A DNA stretch of 64,000 nt from Arthonia radiata. Taxonomy: Eukaryota > Ascomycota > Arthoniomycetes > Arthoniales > Arthoniaceae. The translations under genes and the position numbers were made by a program. Positions 1-64,000 of this stretch are shown here, piece after piece. The notes beneath the pieces were generated by a model. It ran no database searches and was not told the DNA's origin. It saw only the letters and a list, made by a program, of their open reading frames with translations. Numbering within the stretch: position 1 is the stretch's first letter; each line of letters starts with the position of its first letter. The DNA is taken from positions 309,178 to 373,177 of the forward strand of contig PSQN01000013.1 of NCBI GenBank assembly GCA_002989075.1. The letters run 5' to 3'.

Positions 1-52
1 AAGGAGCCAGCTCTTGCCCATTACCATTACTCCGGTATCCACCTCCAACCCC

Positions 53-3000
53 TCAGGCAGCTTCCATTGACTCCCTGCCCGCGCTCTCCTCTCTTTCTCG
101 CAGATCAAGCTTCCTCCTCCAGTTCGCCAGGCTCTCGCCCTCATTTGTCGTCATATGTCCACCGGGCATCATCATCGGCGTCGTCACATTCATGCTCTGC
201 TGGCTGGAGCGGTAGTTCTTGTTCGTCGTCTCCCAGTGACTCCGCAGCGTCTCCAGTTCGCTCGCCAGGCTGTCCAGTGCCATCGAGTTCCTATCTCCGA
301 TGTTGGTGTTCTCGCCTGGATTCGAGTAGTTGGACTCTGCGCCCAGGCTGCTCGCCGAGTGCCCGCGGTAATGCCCCTTGACGTGATTGCTCTCCTCGGG
401 GTGCAGCCCATTCATCGACCTCGAGTGGCGATAGTTCTCGACGCTTGATCCGACCGTATCCAATAGCGTCTGCACCTTCCGCTCCGCCTCCATCGCCCTC
501 ATCTCAAGCTTCTCGTTCAACTCCCGCAAACCCGTCAGCTCACCCTTGCTTTGGTTCTGTGTGCTCGCCAGCGTTTGCTGCGCCATCTCCCGCTCCGCAT
601 GCGCCGCCCTTACTTCCGCCATCTGCTGCTCGAGCTGCTGCTGTGATGTCGTCACCCGTACAGCCATGGTATCGAGATCATTTCTCAACTTATTGCGCTC
701 CATCTCCCATTGGGGCGGCGGTGTCGGCGTTGGTGCTGCGCTACTGTCCCGCGAGTTGCTCTTGATCTGGTCCTCGAGCTCCTTGTTCGCTGTCTTATAG
801 CGCTGGAGCTCCGTCTTCATCTTCGACAACATCTTCTCTGTGCCTTTGAGGTACTTGACTGCGGCCTGGTAGTCGGAATCGAGCGCGGCGATCTTCTCTT
901 CCCAGCCGCGATTTGCGTCGTATTCCCGCTTCTCAAAGGATTTGCGCATCTCTTCATGGGCTTGGCTCTGCGCTTCGAGTTGTGACTCGAGATCGCGGAA
1001 GCGCCCCTCGTCGCTAACGATGCCGCGCGTGCGTGGAGATGTGTTGGGGTCGATGCCGCGTTCAGCGAGGACGTCGCGGAGGGCTGAGTGTTGCACTTGA
1101 AGGGCTGTCCCATCCATTCTGATGCCCGAAAGCTGCTTCTGCAACTCTGCTTTCTCAGAATGCAACGCTACAGCCTCGCGAGAATGCTGCTGAAGTTGCT
1201 TGCGCATGGTGAGACCCTCGCGAGATGTTTGCTCTTGGTAAGCTTCCAGACCAGCGATGCGCTCCTCAGCACGTCGCAGCCTTTCTGCAGCATTGTCAGC
1301 GGCATCTTGGTTGCGGCGAGCCATCGCATTGGAGCTGTCAAGCTGAGCTTGCAAGGCCTCGACGCGCTCGTCTTGAATGTCAGTGGTGTCCAGCGAGCGA
1401 TCATGGACCCGCCCAAAGCCAGCCAGTACTGCTTCTCGATGGGTCTTCGCCTCAGCTGCGTGACTCGCAGAGAGATCTTCGGCGTCCTGAAGCCGACGAG
1501 AGGTAATCTCAAGCTCACTCACACGCGACTCGTGTTCACCCTTCAACTGCGCAAGCTTCTCCTCGAGCGAGGACCTTTCTCGGCGCTCATAGTCAAGCTT
1601 CTTCTCCAGCATTGACGCTTTGTCAGTCGATGCTGTAACGGCTTCGCGCAGAGAGCTCAGGATGCCATCATGGTTCCTCGTTTGCTCTGTCACCATCGCT
1701 AACTTGCCAGTAAGCTCATTCTTGTCAACCTGTAGGCTTTTGGTGTTGGCTTGATGGTGTGTGACGTCAGCAGTGGCTTGCCGATGTGCTCGTTCCATCT
1801 CGTGCAGCTCGCCGCGCAAATGTTCTAGCTCGGACGATGATGCTTGCTTGTGTGAGTCCAGCTCCGTGGCACGGCTGTGAGCGGTCTCAGCGGACTCTTC
1901 AGCGACTTGTCGTGCCCTACGTTCGGCCTCGATCTCAGCACCCAGCGAATGTATCCTAGATTGCAGCTCAGCTTGGGAGGATAGGGCGATCGCAAGCCGC
2001 CGAGCAGAATCTTGCTCTCGATCGGCGCTTGGCCCGTTGAGGTCCAATGAGTCGTGCCGGCCTCCTTTGCCAGCTGAACGTGTTTTGTGATAGATTGCCT
2101 CGCTCACAGCAGCATCGCGTTGCCTTTCCACGTGGGCAATTTGCTCGGCAGCACCAGACTGTTGCTTCGCCAAAGCGTCTTGCACCGAGGCCAGCTCTGC
2201 TCGCATTTTGAACAGCGCATCCATGAGTGGCTTTTCATCGTCATCAAAAGCGTCTCGCTCCTCAAATTGTGGAGCGCTTGTCGTGTTGCTGGATCGATAA
2301 CCTGCCTTGCGAGCCATCGACAGCTCAGACGCATACCAGGCGTTCTTTGTTCGCTGAGCTTCCAGTTCCTTCAGCAAGCTCTCGTGCTGATGGCTCAAAG
2401 CAGGTGAGTTGCCAGTACTACCGATGCCACTGTCTACCGGAGGCTGTGCGCCTGCTGCACTGATCGATCGATCGGGATGCTCGTTGGTGGTCCTGAACGA
2501 GGAAGTGTCTTCGCTGAGTGCCGGGAAGTCTCTGGTGGTGCTGTCTAAAGAGCTTTGCTGTCGCTTCGCACGCGGCCCTGAGTCCTGCATTCCGAAAGGT
2601 CCTTGGCTGTACCCTATGTTTGTGGCAGGTTGTGTGATAGGAGCTTGTGGTACGGATGGCTGCGAAGTTTGCGGTGGTGCAGAGTATTGGCTCATTGGAT
2701 CGTTCTGCATCTGCGGCGGTGTCTGAGGGAAGCTGCCGGGAGGACTCTGCGGGCGCGTGCGAGCTGCAGCGGCGACTCCTCGAACGGATGGGATGACACC
2801 GTTAACATGTGTAGTTTCTGCCTGTTGCGAGTGTTGAGGGGAATCGCGGCCATTGGGTCCTGCAAAGGGTGGTCGACCTGCACCATTGGCTCGCATCTGA
2901 GGAATTACTCTTTCGTTTTGAGGCTGCTGTTGAGGGACGCTCGGAGGAGGACCACCAGGAGGGGGCCCGGCTGGAGGGCCTGCAGGCGAGCTTCGTGCAG

Positions 3001-4714
3001 GTCGAGCGGGCGCAAATGGCGACACGACTGGTGGTTGAGTAGTGGCTTCTGGGATCGAATCTTGACGTCCTCGTGTGCCCTGCTGCGGTTCGGTGACGCT
3101 GTCCTCAGATGCATTCCGTGTTGCCCACTTGGGTACGCCGTTCGCATGATTGCCTTGACTAGATGTAGATCTCTCCTGGGACGGGGTGTGACTACGATCC
3201 GTAAGACTCGGCCGTCTCCCACTAGCTTTGACACCGTTGGGTTGTTGCGAGTCTGCAGGATAGCGAATCTTTGACGTGTCGAGGACATACGTGAGGCTCA
3301 ACTCGCCGGGATCACGCGGCGCAGAGCTCGGTTCGCCGCCGACCACGTATACTTTATCACCGGCAGCCGTTAGACCATGTCCGGACCGTGGTGAAGGGGA
3401 CGGCCCCATGTTCTGGAATGTATACCATCTTTTTGTGGGAATCCTGAAGGCGGCCAAATCACCGAGGTCTTTGCCTTCCTCGGTGCGACCACCAAACACG
3501 TACATCACATCACCCACGACCGCTGCAGCGTGGCCTTCCCGCGCTGTTGGAATGAAGCCAATGCATTCTTGGCTGGTCCATGAGTTGGTGTTGAAGTCGT
3601 ACGCCCACACGTCATTATACCAATGCATGCCGTCAGTACCGCCGAAGAGGAATAGCTTGTTGTTCCAGGTAATGACAGAATGATTCGTTCGCGCGGGCGG
3701 TACAGGACCTTGGGATGGACCGCCGTCTGACGTGTTGTGGATGAGGATCTCCCATTTGTTGCTTGATTGTTGTAATGCGTTCAGATCGAACGCGACTAGG
3801 TCGTTGAAGAAATAGCCTTCAACTTGACCTCCAAAAATGTAGATTTTGGAGCCCAGGATGTTCAAAGTGTGCCCATACCGACCGGCCGGCCGCTGACCGG
3901 CAGGCAGAGCGCGTGACCAATGCTTGGTGGCTAATTGGCATACAGTCAGCCTGATACGATCTGGTTCACAATCATGTCAAAATCACTTACAGGTATTCAA
4001 AAGATAGAGAGTATCGTCGAGTACGTCGAGCTCGTCGACTTTGGTATCTCCACCAAATACGATGAACGCATTGCCCACCAGTAGCGCGGCATGCCCGACT
4101 CTTGGACCAGGGCCCTCGGCCATGGTTGGTACGGGACTGCAGGTAATGGCGCCAGAGTTCGGCTCGATGGTCCAGAGATCACCTTTCACCATCGAGCCGT
4201 TGATCAAGCCCCCCATCATATATATCTCGCCCTTGGGAGAGGAGACAGCGTTGATGGCGGCGCCATATCGAGGAAAGGTGTTGTTATTCGGTGCGGTAAA
4301 AGTGAGGGTCCGTTGCGACCAAGGATAGAGCGACATGTCGGGTGGAGGTCTTTGGGGTGGGCTCGTCGCATTTCGCATTTGCTGCCATTACGTCAATGTA
4401 TATCTCCGAAGTAGCTCGCAATACAAGCTGTGAATGTCGATCTTGCTATCGATGGGAAAGATGTTCTTTCATACCTGCGATTGGAGATTCGTCTGATCTG
4501 GGGTTGCGCCGCGTGCGATCATGTTGTTCGAGGTGTTACCCATCGAGCTCCCGGCGCCGGCTCGACTGGGATTCTGCGTATCTCGTAGTGACGAGACACT
4601 ACCTTGAGCGTTGACATTTGATCCATCGGAAGAGTTGATGCTTCGCGCGACAGGAGGTAGACCGGGACCGCCAGGTTGTTGCTTGTTCTTGGACCTCAGT
4701 CCGAAGAAGGACAT
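53..4714 (-). CDS. tea1: Kelch-repeat cell-end marker, Tea1/TeaA-like
   Basis: Polarity factor of the Tea1/TeaA/KelA type. In this family the N-terminal Kelch propeller and C-terminal coiled coils ride microtubule plus ends and mark growth sites at the hyphal tip. Model: complement(53..3930, 3991..4381, 4475..4714), 1502 aa. Donors are GTATG and GTAAGT; the phases match at both introns. A Ser/Gln-rich leader (residues 1-80) precedes Kelch blades at about 95-410, with repeated GxxY(I/V)xGG motifs such as IYIFGG, LFLFGG, MYVFGG and VYVVGG. A Pro/Ser/Gln-rich disordered linker follows. Long coiled coils with dense Glu/Lys/Gln heptads run from about 770 to 1430. The start is the MSFFGLRSK methionine at 4714. 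The stop is TGA at 53-55, so the gene is complete. Kelch plus coiled coil in about 1500 residues is the usual Tea1 plan. The family call is secure; the local role is inferred. Confidence 0.9.
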
Positions 4715-6376
4715 GACGACGCCACGCCGTCAGGTAGACGGTTGGGTCTTTTGGAAACGTGGTCGTGTCAGGAGGGCATGTGTGGGTGCGGAGTGCGGTT
4801 CGGGACCAGACGAAATGATCGAGGTTCCGCACCCAGCCACTTGCCAAGGATCGTGCCTCGAAGGCTGGTAGAGAGCGGCGTCGGCGAGAAGGAGGGCGTT
4901 CGTGTTAAGAATGAAGCGCGCAGCTACAGACAGTGTCAGTGCCTTTGCACGTGAAGCGCCAGCGAGGATGAAGAGGCCGAAGAATGGTGGAAGAGCGGGT
5001 TAAAGTTGGTTGCGAGTCGCCAAAGACCCAACTCTCAAGGGGGTGATCCCAAGGCACGTGCACGGCCCTGTTTCATCTCGTTAGCGCGCACCTCTTTCTT
5101 TTCTGCTTAAGAAGCCACCACCCTTCTCTTCCTGATCCCCCATCAATTTCAGACGCCACCTCAAATGACAGCACATCGTCACGACTCTCACTTTGTCAAT
5201 GCAAAGCATCATTACTGATAATTCCCAAAGTGTAGCGCTCTGGCCATGCATGTGTTTGCGGCACTTCGGACGACGATTGCAACACCTCTCACAAGCACTG
5301 CATGGCAGTCCCGCGGCTGTAGATATCGTGGGCACTGATGTTCTCGTGAATGGATGCAACCTGGAAAACTTGGTGTTGACTACGCAGGCAGCCGGCCTTA
5401 TGGATGACCTGCGTCTGTTGATGCTTTTCACAATCGCATCATTGGGCCAACGGATGCTGAGGACACTATTCAATAAAATAGACATGGGCTATCGAGTACT
5501 GGTATTTCCTCTTATAGCCAATTGAGCCTTCGATCGAAGCTCGGCAGATATCAGCCATGAGATTCAGCTTGCCTCTCCATAAGCGCTGTGTAGATTTCCA
5601 TGAAGCCCTCGGATTGCCTACGGTGTATGTCATGCCACGGACGACACACGGTGCCTCTCAAATGGGCGTACGCAACACTTTTCAGCTCGCAGCGAGAGCG
5701 CACCACCTGGTTGGCAAACAGATTGCTATGAAGCGGTATTATGCATCATCGGTTAACCGCTTGGGCCTCAGAAAATCAACATCAGTATGAGATGACGAGA
5801 CGCCTCAAGGCTACAAATGATGCATGCTATAGCGAGCAGCCTCTTACAAGAATGCTTCGTGCCCACGTTGGTCTGTACATAGAGTCGTCAGGCTTGTTCG
5901 TCCGGCAGTGTATGGCAAAGTGAGATGTAGGGGGTCCATCATGATATCTTGCACCTCGGATTAAAATGAGGTGAGGTGTGCAGCCCCCGAGCGCTTTCAA
6001 CAGCAGCAACATCGGGCTTTGCAATTTGGATTGGTAGAGCTAGAGGCGTTGCTGTATTGAGACGATATACAATTGTGCAATGAAGATGGATTGCAACTGA
6101 CTCGCGCTTCGTCGTTCTCGCATTTCTCATGTTGCGCGACATGGGTAAAGCCCCCGGCCCTGTCATCATGGAGAGCGTACTCATGTTATCTATCGTTCTT
6201 CCAGCTCGTTTCTCTCCAGCCTCCACCCTCTTCGTACTGCAGAGCCACTGGAACGGCAGCACGACTCGCCATCATGATATGCTGAAGACGTAACCACTCC
6301 GCTCTACTCCACTCCTTGCAAGAGGCAGCGACGAGCCGCTCTCTAACAGTCCGATCGAGTCTCGAGCAAAGGTCCC
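4715..6376. other. Intergenic region upstream of tea1-like and esterase genes
   Basis: These 1.66 kb lie between two divergent genes and should hold both promoters. Short ORFs exist on both strands (for example 5193-5525), but none resembles a known protein or shows convincing splice-linked extensions. I see no RNA gene or repeat. Confidence 0.5.
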
Positions 6377-7561
6377 ATGACGCTCAACAATCGCATCTCG
6401 ACGATTCTCGGCCTTGCACTCTGCCTCCCAAGTGTCTTAAGCCCAGTTCTTGCGCAGAGCAATGCGCTAGGTAGCGGCTCCGCACCAACGCGCTACATCT
6501 TTGCTTTGTGAGCACGGCGTGCAACTTCTGACGATTAACAAGCAAACGCTGACGCACGCAATAGTGGTGACAGCTATACAGCCACTGGATTCAACGTCTC
6601 CAAGACTGCTCCCACCCCGGGCAACCCCCTCGGTAACCCTGAGTATCCTGGGTATACAAGCTCAGGTTACGGTAACGCCAATTGGATTGACATCCTAGTT
6701 TATGACAAAGCCCCTGCGAACACACTTTGCTACAACTTCGCATGGCTCGGTGCCACTGTATCTAGGAAGCCGAACGATCCTCCCAACGGGCAATTTTTCA
6801 CGTTCACAGATCAAATAGAGGAGTTTCAAGAGATCAAGAGCACAGTAGGCTGGAGGGCGAACAATACCCTCTTTACGACATGGTTCGGCGTTAATGACAT
6901 CGCGCTGAATACCGCACTGGGGTTCCCCCTTGAGAACGGCGCAAATGCGACCAACCGCTATGAGGGTGTCGCCACACCCTATTTTGAACAGCTCGACATT
7001 CTCTACCAAGCCGGAGCACGAGACTACCTTGTATTGACTGTACCTCCTTTGGACCGCGCTCCAATAGCGGTGAGGGCTGGGGTCGTCACTGCTGGCAACA
7101 TCCTCACGAATGTGAGTGCTTTCAATCAAGTGCTTAAGGACGAAGCGCAGGTATTCTTGAACGCGCATTCTGAAGCCCGCCTCAGCATAGTTGATACGTC
7201 CGTGCCTTTCAACCAAGTTCTCAGCAGTCCCGGCCGATATGGAGTGTCCAACGTCACATGTGAAGCCTCGGATGGTCACACATGTCTGTGGTCAAATGGC
7301 GAACACCCCGCTGTCGCCATTCACCAAGCTCTGAGTGACACCGTATTTGAGCAGCTGAGTGATTTGGGATTCTGGAACGACCAATTCAATGCTGGCCCGG
7401 TCGAGGCCAGTCCCGTCAGCACAGCATCCAGCAGCGGTCTGGGAAAGGGGACCATCTGGCTTGCGATTTTCTTGGCTGGCATTGCAATTGGTAGATCGAT
7501 CAGTGCGCGTGGCCATCCCCAGGGGAACCAGGGACCTCAGGGAGACACGAAATATGGATGA
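6377..7561 (+). CDS. Secreted GDSL/SGNH-hydrolase (CE16-like acetylesterase)
   Basis: Likely extracellular serine esterase that removes acetyl groups from plant polysaccharides or oligosaccharides, as in carbohydrate esterase family 16. Exons 6377..6507 and 6565..7561 give 375 aa; the intron (GTGAGC...AATAG) splits a Phe codon so that the block I motif IFAFGDSYTATGF is restored. A signal peptide ends near ALA-Q (residues 1-27). Block III is FGVND, holding the Asn of the oxyanion hole. The C-terminal His lies in NGEHPAVAIH; where the family usually has Asp three residues before the His, this protein has Asn. Unusually for a secreted enzyme, a hydrophobic segment (TIWLAIFLAGIAIG) lies near the C-terminus, followed by a basic/Gly-rich tail, suggesting membrane tethering. 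Family assignment is firm, substrate is not. Confidence 0.85.
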
Positions 7562-7610
7562 GAATGAGATCAAGCTTCAATGCTTTGATCTTCGTTTGAT
7601 GTCGTGGAAA

Positions 7611-8456
7611 TTACGACGAATCAAGATCAGGATCCTTCTGTCGACTGTTCCAGTTTCGGTCGAACACCTGCAGACTCCTCTGCGGCGTAGGCACGACGTC
7701 CAGAGCCTTGACGCTCACCATTTCGCTGCGACTCAACATCCAAACGGCATTTTCCGCGATCTCATCCGCGATTAATGGCTCGTACCCGGTCATGAAGTCC
7801 TTGTACATTTTATCATCATACTGGACCCGCTGATGATGAAAGTGCGTAGCGACCACGCCGGGACGCAACGCTAGCACTCGAATGTTTGAGTCTTGCAGCT
7901 CGGTCCGCAGAGCGTTGGTGAAGCCTTCTTGAAACGCCTTGCTGGCATGATACACAGCTTCGCCGGGGAACGGTGGAACCTCCAAGCCCGTCGTTGAAGT
8001 TACGTTTAGAATGGTACCGCGCTTGCGCGAGAGCATGCCTCCCTGATTGAGAACAGCGTATGCGGCATGCATCACACCATTGATGTTTGTGGACGTCATC
8101 TGCGTGATGTCGGCCATCATCAATTGAGGAAACATGGCCGGAGCACCAAGAGCGAGACCAGCATTGTTGACAAGGACATCTACCACTTTGCCCTTGTAGA
8201 AAGTTCGCGCTTGCTTGACGGCGTCCTCCACGCTGCTGTAGTCACGGACGTCGACGACAGAAGCCATGATGGAGACGAGCGGCTTCTTCGTCGAGGCGAG
8301 AGATTTCTGAATGTCCTTTGCAACGTTGTTCAATTGATCTTCTGAGCGTGCCATCAAGACTAGGTCGGCTCCGGCATGGGCAACAGCGTTGGCAATTGCT
8401 GCCCCGATGCCCATGCTCGCACCTGTGACGATGATCAACTGGCCTTTGAGCGACAT
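7611..8456 (-). CDS. Short-chain dehydrogenase/reductase
   Basis: NAD(P)-dependent oxidoreductase of the classical SDR superfamily, 281 aa in a single exon. The Rossmann dinucleotide-binding motif TGASMGIG is at residues 11-18, the NNAG motif near 96, and the catalytic Ser and YHASK (Tyr-x-x-x-Lys) about 140-175. Length is typical of classical SDRs. It is convergent with the upstream esterase, with 49 bp between stop codons. Substrate cannot be read from sequence. The closest general type is the fungal 'NADP(+)-dependent dehydrogenase, YdfG/YMR226C-like' group. Confidence 0.88.
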   Translation of the reverse strand: MSLKGQLIIVTGASMGIGAAIANAVAHAGADLVLMARSEDQLNNVAKDIQKSLASTKKPLVSIMASVVDVRDYSSVEDAVKQARTFYKGKVVDVLVNNAGLALGAPAMFPQLMMADITQMTSTNINGVMHAAYAVLNQGGMLSRKRGTILNVTSTTGLEVPPFPGEAVYHASKAFQEGFTNALRTELQDSNIRVLALRPGVVATHFHHQRVQYDDKMYKDFMTGYEPLIADEIAENAVWMLSRSEMVSVKALDVVPTPQRSLQVFDRNWNSRQKDPDLDSS

Positions 8457-9705
8457 CGTGAGGATTGCGAGTTCTGCAGCTCTGATTCGTAACCCAGCCG
8501 CCTGAGGTTTGGCTATGCAATTGCGCTGAAGGAATCAAACCACACTGGAGAATTTGGTGTTGGATGCAAGACACTCCAAAGCAGCAAACAACCAAAGTCC
8601 TATGACGTCATACTTACCAAATTGGGAGCTTCCCAGAGGAAGGGCATTATCACTATTGCAAAAGCTAAAAGAATCAGTGCGACAAGACGTTCGCTCAACC
8701 TGCTTGTGTAAGGGCGCAACAAGGTTCGCAACTTGCAATTCGCTTCGGCTTTGCTGGTTGCAAATGGGTGAGATTCCGCGCATGTGCAGCACAACTGTAC
8801 CACCAAAGCCACACGGCAAATAGGTCGCATTCTCAGCCGTCTATGTTGACGATCTACGCGTCGAATGCTAGCGATCGTAGCGCAACTCCTTTCTGATCGC
8901 AATCAACCGGATGAAATCCGTACGTCTCAATGCTCAGACTCAGACACGACAATGCACCTGTACTATGGGATTGACCAGAAGCCAATGGCCTATTGGGCTG
9001 ACTGAGGAAGACAGCGGTTGCGGCCGAGATTCTAGATCAATCAAGACTACTGACGCCCATCATTGGGAAGTTGCGTAGCGGATTCCGCAATAGCCGGCCA
9101 AACACGTTCAAGAGCACGGTGAGCAGGTTGATTTGATTGTGCCCAACAGACTCGCTCAACGAACCGTTGTGAAGACCTAGAAGCGATACCCAGTGTGGTT
9201 TTCATTGACAAAGATCATATTCTGCGGACAGCAAATTCCAGGCGATTATACAGGCTCGCTTGCTGCTGCATATGGACTTGATATAACATAGCAGGCGCTT
9301 AGGCCGCATCATCCGACGAAGCCAAAGGCCGGATGGCTCGTCTGTGCCGTGTGGTAAGACCTCTTCCCGCCCTCAATGCATGACTAGCCCTATATTGTAG
9401 CCCGTTCAGGCTAGCGGTGCAGGGAATACTATGACAACTTCGGGCCATAGAGCTCAAAATGTCACTTTTCTCGCAACTTCGCAAAACGCTTGGTCAGAAC
9501 CAGGCCAGTAAGCACGGAGATTGTGCAGGCACCATTATGCTTACTCCGCCGCTGGTCCAGAAGGCCCGCCATGGTCAGCATCTTGTAAATACTCCTGATG
9601 CCCGTCTGGACTTCAGACTGTGCTCTACCGCGTGTCGAGCGTTTCCTACCACTGTAGAGCGAGACAGTTACCGGCCACGGTCTCAACGAGCTCAGCGCCT
9701 TCAAG
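8457..9705. other. Intergenic region
   Basis: 1.25 kb between two divergent genes. Only short overlapping ORFs on both strands, none with a recognisable motif. It should contain the promoters of the dehydrogenase and the GPI-protein gene. No repeat or RNA gene seen. Confidence 0.45.
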
Positions 9706-12700
9706 ATGAAGCTTCGAGCGACCTCCGCCGGATGCTTCTGGGTGATGGCTGGGACAGCCGCTGCGCAGATATTTCAAACGGCGCCGCCTCCGAGCTCTCC
9801 GGACATCACGACGCACATAAGATCCACTTCAACACAGTTCATAACTCTCACCATCGATTCTTCAAGCAACGCAGCTAGCACACCCATAAGCTCGCCAGCG
9901 CCGCCTTATGTTCCTCCAAGCTCGACAAACTCCTCGGCCAGTGCTGGTATTACAGCTGCGCCCGTCGGCCCTCCTGCTGCCGGCAACTGCAGTGCTAGTT
10001 GCCAGTTCGACTACTCGAATCCTTCCATTACCAGTGGAGAATGGTCTTCGATACCAATAAGCACTACAATAACTGCATTTACAGAAGTGTTGATCATCAA
10101 TAATCAGACCAACGCAACTCGCACTTCTCTACTCACTAACACCCAAGTCCTCGGAAACTTCACTATTCCTACCGATACCAATGCGGCGGGGACCCGTACA
10201 TATCAAATCACCTCGACGCTTCCAGAGGGTGCGATTACTACCATTGAGCTTGCATATCCAACCGTGACGGTCCAGTACAGCAGCTATTTCCTTTGGAGTG
10301 GAAGGCTGTCCACGTCCGGAGTCTGTGAGACTTATGCTGACGATGTTCCGCACACGCAATACTTCAAATCCCATCCTGCTGTTCAGCCTGTGGTGACAAC
10401 TGATAGTAACGATCCGCGCGGGTGTATGTACTCTCCAACCCGGTTACATCTGATTCTAAAAGCCAACCATACTTACATCAACTTCCAGGGTACCACGAAT
10501 ACCAACCCCAGAAGTGGGGATTCAATTTCTATCACTGGTCCACGGTATTCCCTGATGAATACGCACTGAGCGTGTGCAACACACTCCCGAGTAGTTTTGC
10601 TGGTCCAGCTCAACCTGTCGGAACAGCCGCTTTTGCGACCGCAACTATCACTAGTCACGAGTTGGGCCCTCCTCCACCTACTTCGCCCGTCGCCGCACCC
10701 AATCCACCACAGAATGCACCCCCTGCACCCCAAAATCCTCCTCCTCCGAGCCCACCCCAGCAGACGCCTCCTGCACAACCGAATCCTGGAGCTCCCGTTG
10801 CTGCTCCGCCCAGTGTTCCTGGTGGCGCTTTCGGACATCAGCCTCCACCTGCAAACCCTGCACCTCCTCCGGCCGCGCCAGGAGCTGCCAATCCAGTCGC
10901 AAATCCCCCGCCTGCTGCACCTGCTCCAAACAGTCCATCTGCCGCTGCGCAGCCCCCTCAGCAGAACCCAGCACCTTTACCACCGGCTGCCGCACAGCCA
11001 CCTCAGCAGGGTATTTCACCACCGCCACCGCCCGCCGCACAACCACCTCAGCAGGGTGGACCACCACCCGTCGCGCAGCCGCCTCAACAAGCTGGATCGC
11101 CTCCTGCACCGCCTGCTGCGCAACCGCCTCAACAAGGTGGCTCGCCTGCTCTACCACCCGCCGCACAACCACCGCAGCAAGGCGCCGCACCACCTCTCAA
11201 TCTTGTTCCAGTTTCTCCGCCCACATTCGCTCAACCTCAGCCAGCCGCTCCTGCTCAAGCTGCTCCGCTACCAGCAGCTGTTCCGGTCACTATTGGAAAC
11301 TCAGTGGTGAGCCTGCAACCTGTCTCACAGCCCACTAATGGCGCCTCTGCTTCAGGTCAGCCGAAGTTGAGTCCAGGCCCGGCGCCCGGTGTTGGAGGAG
11401 CTGTACCCGCGCCGGCTGGAATACCTAATGGTCAAGGCTCATCTCCAAATCTCTCAGCAGCAAATCAGGGTGGCGTCGCAGGCGCTCAGGGTGCGCCGGT
11501 TAATGGTCAAGGTGCTTCGCCGGCGAACCAAGGCGGAGTCGTTGGCAGCCAAGGTGCCCCGGCAGCAAACCAGGGTGGCGTCGCGGGCGTTCAAAGTGCA
11601 GCAGGTAATGGTGCAGCTGCTCTAGCGGCCAATCAAGGGGGTGTGCCTGGCAGCAATCCAGCAGGCCCGAACAACTTTCAAAGCGCACCTGGCAACAACG
11701 GCCTTCAACCAGCCATCGGCGGGGCTGTTGCAGCGCCAGCGGCGTTTGTTCTGGGCTCGCAGACCGTGACTGCGGGAGGTCCTCCTGTGACTTTCAATGG
11801 CAACGTCGTATCGATACCATCTGGCGCAAGCAACATCGTAATCGGTGGAACTACGCAAGCTCTACCTGCAGGGTTTGCCAGCGCCAACGGGAACTCCCCC
11901 GTCAACGCCAACACCGCAGCCGTGACTGTTGTAGGCGGCTCCACGAACGCCGCAGGGTCTGTGGTGGGTGGCCAGACCATTACGCTTCCTCCTTCGAATG
12001 GCATAGCGCCCAACGCCGCGGCTCCGTTGGTGCTAGGCGGATCGGTAAATTCTGCTGGGTCCGTCGTAGGTGGAGCTACTTTGTTGCCAGGTGCCGCGGC
12101 AGCGGTCGTGAGTGGAAGCACTGTTCCTGTAAACTACATGACGCAAGCGGGTTCAACCAACGGCGTGACATACGCTGTATTCGCGGGCAGCACCGTTGCT
12201 CTTCCGTCATCAGGCTCCACAGGCGGTGCAGCCGCAGCAGCGTCGTACACTGTCGTTGGAGGTACGACGTCGCCCATCCTCAGTGGTTCAGTTACTGTCG
12301 GATCGACGGTCATGGGAGGCACCACGGTTGCTCTGTCGTCGCAAGGCGTCACTGGTATTGGCGCTGGAGCTTCTTATACTGTGGTCGGAGGCACCACGTC
12401 CCCCATTCTCAGTGGTACAGTGACTGTGGGTTCAACAGTCATCGGAGGCACCACAGTCGCGCTGTCGTCCCAAGGCGCCACTGGTACCAACGCCGGAGCT
12501 TCTTACACGGTGGTCGGAGGCATCACGTCGCCCATTCTCAGCGGGACGGTGACAATCGGATCTACAGTCATCGGTGGCATAACACTGCCGGTAAGCGCCA
12601 CGCCTACGCCAGGCTCGCGGACGACTTCAGGCAGCGGCTCTCCCGCCAACGCCAACCGTACGCAAGCAGCTGCTGGGGGAACGAGTAGTCTGCGCATCAG

Positions 12701-12752
12701 TGGAATTCTCGTGACGGCGCTCGCGGCGATGGCTGCGTTTGCGATTCTGTGA
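9706..12752 (+). CDS. Secreted Pro/Gln-rich, repeat-containing GPI-anchored wall protein
   Basis: Exons 9706..10423 and 10489..12752 give 993 aa. The donor is GTATGT at 10424 and the acceptor TTCCAG; this pair keeps phase (a Trp codon spans the junction), whereas the GT two bases upstream does not. A signal peptide (MKLRATSAGCFWVMAGTAAAQ) is followed by a Ser/Thr-rich stretch and an ordered, Cys-containing region at about 85-275 (NCSASCQFDYS; several N-glycosylation sequons). A Pro-rich stalk has AAQPPQQG repeats (about 300-550), then Gly/Asn/Gln-rich spacers and a Val/Gly/Thr-rich C-terminal repeat block. The last 20 residues are hydrophobic (LVTALAAMAAFAIL) with small residues before them, as in a GPI signal. 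The design suits a mucin-like adhesin or structural wall protein, but no catalytic domain or named family is recognised. Confidence 0.8.
10940..11200 (+). repeat. AAQPPQQG coding repeats
   Basis: Degenerate tandem units encoding variants of A-A-Q-P-P-Q-Q-G/A separated by short Pro-rich spacers, about eight copies. They form the stalk of the wall protein. Synonymous differences between copies argue for protein-level selection on the motif or for old duplications. Confidence 0.8.
12243..12590 (+). repeat. 129-bp in-frame tandem repeat, about 2.7 copies
   Basis: Copies begin at 12243, 12372 and 12501, exactly 129 bp apart. Each encodes about 43 residues starting SYTVVGGTTSPILSG. The third copy diverges after about 12586. 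The spacing is a multiple of three, so unit gain or loss keeps the wall-protein frame. Confidence 0.9.
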
Positions 12753-12784
12753 TCAGGGAATTCAAGCCTCAGGTATGAGTCTGT

Positions 12785-12790
12785 AATAAA
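12785..12790 (+). terminator. AATAAA-type polyadenylation signal
   Basis: AATAAA lies 33 nt after the stop codon of the wall-protein gene in an AT-rich stretch, a fitting position for its 3' end formation. Confidence 0.45.
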
Positions 12791-13011
12791 GAGTGTAATA
12801 TTAATAACAAACAAAGATGCTTTACAGACACGTGTTTGAGAACTATCCTGTCCCCAGTGCGGCTCCTTCCTCCTTGTCAGCCCTTTCGCATATGGCTGCC
12901 CGATCCGGTAAGGTCGTGTTGGAGCGAACTTTCCTCGTCCACTTTGTTTTGACTTCAGCCTTCCATCTCTGCCACATCATCTCACATTTGTTCGTCGGTT
13001 TATAAGCTCGT

Positions 13012-13917
13012 ATGATGTCGGACACTTTCGTGCTTCCAGCAGGCGATATTATCTCATTTGAACAGTATCTTTCTTACTTCTCGGACAGGAGACGAGATAT
13101 GGAGGCGGTGGAGCGAGAGTACAGCGAATGGACGGCGCGGTGGGCGGCTGTCTGGAACGAGAGTATAGCGTCATGGACCCTAAAACCGTCCGAGACTTCT
13201 GGCATTGCGAGACTAAGGCAGGCGATGATGAAGACACCGAAGGAGATGGGTCTCGTACATGGCACAGACAGCCGACAACCAACACAATTGCATGGAGTGA
13301 AACGGAAGCGTACCGAAGAGACCGACGTAGCAAAGACAGGGGAGAAGTCATTGTGGCAGCCACCGGATGGCGAGGAAGATCAGGACAGAATGACTCAGCA
13401 ATCGGATGTCCGCGCGCAGGCGATAGCAGCGTGGCAGCAGTCTAAACAATCCTCCATCACCTCACGAATACAGCAGCCTCTACGAACGGGGACAGAACCG
13501 ATCAGTTTTGAGACAGTGGACGTGGCTGAACATTCGATTGTGAAGATCGAGGACGATGACACCGAATGGAGTATTGAAGCATTCGAAGACGCTGGTTTGT
13601 CGGGAGGACGGGAAATGAGCAGAGATGGAGCCAGCGCTATGGACAGAATCAGCGATGGTGACGGAGAGGTTGATACACGAGAGGACTTCGTGACACGTGA
13701 ACATTATGTTAGAGGCAGAGGGTCTGCTAGAAGCAGAGGCTATGGCAGAACACGGGTCAGCGACCGGTCCAGAGGGAGGGTCGTGCGCCGAAACAGAGAT
13801 AGGTATAGAGGCAGTATCAGGGGCAGAGGTGACGAGAGAAACATAGGTAGTAGTGACAGCGGACGAGTGTCCAGAGCGCAGCTGGACGCCGAGTTGGATG
13901 CGTGGCGGTATGGCTAG
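13012..13917 (+). CDS. RG-rich protein with an N-terminal EWxxRW domain (intact paralogue)
   Basis: 301 aa in one exon; I do not recognise a named family. The first 90 residues form a predicted helical domain: ISFEQYLSYFSDRR, then EYSEWTARWAAVW, then KTPKEMGLV. The middle is acidic and polar. The C-terminus (about 235-285) is RG/RS-rich (RGRGSARSRGYGRTR, RGSIRGRG), typical of RNA-binding or phase-separating tails. The same order of elements occurs in the broken gene at 18636-19351 (ISEYEFIAQYAKDR, EYREWSERWNVFW, RTPESLGLV, RGG tail), so the two are paralogues. Start: the first of two adjacent Met codons; the second (13015) is equally possible. Nucleic-acid binding is only suggested by the RG tail. 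Confidence 0.7.
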   Translation: MMSDTFVLPAGDIISFEQYLSYFSDRRRDMEAVEREYSEWTARWAAVWNESIASWTLKPSETSGIARLRQAMMKTPKEMGLVHGTDSRQPTQLHGVKRKRTEETDVAKTGEKSLWQPPDGEEDQDRMTQQSDVRAQAIAAWQQSKQSSITSRIQQPLRTGTEPISFETVDVAEHSIVKIEDDDTEWSIEAFEDAGLSGGREMSRDGASAMDRISDGDGEVDTREDFVTREHYVRGRGSARSRGYGRTRVSDRSRGRVVRRNRDRYRGSIRGRGDERNIGSSDSGRVSRAQLDAELDAWRYG

Positions 13918-15905
13918 CTCGCGCTTTGGTACTTGACCACCCAACAGTCATACTCCTTAAGTACGCGAGAAGGGCTCGCTTCGAAACAACGTTGGACATC
14001 ATGGCAACGTAAGACCATCGTCAACTGCAGTGACTATCTAAACAAATGGTCAGAAAATGAATAAGAGACTGTCATCCAGAACCTCACGACTTGCAGTGCA
14101 CCGCCATTGTCCCATGTCGCAAAGAAGTCCTTCTTCACTCATACGGCATATTGTGTCACACGAGCCGGACGATCACCGCAGTGTTACGCTGGATTGGCGC
14201 GTGTTTTCCAGCAAAGTAGGGACGTATATTGCCTGTTGAGGGGGCTGGCTGCCAAAGCGGTGTGACAATTTCTGGGTCTGTGTGGCCTTGTGCTCTGTGG
14301 GCTCTCTGTGAGCTAGCCAGTTGCGTGCTCCGAAGTTGTTCGCCTGTCGATTGAACATGACGGTTCAGATCACATCGCTGGCGTTGTATGCGTAAGATTC
14401 AGTCTCTCATGCGTCTGAGCTAATGTCGAACGCTCTGCACTCTGTCCGAGTCGAGCCGGCGCCATCTCAGTCGCCGTTCTGGCTGTTGAGACGGACTTCC
14501 CTAGACTTGTTGCGTCATGCGTTCGCATCTTCGACGTCCGCTTCCAGGTGTTTCGAATCATCTTCCAAATCCTGTGCCTACTGTTGTGCATCTTGTGTAT
14601 TGGCCTGACCCCGCGTGTGGACCATTCCCTCCGCGATTTGCTTTTGAAATCGATACCGTCATTCTCCATCTCGCCTCTGTGGAGCAGATCGATCCTGATC
14701 TCTTCATGCTGATTGGAAGGCGTGGGTGGTTGAGGCAGATCGACGGCTCAACTTTGTAGAATCGAGGTTCAGAGAGTACCTGGCGAATGTGGTAAGAAGA
14801 GATTTGTTGTCGAGGTGCCGCTCAAATGAAAATGGGAGGGGTCAATTCGTGGAGATGGCTGGCAAAGGCGAAGACGCCTTTGCCGTCGACAACATCTTGA
14901 GAGGCAGCTTAGGCAACCTTCAGCGCCATGTCCGAGAGCTGTGCCTGTTCGCACGCCTCTCTTGCGCATGCCAGGCCCAGGATCTAAGTGAGTTGATTTC
15001 GGACGCAAAAGTGGCTCGAACGGGCCAAAGTAGTCAAGCTGTGGCCAAATTCCGGTCACCTTATAGCGAGCGCGCCAATGATGTGTAGGCGTGGCTCTTG
15101 ACCGTCGATTGGAGCTCATGGCCTGAGCCTGACCATACGCATTAAATATCATTTCCGCCCTCCTCACCTGCCCATCAGACTTATCCGTCCAATTTCCCTT
15201 GCGCGCCGATCGACTTGGTCGAGGTTGAGGCCCAGAACACTGGTATTCCACTTTTGTCCAACAGTGGCCCACTAATTGCTCCACTCATTACTCAGCCAGA
15301 CTGACAAAGCAGAACAGTTCCTTTGTTGAGTACGACGTTAGATGCGCTTCAGTTGGATGACGGAGAAGCGAATCATACTCTCAACCTTCCCGTCAACCTC
15401 GCACTCCCAGCCACCCACTCCACTTCCTGACCTCGTTCGACACACCATAGCACCTTGTATCCCTCCCTCAGACGTATGTGACACACGGAACGTCGTCCGA
15501 CGTCCGCATGAAAGCCATGGACGAGATTGTCCCCGACTGCGTTGACATAATGCCGCAGAATGGTGAATTGCGGAGCGAAACAGAGTTGCGTTCGGACGTC
15601 TCTGCAGACGAGCGTGCCGTGGTACCATACCCAATCCATCACTTCATTCCTGTTCGCCCAAGTCCTACTTCCCCACAAGCCCCATTCAATGACCACGCAC
15701 GACCCAGCCTGGAGCGGGTGCCATGTGATCACCCAGCCATTCGGCAACCCTCCATGTCTCTGCATGCTCACCCGTTTACGGTTTACCTGCCTCGAATCTC
15801 CTCTCTCGATGGTGCATCAGTCAACATGACCCGGAGCCGCCCGACCCGCCCTTCGTATGGTCCGGATTGGTCATGTTGAATGACTACTAGGCAGGATGCT
15901 GTGTT
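13918..15905. other. Intergenic region left of the MITE
   Basis: About 2 kb without a convincing gene. ORFs of 100-170 codons occur on both strands (for example 14726-15088 + and 14769-15284 -), but they overlap each other, lack known motifs and show no splice continuity. A small unannotated gene cannot be excluded. Confidence 0.4.
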
Positions 15906-15916
15906 GGGCTGACGAC

Positions 15917-16301
15917 GGGTGGGCTCAGGGCACTCCAATCCTATACTCTAATAAACTGGAGTGCGCCCAAGAACTGGAATCTAGGGCCCCGCAGCCCATT
16001 TCTCTGTAGCATCGGCGCGCCTTAAGGCAGTATAAAACGCTTTGTTCTACTATAAATACTTAGCATTTCCCCTTTTCCTAGAGAGCTAGTATAACTTCTA
16101 ATATATAGGTTAAGGCAAACCTAGGAAGGGCCTACGAGAGGGTCCTCTAAAGGGAGGAACTATATGCAGGAGGACCTAGGAGTAGGCGAAGGCCGGGGGG
16201 TAGGGAAAGAAGGCTTAGGGGTTTAGGCCCCTGAATTTGATTTGTTGGGGGCACTCTGATGTGAATTTGGAGGATAGGATTAGAGTGCCCTGAGCCCACC
16301 C
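15917..16301. mobile_element. Non-autonomous DNA transposon (Mutator-like MITE), 385 bp
   Basis: Perfect 19-bp terminal inverted repeats GGGTGGGCTCAGGGCACTC at 15917-15935 and, inverted, 16283-16301. The inverted similarity continues imperfectly to about 65 bp. The element is bordered by an exact 11-bp direct repeat GGGCTGACGAC (15906-15916 and 16302-16312), read as the target-site duplication. There is no coding capacity. A 9-11 bp duplication with long terminal repeats is typical of Mutator-like elements, so I class it as a MULE-type MITE. The class is inferred; the termini and duplication are seen directly. Confidence 0.88.
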
Positions 16302-16491
16302 GGGCTGACGACGCGGGATCGGGCCGCTGGCTTGCTTTCACCATCGTACTCGCCACTGCAGCTGCTCCGCATCGTTGTTGCTGACGCCCTTTACCTGATC
16401 CTCCGATGACCACGCATTTCTGCTTTCGATATTCCCCCCTCGCCTCATTCATTAGCCTTTCCTAGACCGTGCATCGCTGCAGGTCTTGCCA

Positions 16492-17295
16492 TCATTGAAC
16501 ACCGGTCCACGCTTCCTCCGTCGCCCAGGTAGTGCAGCCTTCGATTTCACCAACTTCAAAGCCCAGACCGCACATACTGCTCGCGTGTTGTATTTGTTCG
16601 GGTTCGCTCAGGTTGTGGAACAGTGCGAGCATCATCTGTTCCATGAGCCACATGCTGTGAATTGGCGGCTGTCCCTCTTCCGTCGGATCGATACCTTGCT
16701 GCGTCCTCGTCAACACCTCGCCTCCCAGCATGCACTTCTTCTGTGGATCGCACGGAGTGTGAATCTGTCCTTGCGCGAACGCGCGATACAAGTGATCCTT
16801 GCATATGCGATGGAACAGTGGCGTGTCGTCCCCCGAATCATTGTCCATCTCTCGCCGTCCCCTTGCCATCCGTGACCATTTCGCCAGGCATGTCGTGTAC
16901 GCGAACAACGCAAGTGTGAACGAATCATTCAACAGCGCGTGATCTGCAGGGCAGTCTTCGTCCGGGCACATGCCCATTGCCATCTCAAGAGTGCATAACG
17001 AGACCCCTTTGTAAATGCTTTCCCTTGTTTCACCATTCGCCGAATCCCCGTTTGAAATCGCCCATTCCCACAAGCACTTGTAAGCTGCCCGATGCACACG
17101 CCACACTTCCCTGAAGTCGATGATCCGCGTCTGAGGAGACTTTGACAATCTTTGTTCCACATGCGCTGCTTTCAACGTGTGAAAGATGCTCCTCGGTGGT
17201 TCATCTGGGGTATCATTCCGTATCGGCGGGAAGTCGTTTCCATATACTTCAATCTGAAGAGCGGATATCTGATTGGTAAGATTGTATAAAGGCAT
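16492..17295 (-). CDS. Hypothetical protein with Cys-rich segments
   Basis: 267 aa from the MPLYNLTNQ methionine at 17295; the frame is open 75 nt further upstream to another possible start at 17370, but that leader is unlike coding sequence. No family recognised. The protein has scattered Cys/His pairs (CPDEDCPADH at about 125-135; CDPQKKC near 200) and aromatic/helical stretches (EVWRVHRAAYKCLWEW). There is no signal peptide with the shorter start and no transmembrane helix. It sits between the MITE and an empty region. It may be lineage-specific; confidence that it is a real gene is moderate, from ORF length and amino-acid composition alone. Confidence 0.55.
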   Translation of the reverse strand: MPLYNLTNQISALQIEVYGNDFPPIRNDTPDEPPRSIFHTLKAAHVEQRLSKSPQTRIIDFREVWRVHRAAYKCLWEWAISNGDSANGETRESIYKGVSLCTLEMAMGMCPDEDCPADHALLNDSFTLALFAYTTCLAKWSRMARGRREMDNDSGDDTPLFHRICKDHLYRAFAQGQIHTPCDPQKKCMLGGEVLTRTQQGIDPTEEGQPPIHSMWLMEQMMLALFHNLSEPEQIQHASSMCGLGFEVGEIEGCTTWATEEAWTGVQ

Positions 17296-18635
17296 CTTGA
17301 TAGATATGCAGAGCAATTGGATGGTCTGCGCGCAAGATGACTGAACTGATATGACGAAGAAGAGAGTCAAGTGAACTTGACCAAGTCGACCTTCGTTTCG
17401 AACGCGGGAAGTCTATCCCAGATTGAGATTAGTGTACCGGAAGCAAGTGCGCTTGGGAGATCCGGGAAACAACTCTTTTTTTTCCCTACGTCCAATGAGT
17501 CAATCGATACATGGTTTACTACTGATGATCCTCTTCGCGCATCTCGAGCCTTGTCCGAACGTAAAGGCGCTGTGAGACTGATACTGTTGTGGTAGGTGAT
17601 CGTGCAATTATAGTCGAAGTGGGTAGGGCTGCAAGGGTAGGGCTGAAAGCGAGTCACTCATCAGGGGCACTAATAATCAAGCGCGGCGGTTTGCAGACCT
17701 CACTTCATGCGGTGAGGGAAGCACTTGCATTCCACCACAAGCGATTGCAACATAAGCAGGCATTCAGAGCGTCTTGGGGCATCGCGTCGATCCTGGCAAT
17801 GTGTTCATCTAGTCGTCCATCGCATAGAGATACCGCTAGATTCGGGTCAAAAGGCTCTTGGGATCTTTAATGGGGTTCTCTGATCGACGGTGGGTCGTCG
17901 ATGACGGGTGGTCGGTGATGGCCGGATCCATGCGACACTTCAATCGACTCGCGAATGATATGCTACGAAGTCATGTGAAGGCCATGTCAGGGTTCGTGAT
18001 TGCCAATCGGCCTGTAGAACGTTTGTCTACCTTCCCACTGTCAATTTCGAGAACAGACCAAGACGCAGCAGGATTTAACTCGAAGGTCAAACGACTCTGA
18101 CTATGCCAAACTAGCGAAATTACTCCCATTCACGACCATACAGTTCTCAAAGAACATTTGCATCCGCGCGATGCACCCAGGTAACGATTGTTTGCTACGC
18201 CAAGAGCAGCCTTTTTACCTGGGCACGTCTAGCTCCGTATCCCGGGGCAGTCTTACGCGAGACTGCCCGCACACTCAAACCGGGCGAGATTGTACTCTAC
18301 AGCGATCAACTGGACGAATTCATATGTCGAAATTACTGCCGGAAGCTCTCTGACAGTGAAAGAAGTCATTACACGTGCATTTCCCGTCAACCAGCGATGG
18401 CGGGGCGTAGTGGAACAATGTTCCTTGCATTCTAGCTCGTGGGGAGGTTCGCGACATTTGGAGGGGTCATCGGCAGTCTCACCATTTCCCCGTCGACATC
18501 ATCGAGTTACCCCAATCGGGAGAGGTTGCGTATGCCCACATTGTTTTGCTATCCTTCCAAAATCTAAACACAATCTATCGTTGTACCTCACCCTCAACCA
18601 ACTTGCCACCATACTGCGGTCTCATTGTATTCAAG
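17296..18635. other. Intergenic region
   Basis: 1.34 kb with only short ORFs (60-120 codons) lacking motifs. Includes the upstream region of the broken RG-rich gene. Nothing else identified. Confidence 0.4.
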
Positions 18636-19351
18636 ATGGCGGACCGATTTGAGCGTCCGGCGAGTGACGTTATTTCTGAATATGAGTTTATTGCACAATA
18701 CGCGAAGGATCGCAATGCTCCTCCAGATGTCATGGATGAGGAGTATCGGGAATGGTCGGAGCGATGGAATGTCTTTTGGATAGGGTCAAGGGAATGTGGG
18801 TGTTTGTGCCGTCGAAGAGGGACAAGATGGCGAAATACAGGGAGGTTCTGAGCCGAACGCCAGAGTCACTCGGCTTGGTGAAGGATACACAAGGTCCAGC
18901 AAACAAGCGGGCATACAACGAAATGGTTTCTCGAGCGCCAACCCCACAGACGCCTCAGCAAAGCATTGCGTTGGTTCGACAGGACGATCAGGCTTTCCAG
19001 GGCACACCGGGCGGACTCCTCGCGCCACCACCGACCGGTCCGCGTGCCACCACAAACAATCAGTCTGGACGTGGGCTCAATACGAATTTTGCTGGGAATT
19101 ATGGTGGATTTCTGGGCGGATATCGTGTTGGTTTTGACAACCACGGTGGATTCAACCCAATGGCGTCCGCGCGATATCAGCCGGCACAGTGGTCAGGGCT
19201 CCATGGTGACGGGCGCGGTGGACGGAGTCGCGGTGGACGGGGTGGTGGCGGACGAGGTCGCGGTGGACGAGGTAGTGGTGGACGAGGCGGTGATGGGCAT
19301 GGTGGTGGTGGACATGGTGGTGAGTCAGTGCAGATCAAGCAGGAGGAATGA
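18636..19351 (+). pseudogene. RG-rich EWxxRW-domain paralogue broken by a 1-nt frameshift
   Basis: Starts at ATG 18636 (MADRFERPASDVISEYEFIAQ) and aligns with the intact gene at 13012-13917 through EYREWSERWNVFW. After the Glu codon at 18792-18794 the homologous frame continues one base out of register (WVFVPSKRDKMAKY... RTPESLGLVKDTQ) to the RGG-rich tail and stop at 19351. Inserting one nucleotide between 18795 and 18797 makes the two proteins the same length here, so an intron is not the explanation. In the current frame translation ends soon after the break. The tail (19200-19330) encodes about a dozen GRGG/GGRG units. Either a recent pseudogene or an assembly error; downstream codons look well preserved. 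Confidence 0.7.
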
Positions 19352-19873
19352 AATTCGAGATTCTATCAATTAAGCCTCATGTATGGGACGGTGGTCAGAT
19401 ACGGTCGAGTTGTATAAAGAATTGATGGTATTGCGTCAGGAGATGAACGATGATCACGTGACCTTGTGGGAAAGTATGAACGTAGATCTGATTGCTCGGT
19501 GATCGACAGGATGTTACGTTGTTCCTGCAATGAGAGCTTGTATATTTGTAGTCCCTCTTCTTGCTTGGACCAAGAAGGGAGTCAGGATCGAGAAGCGATC
19601 AGGCCGAAGTACCGGTCACCAAGCAAGGTCATTGGAGCATTCAACGCTCTTACCTTTTTCGTAAGAAAATAATCATTGGATGGCGCTGCTTGACTAGCCA
19701 TCGGCCACATGCGATAAGTTCTGATCGTCTCTTCGCCAGCGCTACAGATTGTGTATGTTCAGCGCCCGGTACGTAACAAACGGCGCGTGCGGCCTCTCTC
19801 AGAAAGGCCTGGGTTTTCGTGACATCGATTTCATGTGCGCATGGCCACAGCTCCGGAGCGGATAAATCCATTG
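19352..19873. other. Intergenic region
   Basis: 522 bp between convergent genes. I see no gene, RNA or repeat. Confidence 0.4.
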
Positions 19874-20386
19874 TCAAGCTACAGAGCGTTTTTCTAGCAG
19901 TTTCAAATCCGCCTCGCAAGCGAACACCATCTCGCGGCACCATCTCTCCAGACCTTCCATCTTTTTCATCCCTCCTAATACGGCTCCCTTGGCATGCGCT
20001 CCCGCTCTCTCGACCCGAATCTCATGAGTGATCTTCCAAAACATCTCTTTAGCCAGCAATACCAGATCTTTGACCGCTTGGATCTCTTCCGCTATACCCT
20101 TGTCCAGTGAACGTTCTACCCAGCAAACTTCTTTGTACATCGCGTCCAAAGTGTGATGGTTGGGAAAGTCGGGGTCTATGTAGACTTTGGCGTAACGCTG
20201 GCTGTAGTGGAGCATCTGAGCCTTGTTGCTGAGATAATCAGAGCCTGGGTATCTGGTGAGGAGCGCTTCAGTTAGGTAGAGGAGGATTTCCCTGAGGAGT
20301 TCTGGATCATCATGCCAGAACGTCTCGCGGTCGGGGTCGCTCAGCACTGTTGTGGTTTTGGAGGATGCTGATAGATGTTGATCCAT
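19874..20386 (-). CDS. Small helical protein, 'EICxYF' family, divergent member
   Basis: 170 aa from the MDQHLSASSK methionine (20386). The open frame runs 59 codons further upstream, but that stretch is Leu/Phe-rich translation of a CT-rich leader, so the internal Met is preferred. No named family. It follows the plan of the other members: a short polar leader, a motif with helix-forming residues (ELLREILLYLTEALL, residues 29-43), a middle with aromatic residues, and a C-terminal helix pair (WKITHEIRVERAG; RWCREMVFACEADLKLL). It is the most diverged of eight proteins of this type in the window, so membership is tentative. It is tandem with the member at 20955-21425. Confidence 0.55.
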   Translation of the reverse strand: MDQHLSASSKTTTVLSDPDRETFWHDDPELLREILLYLTEALLTRYPGSDYLSNKAQMLHYSQRYAKVYIDPDFPNHHTLDAMYKEVCWVERSLDKGIAEEIQAVKDLVLLAKEMFWKITHEIRVERAGAHAKGAVLGGMKKMEGLERWCREMVFACEADLKLLEKRSVA

Positions 20387-20954
20387 GGTGCAAAGCTTGG
20401 GTCTGTCTTGGAGGACTTGAAATTTGATGAGAAGACAAGAGATGTGGATGGAATAGAGCTTGCGTCTGGGGAATCGACGCAGAAAAATGAGAAGAAGCTG
20501 AAGAAGAGAGGCAAGGAAGAACAGAGAGGCATCCGAGGACACACGATCTTCACACGATCTCAAATGAAACGCGAGAAGGAGCGATCACATGCAGGAGGAA
20601 GGCATGAGTCACGCCAGAGGGAAGTCACGACCGGTCATTCTCGTCTATCGATCTATTGTGATAGCTCTCGCTGTTGGGAAAGAACCATAATGGAACAAGC
20701 CTTGATGCGCCGCTGGTCTGCTGTTTGAGCAGCTCCTGTGCAGTCATCGGGTAGACTCCGGCAGTCGATAGGATGGCGTCGTCGAAAATGAGCTGCGTCG
20801 AAGTGGAGAGCGTTGCAGGCTGCGTTGTGTCGTCGGACGAAGCGGTGGCTTGAAGCAACGTCACGCCTGCTCACAAGAGCCATTGCTACCGTCAAACATC
20901 GTCAGCGCACCTCCATTAGAGCAGTCCCATCCCAATCTTCGAGAATGTTCTCGC
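20387..20954. other. Intergenic spacer between two small-protein genes
   Basis: 568 bp. A reverse-strand ORF (20653-20895) could be attached as a second exon to the gene at 20955-21425, because a GTAAGC donor overlaps that gene's stop codon. The protein is already full length without it, so I do not include it. Confidence 0.4.
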
Positions 20955-21425
20955 TTACCACGGGCTCCAGAAATACTGAGTACCCTTCTCCTTGTATCTG
21001 AAATGCCACAGACGATTGAAGATCGTCATGGACGGTCCATGAATACATGTTGCATTCATGACCGGACCTTGAATCTCCTCAAGGGCTGCGTCGACCATTT
21101 GCTCGAAGATCCTGGTGAGCGCGCACCACTGGTGGTCATGATAGGGCTCGCGGCGTTCATCAAGAGCTTGAAACTCATTCAGATCATCATCATGGAGATG
21201 TTCCAACCAGACTTCGAACTTCGTTTGCTGCCAAAGATTGTGGTTTTGGTATTTGCGGATTGATCTGGTGTTTGGGATCTCCAGAAGTCGCTCGAAGTAG
21301 TCGCAAATCTCGTGCAAGGCTTTGATTCTTGCGTCGGAGAGTGCAAGGCCGTGGTGCGGGGTGCCAGACTCGTTGGATGGGACAGGGTCGCTTGCATCCG
21401 CAGTAGCGAGTGCGTTGCTGTCCAT
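20955..21425 (-). CDS. Small helical protein, 'EICxYF' family
   Basis: 156 aa starting MDSNALATAD (21425). Function unknown. The diagnostic segment ARIKALHEICDYFERLLEIP (residues 32-51) matches the other members: a basic/hydrophobic lead, then E-I-C-x-Y-F, then a Leu/Pro turn. A Trp/His-rich middle follows, then a predicted C-terminal helix (ALTRIFEQMVDAALEEI) in the place of 'ELMRTEIKED' of its relatives. There is no signal peptide or membrane helix. The TAA stop lies inside a GTAAGC sequence that could act as a splice donor, so a longer isoform is possible, but the length already fits the family. Confidence 0.65.
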   Translation of the reverse strand: MDSNALATADASDPVPSNESGTPHHGLALSDARIKALHEICDYFERLLEIPNTRSIRKYQNHNLWQQTKFEVWLEHLHDDDLNEFQALDERREPYHDHQWCALTRIFEQMVDAALEEIQGPVMNATCIHGPSMTIFNRLWHFRYKEKGTQYFWSPW

Positions 21426-22394
21426 GGTGTCAGCTGTCGAAGGCGACGCGAAAAGCAAGGAAGGAAAGAGTGAGGCAGGAGGTTTTATAGCGAATCGCAT
21501 CAAACTTCCCTTTTAGTCTCGCACTATCGATAGCGATTGCAGCTATCATCCCATCAAGTGATCCTGACGAACTCAAACTGCGAATCTCGCAATTTAACAA
21601 GCAGGTGATTGCTCGAATTGCACACGAAGTATTAAGCAAGCCAAGATTCAGATAGGATGCAGAAGCGTTCAGGATTTCATCTACGGCGGCCGTATCCCAA
21701 TTGGCTGGATCGGATCACATCGTGAGCACGTTTATTGTCAGCCCGAGTCCGCAAGTCTCCAGCACGAGTTGATAGAAGTCTGCAGCTACGCATGTGAGCA
21801 GATATCCGCGTGTCATAGCTAGCTTTTGTGAAACACGAACAGACATTCCTACCAACAATGCTAGAGCAACAATTAAATCATGTCGCAGTCGAACGGTGCC
21901 GACACGTACCTGTCGCGCGATCGTGTCATAGCTTATTCGAATATGAGCTTGGAAGCTTTGCAGTGCGCCCCAGTGGCAGTAGTGTCACGAGCGGTGCCAC
22001 TCTTTGTCCAGCTGATAGCACCGACGAGCCATCCTTTGATTTTGGGCCAAAGTCCGATGGTTGCTCTGCCGACGGCTTGAGGCGGTAACCCCATCTATCG
22101 CTCCAGCATTTGATTCATCTCAGTGTCGAAGGAGTTATCATTTGGGTGATAGTGGTGGACTCCATCACGTTCTCCGGCCCGCAGGGTGAGATTGGCGACT
22201 TCGTTGAGCGTGATGATCCTTCCGTGTTCCTCGTCAATGAGGTCGTGAAGCTCTCCGCCGGCGCGCGTCGAGGAATTTCTGCTGTTCTGAATGGCCATGA
22301 TGGCGTGGCTAAGGCTGAACGTGAAGGGCGTGAGAGATATAAGTGGACGACGTTATCAAGTTGAGAATGGAGCCTTTCCAGATCGGGTACTAGC
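21426..22394. other. Intergenic region
   Basis: 969 bp between two minus-strand genes. Includes the 3' flank of the MFS gene and the promoter side of the small-protein gene. Short ORFs only; no RNA gene or repeat recognised. Confidence 0.4.
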
Positions 22395-24271
22395 CTATTG
22401 AGCGCCATCACGTGGAACAACGTGACTTTTCGCTTCGCCGTCCACAATCGTATCGCATGGTGTGACCGGAGCCGACTCGGAAGAGTCTATCGAGTCTTGC
22501 TTCTTGGCTCGTAGCTCATGCGCTTCATCATTAGATGACAGCGGAGTAGGGCGTTTCTCGCAAAGGGCGTCGATGGGCTTGGCCAAGTAGGTGTTGACCA
22601 TGATTGAGAATAGTAGTACCTATTCGGAGATTAGCTGTCACGGCCGTGGACACGCAATGATACTACTCACGGGAACAGTGCAGCCTACTGCTAACGCAGT
22701 CGCTACTCGAGTCGAAGTCTTGTCAGCAATGACCCCAAAGATAGGCACGAATATTGCTAGCGCGGATATTGTCGTGATGAGCAATGCAGCGCCCTTCTTA
22801 GTGTCTTTGCCGAGACCACGCAGCGACAGAGAGTCCAAGATTGGAGTGATGCAGGCTTTTGTCACATGCTCCGCCATGATGACGTAGAGTCGCGGAGGTC
22901 CGCGAGTAGTCGTTGCCGCTGTCAGAAGCGCGATCGTAGCAACAGTGCTCCCACACAGGATGTAACGTGGCTTGATCTTCTTCATCACTAGCGCCGCGGT
23001 GAACCTGGCAACTGCGACGAAAGATCCAGCGATGGCTTTGTAGTGTGCTGACGACTTGTTGGTCATCCGCGGATCAGCTTCTTGGGCGTATTGCAACTGA
23101 GCTCCAGTGTTAGCGGCTATTTCGCTACAAGACAGTGACACGCAAGGCTCACAAAGAATATGGAGAGAGCGCCTGCTGGTCCTACGAAGATGAAGTTCGT
23201 GGCCGCTCCAGCAAATAACAAATACTGCTTGCGAAACGGCTTGCCGACCCATCGCGCCGTCTGTTGAGTCGCTGGCGCATGTTCTTCAGCCTCATCCTCG
23301 ATCTCTGGCACCGGCACAAGAACATATGTAAGAGCGAGTGAAAAGATGAAGCACGCTACAGCCAGATAGGTCCATTTCGTCTTTGCGACGGTATGCTGAC
23401 CAACCACCGGACCTGTACTGTTAGCTTTCGTACATCCACTAGAGGGATGATCCCTTACTGCCAGGAATCGCTTTGCCTACTTCGCTGTAGAAGACTTGCG
23501 CAGCCACCACCGTTGAGAGGATTCGTGCACTTTCGCCGAGACCAAAGCCTACGATGATACGCATCTCTTGTTGGCTGTCGGGGCCACAGCCTGCAACATA
23601 CGCGAGTATTGCAGTCTCCATCATTGCTGCTGATGAGCCAATGATGAAGTTGCCGACGCACAAGCCAGCGAACGAGTGATAGTGCCAAAAGGGCCAAAAT
23701 AGTATTGCGCCGGTTCCTTTGACCAAAAGACCTTCGTGGGGGATATGTCAGCAAATTTGTGCCTTCGATTGACCGTGTGAGGTCTTCGTGTGGGTAAGAC
23801 AAACCTATGATGAACGTCCATCTATAGCCAAGTTTCTCGACACTCCAACGTCCGTACGTAAAAGGAGCAACGAAAAAGGCGCTGCTTGAAGGTCAGCATT
23901 GCACGGATTGGTTGCGAGAATGGTAGACTCACACGAAGCCTGCTGCTTCAAACCCGGCGACTCGTGCTTTCGACACATGAAAGCTATCCTGTATCATCTT
24001 GTTTGTCGCATGCAAAAGACCGTTGGCGAATCCACCCAAGAACGCTACGAGATATACGAGAATCAGTGGGATTAGGCATGCCTTGAACGTCAATGCGCCC
24101 TGTCAAATCAGTCAGACAGTCGCTCCGACACCGTGGAGCTATTGCTCTTGTGGTTGATGTTCATCTTACCCGAGGTAGTGGCTGTTGCTTCGTAGGCGTG
24201 CGAAGACGAGCCGAGATGGTAGTGCGCACGCGCATCAGTCTTTCGCGCAAGAAGGTAAGTGGACGGGACAT
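22395..24271 (-). CDS. MFS transporter, FHS (fucose-permease-like) family
   Basis: Probable sugar or small-solute symporter of the plasma membrane. Seven exons: complement(22395..22619, 22671..23096, 23153..23412, 23459..23731, 23805..23881, 23933..24099, 24170..24271), 509 aa; all phases join correctly. About 12 hydrophobic helices. FHS-like features are the first-helix region (AFLGGFANGLLHATNKMIQD), the segment GSSAAMMETAILAYVAGCGP and the following acidic/basic loop, with a large central loop (VPVPEIEDEAEE). The start is MSRPLTFLRERL at 24271. Donors are GTAAGA, GTGAGT, GTTTGT, GTAAGG, GTGAGC and GTGAGT. The third exon has a tandem acceptor (AAG/CAG), giving one extra Ser if the upstream site is used. 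The C-terminal tail (about 440-509) is polar and acidic. Substrate unknown. Confidence 0.85.
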
Positions 24272-24738
24272 GGCTGTTTGGACGTTCAATACGGAGCTGC
24301 TTGCACAATGTGGTTCGGATCAACAAAGATGACCGTCGTTACGAATTGCAAAAGGTTGAAGTATGGCAAGCTATTCGCCAGATCGTGCGGTAAGCATTGT
24401 GTCATGGTGATGCAAGAAACATAATTGAGCTAGTCCTGTTGCTGGCCAGGAGTCCTTGCTATCGCGACCAAGCGTTCCAGTGTGTGCCCGTGGACTCAGA
24501 CGTAGCGCGCAGCGCGGATGATTGTCACACGGCAGACGATGGAACGTCATTTGGTATCCGATACAGTCGTATCCGGCACTGAGCTTGCCGCAGAGACAGT
24601 GTGATTGTGCGAGTATTGCTCGTACGATGTATCTGCCCGCAGCGAGATACATGCTGTTCATGCACTAGCTTTCCGGCCCTCAAGAATGGCCATCGGAGGT
24701 TTTACGACGCGAAGGCGGTCCACGCAAGCTGGAGAAGA
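24272..24738. other. Intergenic region
   Basis: 467 bp between the 3' end of POP7 and the start of the MFS gene, both on the minus strand. No feature identified. Confidence 0.4.
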
Positions 24739-25334
24739 TCAAGTCGCCAACTTCACTGCAATGTCAATCATGCTCGTGTGTCTCAGCCTGGATTCTGGCA
24801 GCTCCTCTTCCGCATGTTCATGCTCCAGGACATCGTCTTGCACAATGTCGTCAATTGCCGCCACGCTGCCTGTTCTGATCTTGACTGCCAGATCATGCTG
24901 TTCCTGCAAGAACAATGCAAGCTCCAGCGCCTTCTCTATGGCTCTGCCTGTCGCTTTGATCACCACCTCGTCGACGTTGCCTTCAGCTGGTGGCGGTGTA
25001 AGGGCATGTCGTCCTCCCTTCTTCTTCTGCCTCGAGTAGTCTGACTGCAGTTGACGCTTCTCAACGTGGCTGAGCAGCTTCTTTACACGTCTCAACGCGG
25101 ACATGAACGGCGTGCTGCAGCTGACGTAGATGACCTTCTGGGTGCTGCTGCCGGCGCGAGCTGATGGGATTTCAGGGTGCAGTAGCGGTCGCTTCTCGAA
25201 TTTCGCACCTGAATGATGTTAGCCCGTGCTGCTGCGGCATCAAACCATGGAGTACCTAGTGGAAGATGCTTGAGCTTTTCCTGGGTTCCGCGACGCACTT
25301 GCTTTGCATTTTGTCCAGCAGTGGCGGGCGCCAT
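24739..25334 (-). CDS. POP7: RNase P/MRP subunit Pop7/Rpp20 (Alba-like)
   Basis: Subunit of the nuclear RNases P and MRP that process tRNA and rRNA precursors; Pop7 pairs with Pop6 on the RNA. Exons complement(24739..25208, 25256..25334), 182 aa. The intron (GTACTC...ATTCAG) splits a Gly codon. The junction yields the typical fungal lead KFEKRPLLHPEIPSARAG, then the Alba core strand KVIYVSCSTPFMSALRRVKKLL (about 52-73) and the conserved block VVIKATGRAIEKALELALF (about 108-126) with VKIRTGSVAAIDDI after it. The C-terminus is acidic. It is divergent from PDCD5 with only 158 bp between start codons. Confidence 0.85.
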
Positions 25335-25492
25335 TCTGGGAGATTTGTGCTGGAGCGAGGCTGGGGACGCGTTCGAAACGCGTAGAGTAGGTGCTTATCG
25401 ATAGAGTGATATCGCTATATCCAGGGATAGTGACACCGCAGATCTGCACGAACGAGCTCCGCAATTTCAACGCATCACAACAGCAAACAGCC
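25335..25492. promoter_or_regulatory. Bidirectional promoter region POP7/PDCD5
   Basis: The two start codons are 158 bp apart and point outward, so the promoters and 5' leaders must share this stretch. No specific factor site is claimed. Confidence 0.5.
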
Positions 25493-26106
25493 ATGGGTGA
25501 TGCGGACCTAGAAGCCGTATGTAATATGCCCAGTAGCAGGCCTGGTCATAATGACGGCTTGCTGACAAGCTTTAGATCCGACGCGCCAGGCTCCAGCAGC
25601 TCCAAAACGAAGGTGGACAAGGCGACGGCGGCGGCAGCGGCGGGAAGGGCCGAGGTGGAGGCGAGCAAGACGAGCAGAAACGGTGTGACTGGAATTATTG
25701 ATTGTACGATATTGTGCGCTGACATGTGCATGGTGCAGAAAGCAAGAAGGTAGGCCTCACTTCAATACCGTACAGGCGATCGACTTGCTAACGTGTGTGC
25801 AAAGCTGAGGCACGAGCATCTATCCTCTCGCAGATCCTCGAACCAGACGCTGCAGATCGACTGAATCGAATACGAATGGTGAAAGAGTCGCGTGCCACAG
25901 ATGTCGAGAACAGATTGATCATGCTGGCAAGAAGCGGCCAGTTGCGACAGCGCGTGGGCGAGGCGCAGCTCAAAGATATCCTCTCGGCGCTGTCAGAGCA
26001 GCAAGAACAGACTGGTGTAGAAGGTGGACCTGGCAAGATTGTCGTGAGCCGCAAGACAGGATGGGACGATGAGGACGATCTGGAGGATTTGCTGAAGGAA
26101 GAGTAG
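25493..26106 (+). CDS. PDCD5 (TFAR19) family protein with an 11-nt microexon
   Basis: Homologue of programmed cell death protein 5, a small helical protein that in eukaryotes associates with the CCT chaperonin and binds nucleic acids. Exons 25493..25516, 25576..25682, 25739..25749 and 25805..26106 give 147 aa. The third exon is only 11 nt (AAAGCAAGAAG). With it the frame reads EQKRKQEAEARASILSQIL, exactly the expected helix entry; without it the frame is lost. The last intron has a perfect CTAAC branch site. Residues 1-45 contain MGDADLEA, IRRARLQQLQ and a Gly-rich insert. The conserved core ILEPDAADRLNRIRMVK...AVEN-like helix bundle and the acidic tail end at TAG 26106. Length fits the family (about 125-150). 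Confidence 0.88.
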
Positions 26107-26196
26107 CACAGCAGAACTGCGCTTGAGAAATGCGACACGACCAGACATTCACCATGTACGATACGCAACACCTTGGAAGAGTGCGAGTCGAGCGCT

Positions 26197-27072
26197 TCAA
26201 TTGGTCATGATACCTCCAACGCGCTCTTTGGCATCCTTCGCTGCTCGTTCCGCTTGTCGCTGTTCTCTCAGCATACGACGGGTATCTCGCAAATCCGGCG
26301 GTTTCTCAATCCCCAGCTCTTGTCTCACCTCGCCTACGTCCTTGTCGAGAATCTCTTCCCAATATACATTTATCATCTCTTCGCTCTTTAATCCGCTCCT
26401 CAGTGCCCATGGGAGATAGGTGTGCCAGAACCTTTCCTTCTCTTTAGGCTTCAGCCTGACGTACGCTGCCAGTGACAACCCTGTCATTGGCAATACCGTA
26501 TTCGCGAACTCAAAGCCTTTGACCGCAATCTCTCCCTCAACAATCACTGGCAGCCCAGTCACTGCGTGTAGGAAGTCATGCGACTCGCGATACCGCTGCA
26601 TCACGTATGCGCACTCTTCATCGTCGATGTATGCCACCTTTTCCCGCGCATCTGGTCCAACTCCTTCCCGGTCTTGCCATGCAACATAAGCTCGCCCTAC
26701 ACTGTTGTCAGGAAGCTGTCGTAGCCGGTCGACATTGACGGTCTGAGAGGTAATGCGAGGCCTATCGCGCAGGATTCGTCGACCAGTGGGGTTTCGGAGC
26801 ATCACATCTCGCAGACGGTAGATAAAGTATGGTGTTGCCGTTGCTTCTCCAAGTGCTGCTATCAGGTCGCCTCGTCGAGGGTTAAGAAGGGAGCCAACAG
26901 CAGAGCCGATGGCGAGAGCGCCCCGTTCAATCGTCGTAAGAGGTACATGGCCTGGATAGCTGGGCGGAGGGCGGTTGAGCACAGAGAAAGGCCGCAGTCG
27001 TTGTGTCTTGCTCTTGAAATTTGAGCATCGTACCGTCCGGAGAAAGCATGCTCTGCACAACGTGATCGGCAT
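26197..27072 (-). CDS. COQ4: Ubiquinone biosynthesis protein COQ4, mitochondrial
   Basis: COQ4 acts in coenzyme Q synthesis on the matrix face of the inner mitochondrial membrane; recent work ties it to C1 decarboxylation/hydroxylation of the ring. 291 aa from [16 protein letters not shown] (27072). The longer open frame to 27192 is rejected because the internal Met begins a basic, hydroxylated presequence-like leader. The zinc-binding signature HDX2HX11E is intact (HDFLH...E at about 165-182). The neighbouring conserved block AYVxWxDxEGVxPDxR is also present ([16 protein letters not shown]). A single exon. It is convergent with PDCD5 (90 bp between stops) and divergent from the dienelactone-hydrolase gene. 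Confidence 0.93.
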
Positions 27073-27387
27073 TGCTATCGCATTGCTATCGCATTGCTCA
27101 GCGTTTCCAGGTGGTGCACATTGAGACCATATAATCGAAGAACTGACGCTAGTAATTTTGGCTCGATATGTATCGCACCAACCACCTGCCAAGACCTACC
27201 GGGATATCACATTACAGGGTCGGCCAAAACTGCAACGACCGAAGGGCAGCAATCTTACTGGTTGAAGACCACAAGGAAACCGTATTTCGGGAACTACGCA
27301 GTGTCCTTGTGACTTCAGCTCGCTTGTATTCCCTCATATACTGGGAGGCCTGCGGCTGGACGAAAGCGACCACACGCGCTAGTCATC
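27073..27387. promoter_or_regulatory. Shared upstream region of COQ4 and hydrolase gene
   Basis: 315 bp between divergent start codons. It begins with a short direct repeat of GCATTGCTATC (about 27070-27100, 2-3 copies) next to the COQ4 start. No factor site is claimed. Confidence 0.4.
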
Positions 27388-28209
27388 ATGCTCATTACAG
27401 AGTCTCATGTAGACATTCCCACGAAATCTACAGGTCCTGCAGGACATCCTATGCGATTATTTGTTTTCCATCCTTCGATACCAACACATCCGCATGCCCG
27501 ATTTCCTGGCGTCGTCATTTTCTCGGAGATATACCAGGTCACTGGACCGGTACAGCGCTTTGCGCGCCAAATTGCTAGCCATGGCTACATCGCTGTGGCA
27601 CCAAGCTCGTATCACGAGTTTACAGGGCCAGAGCCGCTAGCATACGACGGGCCAGGTACGGATGCTGGCAACGAATGGAAGACTACAAAGACCGTATCAG
27701 CATACGATGAGGACGCTACGCTCGCTGTTGACCATCTCATGAACCTCAAGACCTGCACGGGCCGCATTGGATCCACAGGTATGTGCCTGGGTGGACATCT
27801 GGCCTACCGCTGCGCACTAGATCATCGAGTTCAAGCTGCAGTCTGCTACTTTGCCACGGACCTACACCAGCACTCTCTCGGCGCCGGTAAGTCAGACGAC
27901 AGTCTAGCTAGGGCGGGCGACATCGAAGGCGAGCTCGTCATGATCTTTGGCAAGAAGGACAACCATGTACCACCAGAAGGCCGAGATGCCATTCGCAAGA
28001 CGCTGCATGATAAGGGGATCTGTTTCAGCTTCTACGAGATCAGCCATGCTCAGCATGCATTCATTCGCGACGAGCTGTCCAAAGGCCGCTATGATGCTGC
28101 GCTCGCGGGTGTGTGCTTCCAGATGCTGTTGGAGCTGTTTGAACGGACACTGAAGCTCGACTTGGGACCGCCAAGTGGAGGAGAGCAGAAGATTGAGGAT
28201 GTATGTTGA
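27388..28209 (+). CDS. Dienelactone hydrolase family protein
   Basis: Alpha/beta-hydrolase of the dienelactone (carboxymethylenebutenolide) hydrolase family, 273 aa, single exon. The nucleophile is Cys in GSTGMCLGGHLA (about residues 126-137), the family's usual Cys replacing Ser. The acid is Asp in GKKDNHVP (about 190), and the His is in HAQHAFIRDE (about 222). The family entry motif PGVVIFSEIYQVTG is at about 40-53. No signal peptide, so cytosolic. The physiological substrate in fungi is usually unknown. Confidence 0.88.
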   Translation: MLITESHVDIPTKSTGPAGHPMRLFVFHPSIPTHPHARFPGVVIFSEIYQVTGPVQRFARQIASHGYIAVAPSSYHEFTGPEPLAYDGPGTDAGNEWKTTKTVSAYDEDATLAVDHLMNLKTCTGRIGSTGMCLGGHLAYRCALDHRVQAAVCYFATDLHQHSLGAGKSDDSLARAGDIEGELVMIFGKKDNHVPPEGRDAIRKTLHDKGICFSFYEISHAQHAFIRDELSKGRYDAALAGVCFQMLLELFERTLKLDLGPPSGGEQKIEDVC

Positions 28210-28602
28210 AAGCTCGAACCATGGGTCAATGGCTGGCGAAGTCGGAAAGCATGGCATACACAACCTCGCATGTGTCGTGCACTGGCTGTGCTGAATGCGA
28301 TGCGACTGAATCAATGCACTGGCATGTCGTCTTGCAGTGAAAGCGCAGCAAGAGACTGATTCCATAGCCGTGGCTGAGAAGCCTGGTGTGGCTGGGAGGA
28401 ATGGATGAAACTCGTCGCGGATAGTCCCTGATTAGCGCAAGGGGCGCCCCTGACGTAGCGTTGCAGGGTGTCATGCGGGGGCAGAATCTAGCCTAGAGGA
28501 AAATAGCGGGTCTGGCACTTTCATCTTGGAACGCGCTTTCATCACTTCCTCCCCTCCCAAATGTCTTCCACCGCAAAGCCGAGCGCAAGCTGACACCCGA
28601 CG
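28210..28602. other. Intergenic region
   Basis: 393 bp between two plus-strand genes, serving as 3' flank of the hydrolase gene and promoter of the SET gene. No other feature. Confidence 0.4.
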
Positions 28603-30231
28603 ATGAACATAGAGGCACAGCTCGAGCCCGCAGACCAAAAGTTCCTAGATGTTCGCGCGGATGCCAACATCAATATTTCCTGTTGCTGGGTCCAATTCAT
28701 CAAGGGCAAAGGTAGAGGCATTGTGACGGACAGCGTAGTAGAAGTAATCGCCGTGTTTTCTAAGTCTTACAAGTTACCTGCTGAGCAAGATTGTTCAGGA
28801 AGATGACGAGCTCGTTGAAGTACCGGCCTCTTCCATCATCACAGTCCTTAAGACCGCAGCTCAAGATGCGTCTAAGGGTTCGGGAAGCTCTGTGCATGGT
28901 CTGCTTACACTGAAGCTTTTGCAAGATGACGTTGACGGTGACACGATGAAAGAGCTCCTGAAGCTATGGAAAAATCTCATGCCCCCATTCGAGGTGCTAA
29001 AACAGTGTATGCCTCTACTCTGGCCGGGCCGAGCACAGCAGCTTTTACCAGAACCCGCAAAAGGTATGTTTTCGATCAAGAGTTCATGCTTTCGAATGTC
29101 TGTCATACATCTACGCGCGGGCGGTTAGAATTGACCTTGACAGTACTGTTACAGCGCCAGCGCACGAAATTTCAACGCGACTGGAACGACTTCCGCTCGA
29201 AAAAGCTCTCACCCGAAAGCATTGGTCTCGCTGCGAATAGTGGCCAGTCAGCCATCTACGAAGCATATGCTCACGCCTGGCTTTTGATCAATACCCGCTC
29301 CTTCTACTGGGACTATCCCACGGAAGCGTCCGACCGGTCCCAGCAAACCAAGAAGAAGGCTCAGAAAGCACCCAGTGCCCTTGGCGCAGATCACTGCATG
29401 GCTTTAGTGCCCGTCATTGACCTCTTTAATCACTCATATACAGGTGAAAGCGTACGTGTAGTCTTCAAGGCAGGCTGACATCCCACGCTGACAGCCTCAC
29501 CAAGTGCGCAGTTGAGTTCAATCACGAAGGCTTCACTGTGAGGTCGGACCGCGAATATGGTGAGTTTGCTGAAGGACTTGGATTGACGAGAATGAGCACT
29601 GACCTGTGGATGGCAGGTCCGGGTGAAGAGCTATTCGTCAGCTATGGAAATCATGGAAACGAGTTCTTGCTGGTCGAGTGTTCGTGAAGATGCATTTGAG
29701 CTTCACGGCGCTTTAAAGACAGAGCTAACGATTATCTCAGACGGTTTCATGATGCCCAAGAACGTATGCGATACTGTCTCCCTCGATCAGTACGTCATTC
29801 CAGAGTTCAAGGATGCTCAGCGGACTATCGTGGAGGAGACGAACCTATTTGGGTATGTGACCAATACTGTGAATGCCGTGACGCGCTAACAACACAGCAA
29901 CTACAATCTCCACGCCTCGGACTCTCCCAGCGGAGCTACACCACCGAAATACTGCTACCGCACCAAATGCGCCCTTCGCGTTCTCATCTTGCCCGCGGAG
30001 AAGGCTCGCCGCTACATCAAGACTGGTGGAGACAGCGAAAGTGAAGAAACACCGGACGAACGTAGGAAGATATTTGACATGTGGCAGCATATTTGCGGAC
30101 ATGTGTTTGAGCACGTACTAAAGAACAAGATTGCAGTGGAGACGGATGTGGCGAAGGGCCAGCCACAAGGGATACTGCTGTGGCGGTGGAACCAGATCAG
30201 TGATATGGTGTACGAGACGATCCGGGACTAG
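28603..30231 (+). CDS. SET-domain protein lysine methyltransferase (SETD3/SETD6/Rkm-like)
   Basis: Probable S-adenosylmethionine-dependent methyltransferase for non-histone lysine (or histidine), of the class with a SET domain split by a long insert plus a Rubisco-LSMT-type C-terminal domain. Seven exons: 28603..28734, 28790..29063, 29144..29451, 29505..29559, 29617..29679, 29741..29852, 29898..30231; 425 aa. Diagnostic pieces: GRGIVTDSIVQEDDELVEVP (SET entry, about 37-56), VPVIDLFNHSY (about 223-233, the NHS core) and GEELFVSYGNHGNEFLLVEYGF (about 261-282, with the catalytic Tyr at the end). The C-terminal helical domain carries CYRTKCALRVLILPAEKARR. The junctions at 29451/29505 use an AAG acceptor chosen to keep the frame; an alternative pair would shorten the protein by about 7 residues. 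Target unknown. Confidence 0.85.
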
Positions 30232-32119
30232 TGGTTCGGTGAGTCTGGGTTGGGCAAAGCCCCCAGAACGACTCGAGTCTATGAGGACAGGAAGGACAGG
30301 AGATGAAGAGGTACAGCATTCCTAGCTTGGTGTTGAGCGTCGCTTTAAGCGGTATAGCGGTTTGTCTCGCTTCAGAAGTCGTCATCGCTACTATCATCGT
30401 CCAACGCGGATCGGCTAACTTGCTGTTCATCGGAGCTTTGTAGGGGTGAAGATCTATGGGGATAGCGTGGAACGAGAGGTGTCCATCTCTATCCCGGGTC
30501 GTAAACGTATTGTTTGCGCTGTTTCTATTTACCATGCTTTCACTGTATCCGAGGATGTTGAAGGCGTCACTCTGGTGCCGTGCTTGTGATAACGCTGACT
30601 CTTTTAAATAGGCGACCGTCACGAGATAAGGCGTCAGCTAGGTAAAGAGGACGCGAGAGCGGGGGAAGAAATCTTCAGAAGTCGGTGAGTAACGCAAAGA
30701 GCCGAAAACCCGGAGAGCACTGCTTTAGGCAACATCAAGCAGCCATCTTCCCACCTGCTGATAACAACAGCTATATATTTCAAATACCTACCCCGCAATT
30801 TTAACCTTGGTGTAGTCACACACGAAGCCAGGCCAGCTCCACCAAACGCATAACACGGGGGGCGGGGGTGAGTTCGAGTCACGGGAACCACCTTTTACAG
30901 CTGCAGTTCCGGAGAGATAGGAAGGTGTGGAGAGAACAAGGCGTGGAGAGAGAAAGTGGTGGAGAGAAAGGATTACAGTACATGGTCACCGCCCGATCTT
31001 CAAACGTCACACTGTCGCATCGTTCCATCAACACTACGATCTACATCCACACGTCACACGGATGTATATGCGGCGAAGTCGGAGCATCGGACATCGAAAG
31101 GTTGAAATGAGTGAAAGTGACGGTCAAGGAATCGCGGTACATGTGGTGAACAGGACAGAGAGATGGCGTCACAGCTTCAGGCTGGGCGACCAGTGCATGA
31201 ACAGAGGTGGTGTGAGAGGAGTGAACAGTATTAACCGCATGCATGCATGCACCCAGCGAGGCAGCACATTTCGGAGATTCCGGCCGGGTCTCTGATTTGG
31301 CGTTGCCCGCGAAACAGCGCGCCGGCCTTCTCGAGATTGATCACTCGATTTTTTTGTCCTTTTGCTGTTCCTACCCCCTTCACGTTATTTTGCACTTGGT
31401 TATCGCGTGGGCGAGTATATGCAAGCAGCAACTAGAAGGAAGACTCCGCTTGATTGCTCCTTGTGCGGTTCAGAGGGCCAGCGCCTGTTTGTTACGCTCA
31501 ACGCCTCTAGCCTTTCCTCCCCGCCCACCGCTCTTTCCTTCACAGTTCCGATCCAGGGTCTGGTCTGGCCCCTCCTTAACCTTTATGTACTGAAAACTCA
31601 AACCTACCTCTCAACCCTGATGGCACAGACGTGATCACAGGGCCAGCCGCTGAACACCAGGGCGTGGGTTCGAGACCCATGACACAAACTACCGTACAAC
31701 GCACAAACAACAAAGTACTTGACTGTTTTCATCGTTTACTACACAAATACATCGAGAGTTGAGCAACGCAGATGAGATGTGTTACCGTTTGTTGAGACTG
31801 CAGCGTGGTGTGCAGCGTGGACGAAGTGTGTATCGACCTGAATTTACTTGAACCTTTGACGTCTGAAAATTTGTTTGCGGACGCAACACGACATTCGCGG
31901 TGTCGGCGTTGCTTCTGCGAGATTAGCGATCACCTTGTGGCGCATGTTTTTTTTGGCTTTTTGTTCGAGGGCTGTGGTGGAGAGAGGCGGTGTAGCTGCG
32001 ACTGTTTCTTTTTCATTGCCGCTATACCATCATCTCCACGCACAAGGTATCGGAATGCGATGCCCCAACCATTACTGAGACCAGACGATCCTTCACGTTT
32101 ACTTCAACGTTGGCTAATT
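30232..32119. other. Long intergenic region
   Basis: 1.9 kb with no convincing protein gene. It includes a purine-rich stretch (30900-30980, repeated GGAGAGA) and CT-rich stretches (31500-31620). At 31664-31680 a perfect T-arm-like hairpin around TTCGAGA looks like a tRNA B box, but no acceptor stem pairs with it, so no tRNA is called. Confidence 0.4.
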
Positions 32120-32743
32120 TCAAAAGCGACAGCTCGCCGAAAGAGTCTCCGCCTTCCCATCCCACGACCTGGGCTTCATCTTCTGATACAGCTCCAAGAC
32201 CTTTCGCTGCACCCTCAACACCTCTCCGTCATCTTTCAAGCCACACACCACTTTCTCTTCCCTGATCTCCGCCCGCATCATCTCCGTCATCAGCACCAGC
32301 ATCTCACGCAACCTCGGTGGCGGCTCTTCCTTGGCCAGTATCGATGGTAAAGCTCCCTCATGCGCAACTCCGAGATCAGCCATGTTGTCATCGGCCCAGT
32401 TTGCCAACTCAAAGAACCACTGCGTCTCGCGCTGCTGCTCGTCGGAGCTGGGCATGGTGTTCTTCACCATATACTTGGCGTTCGCGGTCTCCTTGCATCG
32501 CGCGTACACGGAACGCTCGGCAGCTGCGTAGTCGGGATTGGTGTCTAGGTGGGCGAGGTAGTGGTTGAAGTAGTCGATGAGCTCCTCGAAGTTTTGCAAT
32601 TTTTGCTGGAAGGCGGCTTTTTCGGGGGTGGGCTGTTTCGAAGCGGGAGCTTCGACGGCTTTACTGTCTCCTGCGGCTTTAGTGGTGGATGGAGATTCGA
32701 CGGATGGATCTCCGCTCCCACCGGCTTCGGAGGTGGTAGTCAT
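32120..32743 (-). CDS. Small helical protein, 'EICxYF' family
   Basis: 207 aa from MTTTSEAGGSGDPS (32743); the further upstream open frame is arginine-rich leader translation. Unknown function. A low-complexity Ser/Thr/Ala leader (1-45) precedes the family motif FQQKLQNFEELIDYFNHYL (about 45-63). The middle carries WFFELANWADDNM. The C-terminal signature, REMLVLMTEMMRAEIREEK, then VLRVQRKVLELYQKMKP, closely matches 'LELMRTEIKEDKKRYG...VLEVQRRMVEVWTKV' of the neighbour at 33170-33631, which supports common descent. No signal peptide or membrane helix; predicted to be nearly all helix. First of six adjacent members. Confidence 0.68.
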   Translation of the reverse strand: MTTTSEAGGSGDPSVESPSTTKAAGDSKAVEAPASKQPTPEKAAFQQKLQNFEELIDYFNHYLAHLDTNPDYAAAERSVYARCKETANAKYMVKNTMPSSDEQQRETQWFFELANWADDNMADLGVAHEGALPSILAKEEPPPRLREMLVLMTEMMRAEIREEKVVCGLKDDGEVLRVQRKVLELYQKMKPRSWDGKAETLSASCRF

Positions 32744-33169
32744 TGGGCACTGACCAGCTGTGAGAGGAGATGGTGCGCGCATACGCAAGAGGATCTGACG
32801 TACCATGTGAGCGGTTTGTACAGCACGACTGGATCTCAAGCTGGAGTGTGCCTTTGCTTCGTGGGCGTATGCTCAGGTAACAGAAACGGGGAAGCAGCGG
32901 GACTAAGAGAAAGCGTCGGAACGAGCGACTTCGAAAAAACACTACGTCACCTGAAAAACAAGATGATCACAACGAAACCGCAGAGCGAAAGGTCTTGGCG
33001 TGATCGAATTCTCATTACGGTGAACGTTCACTGAGGAATCCCAGGCTATCACCTCTCGATTTCCGGTGGCATCCTTGCGCAAGCGTCAAAAATGCAGGTC
33101 GAGTGCCACCCCCCCTGTGGACCTGCTCGCTAATGGCTCTCAGATGACACATCAGAAAGACTCTCAATT
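32744..33169. other. Intergenic spacer
   Basis: 426 bp between two minus-strand family members. Nothing identified. Confidence 0.4.
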
Positions 33170-33631
33170 CTACCTGAGCTTCTGAGATACCTTCGTCCAA
33201 ACCTCGACCATCCTGCGTTGCACCTCCAGTACGGCCGGCTCCGAGGTGATGCCATAGCGCTTCTTGTCCTCCTTAATCTCCGTACGCATCAACTCCAGGA
33301 CCGGATGCATCAACTGACAGAGCTGTTGAGTACACACACGACTATCGAAGTCGAGGGTGGCTGAGTCTTGGGCTCGCACCCATCTGCGATCTTTCCGAGA
33401 ACCTCCAGGGGCATCAAATTCTTCTTTGAGCGCCTCTAGGGTCCTGTAGTAGGGTATGATAGCCTCTTTGTTGCGCCTGTCTACCTTTTCGGGAAGATCG
33501 GCTACCGTGTCGAAATATTTGCAGATCTCGGTGAAGTTGTTGATCTTGGCTGTGAGCGGGTGTGCTTGAGTCTGGTCGTTGGCTGAAACAGTCGAGAGCG
33601 AGTAGGAGCGTTTGACATCGGCGTTGGCCAT
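33170..33631 (-). CDS. Small helical protein, 'EICxYF' family (compact member)
   Basis: 153 aa from MANADVKRSYSL (33631); an upstream Met 6 codons earlier is possible. This is the shortest and clearest form of the family: leader (1-27), KINNFTEICKYFDTVADLP (29-47), a central helix (YYRTLEALKEEFDAP), a polar linker, then LMHPVLELMRTEIKEDKKRYG and VLEVQRRMVEVWTKVSQKL. The two C-terminal helices have clear heptad hydrophobic spacing. No targeting signal. It is divergent from the next member (255 bp between start codons). Function unknown. Confidence 0.7.
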   Translation of the reverse strand: MANADVKRSYSLSTVSANDQTQAHPLTAKINNFTEICKYFDTVADLPEKVDRRNKEAIIPYYRTLEALKEEFDAPGGSRKDRRWVRAQDSATLDFDSRVCTQQLCQLMHPVLELMRTEIKEDKKRYGITSEPAVLEVQRRMVEVWTKVSQKLR

Positions 33632-33886
33632 GGTGTTGCCTCTCTGCACTTCAAATTGAGAAACCCCTTTGAGAAGTAAGGTTATAGCGGGGGAGAAGAA
33701 AGAATTGTTGAGTCACGAATTGTTTGTCGTTTTCGTCGACGCTCTTCGCGTGAAAACTCCAAATGCGGCCAAGCGTAGACCGCTTCGTCACATGTCCACG
33801 AAGTCATCTCTGCAATCTTCTTCATTCATTCTTCATCGCACACACCTTGTGCGTACCTGACTGGCGCGTTCAGAGCAACTCAAACC

Positions 33887-34492
33887 ATGCCTACCGATCC
33901 ACAAGTGTCCAGCACTCACGCCAAATCCGACAAGCCACCCAATACAATGGAAAAGAACGTGGAAACCGCAGCACAAAATGCGCTGATGGACAAGGTCAAC
34001 GTGTTTGAAGAGATCTGTGTCTACCTTGAACAGGTCGTCGCTCTCCCAGAGAGACGGGTCAACGAAAATAGGGAGCTCACCAAGGCGATGCAGTGGACTT
34101 GTCATAAACACGCGCACGAATCCCGAGACAAACCCAATGAAGCCAACTGGTATTACGCCGAGAGGGATCATTGCGGTGACATGATCAGACTGATACGGCA
34201 GCAATTTGTAGACATGGGTGGCTTTTTCATGAGCAAAAAGGAGCTGGAAGGAGAGCTGACCAACCTGATCAGTCCGCTTTTAAAGGAGATGGTGCGGGAG
34301 GTCCAGGATGCCCGCACGGTTGCTGTCGCGGATGCCGATGAGCAGTCCAAGGAGCCAAAGCGATTGCAAGGGAGACTGATGGAATTGCTGACCAGGCCTG
34401 GGTTCATGTTCTTTCACGAGGACAACCAAGAATGGCAGCCTGTTGAACAGAAAGCGGCGGCCGATAATGAGAATCAGCACAAGCGCCAATGA
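33887..34492 (+). CDS. Small helical protein, 'EICxYF' family
   Basis: 201 aa, single exon. Family motif MDKVNVFEEICVYLEQVVALP (34-54), then WTCHKHAHESRDKP and NWYYAERDHCGDMIRL in the middle, and the C-terminal helices LISPLLKEMVREVQDA and KRLQGRLMELL in the same order as its neighbours. It has an extra polar tail (about 165-201, Gln/Asn/Glu-rich) that others lack. Transcribed away from the 33170-33631 gene, convergent with 34695-35210. No recognised domain. Confidence 0.68.
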   Translation: MPTDPQVSSTHAKSDKPPNTMEKNVETAAQNALMDKVNVFEEICVYLEQVVALPERRVNENRELTKAMQWTCHKHAHESRDKPNEANWYYAERDHCGDMIRLIRQQFVDMGGFFMSKKELEGELTNLISPLLKEMVREVQDARTVAVADADEQSKEPKRLQGRLMELLTRPGFMFFHEDNQEWQPVEQKAAADNENQHKRQ

Positions 34493-34694
34493 GCTAAAGA
34501 GTGAAGCGTGTGGAATGTGTTCGGCTATCATGTTTCATGAGCGATCCAGTCCGACGGCGATGCTTTCGCGGTCCGTAGCAGTCAGCTGTCACAAGGCGGA
34601 CCACGCTGTTCGACAAGAAGGATCCGGGATCCATGCCGTTGAGCTTCCAAGGGCTGTACCGTACAGAGCATTGGCCATTGACCCCACAAATGCG

Positions 34695-35210
34695 TCATGA
34701 AGCCAGCTTCTCAATCCACTTCATAGTCATCTGGATCGCTTCTCCATCAGCCTCTCCGTTCTCCCGCATCTCCACAAGTTCCTCCTTCATCGTCCCCAGA
34801 ACGGCCAGCACGATCTCCGCCAGCTCTTCACGTGCATCACCCCGATCACGGATGTTCTCCTGCGCCTTCAGATACAGCCTCTTGATGTTGATAACGCTCC
34901 GACGCTTTTCTACCTCGTACCACTTCGAGAGGTCTTTGAGGTCTTCAAGCTCTCCGAAAGGCGTTCCTTGCCGGATTTGCGTTTCCATCTCTAGGTAAGT
35001 ATTCTCCGAATGCTCGGCCAAGACGGTGTCATGTTGTTTGGCCAGATTGTACTCGGCTACCATGGCTGGCTCGGCACCCTGGTGGATCGTTTGAAGACGT
35101 TCGAAGTAGGCTAAGATTTCATTGAAGCGGTCGAGCTTGGTGGACGGTTTGGATGACGAGCCGGCGTTTTGACCGGCCTGGACGGTGACGTTAGATGCGA
35201 TGGGATCCAT
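34695..35210 (-). CDS. Small helical protein, 'EICxYF' family
   Basis: 171 aa from MDPIASNVTVQAG (35210). Motif STKLDRFNEILAYFERLQTI (23-42), where the usual Cys is replaced by Leu. Middle region DLSKWYEVEKRRSVINIKRLYLKAQ; C-terminal helices EIVLAVLGTMKEELVEMREN and AIQMTMKWIEKLAS. The stop directly follows the second helix. Charged and Met-rich, no targeting signal. It is convergent with the preceding member and divergent from the next. Unknown function. Confidence 0.68.
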   Translation of the reverse strand: MDPIASNVTVQAGQNAGSSSKPSTKLDRFNEILAYFERLQTIHQGAEPAMVAEYNLAKQHDTVLAEHSENTYLEMETQIRQGTPFGELEDLKDLSKWYEVEKRRSVINIKRLYLKAQENIRDRGDAREELAEIVLAVLGTMKEELVEMRENGEADGEAIQMTMKWIEKLAS

Positions 35211-35618
35211 AATCCACAACTAGTCGAGTTTGTGACGATGCGGAAGAGTTGAAGTTTTCTTCGTTGAATGAGCGGGGGTTCTGTGGTGTCAAAGCTGAAG
35301 GTGCGAGGTGAGGCTAAAAAGGAGAGCTGCAAATTCACTGCCACTAGCGGATGTTTTTGTGGCCGACAGGCAAATGTGTCTGTTCAGCTCAGAAAGGTAC
35401 TTAGAAGAGGTGAGACGCAGAGGATGTCAACGCCCTCGAACCGAGACCGGAAGCGACTTCTTTCAATGCATGCAAGAAGGTGAACCGGTCATGTTCGTGA
35501 CAATGTCACCACTGCTGTACCAGCTGCTCGACGTCTAAGACTCTTCCACGCTTATTCTTTTCGCATACTTTACTGGAAGAACTACTACGTGCATCTTCGA
35601 CCACGAAACTACTTCAAC
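35211..35618. promoter_or_regulatory. Shared upstream region of two family members
   Basis: 408 bp between divergent start codons of the 34695-35210 and 35619-36311 genes. No specific element identified. Confidence 0.35.
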
Positions 35619-36311
35619 ATGGCATCAACCAGAGCTGATAGTCTTCCATTGCAAGCCAGAATGAAAATCTGGTACGAGCTCTGCGACTACTTCGAAACTC
35701 TCTTCAGCTTGCCTGGTCCGCGTATCGAAGCGGAGGACTCACAGACTGAGCACTACAAGACTATTGCCACAAAGAAGGCTCGGGAAGCACGAGCGGTCGA
35801 TAATAAGTCCGAGAAAAAGGAGTATCTTGAACACGCGGTCAGCAGAATCTGAGTGTGGCATTGCACTGGTGTTACTGGCAAGTCTTCTCAGACATGGGCA
35901 GATCAAAAGCTCTGGGGCGCCCGCGACCGACACGCCGCCGAGATCTTAGAGCTGGCGGAGTTCATCTCGCCCATTGTCAAGGTCATGCGCGATGAAATGG
36001 CCGAGATTGCGGATGAGATGGGGAAGGCTACGCAGGAGATGATCGATCTGGACACGAGGCTGGCGGAATTCGGCGGTGAAGAAGAGGACTACGATTCTGT
36101 TCTTGATGCGGACGAAGACGAACATGAGGATACGGGTGCTGCAAATGCCGAGAACCTTGAAGAGAGATTCGATGAAGACGATGAAGAGTATTCGGATGAC
36201 CCCGAGGAAGATGCTGAAGATGCTGAAGATGCTGAAGATGCTGAAGATGCTGTAGGAGGGTTACAGAACGGCGACGGAGACTCCGAAGACGAGAAGAACC
36301 ACGCAGTCTAG
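35619..36311 (+). CDS. Small helical protein, 'EICxYF' family, with acidic repeat tail
   Basis: Exons 35619..35837 and 35892..36311 give 212 aa. The intron (54 bp, weak donor GTCAGC, acceptor TCTCAG) contains an in-frame TGA; splicing restores the family order. Residues 10-32 are PLQARMKIWYELCDYFETLF plus Leu-Pro. After the junction come TWADQKLWGARDRHA and the C-terminal helices ILELAEFISPIVKVMRDEM and EMIDLDTRLAEF. The final 80 residues are extremely acidic with EDA tripeptide repeats, absent from relatives. Without splicing the product would stop after 78 residues. The donor is non-consensus, so the alternative is a pseudogene with a premature stop. Confidence 0.6.
36210..36252 (+). repeat. 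(GATGCTGAA)n coding microsatellite
   Basis: Nearly five perfect 9-bp units in the acidic tail of the 35619-36311 gene, encoding (Glu)-Asp-Ala repeats. Length-variable but frame-preserving. Confidence 0.9.
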
Positions 36312-36897
36312 AAGCTGATCCCGTTGAGGACATCTGTGCTGGCGTTTCCGCGAGCGTCGATGGGACGACGGAGCTGCATGCTATCCGACTAGCCCACATG
36401 TGCGCTCAAACGCTCTGGCCCGCCGATACCCTCGTCTTGATCTTTAAACTTGGCCAAGAACCTGCGAGCTATTTCCTCGCACCTTGCAAGACTGCTGAGC
36501 TTTTGAGACCACAAAATAGGGCTCTAGCTGATCATAACCATCATGTGACTGCCACTGCCATCAGCTTCGTCGGATCATGAACGGCTATGAAGTGCTGATC
36601 TCAAGGCTGATTTTGATTCCCGATCTGCACGACCAGGATCAGGTGAGACGCTGAGGTGAGGCACTGCAAAACAACAACAGATGACGTAACTCAGTAATAA
36701 CTTTCCGCACAAACGACGCACTCAAGAACTTCTTTGCACAAGTCTTCGACGCATCGAACAAAGTCTTCCTTGATCTTTTCAACTCGAGCAGCCTGAAGAA
36801 CCGCATGGAAGTCAACCTTGCCAAGTAATAAGGACGTGCGCAGTCAGACTCGAGCAATCTCAGCTTCGACATCCGTGTTGCAGTTCACCACGACGCC
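36312..36897. other. Intergenic spacer
   Basis: 586 bp between two tandem plus-strand family members. No gene or repeat recognised. Confidence 0.4.
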
Positions 36898-37508
36898 ATG
36901 ACTGACGAAGCCGAACTCAATGCTGAGGCCAAAGCTGCGGCCGGCAAAGCTGGCACCACCGCCAAAGATTACGGCATCGTGAAAGCTAGCATCCCCAACG
37001 ATGCTGCTGAAAAGTCCACGACCAAAGCGAAGCTGAGGGCCTTCAACGAGATCTGCAACTACTTCCGAAGGATTTTGGAGGCTCTGGCGTTGACGAGCAG
37101 CCCGCCACTGGAGCATCGCTTGATGCAGGAATATTCCCACGAAAACTCTGAACGATATGAAGAAACGAATCTCCAATTTGATCAAGAACGCATTTGGTAT
37201 GGGCACGAAAATGACGACGTTCTAAATATGGGATATGATCTGGAGGAGCGGGTGCCGAGCGACGACTTTCCGGACGTTGTTGAGATGCTCTTCGACATGT
37301 TGGATGAGATGAGCAGTGAGTTGAAAGAATTGAAGAAGGTCACGGACGATGACCGTGGTATTAAATCGCTGCAGACAAACATCGTGAGTCTCTTGGACAG
37401 CACCGCTGCCTTCATAATCGGTTGACAAATATTCAGAGGAAGTTAATGGTATTCGAGAGCATGAGGACATTCTCTGTCAACAAGTATGGCCTCCGCTATC
37501 GCAATTGA
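36898..37508 (+). CDS. Small helical protein, 'EICxYF' family
   Basis: An Ala/Glu-rich leader (1-40) precedes KAKLRAFNEICNYFRRILEAL (43-63). The middle has WYGHENDDVLNMGYDLEERV; the C-terminal helices are VVEMLFDMLDEMSSELKEL and IKSLQTNI. Two models: unspliced, stop at 37425 (175 aa, ends LLDSTAAFIIG); or spliced 36898..37383 + 37437..37508 (185 aa). The second uses a perfect GTGAGT donor, a TTGAC branch-like site and a TTCAG acceptor, phase 0, ending with IRKLMVFESM. I slightly prefer the spliced form because helix two then continues as in its relatives. Function unknown. It is the last of the six adjacent members. Confidence 0.65.
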
Positions 37509-37836
37509 TGGGTTATCATCGACAGCTCATGCCCATGAACGAGGTATTGACATCGCGTGGATGTTTGGTCGTCAGCATCCACGTCGTGTGAAATATGTTA
37601 TCGGGTGGAACCAAGACCCTTTACATGATGCGATTGCGGTCCGCAACAAAGCTGCCGGATAAGCTGCGGCGGTCCCACACGTTCGACGAGACAGACCTGG
37701 TCCAATTTGATAGGGTCCAGTGAGCATTGTCTGAGACGCATGAAGAAGTATGCACATGTTTTATGTCGTGGCATCGCATCGAACGCGTAAGCTGTGTTGT
37801 AAAAACAATCAAGCTACCTGCACAAGCAAGCGACGC
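37509..37836. other. Intergenic region
   Basis: 328 bp between convergent genes. Nothing identified. Confidence 0.4.
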
Positions 37837-39687
37837 TCACACCACGAACCAACTCGAATTACCAGCAATGACAGCGTTCAGCCGCGCATTCAACTGCCTC
37901 TCCTCGAACTGTGCCAACTTCTGTGCGATCTCTCGCTCTTCTTTGACCCAGTCCTGCTCGCTCAGCAGGTCGTGATCGATTGCGCCGCTAGTTATAGAGC
38001 TGAAGCCTCTCCAGAACCAGCTCTCGCTCTTTGGCTTAGCTTCATTTTCCGCTTGCCGAGCACGGGGATCACCGTTCGCCGCCTTCTGTTCGTGCGCCAG
38101 CACTCCGAGCATGTTCTTCCAATTCTGCAGGCCCTCATGCACACACTGCTCGCAGACTTTGACACCCTTCTTATGAAGTAGCGTGTCAGCCATGCGTCTT
38201 TCAGAAGCCTCTGTCGCGTCCTTCGTCCAGGCAAGGCCCTCTTTTCGACGATTCATCTTCGCAAAGAGGATTTCCGCGACATAAAGTGACAGTGCAGCCT
38301 CTTCACACTCCTCGCTCTTCTTGCGTTCGAGCGGCTCATTTCCTGATGGTGGCAGCGGGACTGGCTCCGGTGGGAAAGGCAGCGATGTGATCCATTGAAT
38401 GACGCTGTCGATGTTCCTCAGGCTGAAGTCCTGGGTTTGCGGAGGATGCTGCCGACCTCGTGGTGCTGGCTCTGCATTCCGTCGAGCGCGCAATACCGAC
38501 AAGTAAATGGCAAGTGCTTCGTTGATGCGGTCTGTGTCAGCGAAATGACGCGCAAAAGCTGTGCTACAAGCGACAATGTTAGGCGTGACAATGGGAGCAT
38601 TTGGTCTGATAACGCCAGTCCTAGTATCAAGGACGGAGTCTGCCGAGACGTTCGCGGGCAGACCACCCATAGCAAGATCGAAGCTCCATCGGTACATCCG
38701 TTCGGCTTGATCATGGTCGCCGGTGTGATCCAAGTACGACGCATACGCCAGTCCAGCGTCCATACGTTGGGGCGATGTGAAGCCCTTTGTGGTCAATATG
38801 CGCTTGTAATGGAAGGACGGCGGCTCAAAAGACGGCCAGCATTCGCTGATATCAGGACACTCTTTCCCGGACATGGGTGGTAATGGCACAGGATATGGAT
38901 TGTCGTCCGACCGGATATGTTGCGGCGCGTACGCCGACCCGTCGCCTTTGAACGTCATATATCCCTCTCGCATCTCAGACGCCTTCGCCATGCCCAACAT
39001 CGCCTCAAAGTACCCCCTCCGCCATTCCTCGCTCTTCATCGTGGTATCGTACCCGATGCGATTGGGCCACATAGGCTCGCCCTTCTCTACCTCTGCAGGC
39101 GTGAACATCTCCATCGGTGTCCGCAGCTCTTCCTCCGCAGCAAACGGCAGACTCTCATCCCACACACCCTCTTGCGCCACCAACCCCGTCGGCCTCCTCA
39201 CAATGAACCTGTAATCCTCCAGCAGCGCCACCGCATTCCGGAAGTGACTTCCAATCTTGCTCCAATCCAGCATGCCCCGCCCATGCCCCTCCGTCTCCAG
39301 CTCATGCTTCGCGCTCCTCCAGTACCACTTTATGATGAACCGCCACTCCGCCGGCGCAGGATACAGTCTGTCTAGCCAGTCTTGCCGGAGGAACCAGAAG
39401 CAGACCATGCCGCCGAGGAAGACCGTCCAGCCCATGACGGACCAGTAGAGGCCGAGCTTGATGCTGTATTTGATGTTGGCTGTTTGCTCGGTAGAGAGCA
39501 GGCGATTGCGCGTGGGGTGTAGACGCGATGTGAGGAAGGGGAGCTGTGGGCGGATGGAGGGGCGCGCGAGGGCGAGGAGGCGTGGGGATTTGCTGGTGAA
39601 GAGGCGCAGAGGTGGGTTTGGATTGGGTGGCCGGAAAGGGTGGAGGAGAGGCCATAGGCGCGAGAGGCGGCTGCGGAGAGGATGCAT
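37837..39687 (-). CDS. Mitochondrial inner-membrane TPR protein, Mgr3-like
   Basis: 616 aa from MHPLRSRLSRLWPLLHPF (39687). Further upstream only a TTG continues the frame. The leader is Arg/Pro/Leu-rich with almost no acidic residues up to about residue 70, a strong mitochondrial presequence. One transmembrane helix follows (LYWSVMGWTVFLGGMVCFWFL, about 80-100). The soluble part has helical repeats that fit TPRs: WSKIGSHFRNAVALLED; RMDAGLAYASYLDHTGDHDQAERMYRWSF; RINEALAIYLSVL. This topology matches Mgr3, the adaptor that hands substrates to the i-AAA protease Yme1. Many fungal homologues carry the misleading label 'MFS maltose permease', but there is only one membrane helix. The Mgr3 role is inferred from topology. 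Confidence 0.72.
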   Translation of the reverse strand: MHPLRSRLSRLWPLLHPFRPPNPNPPLRLFTSKSPRLLALARPSIRPQLPFLTSRLHPTRNRLLSTEQTANIKYSIKLGLYWSVMGWTVFLGGMVCFWFLRQDWLDRLYPAPAEWRFIIKWYWRSAKHELETEGHGRGMLDWSKIGSHFRNAVALLEDYRFIVRRPTGLVAQEGVWDESLPFAAEEELRTPMEMFTPAEVEKGEPMWPNRIGYDTTMKSEEWRRGYFEAMLGMAKASEMREGYMTFKGDGSAYAPQHIRSDDNPYPVPLPPMSGKECPDISECWPSFEPPSFHYKRILTTKGFTSPQRMDAGLAYASYLDHTGDHDQAERMYRWSFDLAMGGLPANVSADSVLDTRTGVIRPNAPIVTPNIVACSTAFARHFADTDRINEALAIYLSVLRARRNAEPAPRGRQHPPQTQDFSLRNIDSVIQWITSLPFPPEPVPLPPSGNEPLERKKSEECEEAALSLYVAEILFAKMNRRKEGLAWTKDATEASERRMADTLLHKKGVKVCEQCVHEGLQNWKNMLGVLAHEQKAANGDPRARQAENEAKPKSESWFWRGFSSITSGAIDHDLLSEQDWVKEEREIAQKLAQFEERQLNARLNAVIAGNSSWFVV

Positions 39688-40161
39688 TGTTGTATGATTA
39701 TGCGGTCGTAGAACGAGACGAGAGCTCGAAGTCAATGATGTCGAGCTTGGGTCGGAAAAACAGTTGTTCCGTCATATGTCTTGGCGCATGTCTAGACTGG
39801 GGATGGCGTGGATGGGTCAGTATTGATCGCAGGTCTACGTCGTACGAGCTTAATGATGCCCGTCTACATCCAAGCGACGCGTGCACGTGGCTTCACGTTC
39901 TGCTGATTCCATGGTCAATCGTGGTCATCACCGCATGAATGGTGCTGCCCAGACTAGATGAGATGGAAGGTGACACACTTTTCAGGAAGTGTGAATCACT
40001 TTTCATCTCACTGCAGGCCTCAACATGCCGACACGTGGCATTGAAGCCTGCTGTCTGTCCCTAAAAATCTCTGCTTGAGCCTCGCCCAACTCTCTAACCA
40101 CTGAAGATCCATAAGCTGCGATCAAATTCAACACCAACTCAACCCTTCCCTGCCGCCCGTC
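39688..40161. other. Intergenic region
   Basis: 474 bp upstream of both the Mgr3-like gene and the short broken ORF. No feature. Confidence 0.35.
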
Positions 40162-40494
40162 ATGGCGAGTGAAAGCTCATCGGAGGACGACTGGGTCCCT
40201 GTGGACGAGCTAGCTACGCCGAGGACGTAAAAAGCATCGGACGATCTGCTGTGCTTCATGCCAACAGAGCTTGTCGAAATGTTGGTAGGGAATGTGTATA
40301 AAAAGCTTTGTCTTGATTGGCTTACTTCCCAGCATAGACTCTTGCATACCCTGAATGCTATCGCTCGGTACGACGCCTCTGAAGTCTTGTTACGACGCTA
40401 TAGACTCCTTGACGCGTGCAAGACTGTACTAAGTATGCATGATACACGATGCAAGCACAGTCAATCAAGTGTTCAAATTCGTCCTTCGAAGTGA
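40162..40494 (+). pseudogene. Short ORF interrupted by an in-frame TAA (possible F-box remnant)
   Basis: ATG 40162 opens MASESSSEDDWVPVDELATPRT, then a TAA (40228-40230), then the same frame continues open: KASDDLLCFMPTELVEMLV... to a stop at 40494. The acidic leader and the PTELVEMLV segment look like the start of an F-box protein whose rest is lost. A CAA-to-TAA change would explain the stop. An intron starting at the overlapping GTAAAA was tried and gives no open continuation. Weak case: the preserved part is short. Confidence 0.35.
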
Positions 40495-41189
40495 TCGATG
40501 TGTTGACTGCCGTCTCGCCAAGCACCACCACCACCACTACCACCACACAGCAAAGTCAAAATACCGCATTTCCTGCGTAAAGGTCTCACAAATAGCACAA
40601 CATGTATAGATTTTCAAGGTCTTTTCAAGGAAGTACTTTTTAAAACACTCAAAGGCCTATGAAAAATCACGATAGCGGTCTCAAAGTCGAAGAAGCGGTG
40701 TTACTGCTGCTTCGCGGATCTCGGATATCTTCAAACACGTCCCACAAGTCCGGAGACACCTTTATTTGGACGAAGTGGCATCCTAAATTGATGTCTGTGC
40801 GACTGAACGAGAGGCGATGGAAGATGGGAGATGTAGTGGACTTTGTGTCTGTGGACGAACGAGGGTGGTTAGGGAGATGCTCTGGAAGTTGCAAGAAAGT
40901 GTCGTGGTAAGCGTGGTTTGAAATTGCAACAGCAATAGATTTGCAACCATCGGCCAAGCTCTTCTGCATCCGCACGTTGTCCGTAAGTGTCCAGCACATT
41001 TGATATTGCTTGTCGAGCCCGGCGCATGGGTTGTCACTCCAGATGCTGGGCGCAACGCTTGGATGTCTCCGCGCGGCAAGCGCTGAATTTGCTGTCAAAG
41101 GCAAAGAATGAAGCGCATGCACTCACATAAAAGCTCGTACCTCACCGCCCTTTTCATTTTCAGCTTTCAGCTCCGAACTCACAGCCGAG
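40495..41189. other. Intergenic region
   Basis: 695 bp. Begins with a CCA/CAC trinucleotide-rich tract (about 40525-40550). A reverse ORF of 151 codons (40667-41122) has no recognisable domain and is not called. Confidence 0.4.
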
Positions 41190-41714
41190 ATGCCTGTCAA
41201 CAACCCAACCAACGCAGAAGCCATGCTTTACGCGCACAGTACCTTTCTCAGCCGACGTATTGAGAGCCTTGTGGTCCGGCTCGTCGTCATACGGGACGAT
41301 TCTGACATCACCAAGGTAATGCTAACACAGCGTCACACAACGCCTGACAACGACTTCAAGTGGCACTTGCCATCCGAACGCATGAAGTTAAGCGACGGCA
41401 CCGCGTACGAAGTGCTCGACAGGCTCTGCAGCAAGATTGATCCATGGGCGGAGCTTTTCCACGTCACTGAGACAAAGTCGCCTGGGCAGTATTGTATCAA
41501 TGCGGCTGTATGGAGTGGGTGGACTTCGAATGTTCCTGTTGCCTGGGATCTCGGGCAGGAACAGGTGCAGTGGGCAGACGAGGGTGTTGTGAGAGACGGG
41601 AGGATTCAAATGGATGAGGAGACGAGGGAGACCATCCGTCAAGCGGCTACAGTGGCGAGAGACTGGAACAATGATTCGCCGAAAGTATGGTCGCCGGGGA
41701 ATAGTGGAGGATGA
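41190..41714 (+). CDS. Hypothetical protein with a degenerate Nudix-like fold
   Basis: 174 aa, single exon. Residues 24-72 read like the first half of a Nudix domain: ESLVVRLVVIRDDSDITKVMLTQRH (beta strands), then WHLPSERMKLSDGTAYEVLDRLCSKI in the position of the Nudix box GX5EX7REUXEEXGU. However, the Gly, the REUXEE glutamates and the final Gly are missing, so metal-dependent hydrolysis is unlikely. The C-terminal half (AAVWSGWT, VQWADEGVV) would supply the remaining strands and helix. It may be a catalytically dead Nudix-like binding protein. Identification is by pattern only. Confidence 0.5.
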   Translation: MPVNNPTNAEAMLYAHSTFLSRRIESLVVRLVVIRDDSDITKVMLTQRHTTPDNDFKWHLPSERMKLSDGTAYEVLDRLCSKIDPWAELFHVTETKSPGQYCINAAVWSGWTSNVPVAWDLGQEQVQWADEGVVRDGRIQMDEETRETIRQAATVARDWNNDSPKVWSPGNSGG

Positions 41715-41972
41715 AGTCGTTGGAGGACGTGATGTGTTTGCTACGTCTCACTGCCGACAAAGAAAGCTGCACAGCAATTTTTGTTTGAGTATGAATTAAG
41801 CAACGTTTGTTCATTTAGCTGTAGTCGTACAGATGCATCAATTGATGGTGTAGGGAAGTGTCATGGTGAGCTGACATGCTCCCGCCTACCCAACGTTTGC
41901 GACCTTCTTCTCCATTCTCTCTCGCACTCTGTCGGGTGTCATCTCATTTCGACTCTCGAAATCCTTGTTCGC

Positions 41973-43091
41973 TCAACGGCCCAATTCCATACACCAAAAG
42001 GCCGGCTCCTTCTGCTCCTGCAACAGCTGCCCGAACCATATTCTATCCATTCGATGCATCTCGGAGATGGCCTGGCTCACTATGGCCATCAACACATCCC
42101 TGCTGTGTACCGGGTTTTCCCACCTGCTTCCTCCACAGCTATTCCCTTCACATTTCAAACCTGCAGTCCAAAGCGGACAAAGCGGACGCACATCGTTGAC
42201 TCCGCTCATGCTGTAATACGCTTTGTCTTTGCGCCTCTCTTCCTTCTCATCAGTGCCCTGCGAGTCTTGAGGTCTGACAACGAACCAGATCCACAAGTAA
42301 TGCCATACGAGATGGATTCCCCACCCGCGTTGGAAGCTGGCTTTTGCGTGGTCACTGCCCCGCTTTTCGACGATATCGACACACATCTTGATCCCGTCCT
42401 TTCCGAACCCTCTCGCTGTCTCCCCGTTCAGACCTGTCAAATACCTCCGTGCTTCATCAGCCGAAACCGGGACGAAGTGATTCCCTTGTGGACATGCCTG
42501 AGGGAGATAGTCCGGAATCCGCGGCACATCCTGAGACTGCGCCTTTGACACTTGCTTTCCCTTCTTATCAGCCTCTCCAGTCCATCCACGCGGCTGAGTA
42601 GATGGTGCCGTCGGCGTGTCTTTTGCCGGAGCTGACGTTGACGACCCAATGTCATTCCCTTGAGCTGCTCTTAAAGCGCGCTGCCTCTCGATCTCAGCAA
42701 CCACGGTTTTATAAACCTCGGGTCGCGTGATCTGGATGATCAACAAATCATCGATGAAACTTGGGTAATCGGGGATCTTGTCGTTGCCCTTGAATACCAG
42801 CTGCTGATGACCCTCCCAAAGTTCCCCCTTGAACCCATATCGCGGGAACATGACCATGTCTGGGCGAGCCCAAACCATGTACTTCTTCAATTCCTCATCC
42901 CACTGCCGTCCTTGCGGCGCAAAATTCCTGTCCAGTGCCTCTTGGAATACCACATCATCCAAGACCTCCTCAACCTTATCGAGATATTCCTTCTTCTGTC
43001 CGCTCTCCTCCATCGTCTTCAATCCTTTCGTTAGCAAAGCCTCGAAGTCTTGCCTTGTATAAGACCGCTCCCATCTGGCTGACGGTGCCAT
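41973..43091 (-). CDS. Hypothetical protein
   Basis: 372 aa, one exon, start MAPSARWERSYTRQD (43091). I recognise no family. The N-terminal 130 residues are charged and helical (DFEALLTKGLKTMEESGQKKEYLDKVEEVLDD) with several Trp/Tyr. A Ser/Thr/Pro/Ala-rich linker follows (145-195). The C-terminal half holds Trp-rich segments (GWGIHLVWHYLWIWFVV) and four Cys (CPLWTAGLKCEGNSC; FWC). The hydrophobic Trp-rich segment is flanked by charges and is probably buried rather than transmembrane. Coding confidence rests on length and composition. Confidence 0.5.
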   Translation of the reverse strand: MAPSARWERSYTRQDFEALLTKGLKTMEESGQKKEYLDKVEEVLDDVVFQEALDRNFAPQGRQWDEELKKYMVWARPDMVMFPRYGFKGELWEGHQQLVFKGNDKIPDYPSFIDDLLIIQITRPEVYKTVVAEIERQRALRAAQGNDIGSSTSAPAKDTPTAPSTQPRGWTGEADKKGKQVSKAQSQDVPRIPDYLPQACPQGNHFVPVSADEARRYLTGLNGETARGFGKDGIKMCVDIVEKRGSDHAKASFQRGWGIHLVWHYLWIWFVVRPQDSQGTDEKEERRKDKAYYSMSGVNDVRPLCPLWTAGLKCEGNSCGGSRWENPVHSRDVLMAIVSQAISEMHRMDRIWFGQLLQEQKEPAFWCMELGR

Positions 43092-43330
43092 GGCGTAGCG
43101 AAGCAGGTGAATTTTCGAGGATGTTTACGGAAGAAGAAAGAACGCGTGCACGAGCTTGGCTTTTTCGGAAACCTAACATTGTGGTCTAGATCGAATTTGG
43201 CTAGCGCATCGATATCACCAACAATGTTGGGATGAATCAAACGAATCAGACCCTGACCAACGGAAAGCCTCATATTTGACTCCTTCGTCCATGACCCTTA
43301 GCCAGATACCCTTGCAAACCACGTTGGCAG

Positions 43331-44101
43331 ATCTTCGACCAGCAGCTGCGTCTCACCGACAAGACTCTCTACGCTTCACTGTGTTACGCATTGCACCACA
43401 CTGGACCAATTCTCAACAAAGAGAAAGCAAAGCTGGTCCATCTCACGGAACTCGTTCGCGAAGGACAGCACCGTGTGGATGCTGTATACTGGCTTTATTG
43501 TCGGTCGGAATAGTCAAAGGGTAGGTTTTAGTGACTAATCCCAGTCTTTTAGTCGCTAATGTCCGTGCGGAGGCTTCCTCGACTAATTAACTAAGAATAG
43601 TCACTACCTGACGTCGTTAACAACAATATTACGTAATTTTAAAACTTGATACTAGCTACATATGCCCTACTATCTCTGTCTGTACGCAGACATCGACGAT
43701 GGAGCGCGCTATTAACGTCTAACACGCTGTATTAAATCTTAAATTTTTGCGGCTAGCGGCTCTAGCGGGTGTTAGTCAGAGTACTTTAGTAAACAGTTAG
43801 TGACTAAACTTAGTTAAATAGTCAATAAGCTTTACGCACGGACAACATAGACTATTCTGAAGGGAATAGTGACTAAAAGACAAAGATTAGTGACTGTTCC
43901 GCATACCTTGACTAAACCGACCGACATTATGACATAAGATCTTTCGAGCAGTATCAGCGGCTAGGCGGGGCCCTGCACGACTTCAGATGGGAAGACGCGA
44001 AAGGACTGAAGACGTTGAACATGAATGATAAGATGCGAGACAGCGCTGGGGAGACTTTGCAGATAGCGAATCATGTTCGGTGGGCACTTGGCGAAGGTTG
44101 A
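43331..44101 (+). pseudogene. Reading frame split by a MITE insertion
   Basis: Two open segments in the flanks of the element at 43499-43926 belong to one frame. The left part ends ...HRVDAVYWLY at the TTAT duplication; the right part continues DIRSFEQYQRLGG... to TGA at 44101. Removing the element and one TTAT copy joins them in frame into about 113 codons with ordinary protein composition. As the sequence stands, translation from the left stops four codons inside the element (TAG). The 5' end is unclear: the frame is closed upstream at 43292, but a plausible splice acceptor (TTGGCAG at 43324-43330) precedes the first codon used here, so an upstream exon may be lost or unrecognised. No family identified. 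Confidence 0.6.
43499..43926. mobile_element. Foldback-type MITE, 428 bp
   Basis: Inverted termini TGTCGGTCGG at both ends, flanked by direct TTAT (43495-43498 and 43927-43930). The inverted similarity continues imperfectly for about 120-145 bp per arm: TAGTCAA, TAGTCACTAAT, GTCTTTTAGTC, TGTCCGTGCG and TTAACTAAG recur in matching order. The element is therefore mostly two arms around a short AT-rich centre. No coding capacity. TTAT as a 4-bp target duplication does not fit hAT (8 bp), Mutator (9-11 bp) or piggyBac (TTAA), so the superfamily is left open. Confidence 0.82.
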
Positions 44102-44287
44102 TCACTGTGAAGAGTCAGTGTAGCGAGGAACGAGTTTGCAAGATCAGCAGTCATTTTCTTTCCGTGTTTAATAGTCATACATACCCGTACGTGTTCTTGC
44201 GTCAGAAAGTAGCATACAGTTGTACATCTTGATTCCAAATGTGTGTCAAGCTCCCTGGCTCATGCGCGGTGCCTCAATTCTATTTTG

Positions 44288-45322
44288 CTACAGCTCCTCT
44301 TCATCTTCAAGTTCTTGTGGAAGGTCTTCTGGGTGATACCACTCCGAATCCTTCGCTTTACCGTTTGCGGAAGCTCTACGTTCGACGTACGACTCAAAGG
44401 ACCCGTCCATCGCCAGAGGAAGTTTTGTAGGTGAATGCAGGTGCGATAGTTGCAGGTCGCTGTTCGAGCCGAGATCAGCGTTCCGATTTGCGGCCTCTGT
44501 AAAGATGTTGCCACCAGCCCGCTTCTTGCGCGGAGAGAAGACCGGCTCCAGATCCCCATCTGTAGTCCGTCGACCCCTTCCGCCGAACACCATCTGAGCC
44601 TCGGAGATGTCGAGTACGACTGGCTCCTGCGGTAGGATCACTAGATAAGTCTCGGAACCCACGATCCTCACGGTCTTGTCATTAATCAGCTCAATACCTT
44701 CGCTTTGATCAAGCTGCCCTGACCACGCACGTGGCTTTCCTGCACGTTTCTTTGGCTCGTACAACTCTGCCATCGCTTCATGCATTAGTCGACTGTTCTC
44801 CTCATTGGCACGACGGCGCTCTTCCGCCCGTTCGCGACGCTCCCGCTCTTCTTTCGCGAGACGCCTGCCTTCACCTTCAAGGCGATGCGTTTCCTCAAAG
44901 CGGTCGAATCCTTCATTCTGCCGCCGCTTCCGGTCTTGCTCTTTCTGGCGAGCCTGCTCCCGCTCGAACTCGGCTACAGGACATGGCCGTGAAGCTGGCA
45001 TTTTGATCTCCGTATCGATAGACAGCATGCGGTCAACATATTGCGACGGATGCCAGTCTTCACACTGTAAATCTGCACGGATTAGGCCTTGGTCTTCCAC
45101 TCGGATGTCGGCGAGTGCGGAGTTGAATGGCTCGCGGCGGATCGCATGGCCTCGAGCTTCAAGCATGTCAATCGTAGATTGAAAAGCAAATAGCTGCTTG
45201 CGCTTTTGTCCAGCGAAGGACGGTTGAAAGGTACTCGAAGGTTTTAGGGTGCCAGCCAAACGGTGTGGTATCTGCTGTGTGCCGGGGATTGGCCAGCCAG
45301 TGGTGAAGGCGGGTTTGACCAT
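44288..45322 (-). CDS. Hypothetical coiled-coil protein
   Basis: 344 aa from MVKPAFTTGWPIPG (45322). The frame stays open upstream to 45490 without an ATG, so a 5' exon or a longer leader is possible; that stretch includes CALCQQYRAR. No family recognised. Order: Pro/Gln-rich start, a helical region, then a strongly charged coiled coil (REQARQKEQDRKRRQ, RRLAKEERERRERAEERRR; about 120-190), then a beta-prone segment (GSETYLVILPQEPVVLDIS; about 225-245) and a polar tail ending in Glu. It may be nuclear because of its basic clusters, but this is a guess. Confidence 0.5.
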   Translation of the reverse strand: MVKPAFTTGWPIPGTQQIPHRLAGTLKPSSTFQPSFAGQKRKQLFAFQSTIDMLEARGHAIRREPFNSALADIRVEDQGLIRADLQCEDWHPSQYVDRMLSIDTEIKMPASRPCPVAEFEREQARQKEQDRKRRQNEGFDRFEETHRLEGEGRRLAKEERERRERAEERRRANEENSRLMHEAMAELYEPKKRAGKPRAWSGQLDQSEGIELINDKTVRIVGSETYLVILPQEPVVLDISEAQMVFGGRGRRTTDGDLEPVFSPRKKRAGGNIFTEAANRNADLGSNSDLQLSHLHSPTKLPLAMDGSFESYVERRASANGKAKDSEWYHPEDLPQELEDEEEL

Positions 45323-45830
45323 TTTAGATGATATGAGGTCTGTGTTTTGGACGTGTTGGATGTCCTGCGAAAACGTTTCCCGCGTCGGAAGAACATATTT
45401 GTGCGTATTGCTGGTCAATCTGCTTCCCTTTGTTCTCGCTCGGTACTGTTGACACAATGCGCAAACCTTTGCAGGCACAGCATTTGCCAATGGGTGGCTT
45501 TGTTTGACATGGTCAAAAATCTGTATGCGCTTGCATTGTCAAGATGGCAGGACTGTCTGATACGTTGACTGCTGACGCGACTCGCTTCCACGCCACTCGT
45601 CGATGCTGTTGAACTGTGGGGTTGTGCAAATTATGTCCAGGTGCTGTCGGCAGTGAAAGCGATTTGCGAAGCACACTGATACCAACAACGATAACGTCCG
45701 CTTGTATCTGTTTCAGTCGCTTGATTTCTGTGCGCAATAAGTTTTCACAAGTTCCTCAAGCGAAGTTCGAGCTCGCAATTGTTGTGTAGCCTGGAAACTT
45801 GATTCGTATTTCCATCAATCCTTGCAGCCT
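45323..45830. other. Intergenic region
   Basis: 508 bp between divergent genes. No feature beyond the open but ATG-less upstream frame of the 44288-45322 gene. Confidence 0.35.
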
Positions 45831-46751
45831 CATGTCTAGACCACTAAACCCAAACGCACCGCTGTTCTATCCTCGCCTTGCACGCTATCGAGAAGTCTTT
45901 CAGGTCAAGCAGCGGTCGGAAAGGTTTTCGAGCGCCATCTTCCACTCGATGATCCTGACTACTTGCAGCCGCATGCACTTGGGGTCAGTGGTATCTCCAT
46001 ATGCATGGGAGTTTACTTCAAACCTGATCGAGAACACTTGTTTCTGGCGCACATAGCAAACCTACGAGAGTGTATGTTTGCGCCACGAGATGCTGACGAC
46101 GATGCCAGAGTCCGCGTGCAACAACATGTGCGTGTAAAAGCCATTGGACTGATCGAGATGGGCATCCCTGTCTGGGAATGGGTCGCAAACATCGATGTTA
46201 TGAGGAGATCGCTTGTCATCTTCGCGCCTCCGGATCCAGCGCCACATGGGCCTAGAAGTGACTTTGTTCTTGCGATTCGAAATGCTTTCGAATCCATCAT
46301 GGGCTCAAGTGAAGATGACCACGCCTAGGCAGATCCAGAAGCTGCAGACGAGGCGGGGAACTACGCTCCAGCCAAGGTATTTTGTCGCTTCATCATTCCG
46401 TATTCTGTACTAGAGAGCGTGCAGCTCATCTTTATTGATTCAAAGTGGGACGTTTGGACGAGGCACAGATCGATTGATATTGAGGCACCAGGCGTAGCGG
46501 CTGAGGGCGCAAAAGAATGCTTTGGTGTCTCAGTGCGAATTAGAGGCGCTGCACAATCAGATTGGACTGATGAGGCGCTGATGCATGACAGCGGGGCTGG
46601 ACGCGTTGGGGAGAGGCTGAGACTTGGTTCACACCCCGGCGATTCTCAAATGGCAAATGTCCTGGGATCCACTCCCCGGGACGCAAGAGAAGATGGCATG
46701 AAGACTGGAGGCGAGCGAGCCCTGAGACCAAGGTGGTATTCGGCGTGTTAG
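45831..46751 (+). pseudogene. Decayed paralogue of the 47050-47965 gene
   Basis: Starts at ATG 45831 (MSRPLNPNAPLFYPRLARYREVF). Near 45901-45907 homology moves one frame over (GQAAVGKVFERHLPLDDPD) and continues LGVSGISICMGVYFKPDREHLFLAHIANL, matching GVSGLLSCVGVYFKPDPQHFLIAHIAI of the downstream copy. A TAG at 46326-46328 then interrupts the frame, which stays open behind it to TGTTAG at 46751. So there are two lesions: a frameshift and an in-frame stop. The aligned block covers about 110 residues at clear but not high identity. Function of the family unknown. The shorter product 45963-46328 alone could still be made. Confidence 0.55.
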
Positions 46752-47049
46752 TTGAGTGTGAGGCGTCGCATTCTTGCTATCCGCGGGTTCTGTTGCGATG
46801 CACCATTATTAGGAGTTTGCAGTACCAATTACCTCATAATAGAATGCTCTATCATGCCGCAAACAAGGCCGTGGGGATCGAATGACGTGAGCAGTTTGCC
46901 AGAAGATTTTTGTCCTGGCACTTTGTCTCGTGAGCAAACTATTGGCGCCTCGTCTCTGCTGTGGTGCCTATAAGACTCGCTGTGATCAGGCGCACGAGAA
47001 CAGATAGTGAACGCAACATTTGCACCGGAATAGAAGACTTACCAACGCA

Positions 47050-47965
47050 ATGAGCAATATATCCCCTGTGGCCGCTGGGGCACCTAGCTCTCAGTCAGAT
47101 GATGGCAAGTTGTCTCAAGCTCAACGTGGGAGACAAAATGAGAAAGAGTCAAGTTCCAATCCGAAACCCATCTCACCAAAGTTGTTTCGTGAAGTTCAGC
47201 ACGGCTTTGCCGCGGTCGGAAGCAGATGAGCGCTCTGACCTAGTCGAGCCCGAAATTCGTCAAGACTGCGGACGGATCCTTGCAGTCGGAGTGAGCGGAC
47301 TGCTCAGCTGTGTTGGCGTCTACTTCAAACCGGATCCACAACATTTTCTCATCGCTCACATCGCCATCTCAGACAACTATCCTTGGAACCCAAGCCCGAA
47401 TGCGCAAACATCAGTCGAGTTCAACGCGATGATGCAAAAACATCTGGAACGACTGATTAGGGTGCGCATCCCAGATTGGGACAAGTCGACGAATATTAAT
47501 CTCATGCGGAAGACTTTGGTCATGATGATGTGTCCATTTCCACGCGTGTCACCAGCGTATGTATTCGCAACTTCCCTGCGACATGCAGTGAAACAGTTCA
47601 TGAAAGAACCTTCGGATGATGATGCTTGGCTCCGAGAAGTTCCGACAGGATGGGATGTTGGCAAGACAGTGTCGGGTACAGTGAGCTCGAGGTCTTTCGG
47701 ATTCGTCATCGAGGGTCCCCGATTTGACCATGCCCGACCCTGTCTCATTGCCGGTCCTGTTTTCAGCAGTAAGTCGCTTCGCGGGATAAGAGCTTCAGAC
47801 ACCTTCGTAAAGATCCCGCCCGAACATTACAAGAATGAAGACGTTGACATCACGCCACGAGAGGGTGAATCTTACAAAGGCGCGTGGATAGTGGCGGAGG
47901 ACTTGTGGAACCAAGACGCTCTATTTGTGGACGGGATGAACAAATTGTTTGGAGAGAACGCGTAA
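47050..47965 (+). CDS. Hypothetical protein, GVYFKPD family (better-preserved copy)
   Basis: The main open frame 47099-47965 encodes up to 288 aa. Its conserved part has ILAVGVSGLLSCVGVYFKPDP, LIAHI, NAMMQKHLERLIRVRIPDWD, INLMRKTLVMMM and SLRHAVKQFM, then FGFVIEGPRF and a charged tail with DDDAWLREVPTGWD before it. The upstream frame from ATG 47050 (MSNISPVAAGAPSS... KLFREVQHGFAAVG) resembles the N-terminus of the decayed copy but is one base out of register from the main frame near 47215. So either the start is 47099 and the similarity is chance, or this copy also carries a frameshift. No known domain. It is a tandem repeat of the preceding locus. Confidence 0.55.
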
Positions 47966-48290
47966 GTCGATGTTGTTGGAGAGTTGATCCCCCATTGATG
48001 GTCTGAGCCTCAGCAACGGTAGCAATTAAACAGCAGTCATAAAAGCGTTTGCGTTCAAACCGCAAGTTTCAGAAAGCGTTTTTGGAAGTGTAGTGATCTT
48101 TCTTCTTTGCTTCGAGCTCGCCGTGGCGCCTGCTGATTGAGGGCACGATGGCAAAATGAGCGATATGTTCCGGCGTCGCGATTTGCGATGCTATCGGCAA
48201 GCCCTGTTTGCCGCCAGCGAAATCCCGGAACAGGCTCCTGCTATTGACGTCTACGCCGTACAGCAATTGTCCCATGCAGAAGAATCTTAC
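47966..48290. other. Intergenic region
   Basis: 325 bp between convergent genes. Nothing identified. Confidence 0.4.
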
Positions 48291-49590
48291 TCATTCGACC
48301 CACCATTCCATTATGATGTTGGCCGCACTCATGACTTCGGCCAAGCCAGGCGGTGGTGCTTGAAGGTGCTTTTCTCTGCAGCGGCCGCGGTCGGACTTAG
48401 CCAGAATGATATTGCGTAGATGTGGCAGGTGACTGTGCTTGTTTCTCGCAAGGGAATGCAAAGCGACCTCGAAAGGCTGCAGGCTGTACTGCTGATCGAT
48501 TGTGCTTTCGTCCTCAACGAAGCCGAGCTATAAGAGTCAGCATGAATCGCTAAGCGTAACGACCTCGAGAACGGCATACTCGTAAATTCTCTAGGGACCT
48601 CGGCAGCCGCTTGTACGCATGCGTATCTGCTTCAACTTGCGGTATCAGAATATGCGCCGGGCTTTCGAGGTCAAAAACTTGAGGTGACCAGGCTGGAAAG
48701 AGAGGAGCAGCTCGCTTCATTAGAAGTTCGACTCGAAAGGTCAGATCTCTCAACGATGTGAACTCTGAAAAGTCGATGACCTCAGCTGAGGATGGATTGA
48801 CCAGCGGATCATCATCGCTGATCCTATAATATTCGATGCAAAGCCGAGTCAGCTGCATACGATATGGTTCCAAGTAGTTCATGATCCGGCTCAACCATTC
48901 CTCGTGGCCAGTAGCCCACCAGATTTCCAAACACTCAATATTAGGCAACCAGAAATGTAGGTCCTCGAGGCTTTGGAGAGTACTCCATGAGCGGCTGTGG
49001 AACTTCCTGACCCTCGACGTGACTCTGAGAGCTTCGGCGAGGTGGAGCTCGCTCATAAGGGCACTACTCGGCTTAGGCACCGACGATGACAACAAGGTTA
49101 TCTCTTCCAGGTTCTGCAGGCGGCAGAGCGAGGCGAAGTTGCGCTCCTTCAAGCGGCATGCAAGAGACATGACTGAGATATTACTGAGCAGCTTGGGATC
49201 CCGCAGTAGGTTCTCTGCGAGGTCATCGTATTCAAATTCATTCAAGCCCACCGAGTCGACTACAAATGTGGTCACATGAGGCAAGCTTGAGATGAAGCGC
49301 AGGACCATGTCGACGAGTTCTCGAGCATGTTGTGGTGTGTAGTCTTGAGGAGGGTCTCCGGCGAAGCCCAAGTAGCGCGGATGTGCCTTCAAATCAGGAC
49401 GTCGATCGAAGACAGTGCTTGCGAAGGACTGCAGCTTTTTACCATTATGAGGATCGAACTGTACGCTGCTATACAATAGCGGCTCCACAAGTGTATGGAT
49501 ACTGCGGTTGACAAGCGACAAAGCATAGTAGTCTGCGTGGGGAAGAGACTGGAATGCTTTGAATAGCATCTCGTTCGGAAGGTGTAGCAT
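48291..49590 (-). CDS. F-box protein, array member 1 (intact)
   Basis: Probable substrate adaptor of an SCF ubiquitin ligase. Exons complement(48291..48527, 48580..49590), 415 aa; intron GTATGC...TTATAG, phase 0. The F-box is at residues 2-45: LPNEMLFKAFQSLPHADYYALSLVNRSIHTLVEPLLY. A leucine-rich body follows, with array-conserved phrases (LLRDPKLLSNISVMSL; SLCRLQNLEEITLLSSS; WLPNIECLEI; YKRLPRSLENLR before the intron). The last exon (79 codons) ends ...ANIIMEWWVE; the W-W ending recurs in members 2-4. The intron position, directly after RLPxSLxxxx, is shared by members 1-4. Target unknown. Confidence 0.8.
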
Positions 49591-49913
49591 TGTTGGCGTT
49601 GCTGTTAGAAGAGTTGTTGGAAGATCGATGGGCTTCTTTGCTACGCCGCATGCAGATGAGAATCACTGAGACGCTAGGACGGAATAGGTTAGTACACCAA
49701 TTGCATCCTTGTAATTCCACCGGTGCGCTTCAGTCCTGGGTGTTGAATGCTGTTTTGGACATGAAAGACAGGTTCTGGCTGGTCAAATCCAATCGCCGTA
49801 TCTCGATGTACGAGGCGACCTTCATCATTATCTTGGGGGAGCTTCGCCGTGCTCTGGTCAAGCAGAACACTTGTTCACAGCATCATACCTGCTAACACCA
49901 GCGCGGCATTGCT
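49591..49913. other. Intergenic spacer in the F-box array
   Basis: 323 bp. Promoter of member 1 and 3' flank of member 2. No other feature. Confidence 0.4.
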
Positions 49914-51204
49914 TCAAGGCCACCACTCAAAATCGATCTCCGCCGCGTTCATAGCTCGCTGCAGCTGCGGACAAGGGGGACGAGGTTCCTCATGCGACGT
50001 ACGTTCCGCGTAGAAGTGTCCGTCCAGCGAGATCCGCCGCAGATTTGGCAGTGATCGTCTTTTGAGGTTCGCTAGAGCACAAAGCGCCTCTGTGCACTTC
50101 TTGGTATCTTCGGCAAGCAGCCTCCCGTGATCGTCTTCAAACGGAAACTGCGTTTGTCAGTACGAAGCCTGATCGTGAATTTGCAGTCATCGGCTTACTT
50201 GAACGATCTCCAGCGACCGTGGTAAACGCTTGCCAATGTGCGCATCAACTTCGATAAAACGTTGGACATCCTGATAATTTTCCTCCTCAGACATATATCA
50301 TATCGTCAAGCCCGGCCCGGTACCCCTCCCCAAGGCTGAAGAGAATCTGAATGGGCACGCTGAGCTCTTGAAGCTTCAACAACGACGAAAACTGGATCTG
50401 TGGTTCAACTCGCGGGTTGTGAGGCTCTGGAAATAGCAGGCAAAATCGTTGGGCGTGCTCTGAAAAGGCTTCGAAACAGCGATATAAGTCCCTCAGACTC
50501 CCTCTTCCTTCAGGGCTCCACTGCATAGTTATATCCTGCAACTGAGGCAGCCAGTCGGGTAAGTAGCGAATGCCCTTCGGTGTAGAAGTGATGTTGTTGA
50601 AGAGCGTTAGTAGACTTGAGCGGCCCCTGATTGCAAGTGGTGGATACGCTCCCCTATCGGAGGGCTCTGCATCAATTGATGGAATTTCCTCCAACCCTAC
50701 TGTCGCATTTTCGAGACATGGCAGACAGAAGAGCCACATGAGTGAGCGCAAGTCAAGGTCCAGACAAGTATGAAAAGTCGTGATGTTGCTAAGTGCCTTG
50801 CTATCCCGCAAGATATGATCTGTCACGCTACTAGGGCAGTCTCTTGACATCAAGTCACCAGTCGAGAAATATGTCAAATTCGGGAGGCTGAGAAGTAGTT
50901 CCCTGAACAAAGCGCCCATTCTTGGAGTATCTGCCGGTTGGTCATCTCCAGCCGGACTTTGATATTCGATGGATTGTATGAAATAGCGGTACTCTGGCCT
51001 CCACTTAGTGATTGTCTTTTTCAAGCACTTCAGGTCCCACGCATCGAAGCGCCGAAGCAGGACCGCGCTGTACAGTAGAGGAGCGACGAAATCGTGAATG
51101 TGATGATTCACTAGAGATAAATGCAAATAGCTGGATACAGACAGATTAGGGTCGTACAGAATTTTTGATAGGATCTCAGCAGGCAGACTGTCGAGCGCAG
51201 GCAT
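49914..51204 (-). CDS. F-box protein, array member 2 (1-nt frameshift near 3' end)
   Basis: F-box at residues 5-46 (SLPAEILSKILYDPNLSVSSYLHLSLVNHHIHDF), body with LRDSKALSNITTFHTCLDLD and WLPQLQDITMQW. The uninterrupted frame ends at 50287 (305 aa). Homology to the other members continues one base out of register: EEENYQDVQRFIEVDAH, then GKRLPRSLEIVQ, then a GTAAGC intron (50148-50198) and a last exon 49914..50147 ending ...NAAEIDFEWWP. Removing one base near 50289 makes the first exon 1005 nt and brings everything into phase 0, as in members 1, 3 and 4. So this is a recent lesion or an assembly error. If real, the product lacks its last 110 residues but keeps the F-box. Confidence 0.65.
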
Positions 51205-51381
51205 TTTGAGTGACTCGTTGCTTCGTCAAAAAGATAAGTTTGCGCGCTGGGGATGCGTTCGCGCTGGGACATGCCTGCGCTAGCGTGAGGCTGGGCATAT
51301 GATTGTGTGCAATATTCGATCATCAAGGTGCTGGGACACCTGCGTGAAGATGGAAGGCCAGGGGCTGATTTCATGGTGACA

Positions 51382-52673
51382 TCACTGAATCCACCACTGC
51401 ACTTGGATGCCGGCCCCATACATGGCCATCACCAGATCAAGCGAGAGATGTTTGTGGTCCTCGCCGACAGGGCCGCAACAGAGGCGACTCCCGTCAAGAT
51501 GTAGAGTCTTCAGGTGCGGCAGCACTTGCGATTTTTTCTGGGAGAGGGCGAGTAACGCTTCTCCATAGAATGGAATGTCGTTGAAGATTGCTCCACCATG
51601 ATCTTCGGCGAACACGACCTGTGTCGGTCAGCACAGGCATATCTACGATAGGTTTCACTCACATGCAGAGTCTTCAAAGAGTTGGGGAGTCGTTTCCAAC
51701 ATTCGACGTCTACTTTAGCGCATCACTGCGTCTCGCAGGTCTTGCGCGTGTTTCTTACCTCGGCATCGGCAGTATAATCGCTTCGCCATTCGAAAAGGAA
51801 CTGTGCCGGTACACTGAGTTCTCGCAGTTTAGGATATCGCGAGAAGTCTAGCTCTGGTAGAGCCTGAAGATTAGAAGGCATGCCATTTTGGAGCACGAGA
51901 GATATTCGCCGAAGATAGGGGGCGAGTTCTTGCAGATCTGACGATACATATGCAGTCGGCCAGTTATCGTTTGTAAGCCACTCCAGCTCGAGATCCTCGA
52001 GGCGAGGTAACCACCGACGGAGATTTCCGACGCGGCGAGGAATGCAGATTTTGTTGTTCACCAGCGTCCTGACCTTGGAACGACCGCGTATTGAGGTAAG
52101 CGGATATCCCATCTGCCGTGACTCCGCGTACACTGAAGGAACATTGTCCAGAGGTAGCGAAGCAGTCTTGAGGTGCGGCATACGTAACACCCACATCAAA
52201 GAGCACGTGTCAATCACTCCGTGAATTCTCAGATCGGTGATACCGGACAACATGTCGTCGTCCGACATAAAATAGATCAATGTATCATCCGAAATTGGGC
52301 CCATATCTGTCGATCCAATCGAGACTTCGTGCAGATTGGTCAAACAAGGTAGCAACTTTTTAATAAGGCGGTCGAATCGGGGGCTCACTGTGGTCTTGTT
52401 ACCGAAGCGTAGCTGTTGTAAATGTATCGACCGCACCGGTACAGCTAGAGCTGGGTTTCTGTAAGAGATCGCGAAATTGAACTTTACTAGTGTGCGTGAA
52501 AATTGGGAATTATTCGACCCATTGATGACGACGTCGTGGTACAGCATAGGCTTGACCAATTCCTTAAGCCGGCGATTGACCAGCACGAGACGACGATAGT
52601 CACCTTTGGTAAGTTTAGAGTCCCGGAGAATGCTTAGGACGATCTCAATTGGCAAATCGTGCAATGAAGCCAT
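51382..52673 (-). CDS. F-box protein, array member 3 (in-frame TGA)
   Basis: Exons complement(51382..51618, 51663..52673). Start MASLHDLPIEIVLSIL (52673); a Met three codons upstream is also possible. The F-box is at 5-45. The body has SIRGRSKVRTLVNN and WLPRLEDLELEW. A TGA at 51723-51725 stops translation after 316 residues. The same frame continues behind it (CAKVDVECWKRLPNSLKTLH), reaches the conserved GTGAGT intron and the final 79-codon exon ending ...IQVQWWIQ. Spacing from WRSDY to WKRLP equals that in intact member 4 if the TGA stands for one residue, which argues for a point nonsense change (for example CGA to TGA), not an intron. Likely a young pseudogene. Confidence 0.65.
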
Positions 52674-52843
52674 TGTTCGCATTTGACGCGTCTGACGGTG
52701 GCGGGCATGGCGTCTTGTTGTTTCCGGAAAACGCGCCAAAGAAAATAGCTTGTCTGTAAGAAGCTAGCGCGACGTCCTAGTGCATATAAGGATGTAGATG
52801 CGAGCGCTGAGCGGCTCCGTGTCAATTCGCACGGTGCGGCTGC

Positions 52844-54144
52844 TCAGGGAAAATGTCGGGAGTCGTTGAACCACCACAGATCAATATTCGCAGACTTCAG
52901 AGCTCGTAGCAGTTCGCGTTCAGGTTGACGTGAGTCTTCACAGCGCACAAAGTTTGAGCATCCATCTTTGGTGGATGTTGCGATATGTTGCAGTCGAGGC
53001 AAAGAGCGCGCTTTGTTTTGAGCTGTAGCTATTAGAGCGTCCTGCCAAAGTCTCTACTGATTAACGAGGTCTCTGCCGTAAGAGTTAAGAAAGGTAGCCT
53101 GCGATGATTAGTGACTGCCACAACTCGGTAAAGTGTGTTACTCGCTCGACTCACGGTGAAGCTCTGAATAGACACCGGCAACCTTTTGTATAATTCGCGA
53201 TCTGCGCACACGCAGTCGAAAATACTCTGATTTAACGCGTCAAATTCGCCGTCTGTCATCGTGGCATAGCGTGCTTCTCGCCATCTGATGAGGAATTGCA
53301 CGGGGACTTCAAGGTGCCTCATTTGCGGAAAACAGCTCAGATCTAACTCAGATGCGGCAGCAGGATCGCCATCGCCTCCAAATTCAAATGACAGATGTTG
53401 AAGGTGCTGTTGAAGAGACGCAAAATAGGTAGAGAGCTCCGCCAATTGAATGCGATCGTCCCAATTCCAGGAGTAGCTCAGACTTTCGAATTCCGGACAC
53501 CACGACGGGAGATGATCGATTCCTTCCGGCGTGCCTGCAATGTCGTTGATCAGGCGCTTCAACCGTGAGCTACCCCTTATCGACTCAGACGGACAATCTG
53601 GGCTGTCAATGTCGAGATCTATGGGTGGAAAGAATTCTAGAAATGCGCTCAAGTCCCGCAGGTTCGGCAGGCAGAGGAGCCACATGAAGGATTCCACATC
53701 GATGTCGAAATGCAGGTCAACCTTCCTGACGTTCGCCAACACATCGCAGTCTCGTAAGACGCAATTTGTCACCCACTCTGTTTCGAACCAGATGTCGCTT
53801 TCTCCAAAATCTATCGCCCACAACCGGGGCAAGTGCGGGACCAATTCTGTAAGCCAAACACCAGTCCTCTCACCATCGGAGCTGCGTTCGGACTTGCTCC
53901 AGCACGGGACGTGTAGTGACTGGACAAGGGGCCCAAAATGGCCGCTGCGCTGTAAGACAGTCGGCTTTAGCAGCTCGAAATTATGCGGTGAATACAGCTC
54001 TACATCGCAATATAGCCAGGACAGGCTCAAGTCGTGAACGCGGTGATTGACGAGTGACAATGCGGCATGATCTTGTTGAGATAACGCATCGTATCCAAGT
54101 ATATATGAGAGCAGCTCGTCTGGCAAAGACAGAAGGAATGCCAT
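52844..54144 (-). CDS. F-box protein, array member 4 (intact)
   Basis: Exons complement(52844..53041, 53155..54144), 395 aa. Intron GTGAGT...TTGGCAG is 113 bp, phase 0, at the array-conserved site after YKRLPVSIQSFT. The F-box is at residues 5-45 (SLPDELLSYILGYDALSQQDHAALSLVNHRVHDLSL). The body shows VLRDCDVLANVRKVDLHFDID, SIRGSSRLKRLIND and WCPEFESLSY. The C-terminal exon ends ...LKSANIDLWWFNDSRHFP. Without splicing the frame runs on into a weak 3' extension to 53032; the spliced tail is favoured because it restores the W-W ending of the paralogues. Predicted SCF adaptor; target unknown. Confidence 0.78.
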
Positions 54145-54299
54145 GGCTGTTCGAAAGGCTGTTCGGAAAAGTTTCTAGGACTGAGAAACGCAGCTCATTG
54201 CAGACGCGCTAGGAAAACGAGCTTGTCTTAGTTTGGCTAGCTTTATCTTTAGCGCGTTTCATCGATGAACGCGAGGAAGGGAGGCTTTTCAACTCCGTC

Positions 54300-54890
54300 A
54301 ATGCAGCGTCATGTCTGTTTCTTCAATGACTCTCAGCAACTCAGGCTAGCACAATACCGTCAGATCATATGCATTTGCGTTCAAAGCTTTCGGACGGAGG
54401 ACGATATTGGCTAGCTTCGGCAAACGTATGCTTTTCTTTCTCTACTAACGCTGTTCCGCCTTGTACGCTGAGCAGACCTTGCGCAAGGGATGCGTAGCAG
54501 CCACAACCTTTCGAGATCTCACCGCCCATACTTCTAGAGAAGGTGGAAGGCGTCGGTGACTGTGGACATACACCGGCCGGTTATCGTTAGGGTCTGCACT
54601 CCCTGGCTTATCCCTCAGCAAGAACTTTGTAGGCACTTCCAAATGTTATAGCAGAGGGAGATGGGATGCTTCTGCTGTCTGAAGTGAGGCTTGGTCTCTG
54701 CCACTCTCGGAAGATGTCAACAGGGGGGTTTTCAGGTCGTGCGCAATAGCCGCCAATCTGGCTTTGGAACACTAAACTCAGCGAAAAATCTGAACAGCTC
54801 CTTATGATCGACCTTCAGGTTCAATTCGACCAAATTTGGCGTCCATTCCCAAATCGGTCGATGCGTGATGCCTAGCCATAGATATGGAAC
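54300..54890 (-). pseudogene. F-box gene relic, array member 5
   Basis: Only the C-terminal half survives and it is broken. Recognisable scraps on the minus strand, in order: PIWEWTPNLVELNLKVDH (like RWCPDLTDVTLVSDH of member 6), LEVPTKFLL, HRRLPPSLEVWAV, then RLPKLANIVLRPKA and LLRVIEETDM, separated by frameshifts and stops. No F-box remains. An old copy in the head-to-tail array. Confidence 0.6.
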
Positions 54891-54952
54891 TTCATCGCTG
54901 GATATCTGCTGTACTCTTCATACCCGATCTGACCCTTGTACCACGAAAAGCT

Positions 54953-56218
54953 TCACCAAATGAAGTCGATGTTAGCGCCTTTCATTGCTTCCAATACGCC
55001 AGCCGACGGCGCGACGCCCTGTCTGCGAGTCACACTGATCACAACCCTCTTGAGATTGGGAACATAGCGATGCTTGCACTCCGCTAGCGTTTGCAGCGCA
55101 GAGTAGACATCGTCCATATAGACTCCATATGCGAGGTTCAGGCATGACGACGACGGTGCGAACTCTGGACACTCCTCGACGCACGGAGCCCCACACATGG
55201 TAGAGTGACTAACAGTAAGGCTAAGTAGTCTGGGCGGAAGTCGCAGGATAGACTGCGTGTCTGCCACGGCAACATCTTCGTCGTGCCCGCCTGAAGTACG
55301 TACTTGGTCTGCCTTGATGAAGAACTGCAGAGGAATCTCCACGTGCTGTAATGCAGTAAACGATGCCAGGTCAACCTCCGCTAGCAAGGGCATCCGTCTA
55401 TTGTTCGCTGACGAAGTAAGGCAAAGCCGTCTCAATCGAGGTTTCAAAGGATCCCGCTGTGTGCTGAAGCGGAAATCAGTCGCGAAGTAGTCGTTAAATG
55501 CTTGATGGTCAGAGACGAGCGTCACATCTGTCAAATCTGGACACCATCTCAGCAGATTGCCCATTCCCCCAGTGTGTTGAGAATGCACGTTTGTGAACTT
55601 CTGCAAGGGTGAGCGGCCTCGCAAACTCTGCGGGGGAAAGAGTTGGTGTGGATCTCCTAGCCCAAACTTGTCGAAATGTGGTATGATACTGGTATGCAGC
55701 TCCAGCTCCTGCAAAAATGGCAGACAAAGTATCCACGTGGTTGTGAAGTCTATGGTGGCCAATGTCATCTTTAGTGTCCTCAAATGGTCCAGAAATCCTG
55801 GCGAGCCGGTAATGTGATGAGCCAGTACCACTTCATCTCCCGAAGGAACGAGCATCGCACTGTTGCCCGTGTCCAGGGCCGTCAAGTTCTTGCATGCTGA
55901 GATCAGCTGTTGTATTGGCTCTGCGTAGTACGAAGGATGGCTACGAGATCGAGAATGTGCGGTCTTCTTGCTCATGAAGCTGATTGAGCGGACACGATCT
56001 GCGACCTCAGCCTCAGGCCTGGTTTTGATCAATCTGCAGAACTTGTGTGCTGCCCCCTTGGATAGATCGAGAGTGATCTGGTCATGGAAATGTTGCTCAA
56101 CAACGTTGTGTATTTGGCGATTCGTCAGTGAAAGCGCCCACTTGTCGCGCTGGGCGAGGGAGGAATCTCGAAGCACACTCTGTAGGATCTCCACAGGTAA
56201 GTCCAGTAAGCGTGCCAT
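54953..56218 (-). CDS. F-box protein, array member 6 (intact, intronless)
   Basis: 421 aa in one exon. F-box at residues 5-45 (DLPVEILQSVLRDSSLAQRDKWALSLTNRQIHNVVEQHF). Body phrases match the array: GSPGFLDHLRTLKM, WILCLPFLQELEL, SLRGRSPLQKFTNV and WCPDLTDVTLVSDH. At the site where members 1-4 have an intron (after LRLPPRLLSLT) the frame simply continues, although a GTTAGT is present there. The C-terminus is GANIDFIW, a shortened version of the W-W ending. Promoter side faces VMA22. Predicted SCF adaptor. Confidence 0.78.
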   Translation of the reverse strand: MARLLDLPVEILQSVLRDSSLAQRDKWALSLTNRQIHNVVEQHFHDQITLDLSKGAAHKFCRLIKTRPEAEVADRVRSISFMSKKTAHSRSRSHPSYYAEPIQQLISACKNLTALDTGNSAMLVPSGDEVVLAHHITGSPGFLDHLRTLKMTLATIDFTTTWILCLPFLQELELHTSIIPHFDKFGLGDPHQLFPPQSLRGRSPLQKFTNVHSQHTGGMGNLLRWCPDLTDVTLVSDHQAFNDYFATDFRFSTQRDPLKPRLRRLCLTSSANNRRMPLLAEVDLASFTALQHVEIPLQFFIKADQVRTSGGHDEDVAVADTQSILRLPPRLLSLTVSHSTMCGAPCVEECPEFAPSSSCLNLAYGVYMDDVYSALQTLAECKHRYVPNLKRVVISVTRRQGVAPSAGVLEAMKGANIDFIW

Positions 56219-56647
56219 CGTAGACTGTGAGCCTCAGGTAATTCTACGTTGCGATACCTCAAGATCTGGATCGAAGGCGGTGCTCAAGTCAATACCGAAA
56301 AGACAAAGGCTGAGAGAGCACACATCTATGTAAATTGCGCTAACAGTCCCGCCAAGTCTCTAGCGCCAAACCGCTGCAGCGACGAGAAACCGCCTCGCAT
56401 TTCCGCACCACCCACGCCATCGCACTTTCGACCCCATAATTAAACTCGCCATCAAATTTTGACCGTGACGATGTTCCAGGTAGAATGAGCCTATTTTGCT
56501 ATCGATCTGTTCCGTTCGCGCATTTCAATGTGCCAAGCCTTCAATAATAGGCGCTAACACCACTAGCGCCGACCCCTTCTTGCGTCTCAACTACCTCCAA
56601 TCCCTTCGCACCGGAGCCATGTACCGCATACCAGACATATATCCATC
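56219..56647. promoter_or_regulatory. Shared upstream region of F-box member 6 and VMA22
   Basis: 429 bp between divergent start codons. No specific element is claimed. Confidence 0.35.
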
Positions 56648-57563
56648 ATGGCCGCCACGAACAACCCAACAGCAGACATTCCCACCATCCCCGAGCTCGA
56701 AGACCAGCTCGACGCCCTCCTAACGCAATACCTGTACACCCTCGACACATACACCACCGCACGGTCTGCTCTCCACAAAGATCTCGCATCCGGCTACATG
56801 GCACTGGCATCAGCGAATTTCACGGCGCCGAGGAGATATGGACGGGACTTCTACGATGAGAGGATGAAGGCGCAAAGAGTAGTGTATGTAGATTTTCAAT
56901 TCATCACTTAAACATCTGTGCTTGTGCTTGTGCTTGTGTCTGTGTCTGCGTCTGTGGTGGCTGTAAATATGTGTCGCCACCGTCTTCTGTCTTCGTAGCC
57001 TTTGTAGCCTTCGACGTGATGGCTTAATGTGTCTGTGGATGTGCCATTGTGCTGATTACACTAGCGACACCTCCACAAACGACAGCGGGACGCGGATCGT
57101 TGATATCGTGTCGCCTTTCCCTGATTCCCCAGCGCATGACCCAGACAACAGCAACAACCATGCCTCCGACAGATTCCCAGAATCGCTGAACTCGACAACG
57201 CCAGCAGAATCTTCCGAGCACCTGCACGATCCAGACAATTCCTTAGCACCCCTAGATGCTGTAGCGCCAGCGAAAACTTCCGAGCAGCCGCGTCCCGAAG
57301 TGAACAGCAGCGCCCATGCCTCCGATCAATTCCCAGAACGCCGTAAATCGACAGCGCCAGCAAAATCGCGCGAAACTCCCCGAGATCCAATCCACCAATA
57401 CGGCGCCTTCATTGCTCTGTCCCTGCGTGCCACACAACAGCACTTCACGTCGACCCTTCCCACCATAGCAATCCTTGTGAACACGACTGCCGCTCTGAAT
57501 AATCTGCACCACACCATATCGCGCACACGGAAAACGCTCAGTCGCCGTCGTGCTGCCACCTAG
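56648..57563 (+). CDS. VMA22: V-ATPase assembly factor Vma22 (CCDC115-like)
   Basis: Endoplasmic-reticulum-associated factor that, with Vma12 and Vma21, builds the V-ATPase Vo sector. Exons 56648..56883 and 57065..57563, 244 aa; donor GTATGT, acceptor CACTAG. The N-terminal helix pair LEDQLDALLTQYLYTLDTYTTAR and ASGYMALASANF-TAPRRYGRDFYDERMKAQR (up to about 78) is the family hallmark. The C-terminal DPIHQYGAFIALSLRATQQHF...LPTIAILVNTTAALNNLHHTI (about 190-235) is its partner. Between them lies a Ser/Asp/Ala-rich linker of about 110 residues with an internal duplication (HASDRFPESLNSTTPAESSE and HASDQFPERRKSTAPAKSRE). The 181-bp intron carries a CTTGTG/CTGTGT simple repeat. It ends 8 bp before the convergent next gene's stop. 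Confidence 0.82.
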
Positions 57564-57571
57564 CGGAGCCA

Positions 57572-60500
57572 CTACTTCCTACGGCCCCGGCCACGACCGC
57601 GCCCACCACCACGCGCCGGCTTGATTGTCCGGGTCTTGCCACCGCGGGGTGGCGCAGACGCTCGAGAGTCGGACATCTCTACGTCAGCGTCTTCAGCGGT
57701 CTCGTCAGGAGCGGGCGACGTGCGCGCCTTCTTGCGCTCGGGCTCGGGCTCGTCGTCGTCCCTAGTCGTACGAAGGCGCTTGCTGCGACGCACCGATGGT
57801 GTGGGTGCAGCAACTGGGGTGGGTGCTGGAGGCGCGGCCGGTGGAGGTGGCGGGGTTGCGGGCGCCGTCGTGGTGGGAGCTGGAGGGAGAGGAGCGGCGG
57901 GAGGGGCTGTTTCTACGCTGGGCTGCGCTTCAGCGTTGTTGCGCTCGTCCTCGGTCTCGTAGTCGAACTCGGACGGTGCGCGCGAGGACCCCGGAAGCGA
58001 TGATGCGGCGGAACGAGGGGAGGTGAAGCCGGCTGCGGCTGTGTCGGCGCTATCCTGCGCTTCAGCCTTGTTGCGCTCGTCCTCGGTCTCGTAGACAAAC
58101 TCCTCAGGCACCTGCTGGTCCTCTTGGAAGGGCGAGGAAGGGCATGGAGAGGCACGGGCGGCTGTGTCTGCGCTGGGTTGCCCTTCAGCCGCCTCGTTGT
58201 TGCTCTCGTCTTCGTAATCGAGCTCCTCGATCTGGCGTGCGGCGGGGGTGTGAGATAAGTCCGCTGAGTCTACCTCGGGAGTCTGCTCTGGGGTAGCAGG
58301 CTCTTGCTCAGCAGCAGCGGTGGCAGGCTTCTCGCTCTTGCGCACCAGTGTGACGATCGGCTCAATAGTATTGAACCGGCTCAGATCGTCAGGCTCATAT
58401 CCAGGCTGCTGGTGTGTAGCCTCTCCATGCTCGGCCCTCTCGTTGATACGACCCTGGTACACTGTATGCATTGCAGTCTCGCTCTCAGTGAGCTCTACTG
58501 TTGGGCCTTGCCTGCCCTGAGAGGCGGCGATGATGGCGCGGCCCAAATTGCTAAGACCTGTCTCTGCTGGGGGCTTGGTGCGCGTGCTCTCGACGTAGTC
58601 GAAGTCGTCGTCGTCGCTGTCTGAGTCGTCCGGGAAGTCGTCGTCGTCCTGTTCCTGCGACTGTTGCGCTGGCTGCGGCTCCGAAGTGGGCTCTGTTGAC
58701 TCCTTGGCAGGCTCGGAGTCGGCTGGCTGGCCATCTTGCTGTTCTTCAGCTTGACCCTTGTCAGCCTCACCATCGTTGCCGCCCTTGGCTGACGGCGCCT
58801 CCTTCTCGCGCTCGCCATTGCCAACAAAGTTGGGTCGGAACCTATCGCAGAAGGCGTCGAAAGCAGGACCTTTCGGCTCACCGCCAGCGCGTACGTGTCG
58901 ATCCTTGAGATCCCAGAGCGTGAGCGTCTCTCCATTCTTGTCGTGGAACTCGTCCTCATCGACCGATTCGGCGTCGTCTCCACACACTTCCTGGGTTGCG
59001 AGGTACTCGGCGCTTGCGTATTCCTGTGGTGGGGCAAGGTCCTGGATGAGGCTCCCATCATCGTCATAGATAGGGCCGGACACACCCTTGATGATCGCTT
59101 GCTCCACCTTGGACTGCCGGCGTCGCGCATCTTCTCGCCGATCTGCCTCAACCTGAGCGGCTCTGAAATCGTCAGTGGCTTGCAGAGCCTGAGCAGCCAT
59201 CTTGGATGCTGCAGAGCGAGCCGCGCGGACGTCGGTGCCGGCGCGCTTCTTGCGTTGGCGAGCATCGAACTTCGCCTTCCGGGCCTCGACTGCTTCGGTG
59301 AGAGGCTTGCGCGGAGGTTCATCATCCGAATCGTAGTCTACCTCTCGGGAACCTGACGCCTCTGACTCTGATCGTCCGGAACCCGACGCCTCAGACGCCT
59401 CAGACGCCTCAGACGCTGATCCAGCGGAACCCGACGCCTCAGCCTCTAACCCTCCAGAACCTGACGCCTCGGCCTCTGGTTCCTGATCCTCCTGATCCTC
59501 CGTCGCGTATCCCAATTCCTTGTCCGTCGGCTGCTTGAATGACAGGCCGGTGTACGCCTCGGGGTCGAAGTTCTCGTCGTCATTCGGTGGCATGCCCACT
59601 TCCTCCCGGGCAATGGCGTCGGCATCTCTCTCCGTCTGGTCTCGTGAGCCAGCAGCACGCTTGCTGTCGGCGTCTGTGGCGTCTATCGAGCCATTCTCGG
59701 AGTCCTCATCCATGTCCTCGTCCTCATCCATAGCCTCGCCAGCGTCAGAGTTGCTGACGTCGGCGTCGGAGGCGGCACTGGGAGATGCTATCTGACGGCG
59801 AGCCTCGTCGAGAGTGCCGTCATCCTCGTCATCCTCATAGACGTGGGTACCAGCTGCATGGGCGTCTGGCAGTGCGCCATATGCAGGGGGGTACTGGGCA
59901 ATGGGAGCGGCTAGAGGGGGGCTGCTCTGGATGTGAGCGGGCCCGTACTGACGCTGGGCAGGCGCGCCAAACCCGGTCGGAGGAGGGGGCAGGAAGTGAC
60001 CGGATTGGGGCATGAGAGGGGCACGGTGGATGGCTGTGTCAGCGTGACGCGGTCGTCGAGCAGGCTCACGCTCGGACTGGTATTGGGTATCATCGACGCC
60101 AGCATCATCTGTGCCGGCCAGATTGCGTCGCTCCTGCATGTGTGCATCGACCTCGCTGCGAAATCGCTGATCCTCGTGGGAGCGCAGCCTGCGGTGACCT
60201 GGGTCCCAAATAGGCCCATTGGTGCGCGGCGCCGGGTGAGTTGACTCCTCGAAATGGCGGAACATGTCATTGATGCTCATTCTAGCAGGCTGTCCAGCCT
60301 CTCGACCGCGGCCCAGCTGCTGACTAGTGCTCGCAGCATTGTTGCGAGGCGCTGGCGTGGAAGGATAGGCGGCTCCTAAGCGGCCATTGAGACCACGGTC
60401 GGTGCTGCGGACTCGAGTACGGCCACGCTCTGGTGAAGCCTGCCCACCAGTGAAGGGGTCGGCAAGCGGGTTCAAAGCCCGACGGCGCGGGGCAATGGGA

Positions 60501-61003
60501 GAGATGTCAACCTGAGACCGACGGAGTGCCTGCGCTCTAGCAGGGCTACGATTCTCCTGGTTGGAGCTGGGGATCGCGGATGTAGGATCAGCAGCCCGGT
60601 GGCGACGTTGAGGTGTGAAATCGTCACGATTACGACGAGGATTCCGGCTCTGATGATGGTAGGCCGCGCGTAGTAGGCTACGAGACCTGGCATAGCGCTG
60701 GTTCACGTGGTGATGACGGTGGTCGTTCAAGATTCGATCACTCAGGGCTTGAACGGTGTCTTCGAGGCGTATGATCCTTGCATTTTGGTCTTGGATGGTG
60801 GTGCCATAGTTCCGAACGATCCCACGTAGCTCGTCGATTATCCTATTCTGCTCGTGGATGGTGCCGGTCAACTCATGAACATTACCGTTCGTGTCAATGA
60901 CAATGTTGCCGAGATTGCTGAGACCGAAAACCAACGGAGCAAGGACACCTTCCTGAAAACGACGGTGGACGTCGTCGTCATATATGCCTCTGCGGTAAGA
61001 CAT
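57572..61003 (-). CDS. Large acidic disordered protein with coiled-coil N-terminus and RG tail
   Basis: 1143 aa, single exon, start MSYRRGIYDDDVHRRF (61003). No named family. Residues 35-95 form a coiled coil (NVHELTGTIHEQNRIIDELRG... ARIIRLEDTVQALSDRI). The rest is almost entirely low complexity: Arg/Ser-rich (100-260), Pro-rich (330-390), very acidic (390-560) with SEASEASEASG runs, a charged helical patch (590-650), then three imperfect copies of a unit containing DYETEDERNNAEAQ/ADTA (about 930-1060), a Pro/Ala tract, a KRLR-type basic nuclear signal, and a terminal GGGRGRGRGRRK. The composition suggests a nuclear or chromatin/RNA-associated scaffold, but this is inference. Confidence 0.7.
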   Translation of the reverse strand: MSYRRGIYDDDVHRRFQEGVLAPLVFGLSNLGNIVIDTNGNVHELTGTIHEQNRIIDELRGIVRNYGTTIQDQNARIIRLEDTVQALSDRILNDHRHHHVNQRYARSRSLLRAAYHHQSRNPRRNRDDFTPQRRHRAADPTSAIPSSNQENRSPARAQALRRSQVDISPIAPRRRALNPLADPFTGGQASPERGRTRVRSTDRGLNGRLGAAYPSTPAPRNNAASTSQQLGRGREAGQPARMSINDMFRHFEESTHPAPRTNGPIWDPGHRRLRSHEDQRFRSEVDAHMQERRNLAGTDDAGVDDTQYQSEREPARRPRHADTAIHRAPLMPQSGHFLPPPPTGFGAPAQRQYGPAHIQSSPPLAAPIAQYPPAYGALPDAHAAGTHVYEDDEDDGTLDEARRQIASPSAASDADVSNSDAGEAMDEDEDMDEDSENGSIDATDADSKRAAGSRDQTERDADAIAREEVGMPPNDDENFDPEAYTGLSFKQPTDKELGYATEDQEDQEPEAEASGSGGLEAEASGSAGSASEASEASEASGSGRSESEASGSREVDYDSDDEPPRKPLTEAVEARKAKFDARQRKKRAGTDVRAARSAASKMAAQALQATDDFRAAQVEADRREDARRRQSKVEQAIIKGVSGPIYDDDGSLIQDLAPPQEYASAEYLATQEVCGDDAESVDEDEFHDKNGETLTLWDLKDRHVRAGGEPKGPAFDAFCDRFRPNFVGNGEREKEAPSAKGGNDGEADKGQAEEQQDGQPADSEPAKESTEPTSEPQPAQQSQEQDDDDFPDDSDSDDDDFDYVESTRTKPPAETGLSNLGRAIIAASQGRQGPTVELTESETAMHTVYQGRINERAEHGEATHQQPGYEPDDLSRFNTIEPIVTLVRKSEKPATAAAEQEPATPEQTPEVDSADLSHTPAARQIEELDYEDESNNEAAEGQPSADTAARASPCPSSPFQEDQQVPEEFVYETEDERNKAEAQDSADTAAAGFTSPRSAASSLPGSSRAPSEFDYETEDERNNAEAQPSVETAPPAAPLPPAPTTTAPATPPPPPAAPPAPTPVAAPTPSVRRSKRLRTTRDDDEPEPERKKARTSPAPDETAEDADVEMSDSRASAPPRGGKTRTIKPARGGGRGRGRGRRK
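59390..59425. repeat. 9-bp coding repeat (GACGCCTCA)n
   Basis: Four tandem near-perfect units encoding (on the minus strand) Ser-Glu-Ala repeats of the acidic protein. Confidence 0.75.
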
Positions 61004-61705
61004 CGTGGCAGAATGTGAATGCCTGTCTGTTGCGACGAGCGTCAGTGAAGTTGCTTCGGATGATGATGATGGCAGTTGTCAAAGGAATGAAGGTAGGTTG
61101 ATGACGTCCGGCACCAACGACGCGTCTGACAGCAGCAGTAATATAGATGAAACGTTGATAAAGCTTACCGATAACTGCGGTGATGGAGGAAGATAGGGGT
61201 CGATGAAGAGGATCGACGTGTGACAGAAGATTGAAGATGGACTCGTCGTGAGCGCGTCCGGAAGAGATTGGTGGAAGTCAAGAGTTGTTGACGGGAGCAA
61301 GAGTGCAAGTTGGAAGAGAGTCTCGAAAGTCTTGGAAGTTCAGAAGGCAGTAGGTAATGATGCCAGAGAATGAGTTGCAGGATCAAGAGTTGTGGAAGTC
61401 CGAGCTTGCAAGTCGCGAGTTGTGGAGGAAGGAGTGAGAACCCGAAAGGAGAAGGCTGGTTTTGTGATGACACAAGTTCCACGAGAAAGGCTAGCGCATG
61501 ACGCAAAGATTGCTCTGGACATCGATAAGGAGAGTTAGTGGAAGGTGGTGAGGCAGTTGGGAGGTGGAGGAAAGGTGGAAGTGGCCTGAGGTGAGAGATG
61601 TCGGAGGAAAGGTGAGGTGAGGTGATGATTTATGTCATATCGTATATACGGATATCGCGCTGCAGTTCCCCAAAGGAAGTAGACTGCTGGCCGAATAAGA
61701 GGTAT
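61004..61705. other. Intergenic region
   Basis: 702 bp between two minus-strand genes: the promoter and leader of the acidic protein and the 3' flank of the CorA-like gene. Purine-rich (GGAAG/GGTGG) from about 61190 to 61620. No gene called. Confidence 0.4.
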
Positions 61706-63097
61706 TTAGGCTGGATGCTGCTTCAAGGGCGCTCGACCCAACAGCTTGTCAAGCCAAGCAGCCGACCCCATGGCGAAGGCTCGCAATCCGTTGTGGGCCA
61801 GAGCAACGATGACAGTCATCGTTGACAAGCGGTAGCAGTCCTCATGAAGCATGATGCGCCTCTGTATTCCTGCTTGCCGACGTGCCTTGGCCCACAAAGA
61901 TTCCATGGCAGGCATCAGTACTATGAAAAAGGCGATCGCGAGACCGGTAAGTGAGGCAAACAGGATGAAGTCGCCTATGCTCAAGAACCCACCATTGAGC
62001 TGTCGTGTGTTCATCCCAAAGAATGATGCTGCAAAGTTGAGCGGTAAGAAGATGCAGGAGACTAGCGTGAGCCTTGATGGTCAGCATTGGTGATACTCTT
62101 CACCTACGGAGAGTCTTGTCTCACCTTCGCATTCCAGCAGACTCTCGAACGGTCTGTTTAGTTTGCGAAATACTTGCTCTAGAAGCCGCTATCTCGAGCC
62201 GAGCCTGCAAATTGCCAGCAAGCTGTTCGGCTTGCTCAATGAGCAGATCAAAATCGGAGATCGGATTGACGAAGGACTCCTTAGAGAGCTTCACAGACTG
62301 CCTTGCCAAGTTCTGATAGCACACAAGGTTGCGTCGTGAAAGCCCAAGACAGGTAAGTTGAATTTGCAGCTCGGTAGCAGCGCACTGGTGGTGGAACCAC
62401 TCTTCCTCTTCCGATAGCTCGCTCGCATCCAGAGTGCCCATACCACTCAGCAACGCGTTGGACATCTCGTTGCTAGTGGCGTGTAGGATCGTATGCTCGA
62501 TTTAGGTTGTGAGAATGTCCAGAGGGTGCTGTAGCAACTGAAGAGCAGCTAGATCTTCTGGGCAAAGGTGAGAGAGGCTTCTCCAGACGTCCCAAAGCTC
62601 GTTGGCTGATATACGCTCCTGGCACATTGCAAATACTGAGACTAGTTATCAAGCTGGCCATGCTACCATCCTGAGATGATACATACTTGTTAGCCTCCCG
62701 TCCATTTTCAAGCAAGAGACAGAAAGGATGGCATCCGACGAAAAGGTGCTTGCAGATCGGTCTGCCACAGCACAAGCCTGAGAGTAGACGTGGGCGGTGG
62801 GCTCTCGATCGTCTTCTTGAAGATTGCATCTACAGGGCCTCGTGTAGGTATGCGAAGCTCGCTGAAGCTGAATCGATCGACACAGCAGTCCGCTACTCCA
62901 AAGAGCGTGTATTTGCTGTCACCGTTGGCATTCACGCGGTGTGTTGTGCCATTTTGTAGGAAGTGTTTGAACCATCTGAAGTCGTGGAGGAGGTCTTCGA
63001 TCTCACAATCAGGTTGATCTGCATGGGACCGTGGAGTGGCGGATCCCAGGGCAGTAGCATGTACATCTACCTCGGAGTGTGGAGCATTAATAGACAT
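61706..63097 (-). CDS. CorA-like Mg2+ transporter family protein, 5' half uncertain
   Basis: The 3' part is clear: exon 62125..62465+ with a long helix (EQLAGNLQARLEIAASRASISQTKQTVRES), a GTGAGA intron, and exon 61706..62072 reading LTLVSCIFLPLNFAASFFGMN followed by a second membrane helix (FILFASLTGLAIAFFIVLM). The GMN after the first helix is the CorA signature loop. Upstream, ATG 63097 starts MSINAPHSEVDVHATALG and stays open to 62708. An exon reading FAMCQERISANELWDVWRSL follows a GTATGT...CTCAG intron (about 62644-62694), but its phase does not match the first frame. Between 62640 and 62465 the frame has one TAA (62501-62503), avoidable only by a weak GTTGCT donor. So either there is a missed small intron arrangement or the gene is decaying. 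Confidence 0.6.
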
Positions 63098-63479
63098 TAT
63101 CGTTGCGTATGCGTACTGTTGCCAACGATGTTGAGTAGGTGAGCAGGCCTGCAGCCTTCATCTGCGCCAAATTGGCAAGCCCCCTCTTACCTTATATTCC
63201 CACGCCGTCTCTTGAAAAGCAATGTTGTATAGCATGGCTCGCGCGTGCACAGAAGTCGGTCGCATGCAAAGCATTTCATGAATTCAAAAGCCAGATGAAA
63301 GATAGGCGAATATGTGCATATTACACGCATTATGACCAACAGCACGCAAGCCCGGAGTCAACTGCACGGGAAAGTTTTCGAGAAATGCAAACAAAGGGCC
63401 AGTAAGGAAAGTAAAGGGACCCAAAAGAGTTCTTTCGAGTTCAAATTGTTGAGATAGTTTCGTGACGTCCATCTTACCT
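63098..63479. other. Intergenic region
   Basis: 382 bp between two minus-strand genes. Nothing identified. Confidence 0.4.
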
Positions 63480-64000
63480 TCATAGCCTTCCCCGTCCACC
63501 TTCGAAAGGCATGTACCCCTGCACTTCCCTGCTGATCATGTTCTGCTTACCCTTGATCAAGCTCACCATGCTATAATTCACCACAGCCTTGACGCCTACA
63601 GACTCACCACGTCGTACCACCCATCCATTGAGGTAATCAATCTCAGTCTCGACGCCTCTGCGCACATCCTGCAGCATACTGCTGATGTTCTCGCTGGTCT
63701 TGCGCGCTACACCCACCACAAGGTCTTCCAGTCGATCGGGACTGAAGCGTACGTCAATGTTCGGAATACCTTGGACCTCCGGCAGACGTCGGAATATGGC
63801 GCTGATCTCAAAAAGGAGAAGCCGCATTGTGCGGCTGAGACTTTGATTGTGCAAAACAGATCCATTGGGTGCATCGAGAAGGACTGTCAATGGGTTAACA
63901 ACACAATTGACAGCCAATTTGTCGAGCTGATGCAGCGTGAGTGTGCTTGAAGGGACTGGCAATGCGGCCAGTATGGGAAGATGTGTGAAGTTTCGCAGCA
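63480..64000 (-). CDS. 2-dehydropantoate 2-reductase (ketopantoate reductase), C-terminal part
   Basis: NADPH-dependent reductase of the pantothenate pathway or a paralogous ApbA/PanE-family enzyme. The frame is open through the right edge of the window, so the N-terminal Rossmann domain is outside. The visible 173 codons form the all-helical C-terminal domain with its signatures: LDKLAVNCVVNPLTVLLDAP (the Lys and Asn of the active site) and SSMLQDVRRGVETEIDYLNG (the conserved Ser/Asp and the TEIDxxNG block). Stop at 63480. Confidence 0.85.
   Translation of the reverse strand, partial: LRNFTHLPILAALPVPSSTLTLHQLDKLAVNCVVNPLTVLLDAPNGSVLHNQSLSRTMRLLLFEISAIFRRLPEVQGIPNIDVRFSPDRLEDLVVGVARKTSENISSMLQDVRRGVETEIDYLNGWVVRRGESVGVKAVVNYSMVSLIKGKQNMISREVQGYMPFEGGRGRL

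Follow-up and report, generated by a model that had tools for sequence, protein, structure and literature searches.

A dispersed family of small, predicted all-helical proteins in the lichen fungus Arthonia radiata

Genes of the cluster

Arthonia radiata is a bark-dwelling lichen fungus. The stretch of its genome analysed here, hereafter the window, is 64,000 nucleotides long and carries six adjacent open reading frames (ORFs) on both strands between positions 32120 and 37508, which is where an earlier reading of the sequence alone had placed them. The first, g1 (32120-32743, minus strand), encodes 207 amino acids when translation begins at the second in-frame ATG, and its frame is open to 32806. 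It is followed by g2 (33170-33631, minus strand; 153 amino acids), g3 (33887-34492, plus strand; 201 amino acids with a Gln-rich tail) and g4 (34695-35210, minus strand; 171 amino acids). The product of g5 (35619-36311, plus strand; 212 amino acids) ends in a long acidic tail, wherein Asp-Ala-Glu repeats are encoded by 5.1 copies of a 9-bp tandem repeat on the plus strand (36207-36252). Finally, g6 (36898-37508, plus strand) encodes 185 amino acids. Introns of 54 nucleotides in g5 (35838-35891) and 53 nucleotides in g6 (37384-37436) are proposed as GT..AG models built from the sequence, and many alternative splices are available for g5.

The codon scores of g1 to g6 in their claimed frames range from +0.08 to +0.24 bits per codon, as in reference genes. 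In the other frames, 29 of 30 scores are negative, the exception being one frame of g3 (+0.03). Judged by this in-frame codon signal, g1 to g6 are real genes.

The sequence-only reading referred to eight related proteins. A seventh representative is g7 (20955-21425, minus strand; 156 amino acids), which is located outside the interval originally described. The likeliest eighth, g8 (19874-20386, minus strand), has a similar order of motifs by eye, but its homology is unsupported, as no Smith-Waterman z exceeds 1.8 and its profile E values are 2.2 and 2.6. We therefore dropped it as a member. A codon signal is present in frame for g8 as well.

Direct pairwise similarity connects part of the group. 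When Smith-Waterman scores are compared with 200 shuffles, clear links are found for g1-g2 (z of 11.1), g2-g5 (9.9), g1-g6 (9.4), g2-g3 (8.7) and g4-g6 (7.7), and there is no direct link for g1-g5 (1.4), g2-g4 (1.9), g3-g4 (2.2) or g5-g6 (0.6). A profile trained on 20 proteins from elsewhere in the genome, and on no window protein, recovers all seven genes with E values between 4.6e-11 and 4.9e-6 (g1, 4.9e-6; g2, 1.6e-7; g3, 2.3e-6; g4, 4.6e-11; g5, 2.3e-7; g6, 1.1e-10; g7, 8.9e-9). In addition, hhalign aligns the window profile with the outside profile at a probability of 96.8% (E of 2.4e-10). Profile searches might have revealed the proteins to be unrelated, which the sequence-only reading had named as grounds for abandoning its proposal, and the opposite was found.

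Among 26 aligned members, a count that leaves out g5 and copies with split exons, four positions stand out: a Glu (26 of 26), a Tyr (25 of 26), a Trp (25 of 26) and a later Glu (23 of 26). The first Glu and the Tyr are four residues apart in helix 1 (E-x3-Y), the Trp is located in the middle of the protein and the second Glu is in a late helix, usually with the pattern (M/V/L)-x6-E. These residues are E54, Y58, W109 and E159 in g1; E35, Y39, W84 and E118 in g2; E42, Y46, W88 and E138 in g3; E31, Y35, W97 and E144 in g4; E51, Y55, W100 and E141 in g6; and E39, Y43, W100 and E117 in g7. A final-helix motif, V-Q-R-(R/K), had also been attributed to the proteins. It is clear in g1 and g2 and partial in g3, but the alignment does not reveal it in g4 to g7.

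Unrelated helical proteins rich in Glu and Leu could resemble each other through composition, and such proteins do draw spurious matches. The low pairwise identity would fit this explanation, as would the behaviour of a profile built from window proteins only, which reaches an E value below 0.05 for 11 of the 20 outside members and misses the other nine. However, reversed and shuffled ORFs give E values of 0.077 or worse across the profiles in both tests, compared with 1e-5 to 1e-18 for members outside the training set, and Tyr and Trp are rare residues to be so consistently retained. Chance resemblance is hardly credible for the family as a whole, and for g1 to g7 the profile results refute it at the level tested.

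Distribution in the genome and searches for relatives

Our tally for this family so far is 39 genes, seven of them in the window and about 32 elsewhere. They occupy ten loci spread over seven contigs and were counted in stretches of the genome rather than in the complete genome. The copies form loose tandem groups among ordinary genes. By profile matches, the family therefore spans the genome and the window cluster represents one locus among ten, which goes beyond what had been seen from the window. Each of six ORFs that had no part in training matches a family profile (E of 5.4e-18 to 2.3e-7; best reversed or shuffled control, 0.15). The training of the outside profile is independent of the window proteins, but the discovery of the outside members is not, because the searches began from window proteins.

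Several candidates were not counted. A genome match at C9:2737812 (E of 0.23) is not a member, as the ORF there encodes an unrelated protein of 505 amino acids, and both L049:2052-2555 (E of 0.037) and an acidic-tailed ORF at C1:3299374 were left out of the tally. A first DNA pattern was uninformative, matching 10 places compared with 24 and 27 for reversed controls, and the eight loci cut from its matches contain no family member. A second pattern finds two sites only, both in the window (g7 and g2).

The proposal that the family is undescribed and carries no known domain is borne out in Pfam, NCBIfam and the PDB at the cut-offs used. None of the 26 members exceeds a curated cut-off in Pfam, where 13 families each match a single member at E≤0.1 and the best E value is 0.016 in both the window set and the 26-member set, or in NCBIfam, where the best E value is 0.002 for one member. 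By sequence, no PDB entry matches at E≤0.001 (best, 0.043). We judge all these best matches to be due to chance, as we do two PADLOC matches among seven members, one to GajA (0.0047) and one to AriAB (0.0059). There are no PHROGs matches at E≤0.01 in the 26 members. A literature search by title found no description of this family, which does not prove that one is absent.

Searches of 5.8 billion proteins gave 2475 candidates for the seven-protein alignment, none with E≤1, and 23 candidates for one outside member, none with E≤10. These searches require shared 5-residue words, few of which are common to the family copies, and those mostly between neighbours or near-relatives. The absence of relatives is therefore weak evidence. 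As a positive control, a conserved neighbour of 616 amino acids finds 154 proteins, the best being 68% identical and from Coniocarpon cinnabarinum, which shows that fungi are covered rather than that a fast-changing family would be detected. With copies that share about 16% identity, this would be a large family that ordinary searches miss.

The annotation of Arthonia radiata comprises 6,931 genes (PMC5887037); the same paper names BioProject PRJNA432823, and a transcriptome of the species has been published. Should the tally be correct, this family without a catalogued domain would account for at least 39 genes, or roughly 0.6% of that number (the two counts were made separately). It would be a concrete target in a little-studied class of fungi for structural studies as well as for work on polymorphism and expression, and its conserved Glu, Tyr, Trp and Glu positions offer sites for mutagenesis.

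Age and spread of the copies

The sequence-only reading also remarked on the low identity between neighbouring copies, and this holds: mean identity is 18.9% within loci (49 pairs) and 15.7% between loci (276 pairs), a difference that none of 2000 permutations equals. On a tree of the family, locus labels cost 12 changes compared with 19.6 when shuffled, and none of 200 shuffles is as low. The tree is weakly resolved, with good support on one of 26 inner branches, and two of the six multi-copy loci are ungrouped on it (for C2a, all 500 shuffles are as low; for C12a, 77 of 500 are). Overall, the sequences indicate that copies group by locus, as expected from local duplication followed by dispersal long ago.

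Fourfold sites are identical at 145 of 453 positions within loci and at 649 of 2031 between loci, which is 0.32 in both cases compared with 0.27 expected from composition. Saturation of synonymous sites is as complete within loci as between them, which means that the duplications are old. The near absence of DNA similarity to other fetched loci, described below, also speaks for age. The low identity had been ascribed to rapid divergence or strong diversification and not to recent duplication. Recent duplication is indeed absent by this measure, but saturation reflects age and not rate, so neither rapid divergence nor diversification follows.

Dispersal over seven contigs might also arise if the genes were domesticated or decaying ORFs of mobile elements that spread by transposition, and some copies are interrupted by stops within the matched stretch, which may be introns or signs of decay. 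This origin is very unlikely. Between positions 30500 and 38500 of the window, the genes are flanked by neither direct nor inverted repeats of the type left by elements, and DNA similarity to the other fetched loci is restricted to matches of 22-26 bp (best E of 0.019). There is no RIP signature either, with a composite of -0.84 for the cluster and -0.73 for the window, judged by the usual thresholds. Finally, ordinary genes are present in the flanks, among them those for Coq4, a PALP+CBS protein, an AFG1-type ATPase and a DHHC protein.

Predicted structure and possible roles

AlphaFold2 models of g2 and g4 are all-helical, with mean pLDDT values of 71.5 and 68.5 and pTM values of 0.52 and 0.44, respectively. 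Confidence is thus moderate, and it is low in the Trp region. Foldseek gives no match to the PDB at E≤0.001, which is not evidence of a new fold. By fold, the closest known systems may be three-helix up-down bundles in the PDB, such as those of the spectrin-repeat, GAT and syntaxin Habc types. The best 19-residue mean hydropathy is 1.32 or less in all 26 members, and for this reason the family is predicted to be soluble. By a crude measure that is not a signal-peptide predictor, the best 12-residue mean at the N terminus is 0.40 or less in the six window members counted, and it is 1.5-1.6 in a few members elsewhere. A role as secreted effectors, one version of the earlier idea, is somewhat disfavoured because the window members lack a hydrophobic N terminus by this measure.

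Our tentative first choice is that these small, soluble, all-helical proteins form a large family restricted to one lineage and act as intracellular modules, for which diversified protein-protein interaction, possibly recognition, is the most likely mechanism. The conserved quartet would either stabilise a small helical bundle or make a contact common to all copies, whereas the polar leader, the tails and the rest of the surface would differ from copy to copy. Each copy might then be a protein-binding module with its own partner. The locus groups themselves arose by local duplication and dispersal, and their synonymous sites have since become saturated.

Surface variability could also be neutral drift. 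It is quite possible that the family is simply old and has a mundane shared role (structural, chaperone-like or regulatory), wherein sequences drift around a constrained bundle core with neither recognition nor diversifying selection. The equal saturation noted above, which speaks of age, is consistent with this, as is the limitation of conservation to a few positions, most of which lie on helix faces. A weak hint of faster change than in ordinary genes argues against it, in that a conserved neighbouring gene is 68% identical to its Coniocarpon relative and the word-limited searches of the same database find no relative of the family.

Many divergent clustered copies with divergent tails could instead point to a self/non-self or conflict system, in which polymorphic recognition or effector proteins under diversifying selection play a part in hyphal fusion, the lichen symbiosis or defence against parasites. 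There is a likeness to known fungal recognition families. The window also contains a distinct tandem group of F-box-type ORFs (48550-54144), and these (PF12937/PF00646) resemble the helical family in forming tandem groups, but F-box models match none of the 26 helical members. Moreover, this neighbourhood does not recur at three other family loci, where none of the 10 neighbours scanned has an F-box match. Pfam domains of recognition type are likewise absent from the 26 members scanned, HET and STAND/NLR included, with no match to HET (PF06985) or NACHT/NB-ARC at E≤0.1. We consider such a system rather unlikely. The most ambitious version, a private, genome-wide Arthoniomycete set of several dozen helical proteins, diversified around an invariant Glu/Tyr/Trp/Glu core, that serve self/non-self or symbiont recognition and are unrelated to any known fungal recognition system, is unlikely.

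For modules of the kind that we tentatively favour, a general comparison is provided by lineage-specific, clustered multigene families of fungi, which likewise form tandem groups of divergent copies with no recognised domain and no relative found elsewhere. The present family differs from these in that its window members carry no obvious signal peptide, its loci are situated among ordinary genes and its synonymous divergence is old.

A family of small helical proteins in the window

There is a single undescribed family of small, probably all-helical proteins encoded here, with at least seven members in the window and about 39 in the genome. The sequence-only reading had placed six adjacent ORFs, g1 to g6, at 32120-37508, and they are indeed found at these positions, with an in-frame codon signal comparable to that of reference genes. 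Its proposal that the six are related to one another is also borne out, since several pairs score far above shuffles and all six match a profile trained on 20 proteins, none from the window, although these 20 were themselves discovered via searches started from window proteins. The E-values are 4.9e-6 for g1, 1.6e-7 for g2, 2.3e-6 for g3, 4.6e-11 for g4, 2.3e-7 for g5, 1.1e-10 for g6 and 8.9e-9 for a seventh member, g7 (20955-21425, minus strand), whereas the best reversed or shuffled control reaches 0.99. The ORF g8 (19874-20386, minus strand) scores 2.6, worse than this control, and is rejected. In the weaker reverse test, a profile built only from window members finds 11 of the 20 outside members at E<0.05 and misses nine (best control 0.077). 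Direct comparison of the window and outside profiles gives a probability of 96.8% (E 2.4e-10).

Most representatives share four strongly retained positions. Among 26 aligned members, a glutamate in the first helix is present in all, a tyrosine four residues later in 25, a mid-protein tryptophan in 25, and a late-helix glutamate in 23, the last lying seven residues past a position that is methionine in 17. The final V-Q-R motif once ascribed to every copy is found in g1-g3 and fails for the others. Leaders are polar and tails vary; long acidic tails occur in g5, where a 9-bp repeat (36207-36252) encodes the acidic repeats, and in members on contig C9. The proteins may be soluble intracellular binding modules in which a fixed core would carry a variable surface.

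Distribution in the genome

The searched genome comprises 33,499,693 bases in 16 contigs; the published Arthonia radiata draft is 33.5 Mb in 17 scaffolds with an N50 of 2.25 Mb (PMC5887037). Single-protein searches with g2 and g6 give weak matches at C1:3297789 (E 0.037), C2:2145510 (E 0.085) and C2:1772197 (E 2.63), each inside a group of similar ORFs. Another weak match, C9:2737812 (E 0.23), is not within such a group and was set aside. Additional genome searches point to C4, C5, C9 and C12, and a profile iterated over 283,235 fetched bases reaches E<=1e-3 for 33 ORFs or exons, where reversed controls get no better than 0.18. Six ORFs that were never in training score strongly with a 26-member profile: C5 (5.4e-18), C9 at 1000 kb (2.8e-13), C12 at 246 kb (5.1e-13), C9 at 972 kb (6.7e-11), C9 at 1002 kb (8.0e-11) and C4 (2.3e-7), against best shuffled and reversed controls of 0.15 and 2.5.

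Counted by hand, with adjacent exon pieces taken once, there are 39 genes in ten loci on seven contigs: seven on C1, five each near 1.77 and 2.15 Mb on C2, seven in the window (C3), one each on C4 and C5, three near 973 kb and two near 1001 kb on C9, and four each near 250 kb and 1.23 Mb on C12. The genome search scores only word-sharing candidates, which makes this tally a lower bound, but some of the split copies it includes could be pseudogenes. Left out of the tally is a possible extra member, more divergent or damaged, at L049:2052-2555 (plus strand) in a fetched genome stretch (E 0.037). Beside the C1 group, an ORF at 3299374-3300117 (plus strand) has an acidic start, GFGGEE, closely resembling the g5 tail (LAEFGGEEED), and is possibly the second exon of another family member.

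Word-limited protein-database searches return no relatives. A gene adjoining the cluster encodes a conserved 616-aa protein that matches a Coniocarpon cinnabarinum (Arthoniaceae, Arthoniomycetes) protein along its full length at 68% identity, and Arthonia radiata is absent as a source among the matches listed for it. Because of this absence and the word limit, the family is only provisionally considered lineage-restricted.

Duplication history and genomic setting

Mean identity is 18.9% within loci and 15.7% between them, a difference as large in 0 of 2000 label permutations. Locus labels are clustered on a 29-member tree (12 changes versus 19.6 when shuffled; as low in 0 of 200), which is itself weak, with one of 26 inner branches well supported and a median end branch of 1.81 changes per site; neither the copies near 1.77 Mb on C2 nor those near 250 kb on C12 form a group of their own. 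Of the fourfold sites at shared residues, 145 of 453 are identical within loci and 649 of 2031 are so between loci, 0.32 in either case, where composition predicts 0.27. The locus-clustered tree and this equal identity together indicate that the copies arose locally and moved, long ago.

Surviving DNA similarity is confined to helix-1 codons. There g5 (35655-35695) and g7 (21048-21088) share 41 bp at 80% identity, the remainder being unalignable as DNA; the shared stretch may reflect either gene conversion or strong local constraint. The first helices of g2 and g6, on opposite strands, form a 43-nt inverted pair (74%).

Ordinary genes (by Pfam, Coq4, dienelactone hydrolase, AFG1-type ATPase, PALP+CBS, DHHC and SAP) flank the window cluster and three other loci; at these three, five of the ten flanking ORFs scanned lack a Pfam match. 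No element-type repeats are found at 30500-38500, and in RIP indices the cluster matches the window as a whole.

Other features of the window

There is a tandem group of F-box-type ORFs at 48550-56218 (minus strand). The ORF at 48550-49590 is above the Pfam cut-off (E 3.4e-8), those at 50287-51204, 51723-52682 and 53032-54144 are below it (E 0.0014 to 1.5e-4), and that at 54953-56218 has no Pfam match and a start resembling the others. The ORF at 57572-61003 (minus strand) encodes 1143 acidic, low-complexity residues with no Pfam match at E<=0.01. On the plus strand, the translated ORF at 12138-12752 contains repeated units of the ASYTVVGGTTSPILSG type, each about 40 residues long. Two plus-strand ORFs with Arg/Gly-rich tails, 13012-13917 and 18752-19351, have 35% identity over 31 shared residues (E 8e-5) and are perhaps another local paralogue pair.
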